A DNA stretch of 64,000 bases, from contig NZ_LMQU01000011.1 in NCBI RefSeq assembly GCF_001425445.1, positions 434,326-498,325 of the forward strand, given 5' to 3'. The notes beneath the pieces were generated by a model. That model had not been told where the DNA came from and did no database searches. It saw only the letters and a list, made by a program, of their open reading frames with translations. This document shows positions 1-64,000 of the stretch, piece by piece. Positions within the stretch are counted from its first letter, which is position 1. Each line of letters begins with the position of its first letter. Made by a program: the position numbers and the translations under genes. Source of the DNA: Devosia sp. Leaf420 (GTDB lineage Bacteria > Pseudomonadota > Alphaproteobacteria > Rhizobiales > Devosiaceae).

Positions 1-1
1 C

Positions 2-139
2 CGCGAGACCGAAATCAACGCCAAATGGCTCGGCTTCGAGATCCCCGATCGCTTCGTCGTCGGCTATGGCATCGACTACGCCCAACGCAATCGCAACCTC
101 CCGCACATCGGCGCCGTCCGCTTCACCGACGAAGCTTGA
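2..139 (+). CDS. hpt: Hypoxanthine phosphoribosyltransferase, C-terminal end (partial)
   Basis: Only the last 45 codons are in the window; the 5' part lies to the left. The reading frame ends in TGA and carries the family's C-terminal signature, in which a [13 protein letters not shown] stretch forms part of the purine-base pocket and is followed by a short RNLPHIG tail. Hypoxanthine phosphoribosyltransferase salvages hypoxanthine or guanine to IMP or GMP using PRPP in the cytoplasm. The match to the C-terminal signature is strong, but with so little sequence a related purine phosphoribosyltransferase cannot be fully excluded. Confidence 0.8.
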
Positions 140-293
140 TCATTCCCTCATACCGGCCCGCCGGGTGTGATCGCGAGATCTTCAGGGCTTTTTATCCCCG
201 GGACAAAAATTTAAAAAAACGGGATTAAACGAACGCCACCGGTGTTCGTCTTCCTGCAGGCCGCATTGCGTGGCTGCTGCAAGGAGAAAACCA

Positions 294-686
294 ATGATCC
301 TGCGTTCCGTTCTCGCCGGCGCCTTCGCGCTGGCCCTCGTCGCCGCTCCCGCCTTTGCCACCGACTATGTCGGCGGCGCGGTCAAATCCACTGATATCGC
401 TGGCAAATCCGTCTTGACGGATGCCAATGGCATGACGCTCTACATCTTCGACAAGGACACGGCCGGCGTCTCCAATTGCTACGACACCTGCGCCGAAAAG
501 TGGCCGCCGCTGTTCGCCGACGCGTCTGCCAAGGCAGAAGGCGATTTCACCATCGTCGACCGTACCGACGGCACGAAAATGTGGGCCTACAAGTCTATGC
601 CCCTCTACTACTGGTATGAGGATACCGCAGCCGGCGAAACCAAGGGTGACGGCGTCGGCGGCGTCTGGCATCTTGCCATCGAATAA
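294..686 (+). CDS. Secreted COG4315-type repeat protein (predicted periplasmic or lipoprotein-like)
   Basis: A 130-residue protein with a clear signal peptide (residues 1-20, hydrophobic, ending AFA). The mature part has the family's repeated pattern: a TLYIFDKD motif, a Cys-x3-Cys pair (SNCYDTC) before KWPP, and a second copy ending in PLYYW...GDGVGGVWH. ATG 294 was chosen because AAGGAG lies just upstream and the signal peptide starts there. The family function is unknown; members often sit beside ECF sigma / anti-sigma pairs, as here. It may be part of the same envelope-stress or redox regulon as the two genes that follow within 15 bp. Confidence 0.8.
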   Translation: MILRSVLAGAFALALVAAPAFATDYVGGAVKSTDIAGKSVLTDANGMTLYIFDKDTAGVSNCYDTCAEKWPPLFADASAKAEGDFTIVDRTDGTKMWAYKSMPLYYWYEDTAAGETKGDGVGGVWHLAIE

Positions 687-700
687 TCCCGAGGCCGATT

Positions 701-1207
701 TTGGCTGACATCCTGCACGAGATCGAAGACGCCGTCCCCGCTCTGCGCCGCTATGCGCGCGCGCTGACGCGGGATATCGATCGCGCCGACGATCTCGTGC
801 AGGATTGTCTCGAACGCGCCATTTCCCGGCGTCGGCTGTTCCGGCCGTCTGGTCCAGTGCGCCCCTGGCTTTTCACCATTCTCGTCAATCTCTACCGCAA
901 CAGCCTTCGCGGTCAGCGCCGCCGCGGCGAAACGCTTGATCTCTCGAGCATTCCCGAGCCAGCGGTCCCCGCCGCCCAGCCCGGCCATCTCGCGCTTGCT
1001 GAACTCGCCCGTGCCATCGACACCCTGCCGCCTGAGCAAAAGGAGGCTCTGCTTCTGGTGACCCTCGAAGGCCTTGCCTATAAGGAGGCCGCCGACATTC
1101 TCGCTATTCCCCTCGGCACGCTGATGAGCCGCCTTGGCCGCGCCCGCGCGACGCTGAAAACCCTGACTGGCGCGCCCGCCGAACCCCATCTGAGGACCGT
1201 CAAATGA
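701..1207 (+). CDS. ECF-type RNA polymerase sigma factor
   Basis: A 168-residue sigma-70 family protein of extracytoplasmic-function size. The region-2 segment (residues about 10-70, including DDLVQDCLERA and RPWLFTILVNLYRN) should contact core polymerase and the -10 element. Region 4 (residues about 108-160, LPPEQKEALLLVTLEG, then KEAADILAIPLGTLMSRLGRAR) is the helix-turn-helix that reads the -35 element. The start is taken as TTG 701 behind GAGG; no ATG fits. It overlaps the anti-sigma gene by the ATGA junction, the usual arrangement for a sigma factor held by its co-translated anti-sigma factor. The signal sensed is unknown. Confidence 0.9.
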   Translation: MADILHEIEDAVPALRRYARALTRDIDRADDLVQDCLERAISRRRLFRPSGPVRPWLFTILVNLYRNSLRGQRRRGETLDLSSIPEPAVPAAQPGHLALAELARAIDTLPPEQKEALLLVTLEGLAYKEAADILAIPLGTLMSRLGRARATLKTLTGAPAEPHLRTVK

Positions 1208-1995
1208 GCGACATCACCCGCGATACGCTCATGGCCTATGTCGATGGGCAGCTCGATCCCGCGCGCTGTGCAGAAGTCGAAGCGTTCCTTGCCACAAATC
1301 CGGATGCGGCAGCTGAAGTCGCGCTCCTGCAGCGTCAGGCCGACGCTATCCGAACCCTTTACGCTCCAGCCGGCGCCGAGCCCGTGCCCCCACGTCTCTC
1401 GGTAAACCGTCTCGCCCGCGCCCAAGATCAGCGCCGCAGCCGGTTTTGGACCCAGGCTGCCGCTGCCGTCGTGCTTCTCAGCCTCGGGCTTGGCGGCGGC
1501 TGGCTCATTCGCGGCAATACCGATACGCCCGCCATTGCCGATCGTCTTATCGCCGATGCCGTCAGCGCCCATACCGTCTATGTGCTGGAAAAGCGCCACG
1601 CCGTCGAAGTCGGTGGCGACGAACAAGAGCATCTCTCCTCCTGGCTTTCGAACCGCCTCCAGACCACTCTCGCCATGCCCGACCTCACGGCATCCGGCCT
1701 CACCTTCCTCGGCGGCCGCCTGCTCCCCGCGGCTGATGTCCCCGGCGGCAAGGCCGCGCAGCTAATGTACGAAGACACCAATGGCGAGCGCCTGACGCTC
1801 TACATCACCCCGCGCCCCGCCGCCGACGCCCCCCGCACCGAAGTCGCCACCCTCGGCCTCGACACCGCGCTCTTCTGGGCCGATGACGTCCTCACCTGCA
1901 CCATCACCGCCCCCTATTCGGCGGAAAAACTGCAGGGGATCGCCGGGTCCGTGTTTTCCCAGCTCAATCCGGGCACACCGAATTACCGGACCTGA
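1204..1995 (+). CDS. Anti-sigma factor, single-pass membrane protein
   Basis: A 263-residue protein starting at ATG 1204, overlapping the sigma-factor stop by four bases. The N-terminus (TRDTLMAYVDGQLDP...VEAFLATNP) is the typical cytoplasmic sigma-binding helix region of FecR/RsiW-like anti-sigma factors. I see no zinc-binding HxxxCxxC in it. One transmembrane helix lies at about residues 82-102 (AAAAVVLLSLGLGGGWLI), followed by a 160-residue periplasmic sensor domain of no recognised family. Inferred role: it sequesters the ECF sigma factor at the inner membrane until an envelope signal arrives. Confidence 0.85.
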   Translation: MSDITRDTLMAYVDGQLDPARCAEVEAFLATNPDAAAEVALLQRQADAIRTLYAPAGAEPVPPRLSVNRLARAQDQRRSRFWTQAAAAVVLLSLGLGGGWLIRGNTDTPAIADRLIADAVSAHTVYVLEKRHAVEVGGDEQEHLSSWLSNRLQTTLAMPDLTASGLTFLGGRLLPAADVPGGKAAQLMYEDTNGERLTLYITPRPAADAPRTEVATLGLDTALFWADDVLTCTITAPYSAEKLQGIAGSVFSQLNPGTPNYRT

Positions 1996-2028
1996 TTGGC
2001 TCTTGCACGGCCCACAGCCCCACTCTTT

Positions 2029-2098
2029 GTGACCCCGGCCTTGAGCCGGGGCCCATCCCCAAATCTCAAGATGGATCCCGGCTTAAGGCCGGGATGAC
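2029..2098. repeat. REP-like imperfect inverted repeat
   Basis: Two 28-bp arms (2029-2056 and 2071-2098) are inverted, nearly identical copies. Each contains its own short CCCGGCNTNAGNCCGGG-type palindrome. It lies between the convergent ends of the anti-sigma gene and the opp operon. The form is that of a dispersed REP/BIME element, and as RNA it would fold into a strong hairpin that could end the rightward transcript. Confidence 0.6.
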
Positions 2099-2120
2099 AG
2101 CCAGAGAGTGTTGAAAATCA

Positions 2121-2149
2121 AAAAAAATGGCGGACACCAGGTGCCCGCC
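2121..2149 (-). terminator. Rho-independent terminator of the opp operon
   Basis: Read on the minus strand just after the oppF stop, a nine-base-pair stem (TGGCGGGCA pairing with TGTCCGCCA, one G-U pair) is followed at once by eight T residues. This is a standard intrinsic terminator for the leftward oppABCDF transcript. Confidence 0.85.
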
Positions 2150-2171
2150 ACTCTCCAACTTTGAGAAACTC

Positions 2172-3190
2172 TTATGCCGGAACGACAACCGGCGCTTCGA
2201 CTTCGATCTCCCGCCAGCGAATGCAGGCGACGAGCCGCCCGCCCTCGATCGATTCAAGCGGGGGCCGCGTTTCCGCGCATTGTGGCTTGGCGAACCGGCA
2301 GCGCGTGCGGAATGTGCACCCCGATGGCGGATTGATCGGCGATGGAATTTCGCCCTTGAGCGCATCGATATTGCGCTGTCGCGCCAGTTTCGGATCGGGG
2401 ATGGGCACCGCCGTCAGCAGCGCCCGTGTATAGGGGTGCTTTGGGTCCTCATAGATCTCGTCTCCGGTCGCAAGCTCAACAATCCGCCCGAGATAGAGCA
2501 CGAGGATGCGATCCGACACGTGCCGCACCACCGAAAGGTTGTGCGAGATGAAGATCAGCGTCAGCCCGAATTCGTCCTTGAGCTCGGCCAAGAGATTGAG
2601 AATCTGCGCCTGGATCGACACGTCGAGCGCGGAAACCGGCTCGTCGCAGACGATCAGCTTCGGGTCGGTGATCAGCGCCCGGGCAATGCCGATACGTTGC
2701 GCCTGCCCGCCCGAAAATTCGTGCGGATAGCGGTTGATCATTTCGGGCAAGAGGCCGACCGCTTCCATGGTCTTGACGACCTTGGCGCGACGATCGGTCT
2801 TGTTCATTTCCGGACGCAGCGTCTTGAGCGGATCTTCGATGATATCGCCCACGGTCATGCGCGGATTGAGCGAAGCCAGCGGATCCTGGAAAATGATCTG
2901 GAGATCAGCGCGACGCTTGCGCATTTCTTCGGCCGGCAGTTTCGTCAGGTCCTGGCCAAGCCAGAGCACCTGGCCCTCGTCCGGCGAGAGCAATTGCAGG
3001 ATGCAGCGGCCGAGCGTCGACTTGCCGCAACCGCTTTCGCCCACGATCCCGAGCGTTTCGCCCTTCTTGACCGAGAAGTTGATATTTTCAAGGGCCGTCA
3101 GGCTCAGCGCACGGCCGAAAAGCCCGGTAGAGATTGAAAAGGTCTTCTTGAGGTCCCTGATCTCGATCAGATTGGTTGGGGTCTCGATCA

Positions 3191-3191
<1 letters not shown>
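2172..3191 (-). CDS. oppF: Oligopeptide/dipeptide ABC transporter, ATP-binding subunit OppF/DppF
   Basis: A 339-residue ATPase that powers peptide uptake at the inner membrane as one of two nucleotide-binding subunits. It has Walker A ([12 protein letters not shown], near residue 53), the Q-loop FQDPLASLNPR, the signature LSGG variant [15 protein letters not shown], Walker B (LIVCDEPVSALD) and the H-loop SHNLSVV. The C-terminal oligopeptide-transporter extension has the GCTFRTRCRFAKPQC cysteine cluster of this subfamily. It is the last gene of oppABCDF and its ATG overlaps the oppD stop by one base (TAATG). Substrate range cannot be read from sequence. Confidence 0.93.
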
Positions 3192-4173
<982 letters not shown>

Positions 4174-4174
<1 letters not shown>

Positions 4175-5094
4175 CAGCGATCCTTGGGGTCGAGCGCGTC
4201 GCGCAGACCGTCCCCGATATAGGTGAGGCAGAAGAGCAGCGTGACGAGCACAGCCGCTGGCGCAAGCAGCATCCAGGGCATGACTTCGGCAACCGGCGCA
4301 CCGGCCGAAATCAGCGTGCCGAGCGAGGTCTGCGGCTCCTGCACACCAAGGCCGAGATAAGAGAGGAAGCTCTCGGCAATGATGATTTCAGGAATGGTCA
4401 GGGTTGCGTAGATCACCACCGGCCCGGTCAGGTTCGGGACGATGTGGCGCATGATGATGGTAAAGGGCTTTGCCCCACCGGCACGCGCCGCTTCGACGAA
4501 TTCCTTCTCCTTGATCGAGAGCGTCTGTCCGCGCACGATGCGCGCCATGGTCAGCCATTCGATGGCGCCGATACCGACAAAGAGCAGCACTGGATTGCGC
4601 CCGAACATCACGACGAGAATGATGACGAAGAGAATGTAGGGAAGTGCGTACATGATATCGACGATGCGCATCATCACCGCGTCGACCCGGCCACCAAAGT
4701 AGCCCGCTACCGCGCCATAGACGACGCCGATCGTCACCGACACAAAGGTTGCGACAAACGCGACGATCAGGCTCATTTGCGTGCCCTGCAACACACGCGC
4801 CAGCATATCGCGGCCGTTTTGGTCGGTCCCGAAATAGTGCCCCACCTCGAAATTGGGCGGCTTGCGGATATTGCTCCAATCGACCTGGGAATAGCCCCAA
4901 GGCACGAAATAGGGCCCGATGATCGCAAGGATGACGATCGTCACCAGGACGAAGATCGAGATGACGGCCATCTTGTTGCGCACGAGGCGCCGCATAGCGT
5001 CCTGCGTCAGCGAACGGCCCTTCGGCGCATCGAGCGTCGCAAGCTTATTGGCATAGGTCGTAAGGACCTGGTCTTTACCGGTCAGGCCAGCCAT
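4174..5094 (-). CDS. oppC: Oligopeptide ABC transporter, permease OppC
   Basis: A 306-residue inner-membrane permease. A cytoplasmic N-terminus of about 30 residues is followed by a first helix (MAVISIFVLVTIVILAIIGPYF), a periplasmic loop ending in GTDQNGRDMLARVLQG, typical of OppC/DppC, and five more helices. The EAA loop that docks on the ATPases is EAARAGGAKPFTIIMRHIVPN. It ends with LGDGLRDALDPKDR, the usual OppC terminus. It overlaps oppB and oppD by one base each. Confidence 0.92.
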
Positions 5095-6017
5095 CAGCGG
5101 TACCTCACCTTGGGATCGAGCCAGGCATAGACGAGGTCGACGATCAGATTGAGCGCGAGAATAATGAACATGTAGAGGATGGTCGTCCCCAGAACGACGC
5201 CATAGTCGCGGTTGAGCGCGGCCGTGACGAAATATTTGCCGATACCGGGCAGGCCGAAAATCTGTTCGACGGCCAGCGAGCCGGTGAGGAGGTAGGAGAG
5301 GCCCGGTCCGAGATAGGACACGACGGGCAGCAGCGCCGGCTTGATCGCGTGGCGCGACAGCACCAGACGTTCACCAAGCCCCTTTGACCGCGCAGTGCGC
5401 ACGTAATTGGTGCCAAGCACTTCGATCATCGAGCCACGCATCAGGCGCGAGATACGCCCCGCATGCGGCCAGGCGAGAACGGTCACCGGCAAGATGAGGT
5501 GCCAGACGCTCCCGCTGACCCAGCCACCGGCCGGAACCCATTTGAGGTAAACGCCGAACCAGAGCTGCAACAGCGCGGCCATCAGGAAGTTGGGGATCAG
5601 CACGCCCACCATCACGGCGAGCACCAGCACATAGTCCGGCCACTTGTTCTGATAAACGGCGGCCACCATGCCGGCGAGCATGCCGATGGCGGTCGCGATC
5701 ACGAAGGCGCAGAGCGCCATGGTCAGGGTGAACGGAAAGCCGATGGAAATGAGCTGGCTGACATTGAAGCCGTCGATCACCATCGAGGGACCAAGGTCGC
5801 CATGCAAAAGGCGCCAGATATAAAGGAAATACTGCACGACCAGCGGCTGGTCGAGATTGTAGTGCGCGCGCAGGTTCGCCAACACGGTCGGGGGCAAGGC
5901 ACGCTCGCCGTCGAAGGGACCACCGGGCGCAAGGCGCAGAATGAAGAAACAGGCTGTGACGGCAATCAGTGCGATCGGAATAGCCGAAAGCACACGCCGG
6001 AAGGCATAGGCCAACAT
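5094..6017 (-). CDS. oppB: Oligopeptide ABC transporter, permease OppB
   Basis: A 307-residue, six-helix permease with the OppB/DppB N-terminus (first helix followed by RLAPGGPFDGERALPP) and the EAA-type loop RTARSKGLGERLVLSRHAIKP. It pairs with OppC to form the peptide channel. The gap to oppA holds a hairpin (6087-6107), so this gene heads the less expressed part of the operon. Confidence 0.92.
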   Translation of the reverse strand: MLAYAFRRVLSAIPIALIAVTACFFILRLAPGGPFDGERALPPTVLANLRAHYNLDQPLVVQYFLYIWRLLHGDLGPSMVIDGFNVSQLISIGFPFTLTMALCAFVIATAIGMLAGMVAAVYQNKWPDYVLVLAVMVGVLIPNFLMAALLQLWFGVYLKWVPAGGWVSGSVWHLILPVTVLAWPHAGRISRLMRGSMIEVLGTNYVRTARSKGLGERLVLSRHAIKPALLPVVSYLGPGLSYLLTGSLAVEQIFGLPGIGKYFVTAALNRDYGVVLGTTILYMFIILALNLIVDLVYAWLDPKVRYR

Positions 6018-6086
6018 GTATCGTGAACTCCTAAGCCGTTGCGCCAGAAACGGAGGGGCCGGAGGGCGCTAGACGGCAAAAGAACC

Positions 6087-6107
6087 GTGGGGGCACCGGG
6101 CCCCCAC
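6087..6107 (-). terminator. Hairpin between oppA and oppB (attenuator or 3' stabiliser)
   Basis: A perfect eight-base-pair stem (GTGGGGGC / GCCCCCAC) with a five-base loop lies 17 bp after the oppA stop on the minus strand. It is followed by a short T-rich stretch (GGTTCTTTT). Such partial terminators commonly keep binding-protein mRNA more abundant than permease mRNA; that role is inferred. Confidence 0.65.
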
Positions 6108-6123
6108 GTTTCGTATTTTCCGC

Positions 6124-7746
6124 TTATTCCGACTTCGAGAGCCAGCGGGTGCGGAAGATGTTCTTGGCGTTTTCTTCGAAGCCCGAGATCTTGGGCGATA
6201 CGACGTCCTTGGACACGTACCAGTAGATCGGGATCGCAGCGAAATCGTCCATGGCGATCTTTTCGGCCTGGGCCAGGAGCTTGGCGCGGGCATCGAGATC
6301 GAGCTCGGTCGAAGCCTGGCTCAGGAGGCCATCAAACTCTTCGTTCGAGAAGCGACCATAGTTGTTACCCCAGTTCATCGTGCCGGCCTGGTTGGTGCCG
6401 GTCTTGAGGAGGTCGAGGGTATTGGACGGATCCGAATAGTCGAGCAGCCAGCCGGCACGGCCGACCTGGAAGTCGCCAGCGCGCAGCGCATCATAGTGCA
6501 CGGCGGTTTCGGCGTTGAAGAGCTCGACCTTGACACCGATCGGCTCCCACATGGCGGCAATCGCCACGGCGATGCGCTGGTGGTTGTCATTGGTGTTGTA
6601 GCGCAGCTGCAGGGTCAGCGGCTTGTCCGGACCGTAACCGGCTTCGGTCATCAGTTCCTTGGCATGCTCGACACGCTCTTCATAAGGCGTCGAAGCCCAT
6701 TCCGGCATGTAAGCATCGGCTTCGGCGACATAGTTGTTGGTGCCCGGCGGCACCCAGCCATAGGCCGGCAGCTCGCCCGTGCCCAGGATATCGGGCCCGA
6801 TCACTTCACGCAGGACCGTCGTCGACAGCGCTTCGCGGATGCGGACGTCGGAGAGGACCTGGCCCTCTTCTTGGTTCATCACGTAGTAATAGACACCGAG
6901 GAACGGCACGACATGCGCCTGGCCCGGCATATTGTCCTGCAGCCACTGATACTGGTCAGCGGGGAAGTCGGTCAGGATGTCGAATTCACCGGCGCGGTAG
7001 CGGTTGAGCGCTGCGGCCTGATCTTCGAGCACATGGTAGAATACTTCGTCGATCTTGACGTTGGCGGCATCATAATAGTCCGGGTTCTTTTCCGAACGGA
7101 CATAGGAGCCTGGCAGCCATTCCTTGATCAGGTATGGGCCATTGCCGACGATGTTGGATACATTGGTCCACTGGTCGCCGAACTTTTCAACCAGATGCTG
7201 CGGAACCGGATAGGCGGTGTAGTGCGTCAGCGCATCGAGGAAGAAGGGGGTCGGGGCTTCGAGCGTGATTTCGAGGGTCTTGTCGTCGATCGCCTTGACA
7301 CCAAGCTCGTTGAAATCGGTGATTTCGCCCGAGTTGATCTTTTCCGAGTTCTTGATCGGGAACTGGAGGTAAGCATAGTCCGCGGCAGTTGCCGGGTTGA
7401 AGAGGCGCTGGAACGCGAAGACGAAATCGCCCGCGGTTACCGGCTCGCCGTCCGACCACTGAATGCCGTCACGAAGGTGGAAGGTATAGACAGTGCCGTC
7501 TTCCGAAATGTCCCAGCTTTCGGCCTGGCCAGGAATGGCCTCGGCCTTGGCGTTTTCCGTAAGCAGGCCTTCAATGTAATCGCCGATGACGCGGTTTTCC
7601 CAGTCACCCGAAGCCTTGTGCGGATCCAGTGTGCCCGGATCACCGCCATTGTGCAGCTGCAGAGTAACGGCTGAAGCCGCCGTCGACATCATCAGCGCCA
7701 TGGCGCCGGCGGTTGCGATCGCCTTGAAGGCTGTCGTGAACGTCAT
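6124..7746 (-). CDS. oppA: Oligopeptide ABC transporter, periplasmic substrate-binding protein OppA
   Basis: A 540-residue solute-binding protein of the peptide/nickel class (SBP_bac_5). A signal peptide covers residues 1-26 (hydrophobic, ending ASA). The mature N-terminus LQLHNGGDPGTLDPHK and the motif WDISEDGTVYTFHLRDGIQWSDGEPV are classical for OppA. ATG 7746 was chosen because AAGGAG lies 11 bases upstream and it begins the signal peptide; an in-frame start 24 codons earlier would spoil the signal. It is the first gene of oppABCDF and captures peptides in the periplasm. Confidence 0.93.
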   Translation of the reverse strand: MTFTTAFKAIATAGAMALMMSTAASAVTLQLHNGGDPGTLDPHKASGDWENRVIGDYIEGLLTENAKAEAIPGQAESWDISEDGTVYTFHLRDGIQWSDGEPVTAGDFVFAFQRLFNPATAADYAYLQFPIKNSEKINSGEITDFNELGVKAIDDKTLEITLEAPTPFFLDALTHYTAYPVPQHLVEKFGDQWTNVSNIVGNGPYLIKEWLPGSYVRSEKNPDYYDAANVKIDEVFYHVLEDQAAALNRYRAGEFDILTDFPADQYQWLQDNMPGQAHVVPFLGVYYYVMNQEEGQVLSDVRIREALSTTVLREVIGPDILGTGELPAYGWVPPGTNNYVAEADAYMPEWASTPYEERVEHAKELMTEAGYGPDKPLTLQLRYNTNDNHQRIAVAIAAMWEPIGVKVELFNAETAVHYDALRAGDFQVGRAGWLLDYSDPSNTLDLLKTGTNQAGTMNWGNNYGRFSNEEFDGLLSQASTELDLDARAKLLAQAEKIAMDDFAAIPIYWYVSKDVVSPKISGFEENAKNIFRTRWLSKSE

Positions 7747-8058
7747 TGTCGTCCCATCTCCTTGTGGAATTCTTGAATTGTATTCCGTGTGTTTGCCCAC
7801 ACGGCCCCACCCTTTCACAAAGGCCCTCGCCTTTGCTCAAGATTGCTGGACGGTATCTCGCGAAACCGTCCACTGACAAGCAAAAGATTGACCTAAGCGT
7901 AAACGTGCGACGTTTTGTTAACATCCTGTAAGCCTTGGCAAGGCTTTCCGGTTCACAACGCGTTGAGGGAAACTGGTTCCCGAAAAGGCCATTCTGCGGA
8001 ATAGCCGCATCCGACGCCGGAAAATCCTGCGTGTCACGCTGGTCATTTGCAGAAAGAC
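7747..8058. other. Intergenic region upstream of oppA (no gene)
   Basis: No convincing gene is seen in these 312 bases. They should hold the opp promoter on the minus strand. Three structured sites are visible: a seven-base inverted repeat at 7848-7871 (GGACGGT / ACCGTCC), a 16-bp site at 7888-7903 resembling the sites in the fad promoter, and a perfect inverted repeat AAACGTGCGACGTTT at 7901-7915. Confidence 0.6.
7888..7915. promoter_or_regulatory. Candidate operator upstream of oppA (fad-type site plus palindrome)
   Basis: TTGACCTAAGCGTAAA at 7888-7903 matches 13 of 16 positions of the pattern TTGACGTTAACGTAAA suggested by the two sites in the fadD/fadE promoter. It runs into the perfect inverted repeat AAACGTGCGACGTTT (7901-7915). 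The position, 140-170 bp upstream of oppA, fits a regulatory site. Which protein binds is inference. Confidence 0.35.
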
Positions 8059-8223
8059 TTATTGGCCTATCATGCCGGACTTGCTGACGAAATAAATCGC
8101 CAGCGCGATTGCCAAAAGCACGGCAAAAGGTAGCCACGAGGGCATGGGGCCGCGCGGCTTTTTCGGCTGCGGCGGCTCGGGATTTTTCTCGGGCCGCCGG
8201 AATTTGATGACATTATCGCTCAT
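8059..8223 (-). CDS. Small single-pass membrane protein, function unknown
   Basis: A 54-residue protein: a basic, proline-rich cytoplasmic N-terminus (VIKFRRPEKNPEPPQPKKPRG) and one transmembrane helix (residues about 29-47, LPFAVLLAIALAIYFVS). ATG 8223 overlaps the fadI stop (ATGA), so it is the last, translationally coupled gene of fadE-fadJ-fadI. I do not recognise a named family, and no function is assigned. Confidence 0.65.
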   Translation of the reverse strand: MSDNVIKFRRPEKNPEPPQPKKPRGPMPSWLPFAVLLAIALAIYFVSKSGMIGQ

Positions 8224-9506
8224 AGAGCACTTTCTACCAGCGCAGCGACGCCCATACCACCCGCCGTACACACGGAAATCAGTGCGCGCTTGCGCGTCTC
8301 TGTGGACAACAGCTTTGCCGTCAGTCCCAGGATGCGCGCGCCAGTCGCTGCGAAGGGATGCCCATAGGCAAGGCTCGAGCCCTTCACATTGATCTTGGCT
8401 GGATCGATTTCCCCGAGCGCTTCGTCACGCCCGAGCACATCCTTGCAATAGGCGGGGTCTTTCCAAGCCTTGAGGGTGCAGAGCACCTGCGCCGCAAAAG
8501 CCTCATGCAGTTCGAAGTAATCGATGTCGGCAAAGCCGAGCCCGGCCCGCTCCAGCATTTCCGAAACCGCGATGGTCGGCGCCATCAGAAGGCCTTCGCC
8601 ATGCGCAAAATCATTGCCGGCAACGCGGCCCATCGTAAGATAGGCAAGGATCGGCAGGCCGCGTGCCTTGGCCCAGTCTTCGCTCGCGAGCAACACGCCG
8701 GCGGCGCCATCCGTCAGCGGCGTCGAATTGCCGGCGGTCAGCGTGCCATGGCCTGAGGATTTGTCGAAGGCGGGCTTCAGCGTCGACATCTTGTCGAGAT
8801 TGCTGTCGGCGCGGACATTGTTGTCCTGCACCAGTCCGGCACATTGGACGAGCAGGTCATCATGAAACCCCTCATCATAGGCCTTGGCCGCATTCCGATG
8901 GCTCGCCACCGCCAACTCGTCCTGGCTGCGGCGGGAAATGCCCCATTCGCGTGCCATCAATTCGCAGTGCTGGCCCATGGACATGCCGGTGCGCGGTTCA
9001 TTGACCGATGGCGCCACAGGCGTCAGCTCGCCAAAGGAAAATCCCTTGGTGAATGCCTTGAGCTTGTCGCCCGTCGTCTTGGCGGCATTGGCATCGAGCA
9101 GGCGATGCTGGAATTTCGAGCCGAAGACGATGGGGCTGTCCGAAACAGTATCGGAGCCCGCGGCAATGCCACTGTCGATCTGCCCCGAGGCGATCTTGCC
9201 GGCGAGGACCAGCGCCGCCTGGAGGCTCGTGCCGCACGCTATCTGCATCGTCGTGCCCGGCGTCCGCGGCGAAAGCCCGGCGTCGAGCAGAGCCTCTCGG
9301 GCGATGTTGAAATCGCGCGAATGGTTGATCACCGCCCCGGCGATGACCTCGTCGATTTTCTCGCCTTTTAGGCCATATTTATCCGCGATCCCGCCAATGG
9401 TCGTTGCGAGCATGGAAAGATTGGTTTCGTCAGCATAGGCCGTGCCGCCGCGGGCAAAGGGAATGCGGGCCGAACCGACAATGGCAACGCGCTTCAATTC
9501 AGTCAT
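8220..9506 (-). CDS. fadI: Acetyl-CoA C-acyltransferase (3-ketoacyl-CoA thiolase), FadI-like
   Basis: A 428-residue thiolase that cleaves 3-ketoacyl-CoA with CoA to acetyl-CoA and a shortened acyl-CoA, the last step of beta-oxidation. The nucleophilic Cys91 lies in MQIACGTSLQA. Further catalytic motifs are ELHEAFAAQ, the conserved His in SSLAYGHPFAATGAR, and the second Cys in SVCTAGGMGVA. The length and close linkage to the multifunctional protein suggest FadI rather than an acetoacetyl-CoA thiolase, which is usually about 390 residues. GGGGAG precedes the ATG. It lies 14 bp downstream of fadJ. Confidence 0.88.
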   Translation of the reverse strand: MTELKRVAIVGSARIPFARGGTAYADETNLSMLATTIGGIADKYGLKGEKIDEVIAGAVINHSRDFNIAREALLDAGLSPRTPGTTMQIACGTSLQAALVLAGKIASGQIDSGIAAGSDTVSDSPIVFGSKFQHRLLDANAAKTTGDKLKAFTKGFSFGELTPVAPSVNEPRTGMSMGQHCELMAREWGISRRSQDELAVASHRNAAKAYDEGFHDDLLVQCAGLVQDNNVRADSNLDKMSTLKPAFDKSSGHGTLTAGNSTPLTDGAAGVLLASEDWAKARGLPILAYLTMGRVAGNDFAHGEGLLMAPTIAVSEMLERAGLGFADIDYFELHEAFAAQVLCTLKAWKDPAYCKDVLGRDEALGEIDPAKINVKGSSLAYGHPFAATGARILGLTAKLLSTETRKRALISVCTAGGMGVAALVESAL

Positions 9507-9520
9507 TATCCTGCTCCCCT

Positions 9521-11479
9521 TTACGCACGACCGTCGGCACGGGCCCTGAGCGGCCCGCCAAGGAATGGCGCAAAGCCCGTTCCCATGATGACGCCAACAT
9601 CGGCGAGATCGGCATTGGCCACCACGCCTTCGCTCACCACCACTTCGGTCATGTCGACAAGCGGCTTCACGAGTTCGCGGCCAAGCGCCACGAGATCATC
9701 CCGCTGCGGCGCCGGTCCCTTGATGGCCTTGCCCTTTTCCCATTTGTAAAAACCTTCGCCGGTCTTGCGGCCGAGCTTTCCCTCGGCGATCAGCCGAGCA
9801 AACGTGCTGCCATCCGGCACCGAATGCCCAAGCTCGGTCGCAACCGATTTGCCGACATCGAGCCCCACCGTGTCCATCAGTTCGATCGGCCCCATCGGCA
9901 TGCCGAAGGCGACAGCGGCCGCATCGAGCAATTCCTTGCTTTCGCCGCGCTCCACCCGCTCGACGGCGCCCAGCATGTAGGGCATGAGCACGCGATTGAC
10001 GAGGAAGCCGGGCGCGGACTTGACTACGACCGGCGACTTGCCGATCGCCAGCGCAAAGCTCGCGCCCTTGCCGATCGCCTCATCCGAATTGAATTTGGAT
10101 TTGATCACCTCAACCAGCGGCAATTGCGCCACCGGATTGAAGAAATGAAGCCCGATCAGCCGCGCCGGGTCCTGCAGCGCCTCGGCAATGCGTTCGAGTT
10201 CGATGGAAGACGTATTGGTCGCCAAGATCGCGCCAGGCTTGAGCTTGCCTTCGACGCTCTTGAAAATCGACTGCTTGACCTCGAGCTTTTCGACCACCGC
10301 CTCGATAATCACATCGGCCCGCGGCACGCCATTGCCCTGAGGGTCAGCGGTCAGCCGCAGCATCGCCGCATCGACCTCGCGCTTCTTCTTGTAGCGCTTT
10401 TGGAAGAGTTTCTTTGCCCGATCAAGCGCCGGCTGGATCCGCGCCATGTCGAGATCCTGCAACGTGACGCTCATGCCGCGATAGGCGCACCAGGCTGCAA
10501 TATCGCCGCCCATGACGCCGGCACCGATGACATGGACGCGCGAAAATTTCGCGCCCTTGAGCCCCTGCTTCTTGAGCCCTTCGGAGAGGAAAAACACCCG
10601 TCGAAGATTGGCTGCCGTCGGCGAACCCATCAGCGGCACGAAGGCATCGACCTCGTGGCGGATCATCGATTGCCAATCCCCGCCATGCTGCTCGAACAGT
10701 TCGATCAGCGCATAGGGCGCGGGATAATTGACGCGGTTGGCCTTCTTGCCCACCTCTTCACGCATCTTGTTGGCGACATAGTCGCGGAGGAGCGGCCCAG
10801 CCATGGCGCGCTTCAAAAATCCCGCTGGCTGGGATTTGCGATGCTGCAGCACAGCCTTGCGGCCTTCCCAGCGCAGCATGTCGCGATGCCGCACGAGCTT
10901 GTCGACGAGATTGAGCCCCCGCGCCTGTCCAGCGCGCAGCATCTTGCCGGTCAGCATGATCTGCATCGCTTCCACGGGCCCAGCTTGGCGGATCGAGCGG
11001 CCGGTACCGCCAAAGCCCGGGAAGATGCCGAGATTGACCTCGGGGAAGCCAATGCGGGTTTTGTCGTCATTGACGGCGATACGATAGTGACATGCCAACG
11101 CCAGTTCGAGCCCGCCACCAAGGCAGAAGCCATGGATACCGGCGACAACCGGCACCTTCAAATTCTCGATCCGCGAAAACAGCGCATGCGTGCGCTTGAG
11201 CGCTTCGGGCAACACTGAAAAGTCGCTCATCGCGTCGAATTCGCTGACATCCGCCCCGGCGATAAATCCTGAATCCTTGCCCGAGAGCAGCACGATCCCG
11301 ATGATTTCCTGGCTATTGGCCAAGTCCTCGAAGCGGGCGACCAGGGTTTCGAGCTCCATGATCGCTTCCCGGCTCAGCGTATTCACCGAGCCCGTCGGCG
11401 AACTGATGGTCAGCCAGCCGATTTTTTCGAGATCGGTATGGAAGCTCCAATGCTTGGTCTCGGTTGCCTGCGCGATCAT
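9521..11479 (-). CDS. fadJ: Multifunctional fatty-acid oxidation protein: enoyl-CoA hydratase / 3-hydroxyacyl-CoA dehydrogenase
   Basis: A 652-residue fusion. The N-terminal crotonase domain (residues about 15-200) has the oxyanion-hole segment IAGADVSEF and the two catalytic glutamates in GFCLGGGLELALAC and GFPEVNLGIFPGFGGT. A Rossmann domain follows at about 315 (VHVIGAGVMGGDIAAW), and the dehydrogenase catalytic His is in LIGLHFFNPV. Two C-terminal 3HCDH domains contain APGFLVNRVLMPY and GRKTGEGFYKW. It is somewhat shorter than typical FadJ or FadB (about 715-730). It hydrates enoyl-CoA and oxidises 3-hydroxyacyl-CoA, feeding the thiolase encoded next. Confidence 0.9.
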   Translation of the reverse strand: MIAQATETKHWSFHTDLEKIGWLTISSPTGSVNTLSREAIMELETLVARFEDLANSQEIIGIVLLSGKDSGFIAGADVSEFDAMSDFSVLPEALKRTHALFSRIENLKVPVVAGIHGFCLGGGLELALACHYRIAVNDDKTRIGFPEVNLGIFPGFGGTGRSIRQAGPVEAMQIMLTGKMLRAGQARGLNLVDKLVRHRDMLRWEGRKAVLQHRKSQPAGFLKRAMAGPLLRDYVANKMREEVGKKANRVNYPAPYALIELFEQHGGDWQSMIRHEVDAFVPLMGSPTAANLRRVFFLSEGLKKQGLKGAKFSRVHVIGAGVMGGDIAAWCAYRGMSVTLQDLDMARIQPALDRAKKLFQKRYKKKREVDAAMLRLTADPQGNGVPRADVIIEAVVEKLEVKQSIFKSVEGKLKPGAILATNTSSIELERIAEALQDPARLIGLHFFNPVAQLPLVEVIKSKFNSDEAIGKGASFALAIGKSPVVVKSAPGFLVNRVLMPYMLGAVERVERGESKELLDAAAVAFGMPMGPIELMDTVGLDVGKSVATELGHSVPDGSTFARLIAEGKLGRKTGEGFYKWEKGKAIKGPAPQRDDLVALGRELVKPLVDMTEVVVSEGVVANADLADVGVIMGTGFAPFLGGPLRARADGRA

Positions 11480-11510
11480 GCTTGCTCCTCTTCAATCCGC
11501 CGCTTGACGC

Positions 11511-13976
11511 CTATTCGGCCGCCGTCCGCTGTTCTGTGTGCTTGAGCACATCCTTGTCGAAATCATCCACCTGCACGGCGCGCTCGGTGGCCTCGTCGGC
11601 CGCCCGCATGATGCCGGCTTCATTGTCGTTGATCACCCCTGCCGCCACCGCATCGGCAATGGCGTCGCGGTCGAGACGGCGATCAAACACGCCGCGGCGC
11701 GACGCCTTGATGAACCGGGCTTCGATTTCTTCGGCCTCCGTAACCTTGATGAGCGCATCTTCGAGAACGCCCGTCACGTCATTTGGGTCCATGCTCACAT
11801 AGACGCCCGTGGTCAGCCGATCGCGGAACGCACCGGGACGGAGCACCGCGCGGACGAACTTGTAATTGACGTCATCCGCGGCAGGCTTCGCGTGCCGCCC
11901 GAGCGGGAAGCAGAGGAAGCGCATGGCCGTGGCGAAAACCGGATTGGGGAAATTGTCGAACACTTCGCCAAAGGTCTTTTCCATCGAGGCAATTCGATCC
12001 TCCATGATCGCATCGACCACATCCCGATCTTCGGCCAGACGCCCTTCTTCCTCGAAACGCTTCAGCGTTGCCGACATGATGTAGAGGTCGCCCAGGATAT
12101 CGGCCATGCGGCCCGAAATCTTCTGCTTGGCCTTGAGCGCCCCGCCCAGCACCACCGTCGTCCAATCCGCCGTCAGCGCAAAGGCCTGCGAATAGCGGTG
12201 CAGCTTGCGATACCACCCCGCCATCGGCCCATCATTGGGCGAGGAGGCGAATGAACCATTGGTCAGCCCATGGAGGAAGCTCGCAACAATATTGCGCAGC
12301 ATGAAGGCCGTGTGCCCGCCAAAGGCAGCGTCAAAGGCATCGATTCCCTTCTGCCGATCCTTGCTCTGCGCCGCCTGCACTTCCTTGAGAAGGTAGGGAT
12401 GCGCGCGCAAAACGCCCTGCGCGAAAGTCATCAGCGTGCGCGTCAAAATGTTGGCGCCCTCGACCGTGATCGCCACCGGCAGCGCTTGATAGGCGCCGAA
12501 CAGATAATTGCCAGGCCCGTCCTGAATGGCGCGGCCACCCTGGATATCGAAGGCATCATCCATGCTGTCGCGCATGGCTTCTGTCGTCGTATATTTAAGG
12601 AGCCCCGCGATCACCGCCGGGCGCTGGCCCTCATCGACCATCGACGCCGTCAATCGCCGCGCCGCTTCAAAACTATAGGCGCGCTTGACCATCTCGCCGA
12701 GCGGCTCCGCCACGCCTTCCATGGTCCCAACCGGAATGCCGAACTGCCGCCGCACCCGCGCATAGGCCGAAGTCGCGCGCAGCGTCGCCTTGATCGAAGT
12801 CGACCCGATTGCCGGCAGCGAAATCGCCCGGCCTGTGGAGAGACACTCCATCAACATGCGCCAGCCCTGCCCGGCATAGTCCGTGCCACCGATCAGAAAC
12901 TCGATAGGCACGAACATATCCTTGCCGCGCACCGGCCCGTTCATAAACGCCTGCCGCGCCGGGAAATGGCGCCTGCCGATATCGAGGCCCGGATGGTCAT
13001 GGGGAATAAGCGCCAGCGTAATACCGATATCCTCGCCGCGACCAAGGAGATTGTTTGGATCCTTGAGGATGAACGCGAGCCCGACCAGCGTCGCGATCGG
13101 CGCAAGCGTAATATAGCGCTTGTCGAAGGTCAGGTTGACGCCCAGCGTCTCCTCGCCATTCCACATGCCCTTGGTAACAATACCAATATCGCGCATGCCG
13201 CCGGCATCCGATCCCGAATGCACGCCGGTCAGCGCAAAACATGGAATATCGACGCCCGTCGCCAGGCGATGGAGATACTTTTCCTTCTGCGCTGGCGTGC
13301 CATATTTTTCGAGCAATTCGCCGGGTCCGAGCGAATTGGGCACCATGACGGTAATCCCCGCCGCAACCGAGCGGCTCGCGATCTTGGACACGATCATCGA
13401 CTGCGCCTGGGCCGAAAAGCCCAACCCCCCATGCTCCTTGCCGATGAGCATGCCCAAAAAGCCCTTGTCGCGCAGGAACTGCCAAAGCTCGGGCGAGAGA
13501 TCGGCACGATTGTGCCGAATGTCCCAATCGTCGATCATCTCGCAGGCCGTCTTGGTCGGCCCATCGAGAAAAGCCTCTTCTTCCGCTGTCAGCGTCAGTG
13601 GCCGAATTTCGGTCAGCTTGTCCCAGTTAGGCCGACCCGAAAACAGCTCCGCATCCCAGCCGACGGTGCCGGCATCGAGCGCTTCCTGCTCGGTGCGGCT
13701 GACGCGCGGCAGGATGGATTTGACGGCCCCGAAGACCGGCGTGATCACCAGCGCCTTGCGCAAGGGCGCGACGCTCAAAGCCAGAAGCACGAGCCCGAGG
13801 ACGATCAGCAGCCAACTGCCAAAGCCGAGCCCAAATTCGGGATGGACCGGACCAAAATTGACGCCGGACAACAGCCCCAGCGCCAGCGTTGCGACGCCCC
13901 AATGCCAAAGCGGACTTTCCCGCATGGCCAAGGTTGCGAATGCCACGATCGCGATCACGAAAAGCAATAGGCCCAC
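11511..13976 (-). CDS. fadE: Acyl-CoA dehydrogenase, large FadE type
   Basis: An 821-residue flavoprotein of the E. coli FadE class (814 residues in E. coli), about twice the size of ordinary acyl-CoA dehydrogenases. It starts with two hydrophobic segments (GLLLFVIAIVAFATLAM, then HWGVATLALGLLSG and a third near 70-85), as in FadE. The dehydrogenase core contains GGLGFSAQAQSMIVSKIASRS, FALTGVHSGSDAG and SAYARVRRQFGIPVG. The GTG start at 13976 was chosen because GAGGAGG lies eight bases upstream; the ATG 40 codons earlier lacks this and would add a non-family leader. It is first in fadE-fadJ-fadI and transfers electrons from acyl-CoA to ETF. Confidence 0.88.
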   Translation of the reverse strand: MGLLLFVIAIVAFATLAMRESPLWHWGVATLALGLLSGVNFGPVHPEFGLGFGSWLLIVLGLVLLALSVAPLRKALVITPVFGAVKSILPRVSRTEQEALDAGTVGWDAELFSGRPNWDKLTEIRPLTLTAEEEAFLDGPTKTACEMIDDWDIRHNRADLSPELWQFLRDKGFLGMLIGKEHGGLGFSAQAQSMIVSKIASRSVAAGITVMVPNSLGPGELLEKYGTPAQKEKYLHRLATGVDIPCFALTGVHSGSDAGGMRDIGIVTKGMWNGEETLGVNLTFDKRYITLAPIATLVGLAFILKDPNNLLGRGEDIGITLALIPHDHPGLDIGRRHFPARQAFMNGPVRGKDMFVPIEFLIGGTDYAGQGWRMLMECLSTGRAISLPAIGSTSIKATLRATSAYARVRRQFGIPVGTMEGVAEPLGEMVKRAYSFEAARRLTASMVDEGQRPAVIAGLLKYTTTEAMRDSMDDAFDIQGGRAIQDGPGNYLFGAYQALPVAITVEGANILTRTLMTFAQGVLRAHPYLLKEVQAAQSKDRQKGIDAFDAAFGGHTAFMLRNIVASFLHGLTNGSFASSPNDGPMAGWYRKLHRYSQAFALTADWTTVVLGGALKAKQKISGRMADILGDLYIMSATLKRFEEEGRLAEDRDVVDAIMEDRIASMEKTFGEVFDNFPNPVFATAMRFLCFPLGRHAKPAADDVNYKFVRAVLRPGAFRDRLTTGVYVSMDPNDVTGVLEDALIKVTEAEEIEARFIKASRRGVFDRRLDRDAIADAVAAGVINDNEAGIMRAADEATERAVQVDDFDKDVLKHTEQRTAAE

Positions 13977-14115
13977 TGCACTGTCCTCCTCGGACGGCGC
14001 GACGCCATTGGTTGGGGCGTCGCCCGCAAGTCCAAACCGTAGCCGCCCATGGGGCAGCTTTATGATCACGCGCGAAGAAAACCGCGTTGCAATCATCGTT
14101 GCCTTAAAACTAGCA

Positions 14116-14131
14116 ACGTTTACGTAAACGT
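14116..14131. promoter_or_regulatory. Perfect 16-bp palindrome, candidate LiuR-like operator 1
   Basis: ACGTTTACGTAAACGT is a perfect inverted repeat, and its flank extends it to TTTACGTAAACGTCAA (14119-14134). This resembles, from memory, the binding sites of LiuR-type MerR regulators of acyl-CoA catabolism. Such a regulator is encoded by the gene after fadD. Confidence 0.6.
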
Positions 14132-14231
14132 CAACCAGGCGCCCAATACGTTCACACGATCTTGGGTATCTGCTCCTCCCGCAATGGCGCCTTGCGCGGC
14201 ACCATTTCCTCCAAAGTTTACGGGCAGTTGT

Positions 14232-14247
14232 TTGACGCTAACGTAAA
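14232..14247. promoter_or_regulatory. Candidate LiuR-like operator 2
   Basis: TTGACGCTAACGTAAA reads as TTTACGTTAGCGTCAA on the other strand. It shares the TTTACG...ACGTCAA-like half sites of operator 1 with one asymmetric position. It lies 92 bp before the fadD start and could control that promoter. Confidence 0.5.
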
Positions 14248-14338
14248 GGCGTGAAATAATTCTTGTCAGTGTCGGCGGGAGGAATGGCACAGGTCGAAAA
14301 GACCACGGCGCCGCCGGCCTCTTGAGGAGGAGTAGTTT

Positions 14339-16045
14339 ATGACGGCAGCCACGGACCGCCTGCGCCCCTGGATCGCCAACTATCCCGACGGCATCGATTG
14401 GCAGACCGAGATCGATACGTCGCCTGTCCATGAACAGGTCTTGGCCGCCTGCGCCCGCAACCCGTCAGCCGTCGCGCTCGATTTTCTGGGCGGCACCACC
14501 ACATTCGGCGAGCTCTCCAAAAAGATTGTCGCCTTTGCCGGCGCGCTGCAGTCCGAATTCGGCGTCCAGAAGGGCACCCGCGTCGCCCTCATGCTGCCCA
14601 ACACGCCATTCTATCCCATCGCCTATTATGGCGTGCTGCGGGCCGGCGGCATCGTCGTCAATTGCAATCCGCTTTATACCGTCGCCGAGCTCAGCCACAT
14701 CACCGCCAATGCCGGCGCTGACCTCATGGTCACGCTCGATCTCCAGCAGATTTACGAAAAGGGCGAGGCGCTGCTCAAGGCTGGCCACGTCAAATCGCTC
14801 GTCGTCTGCCATTTCCCCGATGCCCTGCCGCTTGCAAAGAAGGTCCTCTTCTCGCTCTTCAAGCGCAAGGACATGGCGCACCCCAGGAAATCCCCGCTTG
14901 CGAACCAGATCACAGCCTTCGACGATCTGATTGCCCTCAAGCGCACCCCGAGCGCCATCCACATCGACGCCAAGACCGATATCGCGGTCCAGCAATATAC
15001 CGGCGGCACCACCGGCATTCCCAAGGGCGCGCTGCTGACCCACGCCAATATCGCGGCCAATATGAGCCAGATCGACAAATGGGGCTGCGGACTCTTTTAT
15101 CCGCCCTCCAAGGTCGTCGCCGTTTTGCCCTTCTTCCATATCTTTGCGATGACCGTCTGCATGAATGTGCCGCTCTGCAATGGCACCCAGGTCGTCATGC
15201 TGCCGCGCTTTGAGTTGAAGGCATTGCTCGATCTTCTGGCGCGCACCAAGGCCAATGTGCTCCCCGCCGTGCCGACGCTGCTCAATGCTGTTGCCCGCGC
15301 GGACACGACCAAGGCCGAGCATCTCGCAAGCCTCGAAGTCGCGATTTCCGGCGGCGCCGCCCTGCCCGACGAAGTGCGCAACGCTTTTGCCAAAAAATCC
15401 AAGGCCATTCTCGCCGAAGGCTATGGCCTGACCGAAGCCTCGCCTGTCGTCTGCTGCGCCGCGCTTCGCGTCGCTTCAAAACCCATGTCCATCGGTCTCC
15501 CCCTCCCCGGTACCGATATTCGCTTCATCGATGTCGATACCAAGGAGGAAGTCGGCATCGGCGAAAATGGCGAGCTGCAGGTCAAGGGCGCGCAGGTCAT
15601 GCCGGGTTATTTCGAAAATCCGCAAGCGACAGAGGAAGCCTTTGACGACGGCTGGCTGCGCACGGGCGATGTCGGTCACATGGACGAAGACGGCTATGTC
15701 TTCCTTGTCGATCGCATCAAGGACCTGATCATCTGCTCGGGCTTCAACGTCTATCCGCGCATCATCGAAGAAGCGCTGATGACCCATGACGCGGTCGAGG
15801 AAACCAATGTCATTGGCGTGCCCGATACCTATCGCGGCGAGGCGCCCGTCGCCTATGTCAAGCTCCGCGCCGGCAAGGCCGTGAGCGAAACCGATCTCAA
15901 GCACTTCCTTGCCGAAAAGCTCAACAAGATCGAAATGCCCAAGGAAATCATCTTCAAGGACGCGCTGCCCAAGACGCTGATCGGCAAGCTCAGCAAAAAG
16001 GAATTGCGCGCCGAATACGCGAAAGAGAAGGCCGCCCACTCGTGA
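14339..16045 (+). CDS. fadD: Long-chain fatty acid--CoA ligase
   Basis: A 568-residue adenylate-forming enzyme that activates free fatty acids to acyl-CoA at the inner membrane. The AMP-binding P-loop is YTGGTTGIPKGALLTH (about residue 219). The motifs EGYGLTEASPVV, DGWLRTGDVGHMDEDGYVFLVDR and the hinge plus fatty-acid tunnel motif DLIICSGFNVYPRIIEE follow, and the catalytic Lys is near the C-terminus in PKTLIGKLSKKELR. GAGGAG precedes ATG 14339. It is divergent from fadE-J-I and overlaps the regulator gene by GTGA, so synthesis of the activating enzyme and the regulator is coupled. Confidence 0.93.
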   Translation: MTAATDRLRPWIANYPDGIDWQTEIDTSPVHEQVLAACARNPSAVALDFLGGTTTFGELSKKIVAFAGALQSEFGVQKGTRVALMLPNTPFYPIAYYGVLRAGGIVVNCNPLYTVAELSHITANAGADLMVTLDLQQIYEKGEALLKAGHVKSLVVCHFPDALPLAKKVLFSLFKRKDMAHPRKSPLANQITAFDDLIALKRTPSAIHIDAKTDIAVQQYTGGTTGIPKGALLTHANIAANMSQIDKWGCGLFYPPSKVVAVLPFFHIFAMTVCMNVPLCNGTQVVMLPRFELKALLDLLARTKANVLPAVPTLLNAVARADTTKAEHLASLEVAISGGAALPDEVRNAFAKKSKAILAEGYGLTEASPVVCCAALRVASKPMSIGLPLPGTDIRFIDVDTKEEVGIGENGELQVKGAQVMPGYFENPQATEEAFDDGWLRTGDVGHMDEDGYVFLVDRIKDLIICSGFNVYPRIIEEALMTHDAVEETNVIGVPDTYRGEAPVAYVKLRAGKAVSETDLKHFLAEKLNKIEMPKEIIFKDALPKTLIGKLSKKELRAEYAKEKAAHS

Positions 16046-16431
16046 GCCCTGTCGATCCCGAAAGCACCGAACTTTATTCGATTGCCGACCTCGCCAAGGA
16101 ATTCGGCATTTCGACCCGCGCCATTCGCTTTTATGAAAGCAAGGGCCTGATTTCGCCCGAGCGGCTCGGCGCCACCCGCGTCTTCCGCCGCCGCGATCGC
16201 GCCCGGCTGATCCTCATTCTCCGTGGCAAGCGCCTTGGCTTTTCCCTCCGCGATATTTCCGATTATCTCGCGCTTTATGACGCTGACCGCGGCCAGCAAG
16301 TCAGCCTTTTATCGGAAAAAGTGGATGAGCGTTTAGAACTCCTTGAACAACAACTCGCCGACCTTCAAACCACGATTGCCGAGCTGCACGAAATCCGCAA
16401 ACTTGCACGCGATCGAGTCGTTTTGAGTTAG
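16042..16431 (+). CDS. MerR-family transcriptional regulator, LiuR-like
   Basis: A 129-residue regulator starting at GTG 16042, overlapping the fadD stop. The N-terminal winged helix-turn-helix is YSIADLAKEFGISTRAIRFYE followed by KGLISPERLGATRVF and the second helix pair ILRGKRLGFSLRDISDYLALYD. A C-terminal coiled coil (SEKVDERLELLEQQLADLQ) forms the dimer. It lacks metal-binding cysteines. The sequence resembles LiuR regulators, which control branched-chain amino acid and fatty-acid catabolism. Its position after fadD, with palindromes in the fad promoter, suggests it controls both fad transcription units and itself. Confidence 0.82.
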   Translation: MSPVDPESTELYSIADLAKEFGISTRAIRFYESKGLISPERLGATRVFRRRDRARLILILRGKRLGFSLRDISDYLALYDADRGQQVSLLSEKVDERLELLEQQLADLQTTIAELHEIRKLARDRVVLS

Positions 16432-16435
16432 ACCC

Positions 16436-16969
16436 ATGTCCGAGCTGTTCACGCCATTGACCGATGGCACCGGCCATCCCAGTCGCTGGCCCTCTGCCAT
16501 GCTGGTCTGCAGCCAGACCGAAGCGCGCCGCAATGGTGCCGAATGGGCCCCGACCCACATCATTTCGGTCTATGGCCCGGAAAACCGCTATCTCGGCCTG
16601 CCCGATTTCGACCAGACGCGCCAAATCCATGCGCGCTTCGAAGACGTGGTGGATCCCAGCGCCCCCGGCGCACCGACCCCGGCCCATATCGAAGAAATCC
16701 TAGGCTTCATCGCGACGCTCCCCAAAGACGCGCGCCTGATGATCCACTGCCTTCAGGGCCGCACCCGCGCCGCCGCCATTGCCCTCGGCATTTTGGCGCG
16801 CACGCTCCCCGCCGACAAAGCCGGCCAGGCGATTTTCCGCACCGTGCCCCAGGCTTCTCCCAATCCCCTGCTGGTAGCCTTGTTCGATCGCGCCCTCGGC
16901 CACGATGGCAAGTTGATCAAGGCCGGCCGCAAATTCCCCTCGACGGGCCTTCGCGCAGCGGTCGCCTAG
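16436..16969 (+). CDS. Tyrosine/dual-specificity phosphatase-like protein
   Basis: A 177-residue protein carrying the Cys-x5-Arg phosphatase loop: His104-Cys105 to Arg111 (IHCLQGRTR). This motif forms the phosphate cradle of protein tyrosine phosphatases. The preceding strand (KDARLMIHC) and following helix (AAAIALGILART) fit the fold. Related small cytoplasmic proteins occur widely in Hyphomicrobiales beside unrelated genes, and their substrates are not known. It starts four bases after the regulator stop, so it is probably the third gene of the fadD operon. The general-acid Asp could not be assigned. Confidence 0.7.
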   Translation: MSELFTPLTDGTGHPSRWPSAMLVCSQTEARRNGAEWAPTHIISVYGPENRYLGLPDFDQTRQIHARFEDVVDPSAPGAPTPAHIEEILGFIATLPKDARLMIHCLQGRTRAAAIALGILARTLPADKAGQAIFRTVPQASPNPLLVALFDRALGHDGKLIKAGRKFPSTGLRAAVA

Positions 16970-18102
16970 ACGCTCTTGGCGAAAAGCCCGCCTGAACCGG
17001 AATAGGCGCTGGTCATATAGGCAGCCCGCGCCTTGTCGAGATTGCTGACGGCAGTATCGAGTTTGTCCGCGCTGAGCGGGTCGCTGCTGCCCAGAACACC
17101 AATGATCCCGGCCAAGCCCTCGGCGATCCGCGTTCCGACCGCGCCTGCACTGCCGATATCGTTTTGCGCCGCCTTGATCAGGCTCACCATGGCCTGTCGC
17201 GCCGACATCTGCTTTGTGCGCCGCTCGATCGCAGCGGTATCGGTGGTCTTGACCACGCGTTCATAGCCGGTCACGACGCTTTCCGTGCCGTCCTCGACCT
17301 GCTCTGATCCGGAAATATACGTCTCCGAACCGACCTCGTACCGCTCGCTGCCCGTCTTGACGCTTTCACGGCCGACAATGACGGTTTCAGTTCCCGTCTG
17401 CACCTGCTCGGTGCCATTCTGCTCGCGGACCGTCCCCGTCTGCTGCCGGTTCACAGTCCCCGCCGACAAACCAAGCTTGTCGAGCGCCGTGCCGGAAAGA
17501 TCGAGCAGCTCGTTGGTGACTTCTGCTAGCGTCAGGCTCTCGGCGTTATCGGTCTTGAGGGACAGATGGCCACTAGTATCAAGACTTGCAGTGAGCCCGC
17601 TCACGCTACTGAGCGCCGCGACCATCGCGGACTGGAATGAACCCGCGCTCGCCGTATAAGCAAAATTATGGGTGGCGCCGTTTTGGGTCACCGCCACGGT
17701 GCTCCCGGTAAACTGCACACGCGCGGCGGCTCCCGATCCGACCTGCACCGAAAAATCGGCCTTTTCATCGAGCCCAGCCGCAGTCGCCGACGCAAAGCCC
17801 CGCAGATCCCGGCTTCCCGTGAGCTTGGTCTCATAGACGGGACGATCCGCATAAGTTGGCCGCGTCTCGTAGACCGCCCGGTCCTCGGTTACATCCCGCT
17901 CGGTATAGACATCGCGCATCCCATAAGTCGGCCGGCTCGCATAGACCGGCTGGGTTGCAAAGCGGATGCGCGTCTCGCGCTTGACCTCTTCGGTGGTCTT
18001 GCTTTGGCCGATCGTGCTTTTGAGCGTGACGAGACTTTGCCGCGCCTGCTGAAAGCGCGCGGGGACACTCGGCTGGTTATAGCTTGCGGCGCTGATGGCC
18101 AT
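16966..18102 (-). CDS. Repeat protein with hexad and heptad arrays around a flagellin-insert-like domain, function unknown
   Basis: A 378-residue protein with an unusual layout. Residues 48-95 are eight hexads with a Tyr-x-x-Arg-x-Val/Thr pattern, and residues 219-281 are nine heptads with an x4-Gly-Thr/Ser-Glu pattern. Between them, residues about 116-195 (SVQVGSGAAARVQFTG, then FAYTASAGSFQSAMVAAL and a TASLDTSGHLSL strand) look like the insert domain seen in flagellins and hook-associated proteins. The ends are alpha-helical (QQARQSLVTLKSTI; C-terminal LDKARAAYMTSA), as in flagellar axial proteins, but there is no flagellar gene nearby. No signal peptide is seen. ATG 18102 follows GGAGACGGAG. 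It is convergent with, and overlaps by four bases, the phosphatase-like gene. Confidence 0.75.
   Translation of the reverse strand: MAISAASYNQPSVPARFQQARQSLVTLKSTIGQSKTTEEVKRETRIRFATQPVYASRPTYGMRDVYTERDVTEDRAVYETRPTYADRPVYETKLTGSRDLRGFASATAAGLDEKADFSVQVGSGAAARVQFTGSTVAVTQNGATHNFAYTASAGSFQSAMVAALSSVSGLTASLDTSGHLSLKTDNAESLTLAEVTNELLDLSGTALDKLGLSAGTVNRQQTGTVREQNGTEQVQTGTETVIVGRESVKTGSERYEVGSETYISGSEQVEDGTESVVTGYERVVKTTDTAAIERRTKQMSARQAMVSLIKAAQNDIGSAGAVGTRIAEGLAGIIGVLGSSDPLSADKLDTAVSNLDKARAAYMTSAYSGSGGLFAKSV
17260..17448 (-). repeat. Heptad repeat array inside the repeat protein
   Basis: Nine consecutive seven-residue units (residues 219-281), for example QVQTGTE, SVKTGSE, RYEVGSE, TYISGSE, QVEDGTE. 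Gly is at position 5, Thr/Ser/Arg/Tyr at 6 and Glu at 7 in all but the first unit. Units are diverged at the nucleotide level. Confidence 0.85.
17818..17961 (-). repeat. Hexad repeat array inside the repeat protein
   Basis: Eight consecutive six-residue units (residues 48-95): FATQPV, YASRPT, YGMRDV, YTERDV, TEDRAV, YETRPT, YADRPV, YETKLT. Tyr at position 1, Arg at 4 and Val/Thr at 6 dominate. Confidence 0.85.
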
Positions 18103-18181
18103 GGCACACTCCGTCTCCAAGCCATGCCAGACGGGCGCTAAACCCCGCTCAAGACATTGGGTCGCATTTTATCGACCGTAC

Positions 18182-19747
18182 TCAACCGACGAAGGCATCC
18201 ATATCCTCAAGCCGCGCCGCCTCCTGCGCCGGCTTGTCCCAGCGGATGCGGCTGATGCGCGGAAACCTGAGCGCGACGCCCGATTTGTGCCGCCCGCTCT
18301 TTTGCGCGCTATCGAAGGCCACTTCAAACACGAGTTCCTTCTTTACCTCGCGCACGGGTCCGAAACTGGCGGTCGTGTGCGCCCGGATCCACTTGTCGAG
18401 CTGCTTCAACTCCTCATCGGTGAAGCCAAAATAGGCTTTGCCGATCGGCACGATCTCGTTGCCCTTCCAGACCCCGAACGTATAGTCAGAGTAATAGGAG
18501 CTGCGCTTGCCGTGCCCGCGCTGGGCATACATCAGCACCGCATCGACGACATTGGGATCGCGCTTCCATTTGAACCAAAACCCCTTGGGCCGCCCCGGCA
18601 CATAGGGCGCGGTCCTGAGCTTGAGCATGACGCCCTCGTGGCCATGTTCATCGGCGCCCATCCGCCGCAATCGCCCCAGGTCTTCCCAATCGGCAAAGGG
18701 CAGAATTTCCGAGATATCGAGCCGCGTCTGCGGATTGGCCGCGAACCATTTTTCAAGCCGCGCCCGCCGCTCTTCCCAGCCGAGCGCCCGCACATCCTCG
18801 CGCCCATCGAACAGGATGTCATAGACCCGCACGAACGCTGGCAGCTCCTGCATCTGTTTGCCCGAAGCCACCTTGCGATTGAGCCGCTGCTGCAGATCAT
18901 TAAAGCTCTTCGCGTCAAAGTCCTGCCCGACCAAGAGTTCGCCATCGAGCACCGCTTCGCCCTTGGCATTCTCGACCACATCGGGAAACGAGCCGCCGAT
19001 ATCGTCGCCTGTGCGCGAAAACATCGAGACCCCGTTTGGCCCCATGACGAGCTGCACGCGGATGCCGTCCCATTTCCATTCGGCCGAAAAATCCTTGGGC
19101 TCGAGTTTTTCGAAATCCCGGTCCTCGATCGGATTGGACAGCATCAGCGGATGAAACCGCGCCGCATGGTCGATGTCGGGCCGCGCGGCCTTCCCCTCGA
19201 GCCAGGCAAAAAGGTTCTGATAGGGCGGCTTCAACCCATGCCAGACTTCCTCGATATCCTGGAGCGGTACGCCGCTCATCTCCGCCAGCGCAGTCTTCGC
19301 CAACCGCGCCGAAACCCCGATGCGCAATGCCCCGGTCGCGAGCTTCACCAGCGCCCAGCGCTCATGGATCGCCGCCTGGCTCAACAGCCCGCCCATCACC
19401 TTGGGCAAGTCCGCCTTGCTCGTGCGGTTGAGGAGATCCACCGTCTCGCTCAAGCTGGGCAATTCCCCCTCGCCCTTATGCGGCCAGATCAGCGCGATGG
19501 TCTCGCCGAGATCCCCGACATAGTCATAGGACAGCGCAAAGAGCGTCTCGTCGACCTCACGCAACACCGTCTCGCGCAACAGCGCCGGCTTGACGTTGCG
19601 GATGTCCATTTCCCCCGTCAGCACCGCCAGCGCAATGCCCCGATCCGGGTCCGGCACTTCGGTAAAATAGCGCTTTAGCGCTTCGATCTTCCGCAAGCGC
19701 GAGGGCGTCAGCGCCAGAAGTTCAAGCAAATCCGCAAACTGCTTCAT
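18182..19747 (-). CDS. ATP-dependent DNA ligase (LigC / cisplatin-response type)
   Basis: A 521-residue nick-sealing enzyme. The adenylation lysine is in the KxDGxR motif EWKWDGIRVQ (about residue 225). Motif III-like GEAVLDGELLV, motif IV HEGVMLKLR and motif V WFKWKRDPN follow, with a C-terminal OB-fold. The N-terminal DNA-binding domain occupies residues 1-200. The size and direct overlap (ATGA) with a ligase-associated exonuclease place it in the family annotated as cisplatin-damage-response ATP-dependent ligases. It acts in DNA repair, not replication, which uses the NAD-dependent LigA. Confidence 0.9.
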   Translation of the reverse strand: MKQFADLLELLALTPSRLRKIEALKRYFTEVPDPDRGIALAVLTGEMDIRNVKPALLRETVLREVDETLFALSYDYVGDLGETIALIWPHKGEGELPSLSETVDLLNRTSKADLPKVMGGLLSQAAIHERWALVKLATGALRIGVSARLAKTALAEMSGVPLQDIEEVWHGLKPPYQNLFAWLEGKAARPDIDHAARFHPLMLSNPIEDRDFEKLEPKDFSAEWKWDGIRVQLVMGPNGVSMFSRTGDDIGGSFPDVVENAKGEAVLDGELLVGQDFDAKSFNDLQQRLNRKVASGKQMQELPAFVRVYDILFDGREDVRALGWEERRARLEKWFAANPQTRLDISEILPFADWEDLGRLRRMGADEHGHEGVMLKLRTAPYVPGRPKGFWFKWKRDPNVVDAVLMYAQRGHGKRSSYYSDYTFGVWKGNEIVPIGKAYFGFTDEELKQLDKWIRAHTTASFGPVREVKKELVFEVAFDSAQKSGRHKSGVALRFPRISRIRWDKPAQEAARLEDMDAFVG

Positions 19748-20745
19748 TCCCCGCCCTCCCCGCCATCGTCATCGAGCCCCGGCAGTGCCAGCGGCTCGGC
19801 ATCGAGCCCCTGCTGCCGGCACCAATAAACCAGCGCATCCTCGCGCCCATGCGTCACCCAAACCGTTTCCGCGCCGCATTCGAGGATCGACGTATTGAGT
19901 TCACCCCAATCGCAATGGTCGGAAATCACCAGCGGCAATTCCACCAGCGCCTGTCTTGCGCGCTGCTTGACGCTCATCCAGCCCGAAGCCTGGCACACGA
20001 CGGGATCGGGGAACCGCCGGCTCCACCGGTCGCGAATGGCCGAGGGCGGCGCGATGACGATCTGCCCCATCATCTCCGCCTTCGGCATCCCCGTCGCCGG
20101 CAGCAATTCCCCAAGCTCGACCCCAAGCGCCTGATAGAGTTCGCAGAGCCGCACCATGGCGCCATGCAGATAGATCGGCTTGTCCCAGCCGGCATCGCGC
20201 AACAGCGCAATCACCCGCTGCGCCTTGCCAAGCGCATAGCTGCCAACGAGATGACAGCGCTCGGGCTGCGCCTCGACCGATTTCAGCAACCGGCCGATTT
20301 CGAATTTCGGATCGGGATGCTGAAAAACCGGCAGACCAAAGGTCGCCTCGGTCACCAGGAGATCGCAATCCACCGCCTCATAGGGCTGCGCCGTACGGTC
20401 GCGGAGCCGCTTATAATCCCCCGTCACCACGGCCCGCTGCCCGCCCTGCTCCATCAGCACCTGCGCCGACCCCAGAATATGTCCGGCGGGATGAAAGCTC
20501 ACGGTCATGCCGTCGATCTCAAGCGGCATGCGATAGTCGAGCGCCTCGAACCGCCCAGCGCAATCGACGCCATAGCGCACCTTCATGATTTCGATCGTGT
20601 CGGGTATCGCCAAAACGCTGCCATGGCCCGACCGCGCATGGTCGGCATGGCCATGGGTAATGATGGCACGCGGCTTCGGCTCCGCCGGATCGATCCAGGC
20701 GTCAATGGCAGGAACGTAGAGATTGCGGTCTATGAGAAAGCCCAT
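19744..20745 (-). CDS. Ligase-associated DNA exonuclease (metallo-beta-lactamase fold)
   Basis: A 333-residue metallo-beta-lactamase-fold nuclease. The metal-binding motif THGHADHARSG is near residue 40; SFHPAGHILGSAQVL and the aspartate in AVVTGDYKRLRD supply further ligands, and DHCDWGEL lies near the C-terminus. ATG 20745 follows GGAGG at five bases; a much longer upstream reading frame is antisense to the esterase and was not used. It heads the exonuclease-ligase pair. In many bacteria a DEXH helicase and a phosphoesterase join this cluster, but neither is visible here. Confidence 0.88.
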   Translation of the reverse strand: MGFLIDRNLYVPAIDAWIDPAEPKPRAIITHGHADHARSGHGSVLAIPDTIEIMKVRYGVDCAGRFEALDYRMPLEIDGMTVSFHPAGHILGSAQVLMEQGGQRAVVTGDYKRLRDRTAQPYEAVDCDLLVTEATFGLPVFQHPDPKFEIGRLLKSVEAQPERCHLVGSYALGKAQRVIALLRDAGWDKPIYLHGAMVRLCELYQALGVELGELLPATGMPKAEMMGQIVIAPPSAIRDRWSRRFPDPVVCQASGWMSVKQRARQALVELPLVISDHCDWGELNTSILECGAETVWVTHGREDALVYWCRQQGLDAEPLALPGLDDDGGEGGE

Positions 20746-20847
20746 AATTCCTCCAACGACTCTTGCCGCCCCCCGGTTCACATCGTCTTGCCAAGGACAT
20801 GTTGGTGGGCCAAACCTCGTGCCCAACGAGCAAAGGGAGCCAAGACC

Positions 20848-21861
20848 ATGCGCCGCACCAGCCACCCCGCCGGCACCATTCATCGCCTGACCGTGGAGAG
20901 CAAAGCCATCGCTGGCAATCGCCTTGGCGACCCCACTGCGCGCTTGGTCGATGTCTATGTCCCGGCCGGTCACACCGGCACCGGCCTGCCGTTGCTTGTA
21001 GACCTCGTCGGCTTCACCGCCGGCGGCCCGGCCCACACCGCCTGGAAAAACTTTGGCGAAAACGTCCCCGAGCGCCTCGATCGCCTGATCGGCGACGGCA
21101 AGATGCCGCCCGTCGTCGTCGCCTTCCCCGATTGCTTCTCGCGCCTCGGCGGCAATCAATATGTGAACAGCCCCGTCCTCGGAAATTACGAAGATTTTCT
21201 CATCCGTGAGATGGTCCCGACGGTCGAAGAAAAACTCAACTGCGGCGGCGCCGGCAGGCGCGGCGTTTTCGGCAAATCCTCAGGCGGCTTCGGCTCGCTC
21301 GTCCACGCCATGCTGCATTCCGATTTCTGGGCTGCGGCAGCCAGCCATTCGGGCGATGCCGGCTTTGAAAATCTCTATATCCCCGAATTCCCCGGCACCC
21401 TGCGAACGCTCGCCAAATTCGGCAACGATATCGAAAACTGGCTCCGCGCCTTCGAGGCGAAGCCCAAGATCGATGGCAAGGACACCCTGGTCCTGATGAT
21501 CCTCGCCCAGGCCGCGAGCTTCGACCCCGACGACAACCCCGACACCTTCCTCGGCCTCCGCCTGCCCGTCACCATGGATACCTGCGAATTGATCGACGAG
21601 CGCTGGGCCAATTGGCTCAAATGGGACCCGGCCCGCATGGTCGAAACCCATGCCGACGCCATCGGCAAACTGAAGGCTTTCTATCTCGATTGCGGCACCG
21701 AGGATCAATACAACATCCTCTACGGCTCCCGCCGCATCCACAAAACCCTCGAGCAAAAGGGACTTGCCCACCGCTACGAAGAATTCCCCGACAACCACTC
21801 CAGCGTCGATTACCGCATGGACATCAGCCTGCCCTACCTGGCGGAGGCGCTCTCTCAGTAG
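20848..21861 (+). CDS. Esterase family protein (alpha/beta hydrolase)
   Basis: A 337-residue protein of the esterase D-like alpha/beta-hydrolase family. The nucleophile is Ser144 in GKSSGGFGS, the oxyanion region is VYVPAGHTGTGLPLLVDLVG, and the likely acid and His are in DCGTEDQYN and FPDNHSSVDYR near the end. There is no signal peptide. ATG 20848 follows AAAGGGAG and an N-terminus typical of such enzymes (GTIHRLTVESKAIAGN). It is divergent from the exonuclease with a 102-bp shared gap. The substrate is unknown. Confidence 0.82.
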   Translation: MRRTSHPAGTIHRLTVESKAIAGNRLGDPTARLVDVYVPAGHTGTGLPLLVDLVGFTAGGPAHTAWKNFGENVPERLDRLIGDGKMPPVVVAFPDCFSRLGGNQYVNSPVLGNYEDFLIREMVPTVEEKLNCGGAGRRGVFGKSSGGFGSLVHAMLHSDFWAAAASHSGDAGFENLYIPEFPGTLRTLAKFGNDIENWLRAFEAKPKIDGKDTLVLMILAQAASFDPDDNPDTFLGLRLPVTMDTCELIDERWANWLKWDPARMVETHADAIGKLKAFYLDCGTEDQYNILYGSRRIHKTLEQKGLAHRYEEFPDNHSSVDYRMDISLPYLAEALSQ

Positions 21862-21866
21862 TGGGC

Positions 21867-22007
21867 TGACCCGTCGGAAGTTCGCTCAGGCTGAGACGAG
21901 AATGGTGATTTCCGAGAACCGGAGCGGAGCGTACATCGGTACGTGAGCACCGGAAGCGCAGGAAATTGCCATTCGCAGGCCAGGATGAGCGAACTGCCGA
22001 TGGGTCA
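21867..22007. repeat. 141-bp nested inverted repeat between convergent genes
   Basis: The outer arms 21867-21888 and 21986-22007 match at 20 of 22 positions as inverted copies. Inside them, a second pair (GAATGGTGATTTCC-like) and a central stem around GCGTAC/GTACGT also pair, so the whole element folds into one long imperfect hairpin. It starts five bases after the esterase stop, and its other end supplies the stop codon of slyX. I recall similar sequence in other alphaproteobacteria but cannot name the family. Confidence 0.75.
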
Positions 22008-22217
22008 ATAATGCGGAGGCGGCTTCTCGTTCGCCGGATCCGCAATATAGCTCCCGCTGCGCACCTGCTCTTCCATGGCATCAAGCCGGCGCCGCAACTG
22101 CTCCATCGCCGTCCACTGCTCGGTGATGACGGCGTTGAGATCCTCGATCGTCTGGTCCTGAAACGCGATGCGGCTTTCGAGCCGATCCAGGCGCTGGTTT
22201 ACGTCGTCGTCACTCAT
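22005..22217 (-). CDS. slyX: SlyX family protein
   Basis: A 70-residue coiled-coil protein matching SlyX: an N-terminal heptad region (VNQRLDRLESRIAFQDQTIEDLN), VITEQW, a second helix (LRRRLDAMEEQV), and the terminal PPPHY motif that closes SlyX proteins. The molecular role of SlyX is not established. ATG 22217 gives the usual family length; an in-frame ATG ten codons upstream is possible. The TGA stop lies inside the 141-bp inverted repeat. Confidence 0.9.
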   Translation of the reverse strand: MSDDDVNQRLDRLESRIAFQDQTIEDLNAVITEQWTAMEQLRRRLDAMEEQVRSGSYIADPANEKPPPHY

Positions 22218-22293
22218 CGCCAATCCCTCTTCATGCGTCCCGCACATAGCTCTGGCCTGTCCCTGCGGCAAGCCGGGTCTACACGGGAGCGTG

Positions 22294-22322
22294 TTGACGT
22301 TTAGGGAACTTCTTCGTGCAAT
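22294..22322 (+). promoter_or_regulatory. Candidate sigma-70 promoter for the TspO-like gene
   Basis: TTGACG and TGCAAT are separated by 17 bases, 43 bp before the ATG. The -35 box matches five of six consensus positions and the -10 box four of six. Confidence 0.4.
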
Positions 22323-22364
22323 TCGCCATTGACTCCGCGAAATCGAACAATTCGGGAGCCTAAA

Positions 22365-22922
22365 ATGGCGACCTTGACGGCTCAAAATACGACGCTCGCT
22401 CCGACCGCTCACAAGGCGGAAATCGGCAATGTCGCACGTCCCGTTCTGTCGGCCCTTCTCCCCCTAGCCGGTTTTGGCGCGGCCAATTTCATGGCCGAAA
22501 GCCTCGGCGTCATGCCGCTGTTTTTCTCGCCTGCCGGCCTTCCGGGCTGGGTTGGCGCCGGCATTCACCTCGTAGCACTTGCCATGGCCGGTCTCGGCAT
22601 CGGCATTGCGTATGGCCAAGGGTTGCGGGGTCGCAAGGCTCTGCCATGGGGCGTTGCCCTCATCATTGGCATGATCGCTTTTCCCTTCTTTGCCGCTCCG
22701 CTTGATTCGCTGCAGCTTGCCCTCGTCATGACGGGCGTCACGATGCTTGGCCTCGCAACGTCCATCCGCGTGGCGCGCGTCTCGCGCCTTGGTGGCTGGC
22801 TGATGATCCCCATGCTTGGCTGGATTGGCTTTGGCGCAGTGCTTGGCCTTGCCATCTCCGCCGCCTGGGCTCCGCCTTTTGCCCTGGTGACCGCACAGAA
22901 TCCAGCGCCTGCTGCCATCTAA
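22365..22922 (+). CDS. TspO/MBR-like membrane protein (divergent)
   Basis: A 185-residue integral membrane protein with about five hydrophobic helices and a 30-residue polar N-terminus. The last two helices (RVSRLGGWLMIPMLGWIGFGAVLGLAI) follow the TspO pattern, in which an Ala/Gly-Trp-Leu segment and a Pro-x3-Trp motif precede the final helix. The early FFSPAGLPGWVGAGIHL also recalls the family's first loop. The Trp richness typical of TspO is reduced. TspO proteins bind tetrapyrroles and sterol-like ligands and modulate stress responses. The start at ATG 22365 is set by GGGAG upstream. Confidence 0.6.
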   Translation: MATLTAQNTTLAPTAHKAEIGNVARPVLSALLPLAGFGAANFMAESLGVMPLFFSPAGLPGWVGAGIHLVALAMAGLGIGIAYGQGLRGRKALPWGVALIIGMIAFPFFAAPLDSLQLALVMTGVTMLGLATSIRVARVSRLGGWLMIPMLGWIGFGAVLGLAISAAWAPPFALVTAQNPAPAAI

Positions 22923-23012
22923 CGGCCGGCCAGACAAGTTACCCAAAGGTGCCTTCTTGCGGGTCTGCGTTAAGCAGCCCACATGGGGGCACCTTTCATT
23001 TTGGAGCGAACC

Positions 23013-23651
23013 ATGGCTCGCACGCTCAAGATTGACGTCTTCACCGATGTCGTTTGCCCCTGGTGCCTCGTCGGCTCGGCCCGTCTCGATGCCGCCCTCG
23101 CCAATGTCCCCGACGATGTCGATGTGGTCGTCGAAAATCACCCCTTCTATCTCGACCCGACGGTTCCGCCCGAAGGCGTCGATGTCGGCGAGATGCTCAA
23201 GCAAAAATACGGTCGCGATCCCAAGGAAATGTGGGAGCGGGTCGAAAGCGAAGCCGCCAAGGCCGGCATCACGCTCGATCTCTCCAAGCAGCCGCGCATG
23301 TTCAACACGGCCAAGGCGCACACCATCACGCGGCTCTCCAAACCCAATGGCAACCAGCACGAATTGGCCAATGCCATTGCCGAGGCCTATTTCCTCGATC
23401 ACCGCCAGATCAACGACGACAATATCCTCGCCGATATCGCCGCCGAATTCGGCTGGGATCGCGGCGATGCGCTCGACGCGATGAACGACGCCAATGAGCT
23501 GGCAACCACCGAACAGCTCGCCACCTCCGCCTCCCAGCAGGGTATTCGCGGCGTGCCGTTCTTCGTCTTCGGCGAAAAATACGCCCTTTCGGGTGCGCAG
23601 CCGGACGAGGTCTTCGCCCAAGCCCTTGAGAAAACAATTTCCGAGATTTGA
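23013..23651 (+). CDS. DsbA-family oxidoreductase (FrnE-like)
   Basis: A 212-residue thioredoxin-fold protein of the FrnE/DsbA-like group. The redox motif is Cys15-Pro-Trp-Cys18 (DVVCPWC), in the first strand-helix of the fold, and the cis-proline segment is GIRGVPFFVFGEKYALSGAQP near residues 181-201. There is no signal peptide, so it acts in the cytoplasm, unlike periplasmic DsbA. ATG 23013 follows GGAG. The central part is a helical insertion. The partner is unknown. Confidence 0.88.
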   Translation: MARTLKIDVFTDVVCPWCLVGSARLDAALANVPDDVDVVVENHPFYLDPTVPPEGVDVGEMLKQKYGRDPKEMWERVESEAAKAGITLDLSKQPRMFNTAKAHTITRLSKPNGNQHELANAIAEAYFLDHRQINDDNILADIAAEFGWDRGDALDAMNDANELATTEQLATSASQQGIRGVPFFVFGEKYALSGAQPDEVFAQALEKTISEI

Positions 23652-23699
23652 GATCGGCGAGACGCTATAGCTGACCCGAATGATTTGAGGATCGCATCG

Positions 23700-24512
23700 G
23701 TGAAGCGCCTACGTCTTGCTCTTCTGGCCCTGGTGGGGCTCGTCGTCATCGCCTATCTCGGCATCGTCGGTTACATGTATGTCAATCAGCGCGCCCTGCA
23801 GTACAATCCGTTCGGCGAGGTAACCACCCTCGCCGAAGCCGGCATTCCCGGCGCCCAAGACGTCGCCATTCCGGTGGATGGCTCCGTCGTCGATGGCTGG
23901 TACAAGGCGCCATCGCCCGGCAAGCCGCTGATCATCTACTACAAAGGCAATTCTGAAAGCTTCTCGGCTGAGCACGAGCGCTACCAGACCTTTGCCGCCG
24001 AAGGCTACGGCTTCCTCGCTTTTGACTACCGCGGTTTCCCCGCCTCGCCCGGTTCGATCAGTGAAGCCGGCATCCTCGATGATTCCATCGCCGCTTTCGA
24101 TTGGGCGCAGAAGCAAGGCTTTCCCCTCGTCATCTGGGGCCGCTCGCTCGGCACGGGCCCGGCGACCTATGTCGCGAGCCAGAGGGATGCGCTCGCTCTG
24201 CTTCTCGAAACGCCCTTCCTCTCCGCTGTCGGCGTCGCCGCCGAGCGCTATCCCTTCCTGCCGGTCAGCCTCGTCATGCTCGATCAGTTCCATTCCGATC
24301 AGTGGATCGCCAATGTCACCGAGCCGGTTTTCATCGGCCACGGCACGGCTGATCGCACCATCGACGTATCGAATGGCGAACGGCTCTATGATCTCGTACC
24401 CAAGAAGGACGAACTTTGGATCGTCCCGGGCGCCGACCATTCCGATCTGTGGGATGCTGGCATCTGGGCTAAGGCCAAGGCTTTTTTCACCCGCGCCGGA
24501 GCCGTCCGCTGA
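23700..24512 (+). CDS. Membrane-anchored alpha/beta hydrolase (BEM46-like)
   Basis: A 270-residue protein. An N-terminal signal anchor (residues about 5-28, LALLALVGLVVIAYLGIVGY) is followed by an alpha/beta-hydrolase domain: the oxyanion segment IIYYKGNSES, nucleophile Ser149 in WGRSLGTGPA, acid in GHGTADRTID and His in PGADHSDLWD. These are typical of the BEM46/ABHD13 group. GTG 23700 was preferred because TGAGG lies nine bases upstream; TTG 23685 is an alternative. The domain should face the periplasm. The substrate is unknown. The exporter gene begins 24 bp later. Confidence 0.8.
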   Translation: MKRLRLALLALVGLVVIAYLGIVGYMYVNQRALQYNPFGEVTTLAEAGIPGAQDVAIPVDGSVVDGWYKAPSPGKPLIIYYKGNSESFSAEHERYQTFAAEGYGFLAFDYRGFPASPGSISEAGILDDSIAAFDWAQKQGFPLVIWGRSLGTGPATYVASQRDALALLLETPFLSAVGVAAERYPFLPVSLVMLDQFHSDQWIANVTEPVFIGHGTADRTIDVSNGERLYDLVPKKDELWIVPGADHSDLWDAGIWAKAKAFFTRAGAVR

Positions 24513-24535
24513 CCGTCTCATCCGCATCGGGCGCC

Positions 24536-25726
24536 ATGTCCGGCCGCCGCACCGCCATCATCGGCGGCCTCATGGTCGCGACTGGCCCTCTGAGCCTGAC
24601 GCTCTATGCGCCTGCTTTGCCCGGCATGGTCATCGATCTCGGCACGACCGACGCTGGCGGCAAGCTGACGCTGACCGTCTATTTCGCCGCCTTTGCCCTG
24701 GCCCAATTGATCTGCGGCCCGCTGTCCGACCGTTATGGCCGGCGCATGGTCGGCATTGCCTTCTTTGCTATCTACGTGCTGGGCGCACTGGTCTGCACCT
24801 CGGCGCAAAACCTTGAAATGCTGCTCATTGGCCGCATCCTCCAGGGGTTCGGCGTCTCAGCAGGCGTGGCGCTGTCGCGCGCCATGGTCCGCGATCTCTT
24901 CGTCGGCCGCGAAGCGATTGGCATCCTCACCCTGATCAACCTCGTTCTCACCGTTGCCCCGGCCATCGCCCCAACACTCGGCACGGCGCTTCTTGCGATC
25001 GGCTCATGGCACTTAATGTTCGTCGTCATGGGCGGCTTCGGCCTCGCCATTATCGCACTTCTGGGCTTTTCAGCCCGCGAAACTCTCCCCGCCGACCGGC
25101 GCGTCCCGCTCAATCCGCGCACGATCCTTGGCAATTATTGGCGTCTCCTCCGCGCCCCGGCCTTTCTGCTGCCCGCCGGCACGCTGGCCGCAGCGTTCGG
25201 TGGCTTTTATGCCTCCGCCGCGCTGCTGCCTTTTGTCCTCATCGATCAGATCGGCCTCACGCCCTTCCAGTTCGCCATGGCCATGCTGATCCAGACCGGC
25301 TCGTTCATCACCGGCAATCTCATTGCCGCGCGCCTCGCCAAGCGCGTCGATGGCTGGCAACTGGTAGGCATCGGCCTCGTGCTCATCGGGCTATCCGGTC
25401 TTGGTTATGCCATTGCCCCGCGCATTTGGCCCAATGAAGTTCTGGCTGTCATGATCCCCGTGGGCTTCTGGATGCTGTCGCTTGCCTGCATCAGCCCCAG
25501 CGCCACCGCCGCCGCCATGTCAGGCTTTGGCGAAATTGCCGGTTCAGCGGGAGCATTGACCGGCTTCTTTCAGATGGGCGGCGGTTTCCTCGCCTCCCTT
25601 GCCGGCACGCTGCTCTTCCCCGAAGCCCGCAGCGCGCTCGTCATCCTCATGCCGGCTTTGGCGCTGTTGGCCATCGCCCTTGCCAGCGCCGACTTGAGGC
25701 GCGCGCGGTCGGCAGTCCAGCGCTAA
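24536..25726 (+). CDS. Multidrug efflux MFS transporter, Bcr/CflA family
   Basis: A 396-residue inner-membrane antiporter with 12 predicted helices. Motif A after helix 2 is GPLSDRYGRRMVG, the Bcr/CflA-type RILQGFGVSAGVALSRAMVRD lies in helices 4-5, and LVLTVAPAIAPTLG fits drug/proton antiporter motif C. Family members export drugs or small metabolites such as bicyclomycin, chloramphenicol or cysteine-pathway compounds. It follows the hydrolase gene closely on the same strand and may be co-transcribed. The actual substrate is not deducible. Confidence 0.85.
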   Translation: MSGRRTAIIGGLMVATGPLSLTLYAPALPGMVIDLGTTDAGGKLTLTVYFAAFALAQLICGPLSDRYGRRMVGIAFFAIYVLGALVCTSAQNLEMLLIGRILQGFGVSAGVALSRAMVRDLFVGREAIGILTLINLVLTVAPAIAPTLGTALLAIGSWHLMFVVMGGFGLAIIALLGFSARETLPADRRVPLNPRTILGNYWRLLRAPAFLLPAGTLAAAFGGFYASAALLPFVLIDQIGLTPFQFAMAMLIQTGSFITGNLIAARLAKRVDGWQLVGIGLVLIGLSGLGYAIAPRIWPNEVLAVMIPVGFWMLSLACISPSATAAAMSGFGEIAGSAGALTGFFQMGGGFLASLAGTLLFPEARSALVILMPALALLAIALASADLRRARSAVQR

Positions 25727-25735
25727 TCTCGCGCC

Positions 25736-27358
25736 TCAGCTATGAAGCCCGGGTGCCTCGCGGCCGGTCGACGCGACATATTCGGTATAGCCACCGCCAT
25801 AGACGTGCACGCCTTCGGGCGTCAGCTCGAGCACACGATTGGAGAGCGCGGCGAGGAAATGGCGATCGTGGCTGACGAAGAGCATGGTGCCTTCGTAATT
25901 ACTCAGCGCCGTTATCAGCATTTCCTTGGTCGCGATATCGAGGTGGTTGGTCGGCTCGTCGAGCACCAGAAAATTCGGCGGATCGAACAGCATCATCGCC
26001 ATGACGAGACGCGCCTTTTCGCCGCCCGAGAGCACGCGGCACTTCTTTTCGATATCGTCGCCTGAAAAGCCGAAGGCGCCGGCCAGCGCACGCAGCGGAG
26101 CCTGGCCTGCCTGTGGGAACGAATATTCGAGCTGGCCGAAGACGGTCAGGTCGCCATCGAGCACATCCATGGCGTGCTGGGCAAAATAGGCCATCTTCAC
26201 CGACGGACCGCGCGAGACCGAACCGTCATCGGGATCGGTGGTGCCGGTAACGAGTTTCAGCAGCGTCGACTTCCCCGCGCCGTTGATCCCCATGATCGCC
26301 CAGCGTTCGCGCCGACGAACGTGGAAATCGAGCCCGTCATAAATCGAGCGCGAGCCATAGCTTTTCGACACGCCCTTCAGAAGCGCCACGTCTTCACCCG
26401 AGCGGGGCGCTGGGCGAAATTCGAAATCGACGGTCTGGCGCCGCTTGGGCGGCTCGACACGGTCGATCTTGTCGAGCTTTTTCACCCGGCTCTGCACCTG
26501 CGCCGCATGGCTGGCGCGCGCCTTGAAGCGCGCGATGAAATCGAGCTCCTTGGCCAGCATGGCCTGCTGCCGCTCGAACTGGGCCTGCTGGTTCTTCTCG
26601 GCCAGCGCCCGCTGCTGCTGATAAAATTCGTAATTGCCCGAATAAGTCGTCAGCGCGCCCGCATCGATCTCGACGATCTTGGTGCAGATCCGGTTCATGA
26701 ATTCGCGGTCGTGCGAGGTCATGAAGAGGGCGCCTTGGTAATTCTGCAGAAACTCTTCGAGCCAGATCAGGCTTTCGAGATCGAGGTGGTTCGAGGGTTC
26801 GTCGAGCAGCAGCGCATCGGGACGCATGAGAAGGATTTTGGCAAGCGCCACGCGCATCTTCCAGCCGCCCGAAAGCGCGCCGACATCGCCATCCATCATT
26901 TCCTGCGAAAAGCCGAGGCCATCCAACACTTCGCGCGCGCGCCCATCGAGCGAATAACCATCAAGTTCTTCGAACTGATGCTGGATTTCCCCATAGCGCT
27001 CGATGATGGCGTCCATCTCGTCAGCCTTATCGGGATCGCCCATATCGGCTTCGAGGGCGCGCATTTCCCTGACGATTTCACTGACCGGGCCGGCGCCATC
27101 CATGACGGCCGCAACAGCGCTGACGCCGCTCATTTCGCCGACATCCTGGCTGAAATAGCCGATGGTCGTGCCGCGCTCGACCGAAACCTGGCCCTCATCG
27201 GGCTGCTCTTCGCCGGTGATCATGCGGAAAAGCGTCGTCTTGCCCGCGCCATTGGGCCCGACGAGACCGATCTTCTCGCCCTTGAGCAGCGTTGCCGACG
27301 CCTCGATGAAGACGATCTGCTTGCCGTTCTGCTTGCCGATGCTTTCGAGGCGGATCAT
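25736..27358 (-). CDS. ABC-F family ATPase (ribosome-associated)
   Basis: A 540-residue soluble protein with two ABC domains and no membrane part. Walker A motifs are GPNGAGKTTL and GINGAGKSTL, signatures LSGGWKMRVALAKIL and LSGGEKARLVMAMML, and Walker B motifs LLLDEPSNHLD and LVLDEPTNHLD. The charged linker between them (residues about 240-310, QQRALAEKNQQAQFERQQ and onward) is the P-site-tRNA-interacting arm that defines ABC-F proteins. They bind the ribosomal E site and tune translation or relieve stalling. The particular subfamily (Uup or YbiT-like) was not resolved. Confidence 0.9.
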   Translation of the reverse strand: MIRLESIGKQNGKQIVFIEASATLLKGEKIGLVGPNGAGKTTLFRMITGEEQPDEGQVSVERGTTIGYFSQDVGEMSGVSAVAAVMDGAGPVSEIVREMRALEADMGDPDKADEMDAIIERYGEIQHQFEELDGYSLDGRAREVLDGLGFSQEMMDGDVGALSGGWKMRVALAKILLMRPDALLLDEPSNHLDLESLIWLEEFLQNYQGALFMTSHDREFMNRICTKIVEIDAGALTTYSGNYEFYQQQRALAEKNQQAQFERQQAMLAKELDFIARFKARASHAAQVQSRVKKLDKIDRVEPPKRRQTVDFEFRPAPRSGEDVALLKGVSKSYGSRSIYDGLDFHVRRRERWAIMGINGAGKSTLLKLVTGTTDPDDGSVSRGPSVKMAYFAQHAMDVLDGDLTVFGQLEYSFPQAGQAPLRALAGAFGFSGDDIEKKCRVLSGGEKARLVMAMMLFDPPNFLVLDEPTNHLDIATKEMLITALSNYEGTMLFVSHDRHFLAALSNRVLELTPEGVHVYGGGYTEYVASTGREAPGLHS

Positions 27359-27384
27359 GTTTTTGGGCCCTTGAAAATACAGTA

Positions 27385-27505
27385 GTCCTCATCCTGAGGT
27401 GCTTGCCGGAGGCAAGCCTCGAAGGACGAGGGTGTGGTTCAAGGAGCGCGTGCCGCGTCCTCGTGGTTCGAGGCTACGCTGCGCTCCGCACCTCACCATG
27501 AGGAC
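27385..27505. repeat. Interspersed inverted repeat with 47-bp arms
   Basis: Arms 27385-27431 and 27459-27505 are imperfect inverted copies, both starting GTCCTCAT..TGAGGTGC on their own strand and ending in ..CCTCGAA..ACGAGG. Each arm also holds a small internal hairpin. This form recurs, as I recall, as a dispersed intergenic repeat in Hyphomicrobiales. It fills most of the 240-bp gap between two genes; I see no gene in that gap. Confidence 0.65.
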
Positions 27506-27598
27506 GACTATGCGTTACGATTTAGGGCGGTCTCTAAAGAACGGGGGCGTTATGCGCAAGGCGGCGTTTTGCAACGCGGCCTTGCAGCGCTTTCCCGC

Positions 27599-29083
27599 CT
27601 AAGCCGCGTCGCTGATCAGCCCCTCGGCCATGCCGTATTCGTGCAGCTTGCGGTAAAGCGTCGAGCGGCCGATCCCCAGCGCCCTTGCGACCCGCGACAT
27701 GCGGCCGCCGTGATAGTCGATGGCAAAGGCGATAGCCTCGCGCTCGATATCGCCAAGCGCGCGCAGATCCCCCGCTGAACTGAGGAAGCGATCCTGCATC
27801 GGCTCGATTTCTGGCTCAGGCCGCGGCCGAGCCGGAGCGGTATCGATATGAATGGGCGCCGCCAAGACCGGGGCGCGCTCGGTCGCGCGATACGCCTCAT
27901 CGCGGCCGGCAGCTTGCGCGAGAATCTGCGGAAAATCCTCGGGCTCAAGGAAAGCTGAGTCAGCGAGCACGATCGCGCGATAAATGGCGTTTTCGAGCTG
28001 GCGGACATTGCCCGGCCAATCGTAGGACGCGAGCAAATCAAGCGCCTTGGGCGTCACGCCGACGACGCGCTTGCCGGCTTCCGCCGAAAGGCGAGCGACG
28101 AAATGCGTCGTAAGATTTTGCAGGTCTTCCATACGCTCGCGCAACGGCGGCACATAGATCGGGAAAACATTGAGCCGGTAAAACAGGTCCTCGCGGAATT
28201 CGCCCGATTTGGCGAGGTTGAGGAGACGCCGATTGGTGGCCGATATCACCCGCACATTGACACGCTCTGACCGCGCCGCGCCGACCGGTTCGATCTCGCC
28301 CTCCTGCAAGGCGCGGAGCAGTTTGACCTGCGTTTCGAGCGGCAATTCGCCCACTTCATCGAGGAACAGCGTCCCGCCATGGGCTTCGGCAAATTTGCCC
28401 GTCTGGTCGGCAATGGCGCCGGTAAAGGCCCCCTTCTTGTGCCCGAAGAGCATGGATTCAACGAGATTGGGCGGGATGGCGCCGCAATTGACGGTGACGA
28501 ACGGTTTTCCCGCCCGATCGGACATGCCCTGAATGATGCGCGCGACCATTTCCTTGCCGACGCCGGTTTCGCCCTCGATGAGCACCGGGATCGGGCTTTT
28601 CGCCGCCTTGCCCGAAAGCGTCAGCACGCGGGCCATGGCCGGCGCCGTCGCGATCATGTCCGATTGGGTCAGCGTGCCACTGCGCTTGGCCGTGTCGGAG
28701 CGGATAGCCGCTTCGAGCGTATCGAGCTTCATCGCATTGCGCAGCGAGATGATAAGGCGCTCGGGCGAAACGGGTTTGACGAAATAGTCGGCGGCGCCCT
28801 GGCGCATGGCCGAGATGACAGTTTCGAGCGAGGCATTGGCCGTCTGGATGATCACCGGCGTGGTGAGTCCCTCGGCCCGCATCACCGACATGACCCCCAT
28901 GCCGTCGAGATCGGGCATGACCAGATCGAGGATCATCGCGCCGATCTTGCGATCGTCGCGCAGAATAGCGAGGGCTTGCTCGCCCCCCGTCGCCGTCAAT
29001 GGCTTGAAGCCGGCTCGATTGGCAATTTCGGCAGTAAGCCGGAGTTGGACCGGATCGTCATCGACCACAAGAACGCGCGTCAT
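27599..29083 (-). CDS. Sigma-54-dependent response regulator (NtrC family)
   Basis: A 494-residue activator with three domains. The receiver domain has phospho-acceptor Asp53 (MILDLVMPD) and an acidic cluster at the N-terminus (VVDDD). The AAA+ domain has Walker A GETGVGKE (171-178), the sigma-54-contact loop GAFTGA (218-223) and Walker B GGTLFLDEVGELP. The C-terminal Fis-type helix-turn-helix includes MSRVARALGIGRSTLYRKLHEYG. ATG 29083 begins the receiver domain. No histidine kinase gene is adjacent, so the cognate sensor is encoded elsewhere. The target genes are unknown. Confidence 0.92.
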   Translation of the reverse strand: MTRVLVVDDDPVQLRLTAEIANRAGFKPLTATGGEQALAILRDDRKIGAMILDLVMPDLDGMGVMSVMRAEGLTTPVIIQTANASLETVISAMRQGAADYFVKPVSPERLIISLRNAMKLDTLEAAIRSDTAKRSGTLTQSDMIATAPAMARVLTLSGKAAKSPIPVLIEGETGVGKEMVARIIQGMSDRAGKPFVTVNCGAIPPNLVESMLFGHKKGAFTGAIADQTGKFAEAHGGTLFLDEVGELPLETQVKLLRALQEGEIEPVGAARSERVNVRVISATNRRLLNLAKSGEFREDLFYRLNVFPIYVPPLRERMEDLQNLTTHFVARLSAEAGKRVVGVTPKALDLLASYDWPGNVRQLENAIYRAIVLADSAFLEPEDFPQILAQAAGRDEAYRATERAPVLAAPIHIDTAPARPRPEPEIEPMQDRFLSSAGDLRALGDIEREAIAFAIDYHGGRMSRVARALGIGRSTLYRKLHEYGMAEGLISDAA

Positions 29084-29234
29084 GCCTATCCCAAAGCTGA
29101 TTGCGGGCAAAAGGCACGAATCGTGTGTGCCGTTTTGGGAAGACAATGAAGAAACGGCCTTAAGAGGGTGTTAATCCTAAATATTTCGGCTTCGCTTTTG
29201 CTGGCGCCAACCATCGCGAAGGCGTTGCCATGCC

Positions 29235-29268
29235 CAAATAAAAAGGGCCGCGGAAAATCCGTGACCCT
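29235..29268 (-). terminator. Terminator after the leftward DUF465 gene
   Basis: On the minus strand an interrupted stem (AGGG...CGGA with TCCG...CCCT) is followed by TTTTTATTT. It lies just past the stop of the gene at 29301. Confidence 0.65.
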
Positions 29269-29300
29269 CAGAATTCAGTGATAGATGGTCGTCCGACCGA

Positions 29301-29474
29301 TTAGTGCTGCGCTTCGGAATAACGCGACAATTCGTCTTTTACTTCGAGCTTTTTTCGCTTCAGCGTGGAAACCATCAGGTCGTTATATTGGCGATTCTGC
29401 ATCTCTGCCTGAATCTGCCGGTCCAGTTCCTGGTGGCGCCGCTCCAGCGCTGCGATGTGGCCTTCAGTAGTCAT
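29301..29474 (-). CDS. DUF465 / YdcH family small coiled-coil protein
   Basis: A 57-residue, highly charged helical hairpin protein. The first helix is HIAALERRHQELDRQIQAEM, the second begins at LMVSTLKRKKLEVKDELSRY; the LKRKKLxxKDE motif is the DUF465 hallmark. ATG 29474 lies six bases after AAGGAG; an in-frame ATG six codons upstream is less likely. Function is unknown. It is divergent from a second DUF465 gene 147 bp away. Confidence 0.88.
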   Translation of the reverse strand: MTTEGHIAALERRHQELDRQIQAEMQNRQYNDLMVSTLKRKKLEVKDELSRYSEAQH

Positions 29475-29621
29475 AGACAACTCCTTAGACATCGTGGACG
29501 AGGACCATGGTCACAAATCTTTCATGGTTTGTCGAGCACAGATGGGCAGCTCATCGAAATCAGATGCAAAACAAAGTGTGATGCGTTAACCAAAGGTGAG
29601 TGGGAGCAGGGTTTTCCGGTC

Positions 29622-29837
29622 ATGCTGCAGCTCAGCAAGGAACAAGAGGCCCAACTCGGGCTGGAACTGGCGACAAAGCGGCAGGAGCATGCGGATCTTG
29701 ACGCGGCGATCCACACGCTGACGCAGTCGCAATTTTCCGACAAAATGCTCGTGCAGCGGCTCAAGAAGCGCAAATTGGCGCTGAAAGACCGCATTACCCA
29801 GCTCGAAAACATTTTACTGCCCGATATCATCGCCTGA
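29622..29837 (+). CDS. DUF465 / YdcH family small coiled-coil protein (second copy)
   Basis: A 71-residue protein with the same two-helix design: LELATKRQEHADLDAAIHTL, then MLVQRLKKRKLALKDRITQLEN. It lies upstream of purE on the same strand, an order I recall as common in Hyphomicrobiales. The start at ATG 29622 is supported by GAGCAGG upstream. Function is unknown. Confidence 0.85.
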   Translation: MLQLSKEQEAQLGLELATKRQEHADLDAAIHTLTQSQFSDKMLVQRLKKRKLALKDRITQLENILLPDIIA

Positions 29838-29925
29838 AAAGTCGCTGAGCGCCCCTCCCCGGCTTGAGCGGTCCCCGATTTTGAGCTAGATGCGGTTTTT
29901 GCGGAGCGGCAGGGGAGACACCGCC

Positions 29926-30417
29926 ATGCTCAAGCCACCTGTGGCCATCGTCATGGGCAGTCAATCGGACTGGCCGACCATGCGTCTTGCCGCCGAAACA
30001 CTCGAATCCCTTGAAATCGAATATGAGGCTCGGATCGTCTCGGCGCATCGGACGCCCGAGCGCTTGGTGGATTTTGCCACCAATGCCCGCGCCGAAGGCA
30101 TCAAGATCATCATCGCTGGGGCTGGCGGCGCCGCGCATCTGCCGGGCATGATCGCCGCGATGACACCGCTGCCCGTCTTCGGCGTGCCGGTGCGCTCCAA
30201 AGCACTCAGCGGGCTCGATAGCCTTTATTCCATCGTGCAGATGCCCGGCGGCATTCCCGTCGGCACGCTCGCCATCGGCGAGCCGGGCGCGATCAATGCC
30301 GCCCTTTTGGCTGCGGCCGTTCTGGCCCTCAATGATGACGAATTGGCCGACCGGCTCGACGCGCATCGCGAACGGCAGGCGAAGGCCGTGCCGCATTTCC
30401 CCTCCGATCTCGAGTAA
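29926..30417 (+). CDS. purE: N5-carboxyaminoimidazole ribonucleotide mutase
   Basis: A 163-residue class I PurE, which converts N5-CAIR to CAIR in purine synthesis. The motifs [24 protein letters not shown] (with the catalytic His) and [26 protein letters not shown] match the family closely. AGGGGAG precedes ATG 29926. It is followed after five bases by purK, whose product makes its substrate. Confidence 0.96.
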
Positions 30418-30422
30418 AACTC

Positions 30423-31511
30423 TTGGCAGACACTTTTGCGGCGCTGCGCCCCGGCGCCACCATCGGCATTTTGGGCGGTGGCCAGTTGGGCCGGATGCTG
30501 GCCCTCGCGGCAGCAAAGCTTGGGCTCAAGAGCCACATCTATTGCCCCGATCCGCAAAGCCCCGCCTTTGACGTGACTCCACTGAAGACCGTCGCGGCAT
30601 ATGATGATGCATCTGCGCTGCGGGCCTTCGCGGCAGAGGTCGATGTCATCACCTATGAATTTGAGAATGTGCCGGCAGCGACGGCCGAAATTCTCGCAAG
30701 TTTGAAGCCGCTTCGGCCAGGCGCCAACGCCCTGGCGATCTCGCAGGATCGTTTGGCCGAGAAGAGCTTTCTGGCCTCGAAGAATATTCCGGTCGCGCCC
30801 TATCGCGCGGTTCATTCGCTCGATGAGCTCAATAACGCGATCTCGGCGATTGGCCTTCCCGCGGTTCTGAAGACGACGCGACTTGGCTATGACGGCAAGG
30901 GGCAGCGCGTGCTGCGGGCGCCGGAAGACGCCGCATCGGCCTTTGCCGATTTAAAGCCGCATCCGCTGGTGCTCGAAGGTTTTGTGGATTTCGAAAAGGA
31001 AATCTCCGTCGTCGTAGCCCGCGGCGCGGATGGCACCGTGCGGGCGTTCGATTCAGCCGAAAATGTCCATCGCGACCATATTCTCTTCACCTCGACGGTT
31101 CCAGCCGAGATTGCGCCGGGCATTGCCAAACATGCGGCCATGCTCGCCAAGGTCATCGTCGTTGCGCTCGATTATGTCGGGGTGCTTGGCGTCGAATTTT
31201 TCGTCGTCGGCGGCGAGCGCCCGAGCCTCGTCGTCAACGAGATCGCACCCCGCGTCCATAATTCCGGCCACTGGACTGAAGCAGTGTGCCTCACCGACCA
31301 GTTCGAACAGCACATCCGCGCCGTTGCCGGCTGGCCGCTCGGCGATCCGCAGCGCTATGCCGATGTGGTCATGCAGAACCTGATCGGCGACGAGGTCGAT
31401 ATTGTCCCCGGCGGCATCGATGGCGATACCCAACCCCACCTCTACGGCAAAACTGAAGCACGGCCGGGTCGAAAGATGGGTCACATCAATCGGATCGTGC
31501 GGGCGAACTAG
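30423..31511 (+). CDS. purK: 5-(carboxyamino)imidazole ribonucleotide synthase
   Basis: A 362-residue ATP-grasp enzyme that carboxylates AIR with ATP and bicarbonate to N5-CAIR. The N-terminal GILGGGQLGRMLA loop, the ATP-grasp segment LKTTRLGYDGKGQ, the lid VLEGFVDFEKEISVVVAR and the metal-binding NEIAPRVHNSGHWT are all present. The start is TTG 30423, as no ATG fits the N-terminus. It forms an operon with purE. Confidence 0.95.
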   Translation: MADTFAALRPGATIGILGGGQLGRMLALAAAKLGLKSHIYCPDPQSPAFDVTPLKTVAAYDDASALRAFAAEVDVITYEFENVPAATAEILASLKPLRPGANALAISQDRLAEKSFLASKNIPVAPYRAVHSLDELNNAISAIGLPAVLKTTRLGYDGKGQRVLRAPEDAASAFADLKPHPLVLEGFVDFEKEISVVVARGADGTVRAFDSAENVHRDHILFTSTVPAEIAPGIAKHAAMLAKVIVVALDYVGVLGVEFFVVGGERPSLVVNEIAPRVHNSGHWTEAVCLTDQFEQHIRAVAGWPLGDPQRYADVVMQNLIGDEVDIVPGGIDGDTQPHLYGKTEARPGRKMGHINRIVRAN

Positions 31512-31601
31512 TTTTCATCACGCTTTTCGCGGAGGGTTTTCTAACCGCCAGCGAAACGCGTCGCTCCTATCCTTGTCCTCGAAGACCTCCCACCCACTGC
31601 A

Positions 31602-31689
31602 CTTCCCTCGGGCTTGACCCGAGGGCCAGTGCGGGAGCCACAAACATTCAGACGTGGGGGAGTGGCCCTCGGGTCAAGCCCAAGGGAAG
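31602..31689. repeat. Inverted repeat with 29-bp arms after purK
   Basis: Arms 31602-31630 and 31661-31689 match as inverted copies at 27 of 29 positions, around a CCTCGGGCTTGACCCGAGG-type palindrome in each arm. It lies between the convergent purK and hydrolase genes and could serve as a bidirectional terminator. The rest of the 233-bp gap shows no gene. Confidence 0.65.
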
Positions 31690-31744
31690 CCCGGTGGGAA
31701 CTAGACGCCTCGGAGGCAGACTATCCCCTCAGGAACGGTAAAAA

Positions 31745-32437
31745 CTACCGCGCCAACCATTCGCGCATAGCGGTCGCCACCGCCTGTGGCGCTTCGAGCG
31801 TCGGGATGTGGCCGGCATTGGCAAAAATGGCGAGCTTGGCCTCTGGGATCATCGCCGCCATTTCCTCTGACAGTTCAGGCGGGATCAGCTTGTCCTCGGC
31901 CCCGACGCCGACCAAGGTCGGCACCGCAATTTGCCCGAGGAACGGCCGGGAATCGATCCGGGTCATGATCGCGTTTTGCTGGCGCAGATAGACTTCGGAC
32001 TCGACGCGCAGCGTCATCGCATGGACCGCTTCGGCGATGGCGCTATCGAGATGGATCGGCGCCAATAGGTTCGGCAGGCCCATGCGGGAGACGAGCGCCG
32101 ACTTGCCTTGGCGGACGAGTTCCATTTCGGTCCGGCGTGCGGTCTTGCGCTCTTCGCTATCGGGCCGCGCATTGGTATCGAGTAGGGCGAGATGGGTCAC
32201 GCGCTCGGGCGCCTGACGGATGATCTCGAGAACCACATAGCCGCCCATCGAAAGCCCCGCGAGGGCAAAGCGCGGCGGCGCCGCGGCAAGGATCCGCGCA
32301 GCCATTCCAGCAACGCTATCGTCGCGCGAAACGTCGGCCACCACCGGCGCCACGCGCTCGTCGAGACGCTCGATCACGGCATGCCAGAGATAGGCATCGC
32401 AGCGAAGGCCGGGGACGAGGACGAGCGGCTGGAACAT
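31745..32437 (-). CDS. Alpha/beta hydrolase
   Basis: A 230-residue cytoplasmic alpha/beta-hydrolase. The nucleophile is Ser63 in LAGLSMGGYV, the acid lies in GVGAEDKLIPP and the His in NAGHIPTLEAP. There is no signal peptide. Similar proteins are annotated as haloperoxidase-like or lactonase-like hydrolases, but no substrate can be read from the sequence. It is convergent with purK. Confidence 0.82.
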   Translation of the reverse strand: MFQPLVLVPGLRCDAYLWHAVIERLDERVAPVVADVSRDDSVAGMAARILAAAPPRFALAGLSMGGYVVLEIIRQAPERVTHLALLDTNARPDSEERKTARRTEMELVRQGKSALVSRMGLPNLLAPIHLDSAIAEAVHAMTLRVESEVYLRQQNAIMTRIDSRPFLGQIAVPTLVGVGAEDKLIPPELSEEMAAMIPEAKLAIFANAGHIPTLEAPQAVATAMREWLAR

Positions 32438-32695
32438 GGTGGTCTCCCTAAGTCAGGCAAGACGTAGAATGCCGGCTTGCTGCGAGCAAGACAGTGATGG
32501 CGCTCGCGTTGGTTGAGCGCAGGAGTCTTGAGCCAGTTTTGGGCGGTATTCCGGCGGCTTTTACAGTGGACAGAGCCGCAATCTTACTCTATAGACCCCG
32601 CCACGGTGACCGGCGCTGCTGGTCGGCGACGTGGCTCTGCGGCTCCGGCGCTTCCATCCTAGCACATTGCCAAGTTTTGAAGGGGCAGTTGACCT

Positions 32696-32923
32696 TTGCA
32701 AGTAGTCGTTCGCGATAATAACGTTGACCAGGCGCTGCGCGCCCTGAAGAAGAAGCTGCAGCGCGAAGGCGTCTTCCGCGAAATGAAGCTGCGCAACTAT
32801 TACGAGAAGCCCTCTGAAAAGAAGGCTCGCCAGAAGGCCGAGGCCGTCCGTCGCGCCCGCAAGCTGGCTCGCAAGCGCGCACAGCGCGAAGGCTTGATTG
32901 CAGCGCCACCGGCGCGCAACTAG
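32696..32923 (+). CDS. rpsU: Small ribosomal subunit protein S21 (copy 1)
   Basis: A 75-residue basic protein matching bS21 throughout: [17 protein letters not shown], the GVFREMKLR core and a long Arg/Lys/Ala tail ([15 protein letters not shown]). S21 sits near the 30S platform and helps initiation. The start is TTG 32696, preceded by AAGGGG; the second S21 copy in this window also starts with TTG. An intrinsic terminator follows at once. Confidence 0.95.
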
Positions 32924-32950
32924 GTTTTGCGAACAGTCTGAATTTGAAAG

Positions 32951-32980
32951 CGCCGCCCTTCGGGGTGGCGTTTTTGTTTT
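32951..32980 (+). terminator. Rho-independent terminator of rpsU
   Basis: CGCCGCCC-TTCG-GGGTGGCG forms an eight-pair stem with a UUCG tetraloop, followed by TTTTTGTTTT. Confidence 0.92.
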
Positions 32981-33150
32981 GGCGCCAGGATTTCGCACAG
33001 GCAGCGGGCGAGCCGACTTGTCCCCTGCCCTAACAAACCCCTTCACAAAAGCATAAAACCTTCAGCGTTAACCTTATTCCTTACCCCGTCGTTAAGACCT
33101 TCGGACGATTTTGGGCCTTGATGTTAAGGCTCATTTTCGACGAGGCCCGA

Positions 33151-33831
33151 ATGAAACGCTCAGCCATTGTGATGTCAGCCCTTCTGACGCTTACCGCGTC
33201 TGCGAGCGCAGCCGACCTGGGCTGGAACGGCGGCGGCGCCCCCGCTACGTCCACCATGTTTTCCTCCACGTCCGTTGCGGATTGGAACGGCTTTTATGCC
33301 GGCGTAAACGGCGGCTACCTCTGGGGCAATACTACCACCAGCCCCGCGATCAACAATACCAACAATAACAGCTCCGGCTGGACCGCCGGCGGCCAGCTCG
33401 GCTTCAACATGGATATGGGCGGCTTCGTCGTCGGCGCTGAAGCCGATCTGCAGTGGGCCAACCTTGCCTATAGCGAGCCACTCGGCAATGGCAGCACGTT
33501 CGAGAGCAAGCTCGATATGTTCGGCACCGCCCGCGCTCGCGCCGGTGGCACTTTCGGTCAGGTCATGCCCTTCGTGACCCTCGGCGCCGCCTTCGGTCGC
33601 GGCACGTCCCAGGTCCTCAATGGTGGCGTCACCACCTCCCAGAACGCCACCCATTTCGGCTGGACCGCCGGTGTCGGTATCGAGGCCAAGGCCACCGACA
33701 ATCTCTCGGTCAAGGCCGAGTACCTCTATGTCGATCTCGGCAACCAGACCTATAACGGTCTCCCCGGCGGCAGCCGCGAAATCGGCCAGCGCTTCAGCGT
33801 CATCCGCGCCGGTGTCAATTACGCGTTCTAA
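33151..33831 (+). CDS. Outer membrane beta-barrel protein (Omp25/Omp31-like)
   Basis: A 226-residue porin-like protein. The signal peptide covers residues 1-21 (ALLTLTASASA). The mature part starts with a short linker, then VADWNGFYAGVNGGYLWGN, the entry motif of the Omp25/Omp31 family, followed by alternating amphipathic strands and a C-terminal Phe (VRAGVNYAF-type end, here IRAGVNYAF) required for outer-membrane assembly. ATG 33151 follows GAGG. Eight strands are expected. Such proteins anchor the envelope and act as small porins. Confidence 0.9.
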   Translation: MKRSAIVMSALLTLTASASAADLGWNGGGAPATSTMFSSTSVADWNGFYAGVNGGYLWGNTTTSPAINNTNNNSSGWTAGGQLGFNMDMGGFVVGAEADLQWANLAYSEPLGNGSTFESKLDMFGTARARAGGTFGQVMPFVTLGAAFGRGTSQVLNGGVTTSQNATHFGWTAGVGIEAKATDNLSVKAEYLYVDLGNQTYNGLPGGSREIGQRFSVIRAGVNYAF

Positions 33832-33875
33832 TCGCGCTTAACCGCGCGTCGATGTTAACGGAATGCTAACAGAAC

Positions 33876-33912
33876 AAGGCTCGCAGATAGCACTGCGGGC
33901 CTTATCTGTTTT
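33876..33912 (+). terminator. Terminator after the outer membrane protein gene
   Basis: An 11-bp stem (AAGGCTCGCAG with CTGCGGGCCTT, one G-U pair) and a six-base loop are followed by the T-rich ATCTGTTTT. Confidence 0.75.
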
Positions 33913-33918
33913 AGTCCC

Positions 33919-34902
33919 GTGGAGAACGTTTCTCGATTGCCGAACATTCGACCTCCACAAAATATCTCCGCCGATGTGAGCCTGATCGCCCATTGCGACT
34001 GGAGCAAAACTCCATCCAAACGCTGGATGAGCCTCGCTTGCCGGACAGACAGCGGCTGGCAAATTACCGCACCCGAACCCGTCGGCAGCACCGAAACACT
34101 CTTCGAAAGACTGGCCAAACGAAAGCGCAAAAGCGGCGCGCTTCTTATAGGCGTCGATTTTTCGATAGGTTTACCAGCAGCTTACGCTAAAGCTGCCGGT
34201 ATAACGGACTTTCGAGAATTCTTGAATTCCATCGTAGAGGGCAAGTGGCCGACCTGGCTCGACGTCGCCACAACGCCTCAAGAAATCGGAATTCACCGCC
34301 CCTTCTATCCCGCACGCCCCGGCAACGCGAAGCGAGCCCATCTCCTCGCCGCGCTAGGCCTAACGGCCTGGGATGACCTCCTCCGCCTCTGCGAACGCGC
34401 CAGCAACGAACGACCAGCCGCCGCAAGCCTCTTCTGGACCATGGGCGGCAACCAAGTTGGCAAAGCCGCCATCTCCGGCTGGCAGGAGCTCATCATTCCC
34501 AACCTCGATCGCATCGCACTATGGCCCTTCGACGGGCCTTTGCACGAGCTTGTCCGGACCAATGACATTGTCATCGCTGAAACTTATCCCGGCGATATCT
34601 ATAGCCAAATCGGCTTTCCCAAACGCGGCTGGAGCAAGCGAAAGCAAGGCGATCGCGTCAGATTTGCCGATAGTTTCGCCCAATGGTTCATGGAAAAACC
34701 CCACGTGAAGCCAGGCGCAATACTGCCATTGATCGCGACGGGCTTCGGCGAAGACCCGCATGCGGAAGACCGCTTCGATTCTCTTGTCGGTCTAATTGGC
34801 ATAATCGATGTGGTCGACGGAGGGCGCTATGACGGCGCGCCGGATACCCCGCAAATCAGCGAGATCGAGGGCTGGATGCTTGGTCATCGGCGAAGCGGAT
34901 AG
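33919..34902 (+). CDS. DUF429-like predicted RNase H-fold protein
   Basis: A 327-residue cytoplasmic protein of uncertain function. The N-terminal HCDWSKTPSKRWMS strand, LLIGVDFSIGLP with a conserved Asp, IAETYPGDIYSQIG, and a final DRFDSLVGLIGIIDV fit the pattern of DUF429 proteins, which are predicted to have an RNase H-like nuclease fold. The family assignment is from motif resemblance only. The start is uncertain: GTG 33919 gives the longest form, while GTG 33976 lies just before the first conserved strand. It is convergent with the giant autotransporter gene. Confidence 0.6.
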   Translation: MENVSRLPNIRPPQNISADVSLIAHCDWSKTPSKRWMSLACRTDSGWQITAPEPVGSTETLFERLAKRKRKSGALLIGVDFSIGLPAAYAKAAGITDFREFLNSIVEGKWPTWLDVATTPQEIGIHRPFYPARPGNAKRAHLLAALGLTAWDDLLRLCERASNERPAAASLFWTMGGNQVGKAAISGWQELIIPNLDRIALWPFDGPLHELVRTNDIVIAETYPGDIYSQIGFPKRGWSKRKQGDRVRFADSFAQWFMEKPHVKPGAILPLIATGFGEDPHAEDRFDSLVGLIGIIDVVDGGRYDGAPDTPQISEIEGWMLGHRRSG

Positions 34903-34914
34903 TTCAGAAATCGC

Positions 34915-37900
34915 CTAGAATTTCGCGCCTATGCCACCCCTGACTGTCACGGAACGGAACCCCGTCGCGTCAAGATCTGCACCAAATTCGCCGTTGAGCG
35001 TGAGCCCATTCGGACTCGAATAGCCAAAGCCCACCGTGCTGCGACCATAGAGGCGGCTGTCGACACTGAGATCGCCGAGAACGCTCCCGGACAGGCCAAG
35101 TTCCACCTCTGCCTTTGGCGTCAGAACGTGCCCGCCTTCCAAATCGATGCCGTATTCAAAGGCGCTCCCCAGGCCCACCTTGAATGCCGTCTGTCGCTCG
35201 ATTTCGACCAGAACGGCATCCCCGGTTTCGTTGCGCACGAAATAGTCGCCACCATCTTCGCTTGAAAGCGTCATGAGCACGCTCGGCCGGATGGTGAGGG
35301 CGTCGTGCTCCCATAAACCGCTGAGATCGAGATTGGCAAGGAACCGCTCCGTGCCGAACGAGCCAGCGAAATATTGGCCAAACATTTCCGCAACCGCGTC
35401 GTTCTGCGATTGGCCATAGAGGAGACTGCCGTCGAGAGAGAGGTGCTCGGAGAGGGCCACTGAACCATAGATGCCTGCGAGATAACCGGTGCCGCTCACT
35501 GACCCCTTGCTGGAATTGTCGTGCATCCAATCCCCCTGCAACACTGCGCCGAGCAGCGCAGTATCGCCGAGCAGGTAGTCAACACCAATGGCGAGGGTCG
35601 AGAAGTCGCCCCAGTGCGTATCGACACCGGCTTGCGCATGCAGCGTCATCTGCGCGTCGATCCAGATATTGACCGGAAGGGGCTCCAGCGCGACCGAAGT
35701 TGCCAGATTTTCTGCAGCCTTTGCCGCGCCCCAACTCATGACGTCAGCTAGGCTCGAGGTGAAGCCGAGGATCTGGCTTGTGCCATCGGCCCGCGCAATG
35801 ACTGTGCCGGGGCGCCGGCCGGGCGCAATGCGGCGTCGATCAAAAATATCAGGGAGACGAAGAGCTGTTGCCACGAGCTTTTGCCGCGTCGTCATGAACT
35901 CTTCGGTCATCGTGGCGAACTGTTCGGCGACTGCCGTCGCCTGCAAGGTGATCGACGTTCCCGAGACGATTGCGCCGATCCCATCGACCACCGCTGTGCC
36001 AGGCAGATCAACGCGGCCGGCCTGCATGTCGGCTTCGGTGATCGTATATGACCCCGTACAGACCATGGTCGCAAAGGCTGGCAAACTATCCGACGGACAC
36101 GCCACCGCCATAGCCGCGGAACTAACGCCGAGGCCCGTCAGATCGACACCACCCGTCGCAACGAGCGTATAGATGACCTCGATCCGCTGACCGAGCGCGA
36201 CGAAAGCCTCGGGACGTGTGCTCATCGAGAAACTGACGCCATCGGCGCCGATCACGCGCTGGCTCAACGCCGGTGACTGGCTCGCGGCATGGATCGCCGT
36301 GCCGCCATAATAGGCGATGATCGAATGCGTGCCGGACGCAAAGCCGGGCACGGTATATTGCGCCAGTCCCCCGCCAAGCGTGGCGCGTCCCAAGAGGATG
36401 TTGCCGCTATAAAACACCACGGACCCCGACGGCGAACCAGTTGGCGTTTGGACGGCAGCCGTAAAGGTCACGGGCTGGCCCACGCCCACTGCGGCGGCCG
36501 AGGTCGAGAGAGCGGTGCTTGTGGCTTCAAGGCCCGACATCATGACGATGCGGCGCCTGAGCGGCGCAGCGGCGTTTGATTGATAGACGGCGTCTCCCGA
36601 ATAGATGACCGTCATCTCCCCTTCCGTCGCGTCCGGAAAGACCATGCTGGCCGTTGCGTGGTCACCCACGAGGTTCGCTGAAACCTGATCGCTCCAAGTG
36701 CTGCTGGCGAAGCGGAACAGGACTGATCCCGTGGGCATGCCACTGCCCGAGAGCGAGAAAACGCGCGCCGACAGGGTGGCAAGAGCGCCGGGAACGGGAC
36801 GGTTGGGCGAAATGGTGAAGCTTACCGTCGTATCGCCCATGACCTGATGGTTGATCTGGGCGCTGGCCGCATTGAAATAGGTGTCCCCGTCATAACTTAC
36901 CAAAAGCGTATGGACGCCTGGGCCAAAAAGGGTTTCGGTAACGGAAAACTGCGCGGTCGGCCCCGCAAGCGTGATGACCTGATCGGCAAAGAGTCCGTCG
37001 GCGTGACGAAGTGTCAGTGTTCCGCTGGGCGTGCGACCGGTGAGAGCGACAGGTGTCAACGTAACGTCGATGACGAAATCGGTGCCACTATTGGTGGCAT
37101 CGACCGCAAGATCGACATCGTCGCGGACGACGGGTTGGTTGAGGACCGCCGACTGGCTTGCAGCATCGATCAGATTGAGTGGACCAAGATATCGCGCCGT
37201 GAACGCTGTATCGGCGGCGAGAGGCGGTGTGACAAATGTCGCTGAGCTCGCGCCGTTGGTCACCGATGTTCCGATCACACTGCCATCGGCTAGGAACTCT
37301 ATCGTTGCGGAGGATGGCAGGCCGCTGGCGGGTGCCTGTCGCTCGACTTCGGCCGTCAATGTGACCGTCTCGCCAACAAGTGTTCTGGGCGCTGACGCTG
37401 AAAGGTTGAGCTTGGTCGGCGCACTCACCGGAACGACCGGCGAGGTGTCTGAACTCGCATTGAAGTTCCCCTCGCCAAGGTATCGCGCCTCGATGTTCCG
37501 CGTATCGAGATCGAAAAATGCATAATCAAGGCTCGCAACACCTATGGCATCAACTGCGCTCCTGCCGAGCACAGTGCCTGACGGCTGCGCCACGAACTCG
37601 ACGTCGCCAGTCGGGATCAACTCAGACAGCGCGGTTATTTCAGCCCTCATCGTGATCATTTGGCTGATGACCGGCGACGCAGTTGAGAGCGAAAGATCGG
37701 TAAACGTGTCTTCCGATACCGTCGAGACGGGCATGACACGATGCGCCATGCGGGGCGATGCACTGGCGCGGAACACGTGATGAAGCGGGTAATTCACCCA
37801 TATGTCATGAGTACCGACGGGCAGCTCATCGGTCGAGAATGTTGCTTCTCCGCCCACTAGCGTCTGCGCACCGAGTCTCGTGCTTCCGGCAAAGAATTCC

Positions 37901-40900
37901 ACATCGCCAGTGGCGTCTAATGCATGGGTCGGCACGAGATCGACGGTAGCAACGAATGTGGACGTCGCGCCTTCCATTGCCGAGGCCGGACCCGTGACGG
38001 TGACCACCGTGTCTGCACTGACGGTTATGTTCACCTCTGAGGATGCGCCAAGGTCGAGCGCGGGGTCGTCTGGCTCAAATTCCGCGCGTAGAATATGGAT
38101 CCCAGGATCCAATGGGCTAATCAGAGTGCGCGTCCCCCCTACGGCCGGACCGGAGTCGATGAGCGCATTATCTAGGTAGAATTTAAGAGTGCCGGCACTC
38201 ACCGGACCGCTCGAAGGCGCAAGTCGCCCGACGCTTGCGACAACGACAAGCCTATCGTCATGCCGGCTGATCGAGAGATTGCCGCTGATGCTGGCTTCCG
38301 TGGCTGCTGCTGTGGCCGACACGGTAAGCTGTGCGGAACTGGAGCCCAGGAAGCCCGCGGTACCGAGATATTCGGCCTCCACCGTTTGCGAAGCAAGTCC
38401 GATGGGCCACTCGATTTCCGCGCGGCCCTGAGCGTCAAGAAGCTCGCTGTCAATCGTCGCGCCGTTGGATTTAAAGACCAAGGAGCCACCCGGAATACCG
38501 CCTGACGAAAGCACCTCTGCGCGCAAAACCACGCGCTGCCCCACAACGGGGCTTGAGGACGATGGCGCAAGGTTGACGGTCGTCAGGCTCGGCGCATTGG
38601 CGCCTGCGGGCGCAATTGTCAAAGTGTAGGTTTTAGAACCGCTATTGCCCAGATTATCTGTGGCCGTGATCGTGAAAGAGAATTGGCCGTCGGCCGAAGG
38701 CGTACCGAAAAGCACGCCGCTGGTATTGTCGATCGACAGATTGGGAGGAAGGTCAGGGGCCGCGTCAATCTGAAACGTGAACGGGCCAGTCCCATTGGTC
38801 GGCCGGACCAGCTCGGAATAGGGCACGCCATTTTCGGCATCGGGAAGGCTAGCGGGGAGCGCGAGAGGAATGAACGCCTCAGAAACTGTTAACGTCTGGC
38901 TCTGGCTAACGGAAAAACCATCAGCATCGGTCGCCTGGATAGTGAAGGTGAACGTACCATCGGTTGTCGGCGTGCTCGTGATCGCGCCGGATGCATCGAT
39001 CGAGAGGCCGGGCGGCGCATTGATCAACCTGTAGGCGAAGCTCGAGCCAGATAACGTACTCGTTGCGTCCACATCGGCATTATAGGGCACACCCACACGA
39101 GCCGTCAGCGGAACCGTACCGCTCAAGCTCAATCCTGGGGGAGCCACGTTCAGGTCAAAGGTATGAGATTTGAAATAGTCGCCGTCCTTTACCGTGATTT
39201 CGAAACGGAAAGGTCCCGCAGCCGTGGGCGTTCCGCTGAGCATACCGGTCGTTGGCGCGAGGCTGACACCCGGCGGCAAGGCACCAGCGGTGACGCTATA
39301 GCTGACAATCGCGACAGGCGTGCCTGATGCCGCAACGCTGCGCGTATCGAGTTGCTTGAAAGGCCAATCCGCCAAAGCGCCGGAGAAGCTGAGGGCGCCA
39401 CTTTCATTGCTGAGTACCGTCAAATCAAAGAGCGCCGAGCCGCTAAAGCCATTTTCGTCGGTCGCGGTTATTTCAAACGAGAAATTGCCTTGGGCAGTCG
39501 CAGAGCCAGAGAGCGTCCCGTCTTCCGCAAGAGCAAGGCCCGGCGGAAGCGTTCCTGCGCTCAGCGAGAACTTGAGCACTCCAGCACCATTGCCTGACGC
39601 GGCGAACTGATAAGGTGCGAACGGCGATGCCAGTATCGTGTCGGTGAGGCTGCCACCAGCCAGCGTCATCGTTGGCGCGTCGACCTGCAGCGCATAGGTC
39701 GCGGTGCCGTTAAAACCATTGCTGTCGCGGATGGGAACAACGATGGAGAAGGCACCCGCTTCGGTCGGCGCGCCGGACAATGTCCCTGTTGCCGGATCAA
39801 AGGACAGACCTGTCGGCAGCCCCGTGGCTGCGCCAAAAGTGTAGATGCCAGAACCACCGCTGACGGCGATCTGAGCAGAATAGGACGTCCCCGCGGTACC
39901 AGTTGCCAGCGCACTTGCCGAGGTGAAGGTCGGGGCCACGACGGAGAGCGAATAGCTTTGGCTATTCTCAAGACCGGTCAATGTATTTGTCGCGGTCACC
40001 GTAAACGCGTAGGTTCCGGCAGTTGTCAGTGTCCCTGAAATGTCGCCCGTGATCGGGTCGAGGCTGAGACCAACAGGCAGGTCCGAGCTCACATAGGTGA
40101 AACTGCCGCCCCCATTGGTCACTCCTGCCGTGCCAGACCCAGGCTCGCCCGCAATCCAAGTTGGCAGGGTCGGATTCAATATGGCAGTGCCCAGATGGGC
40201 GCTGATGATGACGGTATAGGGATGCTCGACAGTGAAGCCATTGGCATCTCGGGCCTCGATGTCGAACGTATATGTGCCGACGAGCGATGGCGCACCGGAC
40301 AACGTGCCCTGAACTGTTCCCGTGGCACCAAGCGTCAAACCGGGCGGTAGTGTCCCTCCCTTAAGGACCACGCTGTAAGGCGCGACGCCCCCCGCTATCG
40401 AAAACGTCGCGCTATAGGGGCGAGTGGTTTCGTGGGCAGTATCACTGAGGACGCCAAGCGAAAGCACCGGCGGCGCGACAACCAGGGTAATTGCGGCAGT
40501 GCCGATGAAGCCATTTGCATCTTTGGCCTCGACATCGAAGCTCACAGAGCCAGCAGTGTCGGGTGTGCCCGTAAGGTCACCGGCTGCTGTAAGGAATAGC
40601 CACGCTGGTTTGTCGGGGCTGGTGAAGGTGTAAGTGCCCTGCCCGCCCGTCGCCGTCAGATTTGCCGAGAAAGCAGCGCCAAATGCGGCAGAGGTCCCTG
40701 AGATCGAGACCACGACGGATGGCGGAACCACGACCAGAGCAAAGCCTTGGCTCGATACGTCACCGGAGCCGGTATCGGTCGCCGCGACGATAAGGGCATG
40801 ACTGCCGACGTCGGTCGTGGTTCCAGAGACCAAGCCGGTCTGCGGATCGAATTGGAGGCCTTGAGGCAACGTGCCTGAAACAATCTGATAGGTGTAGCTT

Positions 40901-43900
40901 CCAGAGCCACCCGTGGCATTGAAGGCATGGGAATATGCCGCGCCTGCGACCACCGCAGGCGGCGGCGTCATCGTGAGCACCGAGGCAGCGGCGATTGCAA
41001 AGGTGTAGCGCTGGGTACCAGCACGCGGCACGGGCAAGGAGCTGTCGGTGGCAGTGATTGTGAAGTCAGCAGTGCCCGATTGGCTCGGTATGCCAGACAA
41101 CAAGCCCGTCGTGGTATCGAGCTGCAGGTCCAATGGCAGGCTGCCCGCTGAGACGCTGTAGGTATAGGGACCCGTCGCGCCAACCGCAGCGATCGACTGA
41201 AGATAGTGTTGCCCCTCCCGTGCAGGCGGCAGGCTAGCCGGCAGGGTGACCACGGGCACTACGGTGGTGACGAACGAAGCCGATGCCTGCCCGGAAAAAC
41301 CGTTGGCGTCTGTGACTGTGAATGTCACCGGATAGGTCCCTGCGGCTGAGGGAATGCCGGTCACGGCGCCTGTATCTGCATCGAGTACCAGCCCGGGCGG
41401 AAGTGGATCGGCACCGATCGCATAGGTGTAGGGTTCAGCGCCTCCCGAGGCAGTGATTGAACCACCGGGATAGGCGATGCCCACTTCGCCTGCGGGCATA
41501 GTGGCCGACGCCGCGATCACTGGCGCGGTGAAGGTCACCGGATAGGTTCTGCTGCCCACAACACCATTGGTGTCGGTCGCGGTCAGGACAAGGTTGAACG
41601 TTCCGGTTTGGCGCGTGGTCCCTGCGACAATGCCAGTCGTTGCATCCACACTAATCCCCGATGGTGCCCCCGATAGCGCGAACAAATAGGCGCCAGCGCC
41701 GCCCGTAACGGTAGGCGCTACACTCTGATAAGGAGTTCCAGCGACGCCGCTTGGTGGAAGACTTGACGTGATGAGCACCGCGACGGGAACGACGATGGTG
41801 ATCGAATAACTGCCTGTGGTGACCGGCTGGTCGTTTGCATCGACCACATCGACGTCAAAGGTGAACGACCCCGCGGACAAGGGGCGCCCGGTAATTTGCC
41901 CCGTTGCCGCGTCCATCTGCAGACCCGGTGGAAACCCGGTGCCGTGCGTGACAAAATAGGGACCTGTACCACCGACGGCAGTGACCGAACCGAAATAGTC
42001 CGCCCCGACTTCGCCGGGCGGAACATGCGAGACAAGCGTCACACTGATTGGCGCAGGGTCCACCACGAGCGCAGAGGACGCGCTGGCCGGCAAGATATTC
42101 GGTGTTCCGCTGAAATCGGCAGCGACGGTGAAGCTGCCAGCGCTTGGGAACGCTGTTGAGTAAGAAGCTTTGCCGGACGCGTTGAGTTGGACCGTTGCCG
42201 GAGACATGCCGGGAGCGCTGAAGGTGACATCGCTTGGCGGAACCAGGCCAGGCGCAGCGACCGTGAGTTCAAACACCACCGGCTGTCCCGCAGTGGCGGG
42301 GCTCGGGCTGACAACAAGGGCAACTTTTGGTGTCGCTCGTTCGATGGTGACGCCAATGCGCTCGTCAAAACTTGCCCCATAGTCTCGACCTGCGACATAG
42401 CGGGCGATGACCACATATTGTCCCGCAGACAATGCCGGTAAGTCGAAGTCCGCAGAGCCACCCACAAGGGCCGAGGTGCCGACAACAGTCCCATTGACCA
42501 AAAATTCGACGATGCCCGACGGTGTTCCCGCCCCCGCAGTCAGGGCCGTAACGACGGCTGTGGCAGTGATCGGATCGCCAAAGCGCAAAGGTGCGGCGGG
42601 CAAGGATAAAGCCGTGCTGGTGGCAGCCGCGACAACGACCTGCCCGCCAGCAAGCGCGTCGCGCGCAGGACCGTATTCATGCGTACCGGCATAAACCGCT
42701 TCCACAGTGTGATTGCCGCCTGACACAAATGCGTAATCGAGCGTGGCGGAGCCATTCACGAGGGGTTTTCTGATTGGCGCCGAAGTGTCTCCATCTATGA
42801 TGAAATCGACTGTGCCGGTTGGGGTAAAAGCACCCGCCGTCAGATCTGCGCGGAACGTGGCCAGCTCACCTACATGAAGAAGCGCAGGGGGCCCGAAAAT
42901 TCTAAGCGTCGTCGTTTTGTGCGTAATGACGACAGGAGTCGCCAGCGTCGCGCTGGAGGTGTCATGATTGTTCTGCGTGGCGTAGGAGGCGCTGACGGCG
43001 TGCGAACCGACTGTCAAAGCGCTCAATGTCAGTCGCGCTTTGCCGCCAACCAAGGAGCGGGCGCCATAAGAGGTCCCATCGACCATAAAGACTACGTTGC
43101 CCGACGGCGTTCCCACGCCGGTTACCTCAGCCACCAACTCGACGGCAGTCCCCAATTCCGCAGTCGAAGGCGTCGCGGACAAGGCCATGAGAGTGCTCGC
43201 CGGGGTGACCGTCTGCCCGCCATTTATAGCGCCCGTCGCAGGCAGGATGTGACTATCGCCCGAATAGCTGGCCGAGATGGTGTGATTGCCGACATCGAGG
43301 CCAGGAAGGCTCAGCACCGCCACGCCATTGGCAAATGAACCAGCAGATCTTGGCGAACCATCCACCGTGAAAGTTATTGTGCCGGTTGGCACAAGAGAGC
43401 CCGTATTGAGGCGCGCCTCGATCGTCGGACTGGTCCCGTAGACTGATACGGGGGAAGAGCTGACGACCGTTAGGGCGGATGAAGCCTGTTGGATAGTCAA
43501 ACCACCGGCCAATGGCGCGGTCGCACCTTGGAAATCGGACGTCTGCGCATAGATGGCAGTGACGAGATAAAATCCTGACTCCAGCGTCGGAACGGTCAGG
43601 TCCGCCCTGCCATTCGTGATCGGAGCCTGGTACCTCGTCCCATCGATATCGAAGACGATGTCACCAGAAAGCGGCCCGCCCGCTGAGGAAATATCGGCAG
43701 AAAGGGTCGCGGACTGCCCATAGGCGACCGCATTGGCACTCGCTGATACGCTTAGCGAAACCAGCGCCCTATCGACGTGCAAGTCACCGGCGAGAATGCC
43801 CGTGGATTGTTCGTGATCGCCGTCGCCAGAATATTCAACCCTGACAACATGAGTGCCGACGGAAGACGGCGTTGCGGAAACACTCGCCATACCTGCTGTA

Positions 43901-46881
43901 AGCAACACATCGTCCGCGACCAGCGTATTGTCGATGTAGACATCGACCGTGCCTGTCGGCGTTGCGGCTGTGGAGTTGACCTTGACCGAAAAGGTTACCG
44001 TTCCGCCTAGCGTAATAGTAGGCGCCGAGGTGGTGACCTCAGTCGACGTCAAAGCCTTGTTGACCTGATGCTGCACACTGGCCACTGGGCTCGCGCTAAA
44101 GCTGGTCGTTGCAGCATAGCTTGCCGTAATCTGCCGCTGCCCGACGGCAAGAGTTGTCGTCTTGGCCAAGGCAACACCTGCGTGAAGCTCCGCCGAACCA
44201 AGAGACTGCCCGTCGGCCATGAAGGTCACATCGCCCGTTGGCACACCACCTAGGGATGTCACCTCGGCACGAAGCGTGACTTCATCTTTGAACCGGCTGG
44301 GTTCAGGTAGAACGGTGAGGTTCAGAGCAGTATCGGCAGGGCGCACCTGGTAGCCACTGGCGAGCGTATCGGTGCTCTGGATAAAGCCTGCATCCCCGCT
44401 ATATACGGCAGTTACGGTATACGTGTTCACTGCAAGGCTCGGCAGCGAGAGGACTGCCGTGCCATTGACGAGGTTTTGCGCCGGCTGCTGAGCCCCATTG
44501 AGGGAGAAGGTGACGCTCCCCGTCAGGGCGCCGACGCCAGGCGCGAGGGCTTCGACATGAGCGGTGAACACCGCAGCGGCGCCAAATGCCCCGCTCGTAG
44601 CATTGCTTGAAATCGTCGTGGCCGTGGCAGCTCTGCCAACAGTGTGCCCACCCGGAAGCAAGCCAGTTGCCGAAAGAGCGTTGGCACTCCCGCTATAGGC
44701 TACCGATACGGTGTGATTGCCCACTGCCAGCGAGGAACGCGTGAGTGTCGCCTCACCATTGATGAGGGTCACCGCGGGCAAAACCTGCTGATTGTCGATC
44801 GTGAATATTATCGACCCCGTTGCCGGGCCGCCCGGGGCGGAGGCAAGGGCCGTAAAGTTCACTGCCTGCCCGGTTACGGTTGGCTCGGGCGTCGCGGTTA
44901 ACAAAACCGAGGATGTCGCTTTACTGACGGTGTGCGCGACAGCGCCTGACACGCTGGCCGAAAAGCTGTCGGACACCTGATAGGCGGCGGTGATACTGCG
45001 AGCGCCAATCGCAAGGCCCGACAGCGATACCTTGGCCTCTCCACCAACGAGCGCGGCGTCTGGCCCCGGAACGCCATCAATACTGAAGACGACCCTACCA
45101 CCCGGAGTACCTGCGGCTGAAGTAACGCGAGCGACCGCCGTCGGCGTATCGCCAAACTGGCTATTTGCCGAACCCAAGGTGAGCGTGGTCGTGGTCGAGG
45201 CCGGCGAAACGACCTGTCCGCCTGAGAGAACCCCATCCCCGGACTTAAAATTTGTAGAGCCTCCATAGTGAGCCTCCACAAGATGTGTGCCACCGGAAAG
45301 ATTAAGCGCTGTGAAGTTCGCAACACCGCCAACGACAGGCACCGGCGTCTGCGCAACACCGTCGATCTTGAAGGTAACCGTCCCAGTCGGCGTGCCGCCA
45401 GCGGAGGTGACCGTTGCGCCGAAGGTTGCCTGCTGACCATAGACCACGGCACCCGGACCCGTGACTTGGACAGTGGTGGCCGCTTGATCGACCTGCTGGG
45501 AAGCCGACGTATTGGAGCCGGTGAAATTGCTCGTGGGATGATATGTCGCCAACACGGCATGTGTCCCGACACCAAGCGGCGGCATGGCGATACTGGCTTT
45601 GCCGCTGACAAGACTGACCGGCGCATAGGCAACGCCATCGACGGTGAAAACCACGGTGCCCACCGGCGTGATCTGGGAGGCCTCGACAGTGGCGGTAATT
45701 GTGCCGGCCTGGCCAAAAGTGCTCGGATTTGGCGAAAGACTGAGCGTAGTCGTCGTCGCTGCAGGCGTGACGGACCGGTAAGCTGGGCTCGAAACACTGG
45801 CAGCATGACCCGATGAGCCCGAATATTTGGCAATGATAGACCGCGTGCCGGCGGCAAGTGCTGTGGTCGTGAAGGTCGCCGTGCCCGCCTGCAAAGCGAC
45901 CGCCGGCTGATCGACGCCATCGATGGAAAACACCACCGTGCCGGTGGGCGTCGACACGCTGGGCGCAGTCGCACTGACTTGAGCCGTCAAAGTAACAGAC
46001 TGGCCATAAGCGCTTGGGGTTGGATTTAAAGCGACGGTCGTAGTGGTCGCCGCTAGTGCGACCCCGTGCCCTCCGGCCAGCGTGCCGCTTGCGCCACCAA
46101 AGTTCGCATTCCCGAGATAGTTCGCGGTCACCGCATATGTGCCGACCGGCAAATCCGAACGCGATAGGGTCGCAACGCCGTTGGTCAAGGCAACCGGCGA
46201 CTGCTGCACCCCGCCGATCGAGAAAACCACATCACCCGTGGGTGTTCCACCAATCGAACTCGCGCTTGCCTGAAACTGAACCGGCTGACCAAAAAACGAC
46301 TGACTTGGGCCCGAAACGGCCAGTGTTGTCGGCGCGGGCGCCGGATTGCAGGTGAGCGAGACAGTAACGCGGTTCGACTGGCTTAGGGCGGCCGTCGCAT
46401 CGACATGGGCCGCTTGCAGCAGGGCGGAGCCGGTCGCCGCAATTGTTCCATTGATGACATAGCTGGTATTGGTGGCATTGGTAACGGTCGCCCCAAGAAT
46501 CGTTGCGGGCAAGATGTTGGTATATAGGATTTGCAATACTGCGCCGGCTTTGGCTGGATTGCTCGTATAGGCAAAGCGAATTTCGTCGCCGGCATAAAAA
46601 ACTTGCGTCGTAAGCAACAGTCCCGCGGTGGATGGCGGACCCGAATAGTTCATCACACCTGAATTGACGTAAGTGCAACCGGGCGACGCTGCGACGGCGA
46701 CGCCTGTCAGCGCGGAGAAGCACAGCAATGCCGGAATGCAATGGCGAAGAGGCTGGGTGAGAAGACGGCCGCAGCAGAAAGCAAGGACTGTCGCCAGCCA
46801 CTGAACAACACCGATAACGAAGCCATTACGCCAGAGGCGCGTAAAGATCGGTACCACCGAAAACCCAGACAGAAAGAGCAC
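34915..46881 (-). CDS. Giant Ig-repeat autotransporter (putative surface adhesin)
   Basis: A single uninterrupted frame of 3,988 codons. After an unusually long leader of about 66 residues (hydrophobic segment at 21-36, then a normal signal peptide ending AVA), a cap domain (about 67-190) is bracketed by Cys residues. By eye there follow about 15 Big_3-type Ig-like domains (TPTGxVxFxxDG...GxHxVxAxYxG), 13 putative Ig domains of the He_PIG type (PPGLxLDxxTGxxxGTPxxxGxxxFxVxxxDxxG), eight more Big_3-type domains, a DUF11-like domain with a Cys pair, a helical linker and a barrel of about 240 residues ending in Phe. The last is an autotransporter (type V) translocator, so the Ig rod should be displayed on the cell surface. 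Adhesion or biofilm roles are inferred. The GTG start has no clear ribosome binding site. The mature chain shows only four Cys. Confidence 0.85.
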   Translation of the reverse strand: MLFLSGFSVVPIFTRLWRNGFVIGVVQWLATVLAFCCGRLLTQPLRHCIPALLCFSALTGVAVAASPGCTYVNSGVMNYSGPPSTAGLLLTTQVFYAGDEIRFAYTSNPAKAGAVLQILYTNILPATILGATVTNATNTSYVINGTIAATGSALLQAAHVDATAALSQSNRVTVSLTCNPAPAPTTLAVSGPSQSFFGQPVQFQASASSIGGTPTGDVVFSIGGVQQSPVALTNGVATLSRSDLPVGTYAVTANYLGNANFGGASGTLAGGHGVALAATTTTVALNPTPSAYGQSVTLTAQVSATAPSVSTPTGTVVFSIDGVDQPAVALQAGTATFTTTALAAGTRSIIAKYSGSSGHAASVSSPAYRSVTPAATTTTLSLSPNPSTFGQAGTITATVEASQITPVGTVVFTVDGVAYAPVSLVSGKASIAMPPLGVGTHAVLATYHPTSNFTGSNTSASQQVDQAATTVQVTGPGAVVYGQQATFGATVTSAGGTPTGTVTFKIDGVAQTPVPVVGGVANFTALNLSGGTHLVEAHYGGSTNFKSGDGVLSGGQVVSPASTTTTLTLGSANSQFGDTPTAVARVTSAAGTPGGRVVFSIDGVPGPDAALVGGEAKVSLSGLAIGARSITAAYQVSDSFSASVSGAVAHTVSKATSSVLLTATPEPTVTGQAVNFTALASAPGGPATGSIIFTIDNQQVLPAVTLINGEATLTRSSLAVGNHTVSVAYSGSANALSATGLLPGGHTVGRAATATTISSNATSGAFGAAAVFTAHVEALAPGVGALTGSVTFSLNGAQQPAQNLVNGTAVLSLPSLAVNTYTVTAVYSGDAGFIQSTDTLASGYQVRPADTALNLTVLPEPSRFKDEVTLRAEVTSLGGVPTGDVTFMADGQSLGSAELHAGVALAKTTTLAVGQRQITASYAATTSFSASPVASVQHQVNKALTSTEVTTSAPTITLGGTVTFSVKVNSTAATPTGTVDVYIDNTLVADDVLLTAGMASVSATPSSVGTHVVRVEYSGDGDHEQSTGILAGDLHVDRALVSLSVSASANAVAYGQSATLSADISSAGGPLSGDIVFDIDGTRYQAPITNGRADLTVPTLESGFYLVTAIYAQTSDFQGATAPLAGGLTIQQASSALTVVSSSPVSVYGTSPTIEARLNTGSLVPTGTITFTVDGSPRSAGSFANGVAVLSLPGLDVGNHTISASYSGDSHILPATGAINGGQTVTPASTLMALSATPSTAELGTAVELVAEVTGVGTPSGNVVFMVDGTSYGARSLVGGKARLTLSALTVGSHAVSASYATQNNHDTSSATLATPVVITHKTTTLRIFGPPALLHVGELATFRADLTAGAFTPTGTVDFIIDGDTSAPIRKPLVNGSATLDYAFVSGGNHTVEAVYAGTHEYGPARDALAGGQVVVAAATSTALSLPAAPLRFGDPITATAVVTALTAGAGTPSGIVEFLVNGTVVGTSALVGGSADFDLPALSAGQYVVIARYVAGRDYGASFDERIGVTIERATPKVALVVSPSPATAGQPVVFELTVAAPGLVPPSDVTFSAPGMSPATVQLNASGKASYSTAFPSAGSFTVAADFSGTPNILPASASSALVVDPAPISVTLVSHVPPGEVGADYFGSVTAVGGTGPYFVTHGTGFPPGLQMDAATGQITGRPLSAGSFTFDVDVVDANDQPVTTGSYSITIVVPVAVLITSSLPPSGVAGTPYQSVAPTVTGGAGAYLFALSGAPSGISVDATTGIVAGTTRQTGTFNLVLTATDTNGVVGSRTYPVTFTAPVIAASATMPAGEVGIAYPGGSITASGGAEPYTYAIGADPLPPGLVLDADTGAVTGIPSAAGTYPVTFTVTDANGFSGQASASFVTTVVPVVTLPASLPPAREGQHYLQSIAAVGATGPYTYSVSAGSLPLDLQLDTTTGLLSGIPSQSGTADFTITATDSSLPVPRAGTQRYTFAIAAASVLTMTPPPAVVAGAAYSHAFNATGGSGSYTYQIVSGTLPQGLQFDPQTGLVSGTTTDVGSHALIVAATDTGSGDVSSQGFALVVVPPSVVVSISGTSAAFGAAFSANLTATGGQGTYTFTSPDKPAWLFLTAAGDLTGTPDTAGSVSFDVEAKDANGFIGTAAITLVVAPPVLSLGVLSDTAHETTRPYSATFSIAGGVAPYSVVLKGGTLPPGLTLGATGTVQGTLSGAPSLVGTYTFDIEARDANGFTVEHPYTVIISAHLGTAILNPTLPTWIAGEPGSGTAGVTNGGGSFTYVSSDLPVGLSLDPITGDISGTLTTAGTYAFTVTATNTLTGLENSQSYSLSVVAPTFTSASALATGTAGTSYSAQIAVSGGSGIYTFGAATGLPTGLSFDPATGTLSGAPTEAGAFSIVVPIRDSNGFNGTATYALQVDAPTMTLAGGSLTDTILASPFAPYQFAASGNGAGVLKFSLSAGTLPPGLALAEDGTLSGSATAQGNFSFEITATDENGFSGSALFDLTVLSNESGALSFSGALADWPFKQLDTRSVAASGTPVAIVSYSVTAGALPPGVSLAPTTGMLSGTPTAAGPFRFEITVKDGDYFKSHTFDLNVAPPGLSLSGTVPLTARVGVPYNADVDATSTLSGSSFAYRLINAPPGLSIDASGAITSTPTTDGTFTFTIQATDADGFSVSQSQTLTVSEAFIPLALPASLPDAENGVPYSELVRPTNGTGPFTFQIDAAPDLPPNLSIDNTSGVLFGTPSADGQFSFTITATDNLGNSGSKTYTLTIAPAGANAPSLTTVNLAPSSSSPVVGQRVVLRAEVLSSGGIPGGSLVFKSNGATIDSELLDAQGRAEIEWPIGLASQTVEAEYLGTAGFLGSSSAQLTVSATAAATEASISGNLSISRHDDRLVVVASVGRLAPSSGPVSAGTLKFYLDNALIDSGPAVGGTRTLISPLDPGIHILRAEFEPDDPALDLGASSEVNITVSADTVVTVTGPASAMEGATSTFVATVDLVPTHALDATGDVEFFAGSTRLGAQTLVGGEATFSTDELPVGTHDIWVNYPLHHVFRASASPRMAHRVMPVSTVSEDTFTDLSLSTASPVISQMITMRAEITALSELIPTGDVEFVAQPSGTVLGRSAVDAIGVASLDYAFFDLDTRNIEARYLGEGNFNASSDTSPVVPVSAPTKLNLSASAPRTLVGETVTLTAEVERQAPASGLPSSATIEFLADGSVIGTSVTNGASSATFVTPPLAADTAFTARYLGPLNLIDAASQSAVLNQPVVRDDVDLAVDATNSGTDFVIDVTLTPVALTGRTPSGTLTLRHADGLFADQVITLAGPTAQFSVTETLFGPGVHTLLVSYDGDTYFNAASAQINHQVMGDTTVSFTISPNRPVPGALATLSARVFSLSGSGMPTGSVLFRFASSTWSDQVSANLVGDHATASMVFPDATEGEMTVIYSGDAVYQSNAAAPLRRRIVMMSGLEATSTALSTSAAAVGVGQPVTFTAAVQTPTGSPSGSVVFYSGNILLGRATLGGGLAQYTVPGFASGTHSIIAYYGGTAIHAASQSPALSQRVIGADGVSFSMSTRPEAFVALGQRIEVIYTLVATGGVDLTGLGVSSAAMAVACPSDSLPAFATMVCTGSYTITEADMQAGRVDLPGTAVVDGIGAIVSGTSITLQATAVAEQFATMTEEFMTTRQKLVATALRLPDIFDRRRIAPGRRPGTVIARADGTSQILGFTSSLADVMSWGAAKAAENLATSVALEPLPVNIWIDAQMTLHAQAGVDTHWGDFSTLAIGVDYLLGDTALLGAVLQGDWMHDNSSKGSVSGTGYLAGIYGSVALSEHLSLDGSLLYGQSQNDAVAEMFGQYFAGSFGTERFLANLDLSGLWEHDALTIRPSVLMTLSSEDGGDYFVRNETGDAVLVEIERQTAFKVGLGSAFEYGIDLEGGHVLTPKAEVELGLSGSVLGDLSVDSRLYGRSTVGFGYSSPNGLTLNGEFGADLDATGFRSVTVRGGIGAKF
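34918..35640 (-). other. Autotransporter beta-barrel domain of the giant protein
   Basis: Residues about 3750-3987 carry alternating strands such as WGDFSTLAIGVDYLLG, GTGYLAGIYGSVALSEHLSLDG and SVTVRGGIGAKF, with the C-terminal Phe recognised by the Bam complex. The pattern matches the type Va translocator. Boundaries are approximate. Confidence 0.8.
36215..38599 (-). repeat. Second Ig-like (Big_3-type) block, about 8 domains
   Basis: Eight diverged units of about 95-100 residues, recognisable by GxVxF...G...L...G...AxYxG spacing, precede the DUF11-like domain (IEVIYTLVATGGVDLTG). Units are far more diverged than in the first block. Boundaries are by eye. Confidence 0.65.
38600..42024 (-). 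repeat. Putative-Ig (He_PIG-type) block, about 13 domains
   Basis: Thirteen units of about 85-90 residues, each with GG(x)GPYxYxxxxGxLPPGLxLDxxTGxxxGTPxxxGxxxFxVxAxDxxGxxG-like features. They sit between the two Big_3-type blocks. Boundaries and count are by eye. Confidence 0.75.
42025..46345 (-). repeat. First Ig-like (Big_3-type) block, about 15 domains
   Basis: Fifteen units of about 93 residues with a regular pattern: FGQxVxFxAxV, TPTGxVxFxIDG, LxNGxAxxxxxxLxxGxHxVxAxYxGxxxxxxS and a closing ATTTxL. Count and edges are by eye. Confidence 0.75.
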
Positions 46882-47175
46882 AACACTAATTGTGACCGTC
46901 TGAACGCTTTCGATTTGCCAACTGGAAAGAAAAACGTTAACAGTTGTTAACTAAATCGGAGCCTGACGCTGGCGCGATATTCCAGAAGCGCTGCGATCGA
47001 AAGCCGTCATGACGCCGATTGTCAGTATGCTTAACGCGGATTCTTCGAGATATTGTGGGTTCTTGGTACGGAATATTCCGTATCTGGCGCGATTCGACGT
47101 CGTGTCAATTGCTGGTTTTCTGCAATGGACGTAGACGTGAACGCAGTCTCACGCCTAAACTAGTTTCAAAAAGCG
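46882..47175 (-). promoter_or_regulatory. Upstream region of the giant autotransporter gene
   Basis: The gap between the PAS-LuxR gene and the adhesin start has no convincing gene. Read leftward it holds TTGACA (47108-47103) and, one helix turn and a half further, the palindrome at 47067-47082. A 185-base leader follows, containing two GTTAAC sites four bases apart (46936-46941 and 46946-46951). The implied 5' untranslated region is long. Confidence 0.55.
47067..47108 (-). promoter_or_regulatory. Candidate adhesin promoter with 16-bp palindromic operator
   Basis: On the minus strand a perfect -35 box TTGACA is followed, after 17-18 bases, by a poor -10 (AGATAC or GATACG). The -10 overlaps the start of the perfect palindrome TACGGAATATTCCGTA (47067-47082). 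An operator at the -10 suggests tight control, and the LuxR-type regulator encoded just upstream is the obvious candidate. Confidence 0.5.
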
Positions 47176-47790
47176 CTAGATCTGGTTTTTACGAAGGGCC
47201 GTAGCGACCGCATGAACGCGGTTGAACGTACCAAGCTTCGCCCCCGCATTGGCAATATGCGTATCCACAGTCCGGCTGGTGATGCCGAGCATCGAAGCAA
47301 CGGTATCGCTGGTATTGCCGAAAGAGATCAGTCGCAGAATTTCCCGTTCGCGCTCGGTGATGGCGTATTTGCCGCGTGGCTGCGGCTCTTCCTCACGCGG
47401 CTCTTCTTCTTGATAGTCCTGGATCGGGCAAACAGTGCCGTAAAATCCTTCGAACTGATCATTCTCGCCGAATTTTGGTAGGCCCACGGCCCAGACGCTC
47501 GAATAATCGCCATCCGCCCGCGCCAGCCTGAAGGCCGCGCCATAAGCAGTCTGCGTATCATGAGCGTGGAGGAAGCTGCGCCGGACCTTTCCGGCATCGT
47601 CTGGATGAACAAGGCTCAGCCAGGAAAGGCCGATCCCTTGATCAGCGTCAGCACCGGTGAAATGAAACCATTCCGGGCTGAGGTAAAAGCATTCACCATT
47701 CAAATCAGTCGCCCAAGCGATCAAATTGGTGGTCTCAGTAACGGCCCGAAACCTTTGACGCTCAGCCGTCCAATCGACAGTTTTTTTCAT
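47176..47790 (-). CDS. PAS-domain LuxR-family transcriptional regulator
   Basis: A 204-residue regulator. Residues about 13-125 form a PAS domain (NLIAWATDLNGECFYLSPEWFHFTG, then LSLVHPDDAGKV and a PAC-like WAVGLPKFGENDQFEGFYGTV). After an acidic Glu/Pro linker (EEEPREEEPQ), residues about 140-202 form a GerE/LuxR helix-turn-helix (ITEREREILRLISFGNTSDTVASMLGITSRTVDTHI). It has no autoinducer-binding domain, so the PAS domain may sense redox, light or a small ligand. It lies directly upstream of, and in line with, the giant autotransporter, and its control of that gene is inferred. Confidence 0.85.
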   Translation of the reverse strand: MKKTVDWTAERQRFRAVTETTNLIAWATDLNGECFYLSPEWFHFTGADADQGIGLSWLSLVHPDDAGKVRRSFLHAHDTQTAYGAAFRLARADGDYSSVWAVGLPKFGENDQFEGFYGTVCPIQDYQEEEPREEEPQPRGKYAITEREREILRLISFGNTSDTVASMLGITSRTVDTHIANAGAKLGTFNRVHAVATALRKNQI

Positions 47791-48164
47791 CAGCCAGGAA
47801 GTTGGTTCATAGGGTGCGGTTAAGGCAATCTACATACACAACCTCAATGTACCCAATATCGGTGATAATACAACCATCTTCTGTGTTCATATAACCCATG
47901 TTCTTTGTGGAACTAAGCCGCATTGCCAAGCGACTGCAGAACCGCAGGTCGCGGACAATTACATTCACGATGTGAACTTAAAGATCGGGAATGGTTATTG
48001 CAGTAACTGGGCAAAGCGACGCTGAGCGCACCAGTTGGCGGACAGCCCATAACGAGGCTAAACCGCGACATCGGAATACTGGGAGGCAAAGCCCCGATCC
48101 GATGGATAAGAAGGAAGAGAGCCTAGGGCCGCCGACCTTATGCCGGCGGGCCCTGGGTTATGCC
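47791..48164. other. Intergenic region between the PAS-LuxR gene and the second S21 gene (no gene)
   Basis: These 374 bases are comparatively AT-rich on the left, where the PAS-LuxR promoter should lie. An inverted pair TACAT/ATGTA separated by 11 bases sits at 47831-47851. The right end holds the S21 terminator. I see no credible gene. Confidence 0.55.
48122..48156 (-). terminator. Terminator-like hairpin after the second S21 gene
   Basis: On the minus strand a long GC-rich stem (CCAGGGCCCGCCGG pairing imperfectly with TCGGCGGCCCTAGG) is followed by the pyrimidine-rich CTCTCTTCCTTCTT. It starts nine bases after the gene's stop. Confidence 0.6.
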
Positions 48165-48419
48165 TTAGCGGGGCGACGGACGACCATCGGTGCGCACCGG
48201 GCGCTTGGGAGCCGCGATCAAACCTTCGCGGATAGCCTGCTTGCGAGCATTCTTGCGGGCGCGGCGAACGGCCTCACCCTTTTTACGAACGCGCTCTTCC
48301 GAGGGCTTCTCAAAATACTTCCGGAGCTTCATTTCGCGGAAGACGCCTTCGCGCTGAAGGCGCTTCTTGAGGACACGAAGGGCTTGTTCGACGTTGTTGT
48401 CGCGTACCTGAACCTGCAA
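48165..48419 (-). CDS. Small ribosomal subunit protein S21 (copy 2)
   Basis: An 84-residue bS21 paralogue, close to copy 1 in the core ([38 protein letters not shown] is largely shared) but with a distinct, longer C-terminus ([14 protein letters not shown]). The start is TTG 48419; a longer in-frame reading to 48530 has no S21 similarity. Duplicate S21 genes are common in Hyphomicrobiales, and copies may be used under different conditions. Confidence 0.92.
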
Positions 48420-48553
48420 AAAATTTCCTAACTTTGATTTCGTCTCACCCGCCTGAACAGACAGGCAGGAGTCGACGTAAGACCGATTGGGGCGTGTGGT
48501 ATCAGCTTGATCGTCTCGACCCAACCCCAATAAGGGTAAATTTTCGGGAAGAT

Positions 48554-49369
48554 CTAACCAGGAAGCGCCTGCTTCACATCAGCAAGGCTTGGCGCATTCA
48601 TGTGGCGGTACACTGCCTGGATGATGGAATAGCAGCCAAACGCGACGAGGCCAAGAGCCGCCGTACCATAAAGCCAACGCCCGAAGGGCAGCGCATAGAC
48701 ATAATCGAGAGCATCCGAAATGCCGCCAGCCTGCTCGGGTGAAACGGTCAGAGCCGCATAAGCCACGAACCCACCGACGATGGCGAGCAAAGCGCCGCGG
48801 GCAACCAGCCCGAACAAGCATGCAAAGTCGAGTACTTTGGGCGACGATGGAAGATCAAGCCGATCGCGGTATTTCCGTGTGACGCCCTTGCCGATCTGAA
48901 CAAGACCCGCGCCGATGACACCAATGGCGACAAGGCCAAGGAGGAAAGGGCCAAACGGCTGCTGGAGGAGCCAGGCCGAGGCCTCGGATTCCCCGCCACC
49001 ACCGCTACTGCCGCCCCCTTGCCCCAACGCCATGCGCGCAGCAGTGAGCGCAAGGAAAACATTGGCGCCTGCGCTGATCAGCGAACCGACGCGCCCGACA
49101 AGACCCTTGCCGTCCGTGCCGACATTGTCAGCGTCCAGAAATCCTTGCGCGAGGCGCCAGGCGATGTGACCGGCAAGACCGATGGCAATCAGGCCCAGAA
49201 GCACGCGACCGAAGGGGAATTGCAAGACATGCGAGAGCGCTCCTGAGGAGTCTTCCGTGCCCCCGCCGCCGTTCAAAGCTGACATGAAGGCGAGACCGCC
49301 AAGGAGAATATAAACAACGCCACGAGCAGCATAGCCTGCCCGTGCCAATGTCTCGAATTTGTTGCGCAT
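48554..49369 (-). CDS. DUF1206 family membrane protein
   Basis: A 271-residue integral membrane protein built of three copies of a two-helix unit. Each unit starts with an [17 protein letters not shown] or [13 protein letters not shown]-like segment and ends with PFGRxLLGLxAIGLxxxG. This threefold repeat defines DUF1206. A Gly/Ser-rich loop lies near residue 120. The function is unknown, and nothing in the neighbourhood indicates it. Confidence 0.88.
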
Positions 49370-49453
49370 GACTTAAACCCTTCAACTGAAGGGCAAACGA
49401 CAAGACGTGGGCCGGGTTCCGCAGCGTTAGCGATGCGACGGCTAGCGAGGATG

Positions 49454-49475
49454 GCGCGGCACTTAGATGCCGCGC
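49454..49475 (-). terminator. GC-rich hairpin after the iron-type binding protein gene
   Basis: A perfect eight-pair stem (GCGCGGCA / TGCCGCGC) with a six-base loop lies 11 bp past the stop. There is no T-run, so it may protect the mRNA end or pause transcription rather than terminate on its own. Confidence 0.5.
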
Positions 49476-49485
49476 TTCTTAGGTC

Positions 49486-50442
49486 CTATTGGTCGGCATA
49501 GGGAACGAAGGTCCGGCCCGAAATGTTGGAGATCAGCATGTAGCTGATGGCTCCGAGCGCATAGAAGGAGTTGGACGAGGCTTCTTCGCGCGGAATGGTG
49601 ATCAGCTGGTTGCTCTGGCACGCTGTCAGATACTGGCAGAAGTCGGGGACAACGGCGTTTAGCTTCTCATTGGACGTTTGAGGGATTTCGAGCGTGTCCG
49701 TGCGGTAAGTGGCAAAGACAAAGTCTGCATCGAGCTCCGGAAGTCTTTCGGCTGGAACCATCATGTCGCCGCCCTCGGGTATGCTCTCGATAAGCGCAGG
49801 CGCCTTGAACCCCGCATCGCGCAACACACGCCCGAGCGTGCCATAGGTGTGCTCGACATAGAAGGCGCCGTCATTGCCCTGAATGACAGAGACCGAAATG
49901 TTGGCCGTGTCGATCAGCCGTTTGATCTGCGCAATCTGGCCATCATAGCGGGTCTTGAGGAAAGCCATGCGCTCTTGTGTGCCGGTTATGTCGGCCAAAA
50001 GTTCATAGGCCGCAAAAGCGTCGGCGCTGGTATCGATGACGACGACGGGAGCGATCTTCTCCAGTTGATCGACCGGGGCTGTCTGCCATTCGGTCGTGAT
50101 GATGAGATCGGGCTCAAGCGCCGAGATCGCTTCTATATCAGCAGGCAGATTACCGACGAATTTGATTTGAGAATTGTCGAAATCGACCCCTGTCAGTACC
50201 GCACTGGCGCGGATGAACGGCTTTCCATCGGCCGTCGTCCGCCCATGGCTACCGATCGGGGGCACGCCAAGCTCGATCAGCAGGATGGTGATGCTGAGAT
50301 CGTGCAGCGATACGATCCGCATTGGATGTGCTGGAATCTCGACCGTCCGACCGGTCAGATCGGTTATGCTGCGTGTCTCCTGCGCTAGCGCCGGGGCAAC
50401 GGTGAGGATGACAGCCAATAAGGCTGCAATGAAGCGGTTCAT
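49486..50442 (-). CDS. ABC transporter substrate-binding protein, iron-siderophore/haem type
   Basis: A 318-residue periplasmic protein of the FepB/FhuD/BtuF class. Signal peptide 1-20 (AALLAVILTVAPALA). The mature N-terminus has TRSITDLTGRTVEIPAHPMRIVSLHD, and later ISALEPDLIITTEWQ is typical of the class. ATG 50442 follows GGGGGAA. No permease or ATPase gene is adjacent, so it must work with a transporter encoded elsewhere or act alone. A TGA-N9-TCA box overlaps its likely promoter, which supports an iron role. Confidence 0.8.
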   Translation of the reverse strand: MNRFIAALLAVILTVAPALAQETRSITDLTGRTVEIPAHPMRIVSLHDLSITILLIELGVPPIGSHGRTTADGKPFIRASAVLTGVDFDNSQIKFVGNLPADIEAISALEPDLIITTEWQTAPVDQLEKIAPVVVIDTSADAFAAYELLADITGTQERMAFLKTRYDGQIAQIKRLIDTANISVSVIQGNDGAFYVEHTYGTLGRVLRDAGFKAPALIESIPEGGDMMVPAERLPELDADFVFATYRTDTLEIPQTSNEKLNAVVPDFCQYLTACQSNQLITIPREEASSNSFYALGAISYMLISNISGRTFVPYADQ

Positions 50443-50500
50443 GCGTTTCCCCCATACCGAGGCGCATAAAAGTGGCCTCACAGCCCGCACTAATAATTAT

Positions 50501-50515
50501 GACTAACGATGTCAA
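50501..50515 (-). promoter_or_regulatory. Candidate iron-responsive operator (RirA IRO box)
   Basis: TGACTAACGATGTCA fits the TGA-N9-TCA pattern of the IRO box bound by the rhizobial iron regulator RirA. On the minus strand it overlaps a TTGACA -35-like box (TTGACATCGTTAG) and lies 59 bp upstream of the binding-protein ATG, suiting iron-dependent repression. Confidence 0.55.
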
Positions 50516-50595
50516 CAATATCAGTGACGCTTTGAGAGGCCTGCGGATGTCGCCGAGCAGCAACGCCTATGCGGCATGCCCAGCGCTCGTTACGG

Positions 50596-52428
50596 TCAGG
50601 AACCTGCGCGATCGAGAGTGAAAACAGCACTCCAAGCGCCAATCGTATCCTTTGACGCGGACCCTTCAAGCCAAAGCTGATCCGCGCCGGAGATTTTGGC
50701 GCCCGAGAACGGTTCATCAGACAAATTCGCGATCAGCGTCAAAACCGATTCATCCCCTAGCGTCCACTCAACCTTGAGAACCCTTTTAGCCAGCAGCTCG
50801 AACCTGCCAGCATTGCCGCCGATATCCGCAAGGCGCGGAATGATCTCTTCTTTTCTCAGCGCAAGAAGCTGCCGATAATGCACAAGGCTCTTGGCATGCT
50901 CGTCTTTCTCGAGATCGGACCAGACGAGCTTGCTGCTTTCAAAGGTCGAACGCGCCATCGGATCGGGCGGATCGCCGCGGTCCATATCTTCGGGAAAATT
51001 CTTGAGCTCATCCTTGCGCGATTGCCTGATGTCATCGGCAAGATCTTCGCCCACATCGGAAAAGAACAGGAAAGGCTGTTTGGGCGCCCATTCTTCCCCC
51101 ATGAACAGCATGGGAATATGTGGGCTCAGCAAATAAATCGCGGCCCATAGCCGGACGCGGTCGGCGGGGATTAGATGGTTGATCCGCTCACCGAACGGCC
51201 GATTGCCGGCTTGGTCGTGGTTTTGCGCATAAGAGACGAAGGCCGTTGGCGGCAAGAAGGCGCTCGCCTCGCCCTTTTTGCGGCCTTCATGCTCCATATA
51301 TTCGCCCTGCCAGGAAAAGCCTTCCGCTAGCGCTCGTCCCAAAAGGTCGATGCGACCATCAAAGTCCGCATAATACCAGGCGCTTTCGCCCGTCAGCGCA
51401 TTGTGCATCGCATGGTGGATGTCATCGCTCCACTGGGCGTCATAGAGCCATGGCGTGGTGTCCTCGCGCCTTTTAAGCCAGCTCGCTTCATTGTCGGAAT
51501 TCTCGACCATCAAATGAATATGGCGCCCATCGGTCGAGCTGCGGATCTGTTCCGCAAGATCCTGCAGCAGATGCCGAGGGCCATTATCGTGAATCTCGTG
51601 GACGGCATCGAAACGCAGGCCGTCAAAATGATATTCGTTGAGCCAATAACGAGCGCTGGCGAAAACATATTCGCGAATGACAGAAGCGCCATCTGCGTCG
51701 AAATTGATCGCCGGACCCCAAGGCGTTTCGTGCTTGTCGGTCGTCAGCGGGGTATAGACGGAGAGATAATTTCCCTTGGGGCCGAAGTGATTGTAGACCA
51801 CATCGAGAAAGACGCTGAGGCCCTTTTCGTGCGCAGCATTGACCAGCGCCTTGAGATCCTCTGGCCGTCCATAGCTTGAATCGGGCGCAAACAATTGCGC
51901 CACGTCATATCCCCAGTTCCACTTGCCGGGAAATTCGGCAACGGGGAGAAGCTCGATGGCGGTGATGCCGAGTTCGACGAGATAGTCGAGCTTATCGATG
52001 ACGCCGCGGAACGTGCCTTCCCTGGTAAATGTGCCGACATGCAGTTCATAAATGATCTGCTCTTCCCATGGCCGGCCCGGCCAACCGATATCGGTCCACT
52101 CGAACTGGTGCGGATCGATGATCTCACTTGGGCCGTGAGCGTCTTCTGGCTGAAATCTTGAAACCGGATCGGGCACTTCGGTGCCATCCTCGAGCACGTA
52201 GCGATAGCGCATGCCCGCCTGCGCGCCCTCGATCTCGACTTCATACCAATCCCGCGGCTGGCTGTTCATCGGTACGGTGATATCGAGATCGTATATTTTG
52301 AGCGCGACCCCGTTGGAATAGGGAGCCCAAACCCGGAAACGCACACCGGTCGCGGTAAACTGAGTGCCGAACTTCATCGGCTGGTCACGCCGAACAACGC
52401 GCGGCTCTTGGGGGATCATGATATTCAT
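50596..52428 (-). CDS. treZ: Malto-oligosyltrehalose trehalohydrolase
   Basis: A 610-residue GH13 enzyme that hydrolyses the trehalosyl end of malto-oligosyltrehalose to free trehalose. The N-terminal domain (VRFRVWAPYSNGVALKIYD) precedes the barrel with WNWGYDV, FLDVVYNHFGPKGNY, FDGLRFDAVHEI (nucleophile Asp), HLMVENSDNE (acid Glu) and AQNHDQAGNRPFGER. The ATG at 52428 is the first in the conserved region, but no strong ribosome binding site is seen and ATG 52377 is possible. Its usual partner TreY is not in the window. Confidence 0.9.
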   Translation of the reverse strand: MNIMIPQEPRVVRRDQPMKFGTQFTATGVRFRVWAPYSNGVALKIYDLDITVPMNSQPRDWYEVEIEGAQAGMRYRYVLEDGTEVPDPVSRFQPEDAHGPSEIIDPHQFEWTDIGWPGRPWEEQIIYELHVGTFTREGTFRGVIDKLDYLVELGITAIELLPVAEFPGKWNWGYDVAQLFAPDSSYGRPEDLKALVNAAHEKGLSVFLDVVYNHFGPKGNYLSVYTPLTTDKHETPWGPAINFDADGASVIREYVFASARYWLNEYHFDGLRFDAVHEIHDNGPRHLLQDLAEQIRSSTDGRHIHLMVENSDNEASWLKRREDTTPWLYDAQWSDDIHHAMHNALTGESAWYYADFDGRIDLLGRALAEGFSWQGEYMEHEGRKKGEASAFLPPTAFVSYAQNHDQAGNRPFGERINHLIPADRVRLWAAIYLLSPHIPMLFMGEEWAPKQPFLFFSDVGEDLADDIRQSRKDELKNFPEDMDRGDPPDPMARSTFESSKLVWSDLEKDEHAKSLVHYRQLLALRKEEIIPRLADIGGNAGRFELLAKRVLKVEWTLGDESVLTLIANLSDEPFSGAKISGADQLWLEGSASKDTIGAWSAVFTLDRAGS

Positions 52429-52641
52429 GGGTACACAACTGACAGGATGGACTGTGAGGCATCTGGATTCCCAAATGCCTGCGCCCAGCGCGCGTTCCTG
52501 CATGTAACGCTTGCGGCGCGCGCAACGAGGCGATGGGCCGCCTGTTTGAGATATTGAATTCGGGGCTCAATGGTGCTGCAATAGAACCATGTTTCGAGTC
52601 TGCGGCGTCCTACAGCACCGCTTTCCAGAGCGGCGTCGTTT

Positions 52642-53571
52642 ATGCTCACCTATATTCTCAATCGCCTGGGCATGATGCTCGTCACCCTCTGGGCGATCGT
52701 CACCCTGACTTTCTTTCTCATGCATGCGGTACCCGGGGGGCCATTCGTGTCCGAACGCATGCTCGCGCCCGAAATCGCGGCGGCGCTTAATGCCAAATAT
52801 GGGCTCAACCTGCCGATCTGGGAGCAGTATCTCAATTACCTCGGCCGCATCCTAACCTTCGACCTCGGCCCGTCTTTCAAATATCCCGGCGTCTCGATCA
52901 ATTCCATGATCGCCGCCGGCCTGCCCGTCACGTTGCAGACCGGGCTCCTGGCGGTCATCTGCGTCGTCGCGCTTGGCGTGCCGCTCGGCGTCATCGCGGC
53001 GCTCAACCGCAATCGCTGGCCGGATACGACGGTGATGTTTATCGCAACGCTCGGCGTCGCCATCCCGAGCTATGTCATCGCGACAGTCTCGATTTACGTC
53101 TTCGCCCTGCGCCTCGGCTGGGTGCCCACCTTCGGCCTCGATGATTGGCGCGGTTATTTCCTGCCGGTTTTTGCCCTCTCTGGCTTCTGGATTTCCTTCG
53201 TATCCCGCCTGACGCGCTCGTCGCTGCTCGAAACGCTCGATCAAGATTATATGACCACGGCCCGCGCCAAGGGGCTGCGCAAGGGGCAAATCCTCATCAA
53301 GCATGGCCTCCGCAATTCGCTTCTGCCCGTCGTGACCGTACTGGGTCCGGTCGTTGCCAACCTGATCACCGGCTCCTTCGTCATCGAACAGATCTTCGCT
53401 TTGCCCGGCATCGGGCGGCAGTTCGTGCTCTCGATCACCAATCGCGACTACACCGCCATCATGGGCATCACGATCTTCTATGCCGCCGTGCTGATGCTAA
53501 TGATCCTGATCGTCGATCTTCTCTATGTGTGGCTCGACCCGCGCATCAAACTGACCAAGGCAACCGCATGA
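52642..53571 (+). CDS. oppB: Oligopeptide ABC transporter, permease OppB (second system)
   Basis: A 309-residue six-helix permease with the OppB signature LMHAVPGGPFVSERMLAPE after the first helix and the EAA-type loop TTARAKGLRKGQILIKHGLRN. It heads an oppB-C-D-F-A operon, in contrast to the A-B-C-D-F order of the first system. It is divergent from treZ across a 213-bp gap in which no gene is seen. Confidence 0.92.
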   Translation: MLTYILNRLGMMLVTLWAIVTLTFFLMHAVPGGPFVSERMLAPEIAAALNAKYGLNLPIWEQYLNYLGRILTFDLGPSFKYPGVSINSMIAAGLPVTLQTGLLAVICVVALGVPLGVIAALNRNRWPDTTVMFIATLGVAIPSYVIATVSIYVFALRLGWVPTFGLDDWRGYFLPVFALSGFWISFVSRLTRSSLLETLDQDYMTTARAKGLRKGQILIKHGLRNSLLPVVTVLGPVVANLITGSFVIEQIFALPGIGRQFVLSITNRDYTAIMGITIFYAAVLMLMILIVDLLYVWLDPRIKLTKATA

Positions 53572-54740
53572 CCGACATATCTCCGGAAATGTGGGCCAAG
53601 CTCCCGGCCGACGAAAAGGCGACGCCTGTTCCACCGCCCGCCCCGACCTATGGCCAGGAAGTACGCCGCCGCCTCTGGGCCAATAAGCCCGCCGTCGTCA
53701 GCATTGTCTTCATCGTGCTGCTCGTGATCGCGGCCTTCTTCGGGCCCTATCTCTCGCCCCACACCTATTACAAGCAGGACCTGAAGCTCGCCAATATCCC
53801 GCCCTTCTTCGAAACCTATGCGGTGACCGACGGTGCAGGCGAAACGACGCGCTTCTTCCTCAATGCGTCGAACTTCAACCTGTACGAGGTCGACGCCGAG
53901 GGGAACATGCTCGGCCTTTTGAGGGGTGGGCGCAAAGACATCATCAAGAAGAGCCAGCCGTACGAATTCGGCGATCAGACCCTGACGCTCGATTATTCAA
54001 AACTGCCCGCCCGGCTCGTGCTCGAAGACGGCTCGGAAGTCCGCCCCACCGGCTGGGCCTGGAACAAGACTTATCTTTTCGGCACAGACCAGCTCGGCCG
54101 CGATATCTTGGTGCGCCAGCTCTATGGCGCGCAGATTTCCCTCACCGTAGCCTTCGTCGCGACCCTCGTGAACTTCTTCATCGGCGTCTTTTATGGCGGC
54201 ATTGCCGGATATATGGGCGGCAAGGTCGATGCCGTGATGATGAGGATCGTCGAGATCATCTCGACCATTCCGTTGACGCTTTATGTCGTGCTGCTGATGG
54301 TGGTGTTCGACTCTGGTCTCGTCTCGATCATCATCGCCATCGGCTCGGTCTTCTGGGTCGATATGGCGCGCATCGTGCGCGGGCAGATCCTCGGCCTCAA
54401 GAGCCAGGATTATGTCGCGGCGGCGCGCACCATGGGTGCATCCCCGGCCCGCATCCTGACGCGGCACCTCTTGCCCAATTCCATCGGGCCGATCATCGTC
54501 ACCCTGACCATGCTCATCCCCTCGGCCATCTTCATCGAGAGTTTCATGAGCTTTATCGGCCTCGGCGTGACGCCACCGCTCGCGAGTTGGGGTTCGCTGA
54601 CGTCCGAAGCCGTCGAGACGCTCCGTGCCTATCCGCACCAATTGTTCTTCCCGGCTGCCGCGATTTCCCTGACCATGTTCGCCTTCAATTTCCTCGGCGA
54701 TGGCCTCCGCGATGCGCTTGATCCGAGGCTCAGCCGATGA
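53568..54740 (+). CDS. oppC: Oligopeptide ABC transporter, permease OppC (second system), with long periplasmic insertion
   Basis: A 390-residue permease, about 85 longer than the first OppC. The extra length lies between helix 1 (SIVFIVLLVIAAFFGPYL) and the conserved GTDQLGRDILVRQLYG, a roughly 100-residue periplasmic segment including NLYEVDAEGNMLGLLRGG. The EAA loop is AAARTMGASPARILTRHLLPN and the end is the usual [18 protein letters not shown] 53568 overlaps the oppB stop (ATGA). The insertion is likely to contact the binding protein. Confidence 0.9.
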   Translation: MTDISPEMWAKLPADEKATPVPPPAPTYGQEVRRRLWANKPAVVSIVFIVLLVIAAFFGPYLSPHTYYKQDLKLANIPPFFETYAVTDGAGETTRFFLNASNFNLYEVDAEGNMLGLLRGGRKDIIKKSQPYEFGDQTLTLDYSKLPARLVLEDGSEVRPTGWAWNKTYLFGTDQLGRDILVRQLYGAQISLTVAFVATLVNFFIGVFYGGIAGYMGGKVDAVMMRIVEIISTIPLTLYVVLLMVVFDSGLVSIIIAIGSVFWVDMARIVRGQILGLKSQDYVAAARTMGASPARILTRHLLPNSIGPIIVTLTMLIPSAIFIESFMSFIGLGVTPPLASWGSLTSEAVETLRAYPHQLFFPAAAISLTMFAFNFLGDGLRDALDPRLSR

Positions 54741-55741
54741 GCGCCCCCATTCTTTCCGTCAGAGATCTCGCAACCTCGTTCTTCACCCGACGCGGCGAAG
54801 TCCAGGCCGTCCGCGGCGTGAGCTTCGATGTGCGACAAGGCGAAATCCTCGGCCTCGTGGGCGAAAGCGGCTCAGGCAAATCGATCACCTGCATGTCGGT
54901 ACTCCGCCTCTTGAAAGCTGGCGGCCGGATCAAATCCGGCTCGGCGACCTTCGAAGGCACGGACATTCTATCGCTCGACGAAGACGCCCTGTCCGACCTC
55001 CGCGGCAATCGCATCGGCGTCATTTTCCAGGACCCCATGACCTCGCTCAATCCCACGCTCACCGTGGGCGATCAGGTCATGGAAGCGGTGCGGCGGCATC
55101 GCAAGGCCAGCGCCGCCGAAGCACGCGCGCGCGCCATCGAACTGTTCGAGCTCGTCCGCATCCCCTCTGCCGCCAAGCGCCTCAACTCCTATCCGCACGA
55201 ATTTTCGGGCGGCATGCGCCAGCGTGTCATGATCGCCATTGCTCTCGCCTGCGATCCAAAACTGCTGATCGCCGACGAACCGACCACAGCCCTCGACGTC
55301 ACCATCCAGCGCCAGATCCTTGCTCTGCTGAAGGACCTGCAACGGCGCCTCGGCATGTCGGTGATCCTGATCACCCATGACCTCGGCGTCATTGCCGAAG
55401 TCACCGACCGCGTGCTGGTCCTCTATGGCGGCCTCGTCATGGAAACCGCCCCGGTGCGTGACCTCTTCGCCCGCCCTGCGCATCCCTATACAGTCGGCCT
55501 TCTGGGCGCGGTGCCGGACCTCCGTGACGACACGCATAAGCGACTGACACCGATCCCCGGCTCGCCGCCCAATATGCTCTCGCCCCCGCCCGGCTGCCCC
55601 TTCACCCCGCGCTGCCCGCACGCCATGGCGCAATGCATGGCCGCGCTGCCGCCGCTCTTCGGCGCGGCGCACCAATCGCGCTGCTGGCTGCAACACCCCG
55701 ATGCGCCCAAGGTCGACGCCATTCACGAGGTGGCGGCATGA
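54737..55741 (+). CDS. oppD: Oligopeptide ABC transporter, ATP-binding subunit OppD (second system)
   Basis: A 334-residue ATPase with Walker [15 protein letters not shown]-loop [12 protein letters not shown], signature [15 protein letters not shown], Walker [13 protein letters not shown] and H-loop THDLGVI. The C-terminal [15 protein letters not shown] cysteine cluster is that of peptide transporters. It overlaps its neighbours on both sides by ATGA. Confidence 0.93.
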
Positions 55742-56757
55742 GACAACCCCTTCTTCAACTGCGCGACCTCCACAAGCACTTTCATCTGCCGACTGCCCCC
55801 TTCGCGGCAAAGCCCGTGCTCCGCGCCGTCGATGGTGTCGATCTCGACCTGATGAAAGGCGAGACACTTGGCCTCGTCGGCGAATCCGGCTGCGGAAAAT
55901 CGACGCTAGCTCGCACCGTCATTCGCCTCCACGAGCCGACCTCAGGCAGCATCCTGTTCGATGGGCAGGAGGTCGTCAAAGCGCCCGAACGTCAGCTATC
56001 CAGCTTCCGCCGCCGCGTGCAGATGATCTTTCAGGATCCCTATGCCTCGCTCAATCCGCGCATGAGCGTCGGTGATCTGATTGCCGAACCCCTCGAAATC
56101 GCCGGCATCGGCACGGCGGCTGAACGCCGCAAGAAAGTCGCGAGCCTCCTCGACCGCGTCGGTCTCCCAAGCGATTCCGCCCAGCGCTTCGCCCATGAAT
56201 TTTCCGGCGGCCAGCGCCAGCGCATCGGCATCGCCCGCGCCATCGCGCTTGAGCCCGATCTCGTCATCTGCGACGAACCCATTTCCGCGCTCGACGTCTC
56301 GGTGCAGGCCCAGGTCGTCAATATGCTCGAAGACCTGCAGGCTGATCTCGGGCTGACCTATCTCTTCATCACCCATGATCTGTCCATGGTCCGGCATATT
56401 TCGGATCGGATCGGGGTGATGTATTTGGGCAAAATTGTCGAGCTCGCGACCTCTGCCGATCTCTATCACCGCCCCTCGCACCCCTATACCCGCGCCCTGC
56501 TCTCGGCCATTCCGGTGCCGGACCCGGAAGCGGCGCGAGCGGTCGAGCCGATGCAGGGCGAAATCCCGAGCCCGATCGACATCCCATCCGGCTGTCGCTT
56601 CCGCACCCGCTGCCCGCTCGCCACCGAGCTTTGCGCGCGAGTCGAGCCGCAGCTTACCGATATTGGCGGCGGGCATCTGGCCGCCTGCCACTTCGCCGGG
56701 GAACTGGCGCAACAAGCAAACGGGGTAACATCCCCGACAAAGGAGAGAACGCAATGA
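55738..56757 (+). CDS. oppF: Oligopeptide ABC transporter, ATP-binding subunit OppF (second system)
   Basis: A 339-residue ATPase starting at ATG 55738, overlapping oppD. Walker [16 protein letters not shown]-loop [12 protein letters not shown], signature [15 protein letters not shown], Walker [13 protein letters not shown] and H-loop THDLSMV are all present. The C-terminus has [15 protein letters not shown]. Its stop overlaps the ATG of the binding-protein gene. Confidence 0.93.
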
Positions 56758-58334
56758 TGAAACGCGTACTGCCGCTCATAACGGCAATGCTGCTGGCCTC
56801 GGCCGGGTCGGCCTTTGCTGCCGGCGAATTGACCTATGTGGTCAACAATGAAAGCGCCAAATACGACCCCGGCACCACCGCCGAAACTTTTGCTGCCCCG
56901 ATCATCGGCAACACCTTCGAAGGCCTCGTGCGCCTGAGCCCCGAGGGCGAGGTCGTGCCGGCATTGGCTGAAAGCTGGGATGTTTCGGAAGACGGTCTCA
57001 CCTACACATTCCACCTGCGCGATGCAAAGTGGTCCGATGGCGAGCCGGTCAAGGCATCGGACTTCGTCTATGCCTGGAAGCGCGTGCTCGATCCCAAATC
57101 GGGCGCCATGAATTCACAGATGCTCTACCACATCGTCGGCGCCGAAGAAGCCTATGGCGGGGGCGATGCCAGCGCGATTGCGATCTCGGCTCCCGACGAT
57201 AAGACGCTGACCTTCACGCTCAAGCAGCGCGTGCCCTATATGCTGCAGCTTCTTAACTACCCAACCTTCTATCCTGTCCGCGAAGATGTCGTCTCCGCCG
57301 ATCCCGAAGGCTGGACGCGCAATCCCGCGACCTTTATCGGCACCGGCCCCTTCCGCGTCACCGCGTTCAATCAGGGCGAGTCCGTCGTCTTCGAAAAGAA
57401 CCCGAACTATTATGACGCCGACGCGGTCAGCCTCGACAAGCTGACCTTCCGCCTGATCCCTGATCCGGCAACCGCACTCGCCGCTTTCGAAGCCGGCGAT
57501 GTCGACGGCATCGAAGCCGTCCCGGCGCCTGAAATTCCGCGCCTATCGGTTGAGTCTGATGCCTTCCTCATCGTTCCCGCTCTTGGCACCACCTATGCGT
57601 TCTTCAATCCGCATCAGGCGCCGCTCGACAATATCCATGTGCGCAAAGCGCTCTCGATGGCGATCGACCGCTCCGAAATCATCGAGTTCGTGCTGCAATC
57701 GGCTGACACCCCAGCCCTCGGCCTCGTGCCTCCCGGCATGAGCCTTGCCGGCGAAGATTTCACCGAAGGCCGGGATAATTTTGGTCTCTCGGAAACCGCC
57801 GATGTCGAAGGCGCCAAGGCCGAATTGGCCGAAGCCGGCTTCCCCAATGGCGAAGGTTTTCCCAAGACGCTTTACGTCACCTATTCCTCTCCGCCGATCG
57901 AAAAGCTGCTCGAAGCCATCCAGCAGATGTGGAAGGAAAATCTCAATATCGACGTCGAGATCCAGGCGACCGAATGGCAGGTCTTCTATCCCGAAGTGCA
58001 GAAGGTCGAGTACCAGATCGCGCAGATGGGCTGGGGCGCTGACTACCCGCACCCAATGACCTTCCTCGACAACTTCGTCACCGGCAGCGCCAACAATCTC
58101 GCCAATTGGTCCAACCCGGATTACGACGCAGCAATTGAAGCGGCCAAGGCGACGGGCGATGAAGCGGAATCGCGCGACGACATGCGCAAGGCCGAGGCCA
58201 TTTTGATGAATGACCACGTCATCCTGCCCCAATATCACCGCTACAACTATATGATGATGAGCCCCAAGGTGACCGGCTTCTGGCGCTCGCCGCTCAACGT
58301 CCCCTACTTCCGCGACGTTGAAATCGCTGAATAA
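56754..58334 (+). CDS. oppA: Oligopeptide ABC transporter, substrate-binding protein OppA (second system)
   Basis: A 526-residue periplasmic binding protein of the SBP_bac_5 class. Signal peptide 1-21 ([14 protein letters not shown]). The mature protein has [20 protein letters not shown] and [25 protein letters not shown]. It is last in the operon and behind AAGGAGAG at ATG 56754, a strong site that could compensate for its distal position. A terminator follows directly. Confidence 0.93.
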
Positions 58335-58343
58335 AATCAATGC

Positions 58344-58378
58344 CTCCCGCCGGACCACCGGCGGGAGCTTCTCTTTTA
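58344..58378 (+). terminator. Rho-independent terminator of the second opp operon
   Basis: A perfect ten-pair stem (CTCCCGCCGG / CCGGCGGGAG) with an ACCA loop is followed by CTTCTCTTTT. Confidence 0.92.
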
Positions 58379-58391
58379 TCGGATTAAAGAC

Positions 58392-58922
58392 GTGACCATT
58401 TCAGTTCTGCTCGAAACTGCGCTTGGCAGCTTCACCATTGCCGTCGACGACGCCAAGGCCCCCGTTACGGCGGCCAATTTTCTGCGCTATGTCGATGACG
58501 GCCTGCTCAACGATGCCGAGGCCTATCGCATCGTCAACTACGAAAACCAGAACCCGCAATCGGTGCACAAGATCGAAGTCGTGCAGTGGGGTTATCACAC
58601 GACCGACGACCGGCCGGCGCCCTTTCCGCCGATCGCCCATGAAACCACTGAAATGACCGGCCTTGCCCATAGGGATATGACCGTTTCGATGGCCCGGTTT
58701 GCCGTCGGTTCCGCGGCTTCGGAGTTCTTCATCTGCATCGGCGATCAGCCCGAACTCGATTTCGGCGGACGCCGCAATCCCGATGGCCAGGGCTTTGCCG
58801 CCTTTGGTCAGGTGGTCGATGGCCGCGATACAGTGATGAAGATTTTTGCCGAGGCCGAAACCGGCGCCGGCAATGAATACAAGAAGCAGCCCGTAAAATT
58901 CACGCGCGTTCGTCGCGCCTGA
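58392..58922 (+). CDS. Peptidyl-prolyl cis-trans isomerase, cyclophilin type
   Basis: A 176-residue single-domain cyclophilin that catalyses proline isomerisation during protein folding. The family order ETALGSFTIAVDDAKAPVTAANFLRYVDDG, SEFFICIGDQPELDFGGRRN and FAAFGQVVDGRDTVMKI is seen. The usual FxRxxxx(F)xxQGGD motif is altered to YRIVNYEN...VVQWGYH, so the catalytic Arg may remain (Arg in AYRIV) but the motif is diverged. There is no signal peptide. The start is GTG 58392. Confidence 0.85.
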   Translation: MTISVLLETALGSFTIAVDDAKAPVTAANFLRYVDDGLLNDAEAYRIVNYENQNPQSVHKIEVVQWGYHTTDDRPAPFPPIAHETTEMTGLAHRDMTVSMARFAVGSAASEFFICIGDQPELDFGGRRNPDGQGFAAFGQVVDGRDTVMKIFAEAETGAGNEYKKQPVKFTRVRRA

Positions 58923-60509
58923 TTATTCCATCGCGTCAATAGCTTGGCGCTGCCTCAACATTTCGAGGAATATCCGGTAGTCCCTGTCGAATTGCGACCG
59001 GGCTGCCGGATTGGGTGCCCGCGAGGTGCCGCTCTGCTGCATGGCTAGACACGCCTGATCAAGGCTCGGATAAAGCCCCGCGGCATTGGCAGCGACCATG
59101 GCCATGCCGAGAAGCGTTGCGTCGGGCGTTGAGGGTTCGACCACGGCGCAGCCCGTCGCGTCGGCATAAAGCTCCATGAGCAATGGATTTTTTGTGTGCC
59201 CGCCGGTGATGTGTAGCGTGTCGATGGCATAGCCGCGGGTGTTGAGGGTTTCGAGGATGTGGCGGACACCGAGAGCGATGGAAACGCAGGTGCGCCAATA
59301 GAGGCGGCAAAGGCTGTCGAAATCGCTGTCGAGAGTAAGGCCGGAGATGACGCCGAGGGCGAAGGGGTCGCCTAGCGGCGAGCGGTTGCCGTGGAAATCT
59401 GGCAGCACGTGCAAGCGGTTAGCGAGGGCGAGGCCTTCGGTTTCGCGCAATTCCATGACGCGACGGCAAATGGCGAGGTGTCTTTCGCGGGTCGGCTCAC
59501 CCCCTGCCCCATGCCAGCGGATGATGTGGTCGAGCAGCGCGCCAGTGGCGGATTGGCCGCCTTCGTTGAGCCAGACGCCGGGCAGGACGGCGCCGAAATA
59601 GGGTCCCCAAACCCCTGTGGTCGGACGGTCTTCGGCCGATAAAGCCATGACACAGCTCGATGTTCCTGCGATGAGGGCAAGGTGGCGGTCTATGGTTTCC
59701 ACGTCGGACGTGAAGGCGCCGAGGACGCCGAGAGCGCCGGCATGAGCGTCGATGAGGCCGGCACCGACGCGGCAATTTTGGGTGAGGCCGAGTTGGGCGG
59801 CGGCGGCTTCCGTGAGGGAGCCGAGGTCATCGCCGACGGGGCTCGCGGCGTCAGGAAGTGCAGCTTTTTCAATGAGATCGTTGAGGCCGACGAGCTGCAG
59901 AAAGTCTCGACGCCAGCTTGGCTTCTGGTGGCCGAGATAGGTCCATTTGCAGGTCAGGGTCGATTGCGAGCGCGCCAGCGAACCCGTGGCTTTCCAGGAT
60001 AAAAAGTCAGCCAAATCAAACATATGGCCTGCGCGGGCCCAGCTTTTAGGCAAGTGGCGCTTGAGCCATATGAGCTTTGGCACTTCCATTTCCGGGGACA
60101 TGACGCCGCCGGCATAATGGAGGACTTCATGGCCGGTTCGCGTGCATTCATCGGCTTCTTCGAGGGCGCGATGATCGAGCCAAACTATTGTATCCCAACG
60201 ATCTTCTCCATCTTTGGAGACAGTGACCGGTGCGCCTGCGGCGTCGCGGACAACGAGGGAACAGGTGGCATCAAAACCGATGCCGACGACATCGGCGGGA
60301 TCGGCCTTGGCTTGGGTGAGGGCGGCGCGGACGGCGAGGCAGACGGCGGTCCAGATGTCTTCGCTGTCGTGCTCGGCAAAGTTGGCGTCGCTGCGCCGCA
60401 TCAGGATCGGATTTTCGTGACGGCCCAGCAGTTTACCGTCGACTGTGAAAACTCCGGCACGGGCGCTGCCGGTGCCTACGTCCACTCCCACCAGGAGGTC
60501 TTGCCCCAC
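58923..60509 (-). CDS. FGGY-family pentulose kinase (D-ribulokinase-like)
   Basis: A 528-residue sugar kinase. The N-terminal ATPase domain starts VGVDVGTGSARAGVF; the sugar-binding DRWDTIVWLDHRALEEAD, the Asp in GAGLIDAHAGALGVLG, the GTSSCVMAL phosphate loop, and the C-terminal ITGGHTKNPLLMELYADATG match FGGY pentulose kinases. GTG 60509 starts the protein behind GAGGG. It is the last gene of the polyol operon and should phosphorylate the ketose produced by the upstream dehydrogenase. D-ribulose or D-xylulose is the likely substrate. Confidence 0.85.
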   Translation of the reverse strand: MGQDLLVGVDVGTGSARAGVFTVDGKLLGRHENPILMRRSDANFAEHDSEDIWTAVCLAVRAALTQAKADPADVVGIGFDATCSLVVRDAAGAPVTVSKDGEDRWDTIVWLDHRALEEADECTRTGHEVLHYAGGVMSPEMEVPKLIWLKRHLPKSWARAGHMFDLADFLSWKATGSLARSQSTLTCKWTYLGHQKPSWRRDFLQLVGLNDLIEKAALPDAASPVGDDLGSLTEAAAAQLGLTQNCRVGAGLIDAHAGALGVLGAFTSDVETIDRHLALIAGTSSCVMALSAEDRPTTGVWGPYFGAVLPGVWLNEGGQSATGALLDHIIRWHGAGGEPTRERHLAICRRVMELRETEGLALANRLHVLPDFHGNRSPLGDPFALGVISGLTLDSDFDSLCRLYWRTCVSIALGVRHILETLNTRGYAIDTLHITGGHTKNPLLMELYADATGCAVVEPSTPDATLLGMAMVAANAAGLYPSLDQACLAMQQSGTSRAPNPAARSQFDRDYRIFLEMLRQRQAIDAME

Positions 60510-60563
60510 GCTGCCCTCGCTTCTCCGTCCCGGGCGGAGCTTAGCGGAAGGCAGCGGGCGGGG

Positions 60564-62036
60564 CTAGAGGCGGTCGGCGAGATAGGCTTCGAGCGTTGCC
60601 TTTGTGCCGATAGACCACAATGAATTCAACGACTTGGTGAAAGCCGCGATGAAGCTTGGGGCCTTCGCGAGGTTGCCATAGATGTCAGCCATCTCGAGCC
60701 AGGCTTCGGGATTATCCTTGGCTTTCTTGGCCTGTCCGGTGAGGCGATCCCAGCTTGGATCGTTGGGTTCGATGACCGTGCCGCTGTCGGTCGTGCCGTA
60801 GCAATAACGGCACCAAAGTGCGCTCACCAGGGCAAGGCCTGTTACCATTCCGTTAGCGTTGACCCTATCCAAGGCGGTCGGAATGATAAACTTCGGTTGT
60901 CGATTGGAGCCATCGAGCGCGAGGCGGCGGATCGTGTCGCCGATCTTGGGATTGGCGAAGCGTTTTTCGCAGAGCGCGAAATAGTCGTTGAGATCGGTAT
61001 CGGGCACCGGCGGCACGACCGGGATGATCTCTTCGGTCTCGACCTTTTTAAGGAACGCGGCGACCAGCGGATGCTCCATCGCCTCGTGGACGAAGTGGAT
61101 GTCCATCAAGCCGGCCGGATAAGCGATGGTTGCGTGGCCGCCATTGAGGATGCGGATCTTCATGTGCTCATAGGGCGCGACATCGGGGACGAACTGAACG
61201 CCGACCTTTTCGAGCGCCGGGCGGCCGGCCGGGAAATTATCTTCGAGCACCCATTGCTTGAAATTTTCGCAGAAGACGGGCCAGGCGTCCTCGATCCCAA
61301 AATTGTCGGCAAGGAGCTTTTTCTCGCGGTCGGAGGTCGCGGGGGTGATGCGATCGACCATGCCATTGGGGAAGGCGACGGATGATTTGACCCAGTTGGC
61401 GAGCGCGGGATCGATCAGGGCAGCGAGGCCTGCGACGGCGTTTTCAGTGACGTGGCCATTGCCGGGGATGTTGTCGCAGCTCATGACGGTGAACGGCTGC
61501 AGACCGGCGTTTTTCCGCGCGACGAGGCCGGCGAGGATCAGGCCGAAGGCAGTTTTGGGTGCGTCGAAATGGGCGGCGTCATAGGCGATGTCGGGATGGG
61601 TCGGATCGAATTTTTGCGATGCCGGATCGATATAGTAGCCGCCCTCGGTGATGGTCAGCGACACGATACGGATGGCGGGGTCGGCGAGTTTTGAGATGAC
61701 GGCCGCGCTATCGCCGGGCTTGAGGTAATCCACCATGGCGCCGGTGACATGGGCGGAGCTGGAGTCAGCTTCCTGCTCGACGACGGTCGTTAGCCAATCC
61801 TGGCCCATGAGCTTTTGGCGCATGGCCTCGTCGGTGTCGCGGACGCCAGCGCCGATCAGCGCCCAATCGTGGCCCTCGCCGATATTGAAGAGCGCGTCGA
61901 GATAGACGGCCTGGTGGGCGCGATGGAAATTGCCGACGCCGAAATGGACGATGCCGGGGGTTAGGTCGGCGCGGGTGTAGCCGGGGACCGCGGCGGTGGT
62001 GAGGCTCGGCAGGGTGGCGGCGGCAAGTTTGGTCAT
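60564..62036 (-). CDS. Mannitol dehydrogenase family protein (polyol 2-dehydrogenase)
   Basis: A 490-residue NAD-dependent long-chain polyol dehydrogenase. The N-terminal IVHFGVGNFHRAHQAVYLD forms the nucleotide loop, and the catalytic KIRILNGGHATIAY supplies the Lys, Asn and His of the family. ATG 62036 is preferred to an upstream ATG that lacks conserved sequence. It oxidises mannitol, sorbitol or arabitol to the 2-ketose, which the downstream kinase phosphorylates. Exact substrate is not known. Confidence 0.88.
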   Translation of the reverse strand: MTKLAAATLPSLTTAAVPGYTRADLTPGIVHFGVGNFHRAHQAVYLDALFNIGEGHDWALIGAGVRDTDEAMRQKLMGQDWLTTVVEQEADSSSAHVTGAMVDYLKPGDSAAVISKLADPAIRIVSLTITEGGYYIDPASQKFDPTHPDIAYDAAHFDAPKTAFGLILAGLVARKNAGLQPFTVMSCDNIPGNGHVTENAVAGLAALIDPALANWVKSSVAFPNGMVDRITPATSDREKKLLADNFGIEDAWPVFCENFKQWVLEDNFPAGRPALEKVGVQFVPDVAPYEHMKIRILNGGHATIAYPAGLMDIHFVHEAMEHPLVAAFLKKVETEEIIPVVPPVPDTDLNDYFALCEKRFANPKIGDTIRRLALDGSNRQPKFIIPTALDRVNANGMVTGLALVSALWCRYCYGTTDSGTVIEPNDPSWDRLTGQAKKAKDNPEAWLEMADIYGNLAKAPSFIAAFTKSLNSLWSIGTKATLEAYLADRL

Positions 62037-62073
62037 TCTGGTCGTCCTATTCTTCACATCCGGCCCTGCCCCG

Positions 62074-62146
62074 GCGTCATTCCCGCGAAAGCGGGAATCT
62101 CTCTCCTGTTTGCAACGAGGGATTCCCGCTTTCGCGGGAATGACGC
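62074..62146. repeat. REP-like perfect inverted repeat, 26-bp arms
   Basis: Arms 62074-62099 and 62121-62146 are perfect inverted copies, separated by 21 bp. Each arm also folds on itself (TCCCGC-GAAA-GCGGGA). The element occupies most of the gap between the ATPase and dehydrogenase genes, inside a transcription unit, where it might stabilise or attenuate the mRNA. Confidence 0.8.
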
Positions 62147-62162
62147 TGTTTGTGTGGCAGGC

Positions 62163-63161
62163 TTATAAGGCCTTGCCCGCAGCGTCGAATTTATAGATGC
62201 GGGTTGGGTCGGGTGTCAGATAGACTACGTCACCGTGGCTAAAAGTCTGGTCGCCGTCGGTGCGGATGGTCATGAGGCCGAGGCCGTCGGTCTGGACGTG
62301 AAGGAAGGTGTCGGAGCCGAGCTGTTCGGCAACGCCGACCGTGCCTTTCCAGGCGCCTTCTGTGGTCGAGAGTTTGAAATGTTCGGGGCGCACGCCGATG
62401 GAATGGGCATTGTGCTTGGCGGCTTCCGGGCCGTCCACGAAGTTCATTTTCGGCGAGCCGATGAAGCCGGCGACAAAGCGATTGGCAGGCTTCTTGTAGA
62501 GGTCGAGCGGTGAGCCGAACTGTTCGACATTGCCGGCATTGAGCACCACGATCCGGTCGGCCATGGTCATGGCTTCGACCTGGTCGTGGGTCACGTAAAT
62601 CATCGTGGTCTTGAGCTGCTGGTGCAGTTCGGTGATTTCGAGGCGCATGTTGACGCGAAGGGCCGCGTCGAGGTTCGACAAGGGTTCGTCGAAGAGGAAG
62701 GCCTTGGGCTCGCGGACGATGGCGCGGCCAATGGCGACGCGCTGGCGCTGACCGCCGGAGAGGGCCCGCGGGCGACGGTCGAGATAAGAGCCGAGGTTGA
62801 GGGTACGCGCGGCGTAGTCGACTTTCTTGTCGATCTCGGCCTGGGGCATTTTCGCCATCTTGAGCGGAAAGGCGATGTTGTCGCGCACGCTCATATGCGG
62901 ATAGAGCGCATAGGACTGGAACACCATGGCGAGGCCCCGGCGCGCGGGCGGCGCGTCGGTGACGTCCTGGCCGTCGAGGAGGATTTTGCCCGAGGTGGTG
63001 TCTTCAAGGCCGGCGATCAGACGCAGCAAAGTCGACTTGCCGCAGCCCGAAGGACCGACAAAGACGACGAATTCGCCATCCTCGATATCGAGCGAGATAT
63101 CGGGAATGATCTCGACTTCGCCGAAGGACTTGTTGACGTGTTCGAGGGTGATGGAACCCAT
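62163..63161 (-). CDS. Polyol/sugar ABC transporter ATP-binding protein (SmoK/UgpC/MalK type)
   Basis: A 332-residue ATPase. Walker [13 protein letters not shown], signature [14 protein letters not shown], Walker [14 protein letters not shown] and H-loop THDQVEA, then a C-terminal regulatory OB-type domain ([14 protein letters not shown]). This is the CUT1 carbohydrate class. Together with the neighbouring permease and the dehydrogenase, import of a sugar alcohol such as mannitol or sorbitol is likely. Confidence 0.9.
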
Positions 63162-63174
63162 TTTTTTCAGTCCT

Positions 63175-64000
63175 TTACTTCACTGCGCCAAACGTCAGGC
63201 CACGCACCAGCTGTTTCTGGCTGAACCAGCCGACGAGCAGGATTGGGGCAATGGCGAGGAGCGAGGCGGCGGAGAGTTTGGCGAGGAAGAGGCCTTGCGG
63301 CGAGGAAAAGGAGGAGATGAAGGCGGTGAGCGTCCCTGCCCGGCCCGAGGTCAGCGTGATGGTCCAGAAGGCTTCGTTCCAGGCGAGGATGACGTTGAGC
63401 AGCAGCGTCGAGGCGATGCCGGGGACGGCCATGGGGACAAGGACGTGGGTGATCTCGTTCCAGAGTTCGGCGCCATCCATGCGGGCAGCCTCGAGGATGT
63501 CGACCGGGATTTCCTTGAAGTAGGTGTAGAGCATCCAGATGATGATCGGCAGGTTGATCAGCGTCATGATCAGAGTGAGGCCATGGACCGTGTCGAGCAG
63601 CCTTAGATCGCGAAAAATCAGGTAGATCGGGATCAAGACGCCGACGGCGGGCATCATCTTGGTGGAAAGCATCCACATCAGGATGTCCTTGGTGCGCTTG
63701 GATGGCGCGAAAGCCATGGACCAGGCAGCGGGAATACCGATGATGAGGCCCAAAATGGTCGAGCCGAAGGACACGAGGATTGAATTGATCGCGTGCTTGA
63801 AATAGTCCGACCGCTCCTGCACGGCCCCGAAATTTTCGAGCGTGAAGTTTTGCGGGAAGAACGTCGGCCGGGAGGCGATGGCTTCGGCTTCTGTCTTGAA
63901 GGCGGTTAGGAGCGTCCAGAGGATGGGCGAGAACAGCAGAAGCGCGATCACCCAGGCGAGGACGGTGAAGCCGATGCGGGTTTGAACGGAGACGCGGCGG
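63175..64000 (-). CDS. Polyol/sugar ABC transporter permease (SmoG/MalG type), partial
   Basis: At least 275 codons; the frame stays open to the right edge of the window, so the N-terminus is missing. The first visible helix reads [20 protein letters not shown], the EAA loop that binds the ATPase is [20 protein letters not shown], and the end [11 protein letters not shown] is the characteristic C-terminus of CUT1 MalG-like permeases. It lies 13 bp upstream of the ATPase gene in the same operon. Confidence 0.9.

What the first reader, a model, noticed from the sequence alone, without database searches (positions are those of the whole stretch)
34915..46881. Giant sandwich-architecture Ig-repeat autotransporter
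One uninterrupted 3,988-codon frame combines about 15 Big_3-type Ig domains, about 13 He_PIG-type domains, then about eight more Big_3-type domains, a DUF11-like domain and an autotransporter barrel. The change from one Ig family to another and back, with a type V barrel, is unusual. Units are strongly diverged, so the array is old rather than recently amplified. Cys residues in the mature part appear only as two pairs, at the N-terminal cap and near the C-terminus, so the rod is held without disulfides. The protein is probably a long surface fibre for adhesion or cell-cell contact.
Basis: partly seen in the sequence, partly recalled or inferred. Interest (0 to 1): 0.75.

Follow-up and report, generated by a model that had tools for sequence, protein, structure and literature searches.

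The report
Giant Ig-rod type Va autotransporter
A bacterium encodes a 3,988-residue surface protein that looks like a very long rod of 36 antibody-like modules hung from an outer-membrane barrel, and three related species keep the same order and nearly the same number of modules although most of the letters have changed, which suggests that the make-up of the rod may matter.

Summary
The frame (minus strand, 46881..34915, 3,988 aa) carries 15 Big_3_5, 13 He_PIG, then 8 Big_3_5 units, a Cys-pair module near DUF7507 (borderline) and a type Va barrel: PF03797 at 47.7-49.8 bits when C-terminal pieces are searched alone, and an AlphaFold2 model with 12 strands whose first Foldseek matches are NalP, BrkA and EspP. 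New here: the sandwich is conserved. Three other species (75 genomes of the genus searched, own included) have the same array, 15-13-7. Blocks stay in register by permutation in all six pairs, and unit by unit for 35 of 35 in the closest pair (only 13-15 of 36 for the window's protein), although the window's protein is about 37% identical to them while PurK is 79-87%. One species has a paralogue in which a 10-domain block over the B/P junction is present four times (40 of 40 units in period). The N-terminal cap, with an invariant Cys pair in 10 aligned caps, also heads short autotransporters of the order. Most likely this is a monomeric type Va autotransporter presenting its cap on a long rod, for adhesion or cell-cell contact; function and partner are untested. 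New variant of a known kind.

The parts
46687..46881 (-). Leader, residues 1-65: N-terminal extension, then a hydrophobic stretch ending ..GVAVA|ASPGC; start codon (GTG 46881) uncertain
   Evidence: translation, upstream DNA; relatives also have long leaders before the cap. No signal-peptide predictor was on hand; the cleavage site is inference
46327..46686 (-). N-terminal cap, residues 66-185, Cys69 and Cys178
   Evidence: Cys pair invariant in 10 of 10 aligned caps (one doubtful match, L096, had been left out); in 4 of 75 genus genomes, five genes, all giants, and in short proteins of the order; no Pfam family at E 0.001
42037..46326 (-). 15 Big_3_5 Ig units, residues 186-1615
   Evidence: unit 1 predicted as an Ig fold
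38587..42036 (-). 13 He_PIG units, residues 1616-2765
   Evidence: 13 of 13 over the Pfam cut-off
36247..38586 (-). 8 Big_3_5 units, residues 2766-3545, more diverged
   Evidence: 7 of 8 by Pfam, two of these under the cut-off
35941..36246 (-). Membrane-proximal Cys-pair module (Cys3595, Cys3608), DUF7507-like beta domain, residues 3546-3647
   Evidence: 25.3-27.0 bits, cut-off 27; Cys spacing of 13 in all five giants; beta strands in the model
35674..35940 (-). Helix (3648-3673) and linker to the barrel, residues 3648-3736
   Evidence: model helix 114-139; alignments to EspP that include this part begin at model 110-119, EspP 996-1005
34915..35673 (-). C-terminal 12-stranded type Va beta-barrel, residues 3737-3988, and stop
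   Evidence: PF03797 49.8 bits; AlphaFold2 mean pLDDT 88.4, 12 strands; first Foldseek matches NalP, BrkA, EspP; EspP 8bnz_P Z 20.3, rmsd 4.1, 279 aligned, tied with the non-autotransporter barrel CymA at 19.5
47176..47790 (-). Upstream gene: PAS-LuxR (GerE) protein, candidate regulator of the giant gene
   Evidence: Pfam PAS_3 and GerE; GerE genes also lie directly upstream, divergent, of the giants in L024, L066 and L067

Best explanation
It is a monomeric type Va (classical) autotransporter whose passenger, instead of the usual beta-helix, is a linear rod of 36 Ig-like domains with a small cap, probably disulfide-closed, at its far end. Shown by sequence and model: cap, 15 Big_3_5, 13 He_PIG, 8 Big_3_5, Cys-pair module, helix, 12-stranded barrel; and an array in register across four species. 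Inferred: Sec export; the barrel inserted by BAM; the passenger leaves C-end first, Cys-pair module in front; each Ig unit folds on exit and so draws out the next (as reviewed for intimin); the cap emerges last and is held roughly 100-150 nm from the cell (about 3-4 nm per Ig domain, recalled). The cap, which in short relatives sits near the barrel, is the likeliest binding part and the rod a spacer. The LuxR-type genes beside the giants suggest regulated display. Likely role: adhesion to a surface, polymer or other cells. The confidence given is for barrel, export and rod with distal cap; that adhesion is the role I put near 0.5, and that rod length is under selection near 0.3.
For: Domains by Pfam and own profiles. 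Barrel by PF03797 and by model. Conserved architecture in four species: 15B-13P-8B (window), 15B-13P-7B (three others; in G069 the last three units score only 3.6-14 bits). Register: same-number best match for 35 of 35 units (L024 against L066) and 29 of 35 (L024 against L067); summed same-number score of the B and P blocks reached by 0 of 20,000 permutations in 11 of 12 block comparisons and by 1 in the twelfth, C-terminal block by 2-62 of 20,000 (six pairs). Identity about 37% against PurK 79-87%. Short relatives: cap and barrel (L092), cap, three Big_3_5 and barrel (L094). Ig fold of unit 1 (CelAly B1 domain, Z 11.5, rmsd 2.0, 91 aligned). Passages on one-by-one folding of Ig domains in intimin (PMC8151025; PMC6555100).
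Against: No experiment, no expression data. The signal peptide was judged by eye. The two cap cysteines lie 109 residues apart, while the review calls closely spaced cysteines usual for type V proteins (passage), so export of a closed cap is a weak point. For the window's protein only 15, 13 and 15 of 36 units find the same-number unit as best match in the three others. Only 4 of 75 genomes of the genus carry it, and the window's copy is about equally far from the other three although PurK puts G069 nearest: paralogy, horizontal gain or fast change are all open. No fold could be named for the cap (weak model).
Confidence: 0.7

Rival explanations
1. Neutral inertia: the array keeps its number only because its units have diverged too far to recombine; length is not under selection, and the protein is a generic sticky or protective surface coat.
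For: The best partner of each unit within the window's protein is at most 52% identical, so unequal crossing-over should be rare. The C-terminal block does differ by one unit (8 against 7).
Against: The paralogue in G029 did change length, by three extra copies of a 10-domain block, so the family can grow; the 15+13 units show no gain or loss across four species at 37-58% identity. Neither excludes inertia.
Confidence: 0.4
2. Stalled or two-ended anchor: the cap folds in the periplasm, closed by its disulfide, and cannot pass the barrel, so the rod is a loop fixed at both ends or the cap stays periplasmic.
For: The cap Cys pair is invariant in 10 of 10 aligned caps and 104-115 residues apart in the five giants; a periplasmic disulfide-bonded end that anchors the fibre is described for some TpsA proteins (passage).
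Against: Disulfides in passengers such as IcsA and intimin, and up to 18 cysteines in Pmp proteins, are described for other type V proteins (passage); a small cap, linker and barrel relative exists (L092), for which a permanent stall would make little sense.
Confidence: 0.07
3. Released or delivered factor: the rod sheds or delivers the cap as an active factor.
For: The cap is a distinct conserved module found with quite different middles.
Against: No Pfam family matches the cap and Pfam names no enzyme or toxin domain in the whole protein.
Confidence: 0.08

Closest known systems
Type Va (classical) autotransporters (PF03797; NalP, BrkA, EspP, Hbp)
   Same: C-terminal 12-stranded barrel with a preceding helix; N-terminal passenger; PF03797 over cut-off
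   Different: Passenger is a string of Ig domains; a review calls the beta-helix usual and EstA an exception (PMC6555100, passages)
Ig-type autotransporters of the Hyphomicrobiales, e.g. Ensifer adhaerens WP_223730971.1, 'putative Ig domain-containing protein', 1,437 aa by its coordinates
   Same: Related barrel end (33% over 62% of the 454-aa query) and an Ig-type annotation
   Different: About a third of the length; its domains were not mapped here
Mixed He_PIG / Big_3_5 autotransporter of the same genus (L034, 1,219 aa)
   Same: Both Ig families and PF03797 in one protein
   Different: 2 He_PIG then 5 Big_3_5; no B-P-B sandwich; its genome (G018) has no match to the cap profile
Inverse autotransporters, type Ve (intimin, invasin, YeeJ)
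   Same: Long rods of Ig domains (PMC6555100 and PMC8151025, passages)
   Different: Barrel N-terminal there, C-terminal here; opposite direction of export
BigE (10,429 aa; PMC3419190, passages and section 7)
   Same: Giant type Va autotransporter enlarged by repeated passenger segments
   Different: BrkA-related passenger with an eight-fold segment, EstA-type barrel, as the paper says; not compared by sequence here
Type I-secreted Ig adhesins (SiiE and the giant protein of an ant-gut Rhizobiales; PMC5156944, passages)
   Same: Giant rod of BIg domains, proposed for attachment
   Different: Type I secretion, no autotransporter barrel of their own (recalled)

Membership tests
Type Va autotransporter | C-terminal autotransporter beta-domain (PF03797) | tested here: met
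   47.7 and 49.8 bits on pieces, cut-off 26; 48.4 bits; not reported on the whole protein
Type Va autotransporter | 12-stranded single-chain barrel preceded by a helix | tested here: met
   12 strands, model residues 203-451, helices 114-139 and 177-191; NalP, BrkA, EspP first by Foldseek
Type Va autotransporter | passenger on the N-terminal side of the barrel | tested here: met
   36 Ig units at 197-3531, barrel at 3737-3988. The passenger is not the beta-helix that is usual, though not required, in the class
Type Va autotransporter | N-terminal Sec signal | tested here: inconclusive
   hydrophobic stretch before ..AVA|ASPGC seen; no predictor on hand
Type Va autotransporter | passenger exported with its own barrel and BAM | not testable with these tools
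   needs an experiment
Type Ve inverse autotransporter | N-terminal barrel, C-terminal passenger | tested here: not met
   barrel at residues 3737-3988 of 3988
Pfam Big_3_5 (PF16640) | score over cut-off 35.5 | tested here: met
   20 of 22 places over the cut-off; whole protein 749.6 bits; a 23rd unit by own profile only
Pfam He_PIG (PF05345) | score over cut-off 24 | tested here: met
   13 of 13
Pfam DUF7507 (DUF11-like) | score over cut-off 27 | tested here: inconclusive
   25.3 and 27.0
Type I-secreted giant Ig adhesin (SiiE-like) | no outer-membrane barrel in the same chain | tested here: not met
   own barrel present; partner ABC genes were not searched for

The most novel reading that the evidence does not exclude
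The protein is a genetically fixed molecular ruler: an Ig rod of three mechanically distinct segments whose unit numbers (15, 13, 7-8) are held by selection, so that the N-terminal cap acts at a set distance from the cell; a paralogue re-sets that distance in quanta of ten domains.
Probability: 0.3. Interest if true: 0.7.

Novelty: new variant of a known kind. Interest (0 to 1): 0.5.

Why it matters
Tandem-repeat adhesins often change unit number readily (recalled). Here 28 units in two blocks keep number and order across four species while 42-63% of the aligned residues differ, and a paralogue shows how length can change: by copying a 10-domain block over the boundary of two Ig families. That makes the question whether bacteria select the length of a surface fibre testable, by counting units in more strains and by adding or removing blocks in a laboratory strain. 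It also suggests that the type Va route can carry a passenger of 36 separately folding domains.

Tried and rejected
Pfam on the whole protein does not report PF03797; C-terminal pieces do, so the miss is taken as a search effect. NCBIfam gave nothing at E 0.01. PDB by sequence gave nothing for the last 361 aa. The genome-contig scan with the C-terminal 661 aa gave one weak locus, a Lysobacterales MAG, not followed beyond an ORF scan. Tandem Repeats Finder found no DNA array in L025, but its longest period is 500, so a 10-domain block could not appear. The cap fold: the model is weak there (blocks of pLDDT 46-86) and the fold searches were filled by the Ig unit; the cap is untested, not 'new'. 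One of the six cap matches in the order (L096) lies in a frame that reads like a dihydroxyacetone kinase (recalled look); I took it as chance and left it out of the cap alignment. The four class genomes with cap-type matches (G468, G579, G682, G767) and G883 of the family were not examined further.

Synteny: of 17 flanking ORFs tested, the LuxR HTH recurs upstream of three other giants at about 50%; the frame at 25736-27358 has hits of 23-33% in five loci, L067, L026 and L074 among them, taken as family-level; the hydrolase at 31745-32437 has one 39% hit in L066. LuxR adjacency is suggestive only: the genomes hold 11-20 GerE places each, the relatives' genes may be one inherited event, the window's regulator is of another type (PAS, same strand), and the G029 paralogue has no listed GerE place nearer than about 58 kb.

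The order sample (397 genomes) lists no frame over 2,822 aa besides the window's own, but the list was cut ('more matches are not listed'), at most four candidates a genome were scored, and the 2,822-aa frame (G361) was not examined. The G029 paralogue lies in two overlapping frames (L025 16679-16700); real frameshift or assembly error was not decided. In G069 the strict profile count gave 4 C-terminal units and the looser one 7.

Papers: PMC6555100, PMC5156944, PMC8111173, PMC8151025, PMC9289746 passages only; PMC3419190 passages and section 7. Nine paper searches: no listed title or abstract start names a He_PIG/Big_3_5 type Va protein. The library holds open-licence PMC papers only, and of the listed papers only those named above were opened.

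Full report
WHAT IS THERE. The window carries one open frame of 3,988 codons on the minus strand, 46881 to 34915. G+C of the gene (0.605) is that of the window (0.606). Pfam finds Big_3_5 (22 stretches, E 2.4e-231) and He_PIG (13 stretches, E 4.3e-94). Profiles started from one unit of each kind and iterated on the protein give a clean row of 36 units: Big_3_5 x15 (197-1595), He_PIG x13 (1625-2749), Big_3_5 x8 (2780-3531), each at 40 bits or more, with no competing assignment above 0.5 bits. All 22 Big_3_5 and 13 He_PIG places found in this genome at E 0.001 lie in this gene.

ENDS. The last 245 residues alone score 49.8 bits against Autotransporter PF03797 (cut-off 26), although the scan of the full protein does not report it. 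An AlphaFold2 model of residues 3535-3988 on a 17-row alignment (A2) has mean pLDDT 88.4 and pTM 0.80, with 12 long strands (model 203-451) after helices at 114-139 and 177-191. Foldseek's first matches are NalP, BrkA, EspP, AaaA and Hbp; other barrels and one chance row follow. VIA-align gives EspP 8bnz_P Z 20.3, rmsd 4.1 over 279 residues, tied with the non-autotransporter barrel CymA (19.5), so the structure says 'barrel of this size' and the sequence profile says 'autotransporter'. Before the barrel lies a beta module with Cys3595 and Cys3608, near the DUF7507 cut-off; the spacing of 13 is the same in all five giants. At the other end a cap of about 120 residues holds Cys69 and Cys178, both invariant in 10 of 10 aligned caps. 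The rod between has no cysteine.

RELATIVES IN THE GENUS. A search with the C-terminal 428 residues found matches in 26 of 75 genomes of the genus, own included. Most matched frames are 0.8-1.9 thousand residues long, a few shorter. Two were mapped with Pfam: L027 has 8 TIG, 2 fn3 and 2 He_PIG stretches (its barrel by own profile; Pfam did not report PF03797 there at E 0.001), and L034 has 2 He_PIG, 5 Big_3_5 and PF03797. Matched frames over 3,000 aa occur in four genomes only. Three of them, G029 (L024, 3,906 aa), G094 (L066, 3,895) and G069 (L067, 3,774), have 15 Big_3_5, 13 He_PIG and 7 Big_3_5 units; in G069 the last three score weakly (3.6-14 bits) and were missed at the stricter setting. 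The cap profile found exactly these four genomes, with five genes, among 75, one more short frame (465 aa, E 2.4e-4) in the family sample (5 of 136 genomes in all), and six other genomes of 397 in the order sample, one of which I hold to be a chance match (L096). With the cap plus unit-1 profile five other genomes of 385 in the class sample match, one of them (G684) in the Ig part only.

REGISTER. Unit by unit, the best match of each unit of L024 is the unit of the same number in L066 for 35 of 35 units and in L067 for 29 of 35. For the window's protein the figure is only 15, 13 and 15 of 36 against L024, L066 and L067. Because single units at this distance are noisy, I tested whole blocks: the summed same-number score was reached by 0 of 20,000 permutations for the B and P blocks of all six pairs, except 1 of 20,000 in one B block, and by 2-62 of 20,000 for the C-terminal block; shifts of one to three units always score lower on average. 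The array was thus essentially complete before these genes parted. The extra unit of the window's C-terminal block falls in a gap of the pairwise alignment near residues 3365-3466. Whole-protein identities are 37-38% between the window and the three others and 47-58% among them, while PurK, a housekeeping gene in the window, is 79-87% identical to theirs. PurK puts G069 nearest to the window's genome; the giant does not. So the gene is fast-changing, an old paralogue or horizontally moved; its patchy presence (4 of 75) fits any of these.

A PARALOGUE THAT GREW. G029 has a second giant, in two overlapping frames of 3,496 and 2,988 aa (L025, L026): 63 units, counted frame by frame, in the order 15B 6P 4B 6P 4B 6P 4B 13P 5B (loose setting). 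Units 12-51 have their best within-protein match at a multiple of ten units in 40 of 40 cases (hence also of five), against 1 of 23 for the other units; the four copies are 55-59% identical. Read simply, a 4B-6P block over the junction of a 15B-13P array was copied three more times. The first 15 units are in register with L024. The four single-frame giants show no comparable period; their commonest offset, three units in three of them and one in the fourth, covers 7-10 of 35-36 units.

MINIMAL FORMS. In the order, the cap heads short proteins: L092 (548 aa: cap, linker, PF03797 at 94.2 bits), L094 (cap, three Big_3_5; the stretch I hold stops inside the barrel, which the C-terminal profile finds at 73.1 bits in the same genome and contig), and L093, L095, L097 with helical, NPDPG-repeat or short linkers and a barrel by own profile. 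The giants thus look like an extreme lengthening of a cap-spacer-barrel family. This is the main reason to see the cap as the working end and the Ig rod as spacer; it is inference.

HOW IT PROBABLY WORKS. Shown: the parts and their conservation. Inferred from the family: Sec export, chaperoned periplasmic transit, barrel assembly by BAM, passenger export C-end first, one-by-one folding of Ig domains outside (reviewed for intimin; passages in PMC8151025 and PMC6555100), cap last. The cap's cysteines are 109 residues apart, more than the review calls usual, so export with a closed disulfide is a weak point. Pfam names no catalytic or toxin domain in the protein.

NEIGHBOURS. Directly upstream, same strand, is a PAS-LuxR protein. 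In L024 and L067 two, and in L066 one, LuxR-type HTH genes lie divergently upstream of the giant. With 11-20 GerE places per genome that is more than a random neighbour would give, but the three relatives may count as one event and the test is after the fact.

VERDICT. BigE (10,429 aa; PMC3419190) is longer, and an Ig-annotated relative of the barrel end is already on record in this order. New variant of a known kind.

Noticed in passing
L025 about 16679-16700 and L026 3679-12645 (G029): Second giant of G029: 63 Ig units across two overlapping frames, with a 10-domain super-module in four copies; frameshift or assembly error unresolved.
   Followed up: partly
L068 14009-16688 (G085): An Ig-type autotransporter whose barrel end is split over three short frames (genome 84% complete): broken gene or sequencing error.
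   Followed up: no
L069 4042-5025 (G094): A barrel-only frame of 327 aa, with one TGA inside the match to the C-terminal query: possible remnant autotransporter.
   Followed up: no
window 33118-33831 +: OMP_b-brl outer-membrane protein near the 3' end of the giant gene; a 28% relative lies beside an 847-aa autotransporter in G006 (L029 8202-8783).
   Followed up: partly
window 33919-34902 +: 327-aa frame without Pfam match at E 0.001, convergent with the giant gene, 12 bases between the two stops.
   Followed up: partly
L037 (G000:C11:189310-190074): The genome's other PF03797 match (161.8 bits, 1,055-aa frame); no Big_3_5 or He_PIG place lies there.
   Followed up: no
G361:C4:323668-324981: 2,822-aa frame with a strong match to the C-terminal alignment in another genus of the order; architecture not mapped.
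   Followed up: no
G095, several contigs: Eight places related to the C-terminal region in one genome of the genus, a marked expansion of such proteins.
   Followed up: no
units of G000, L024, L067: The commonest offset of a unit to its best partner within the protein is three units (10 of 36, 8 of 35, 7 of 35): perhaps the trace of an old three-domain amplification.
   Followed up: no
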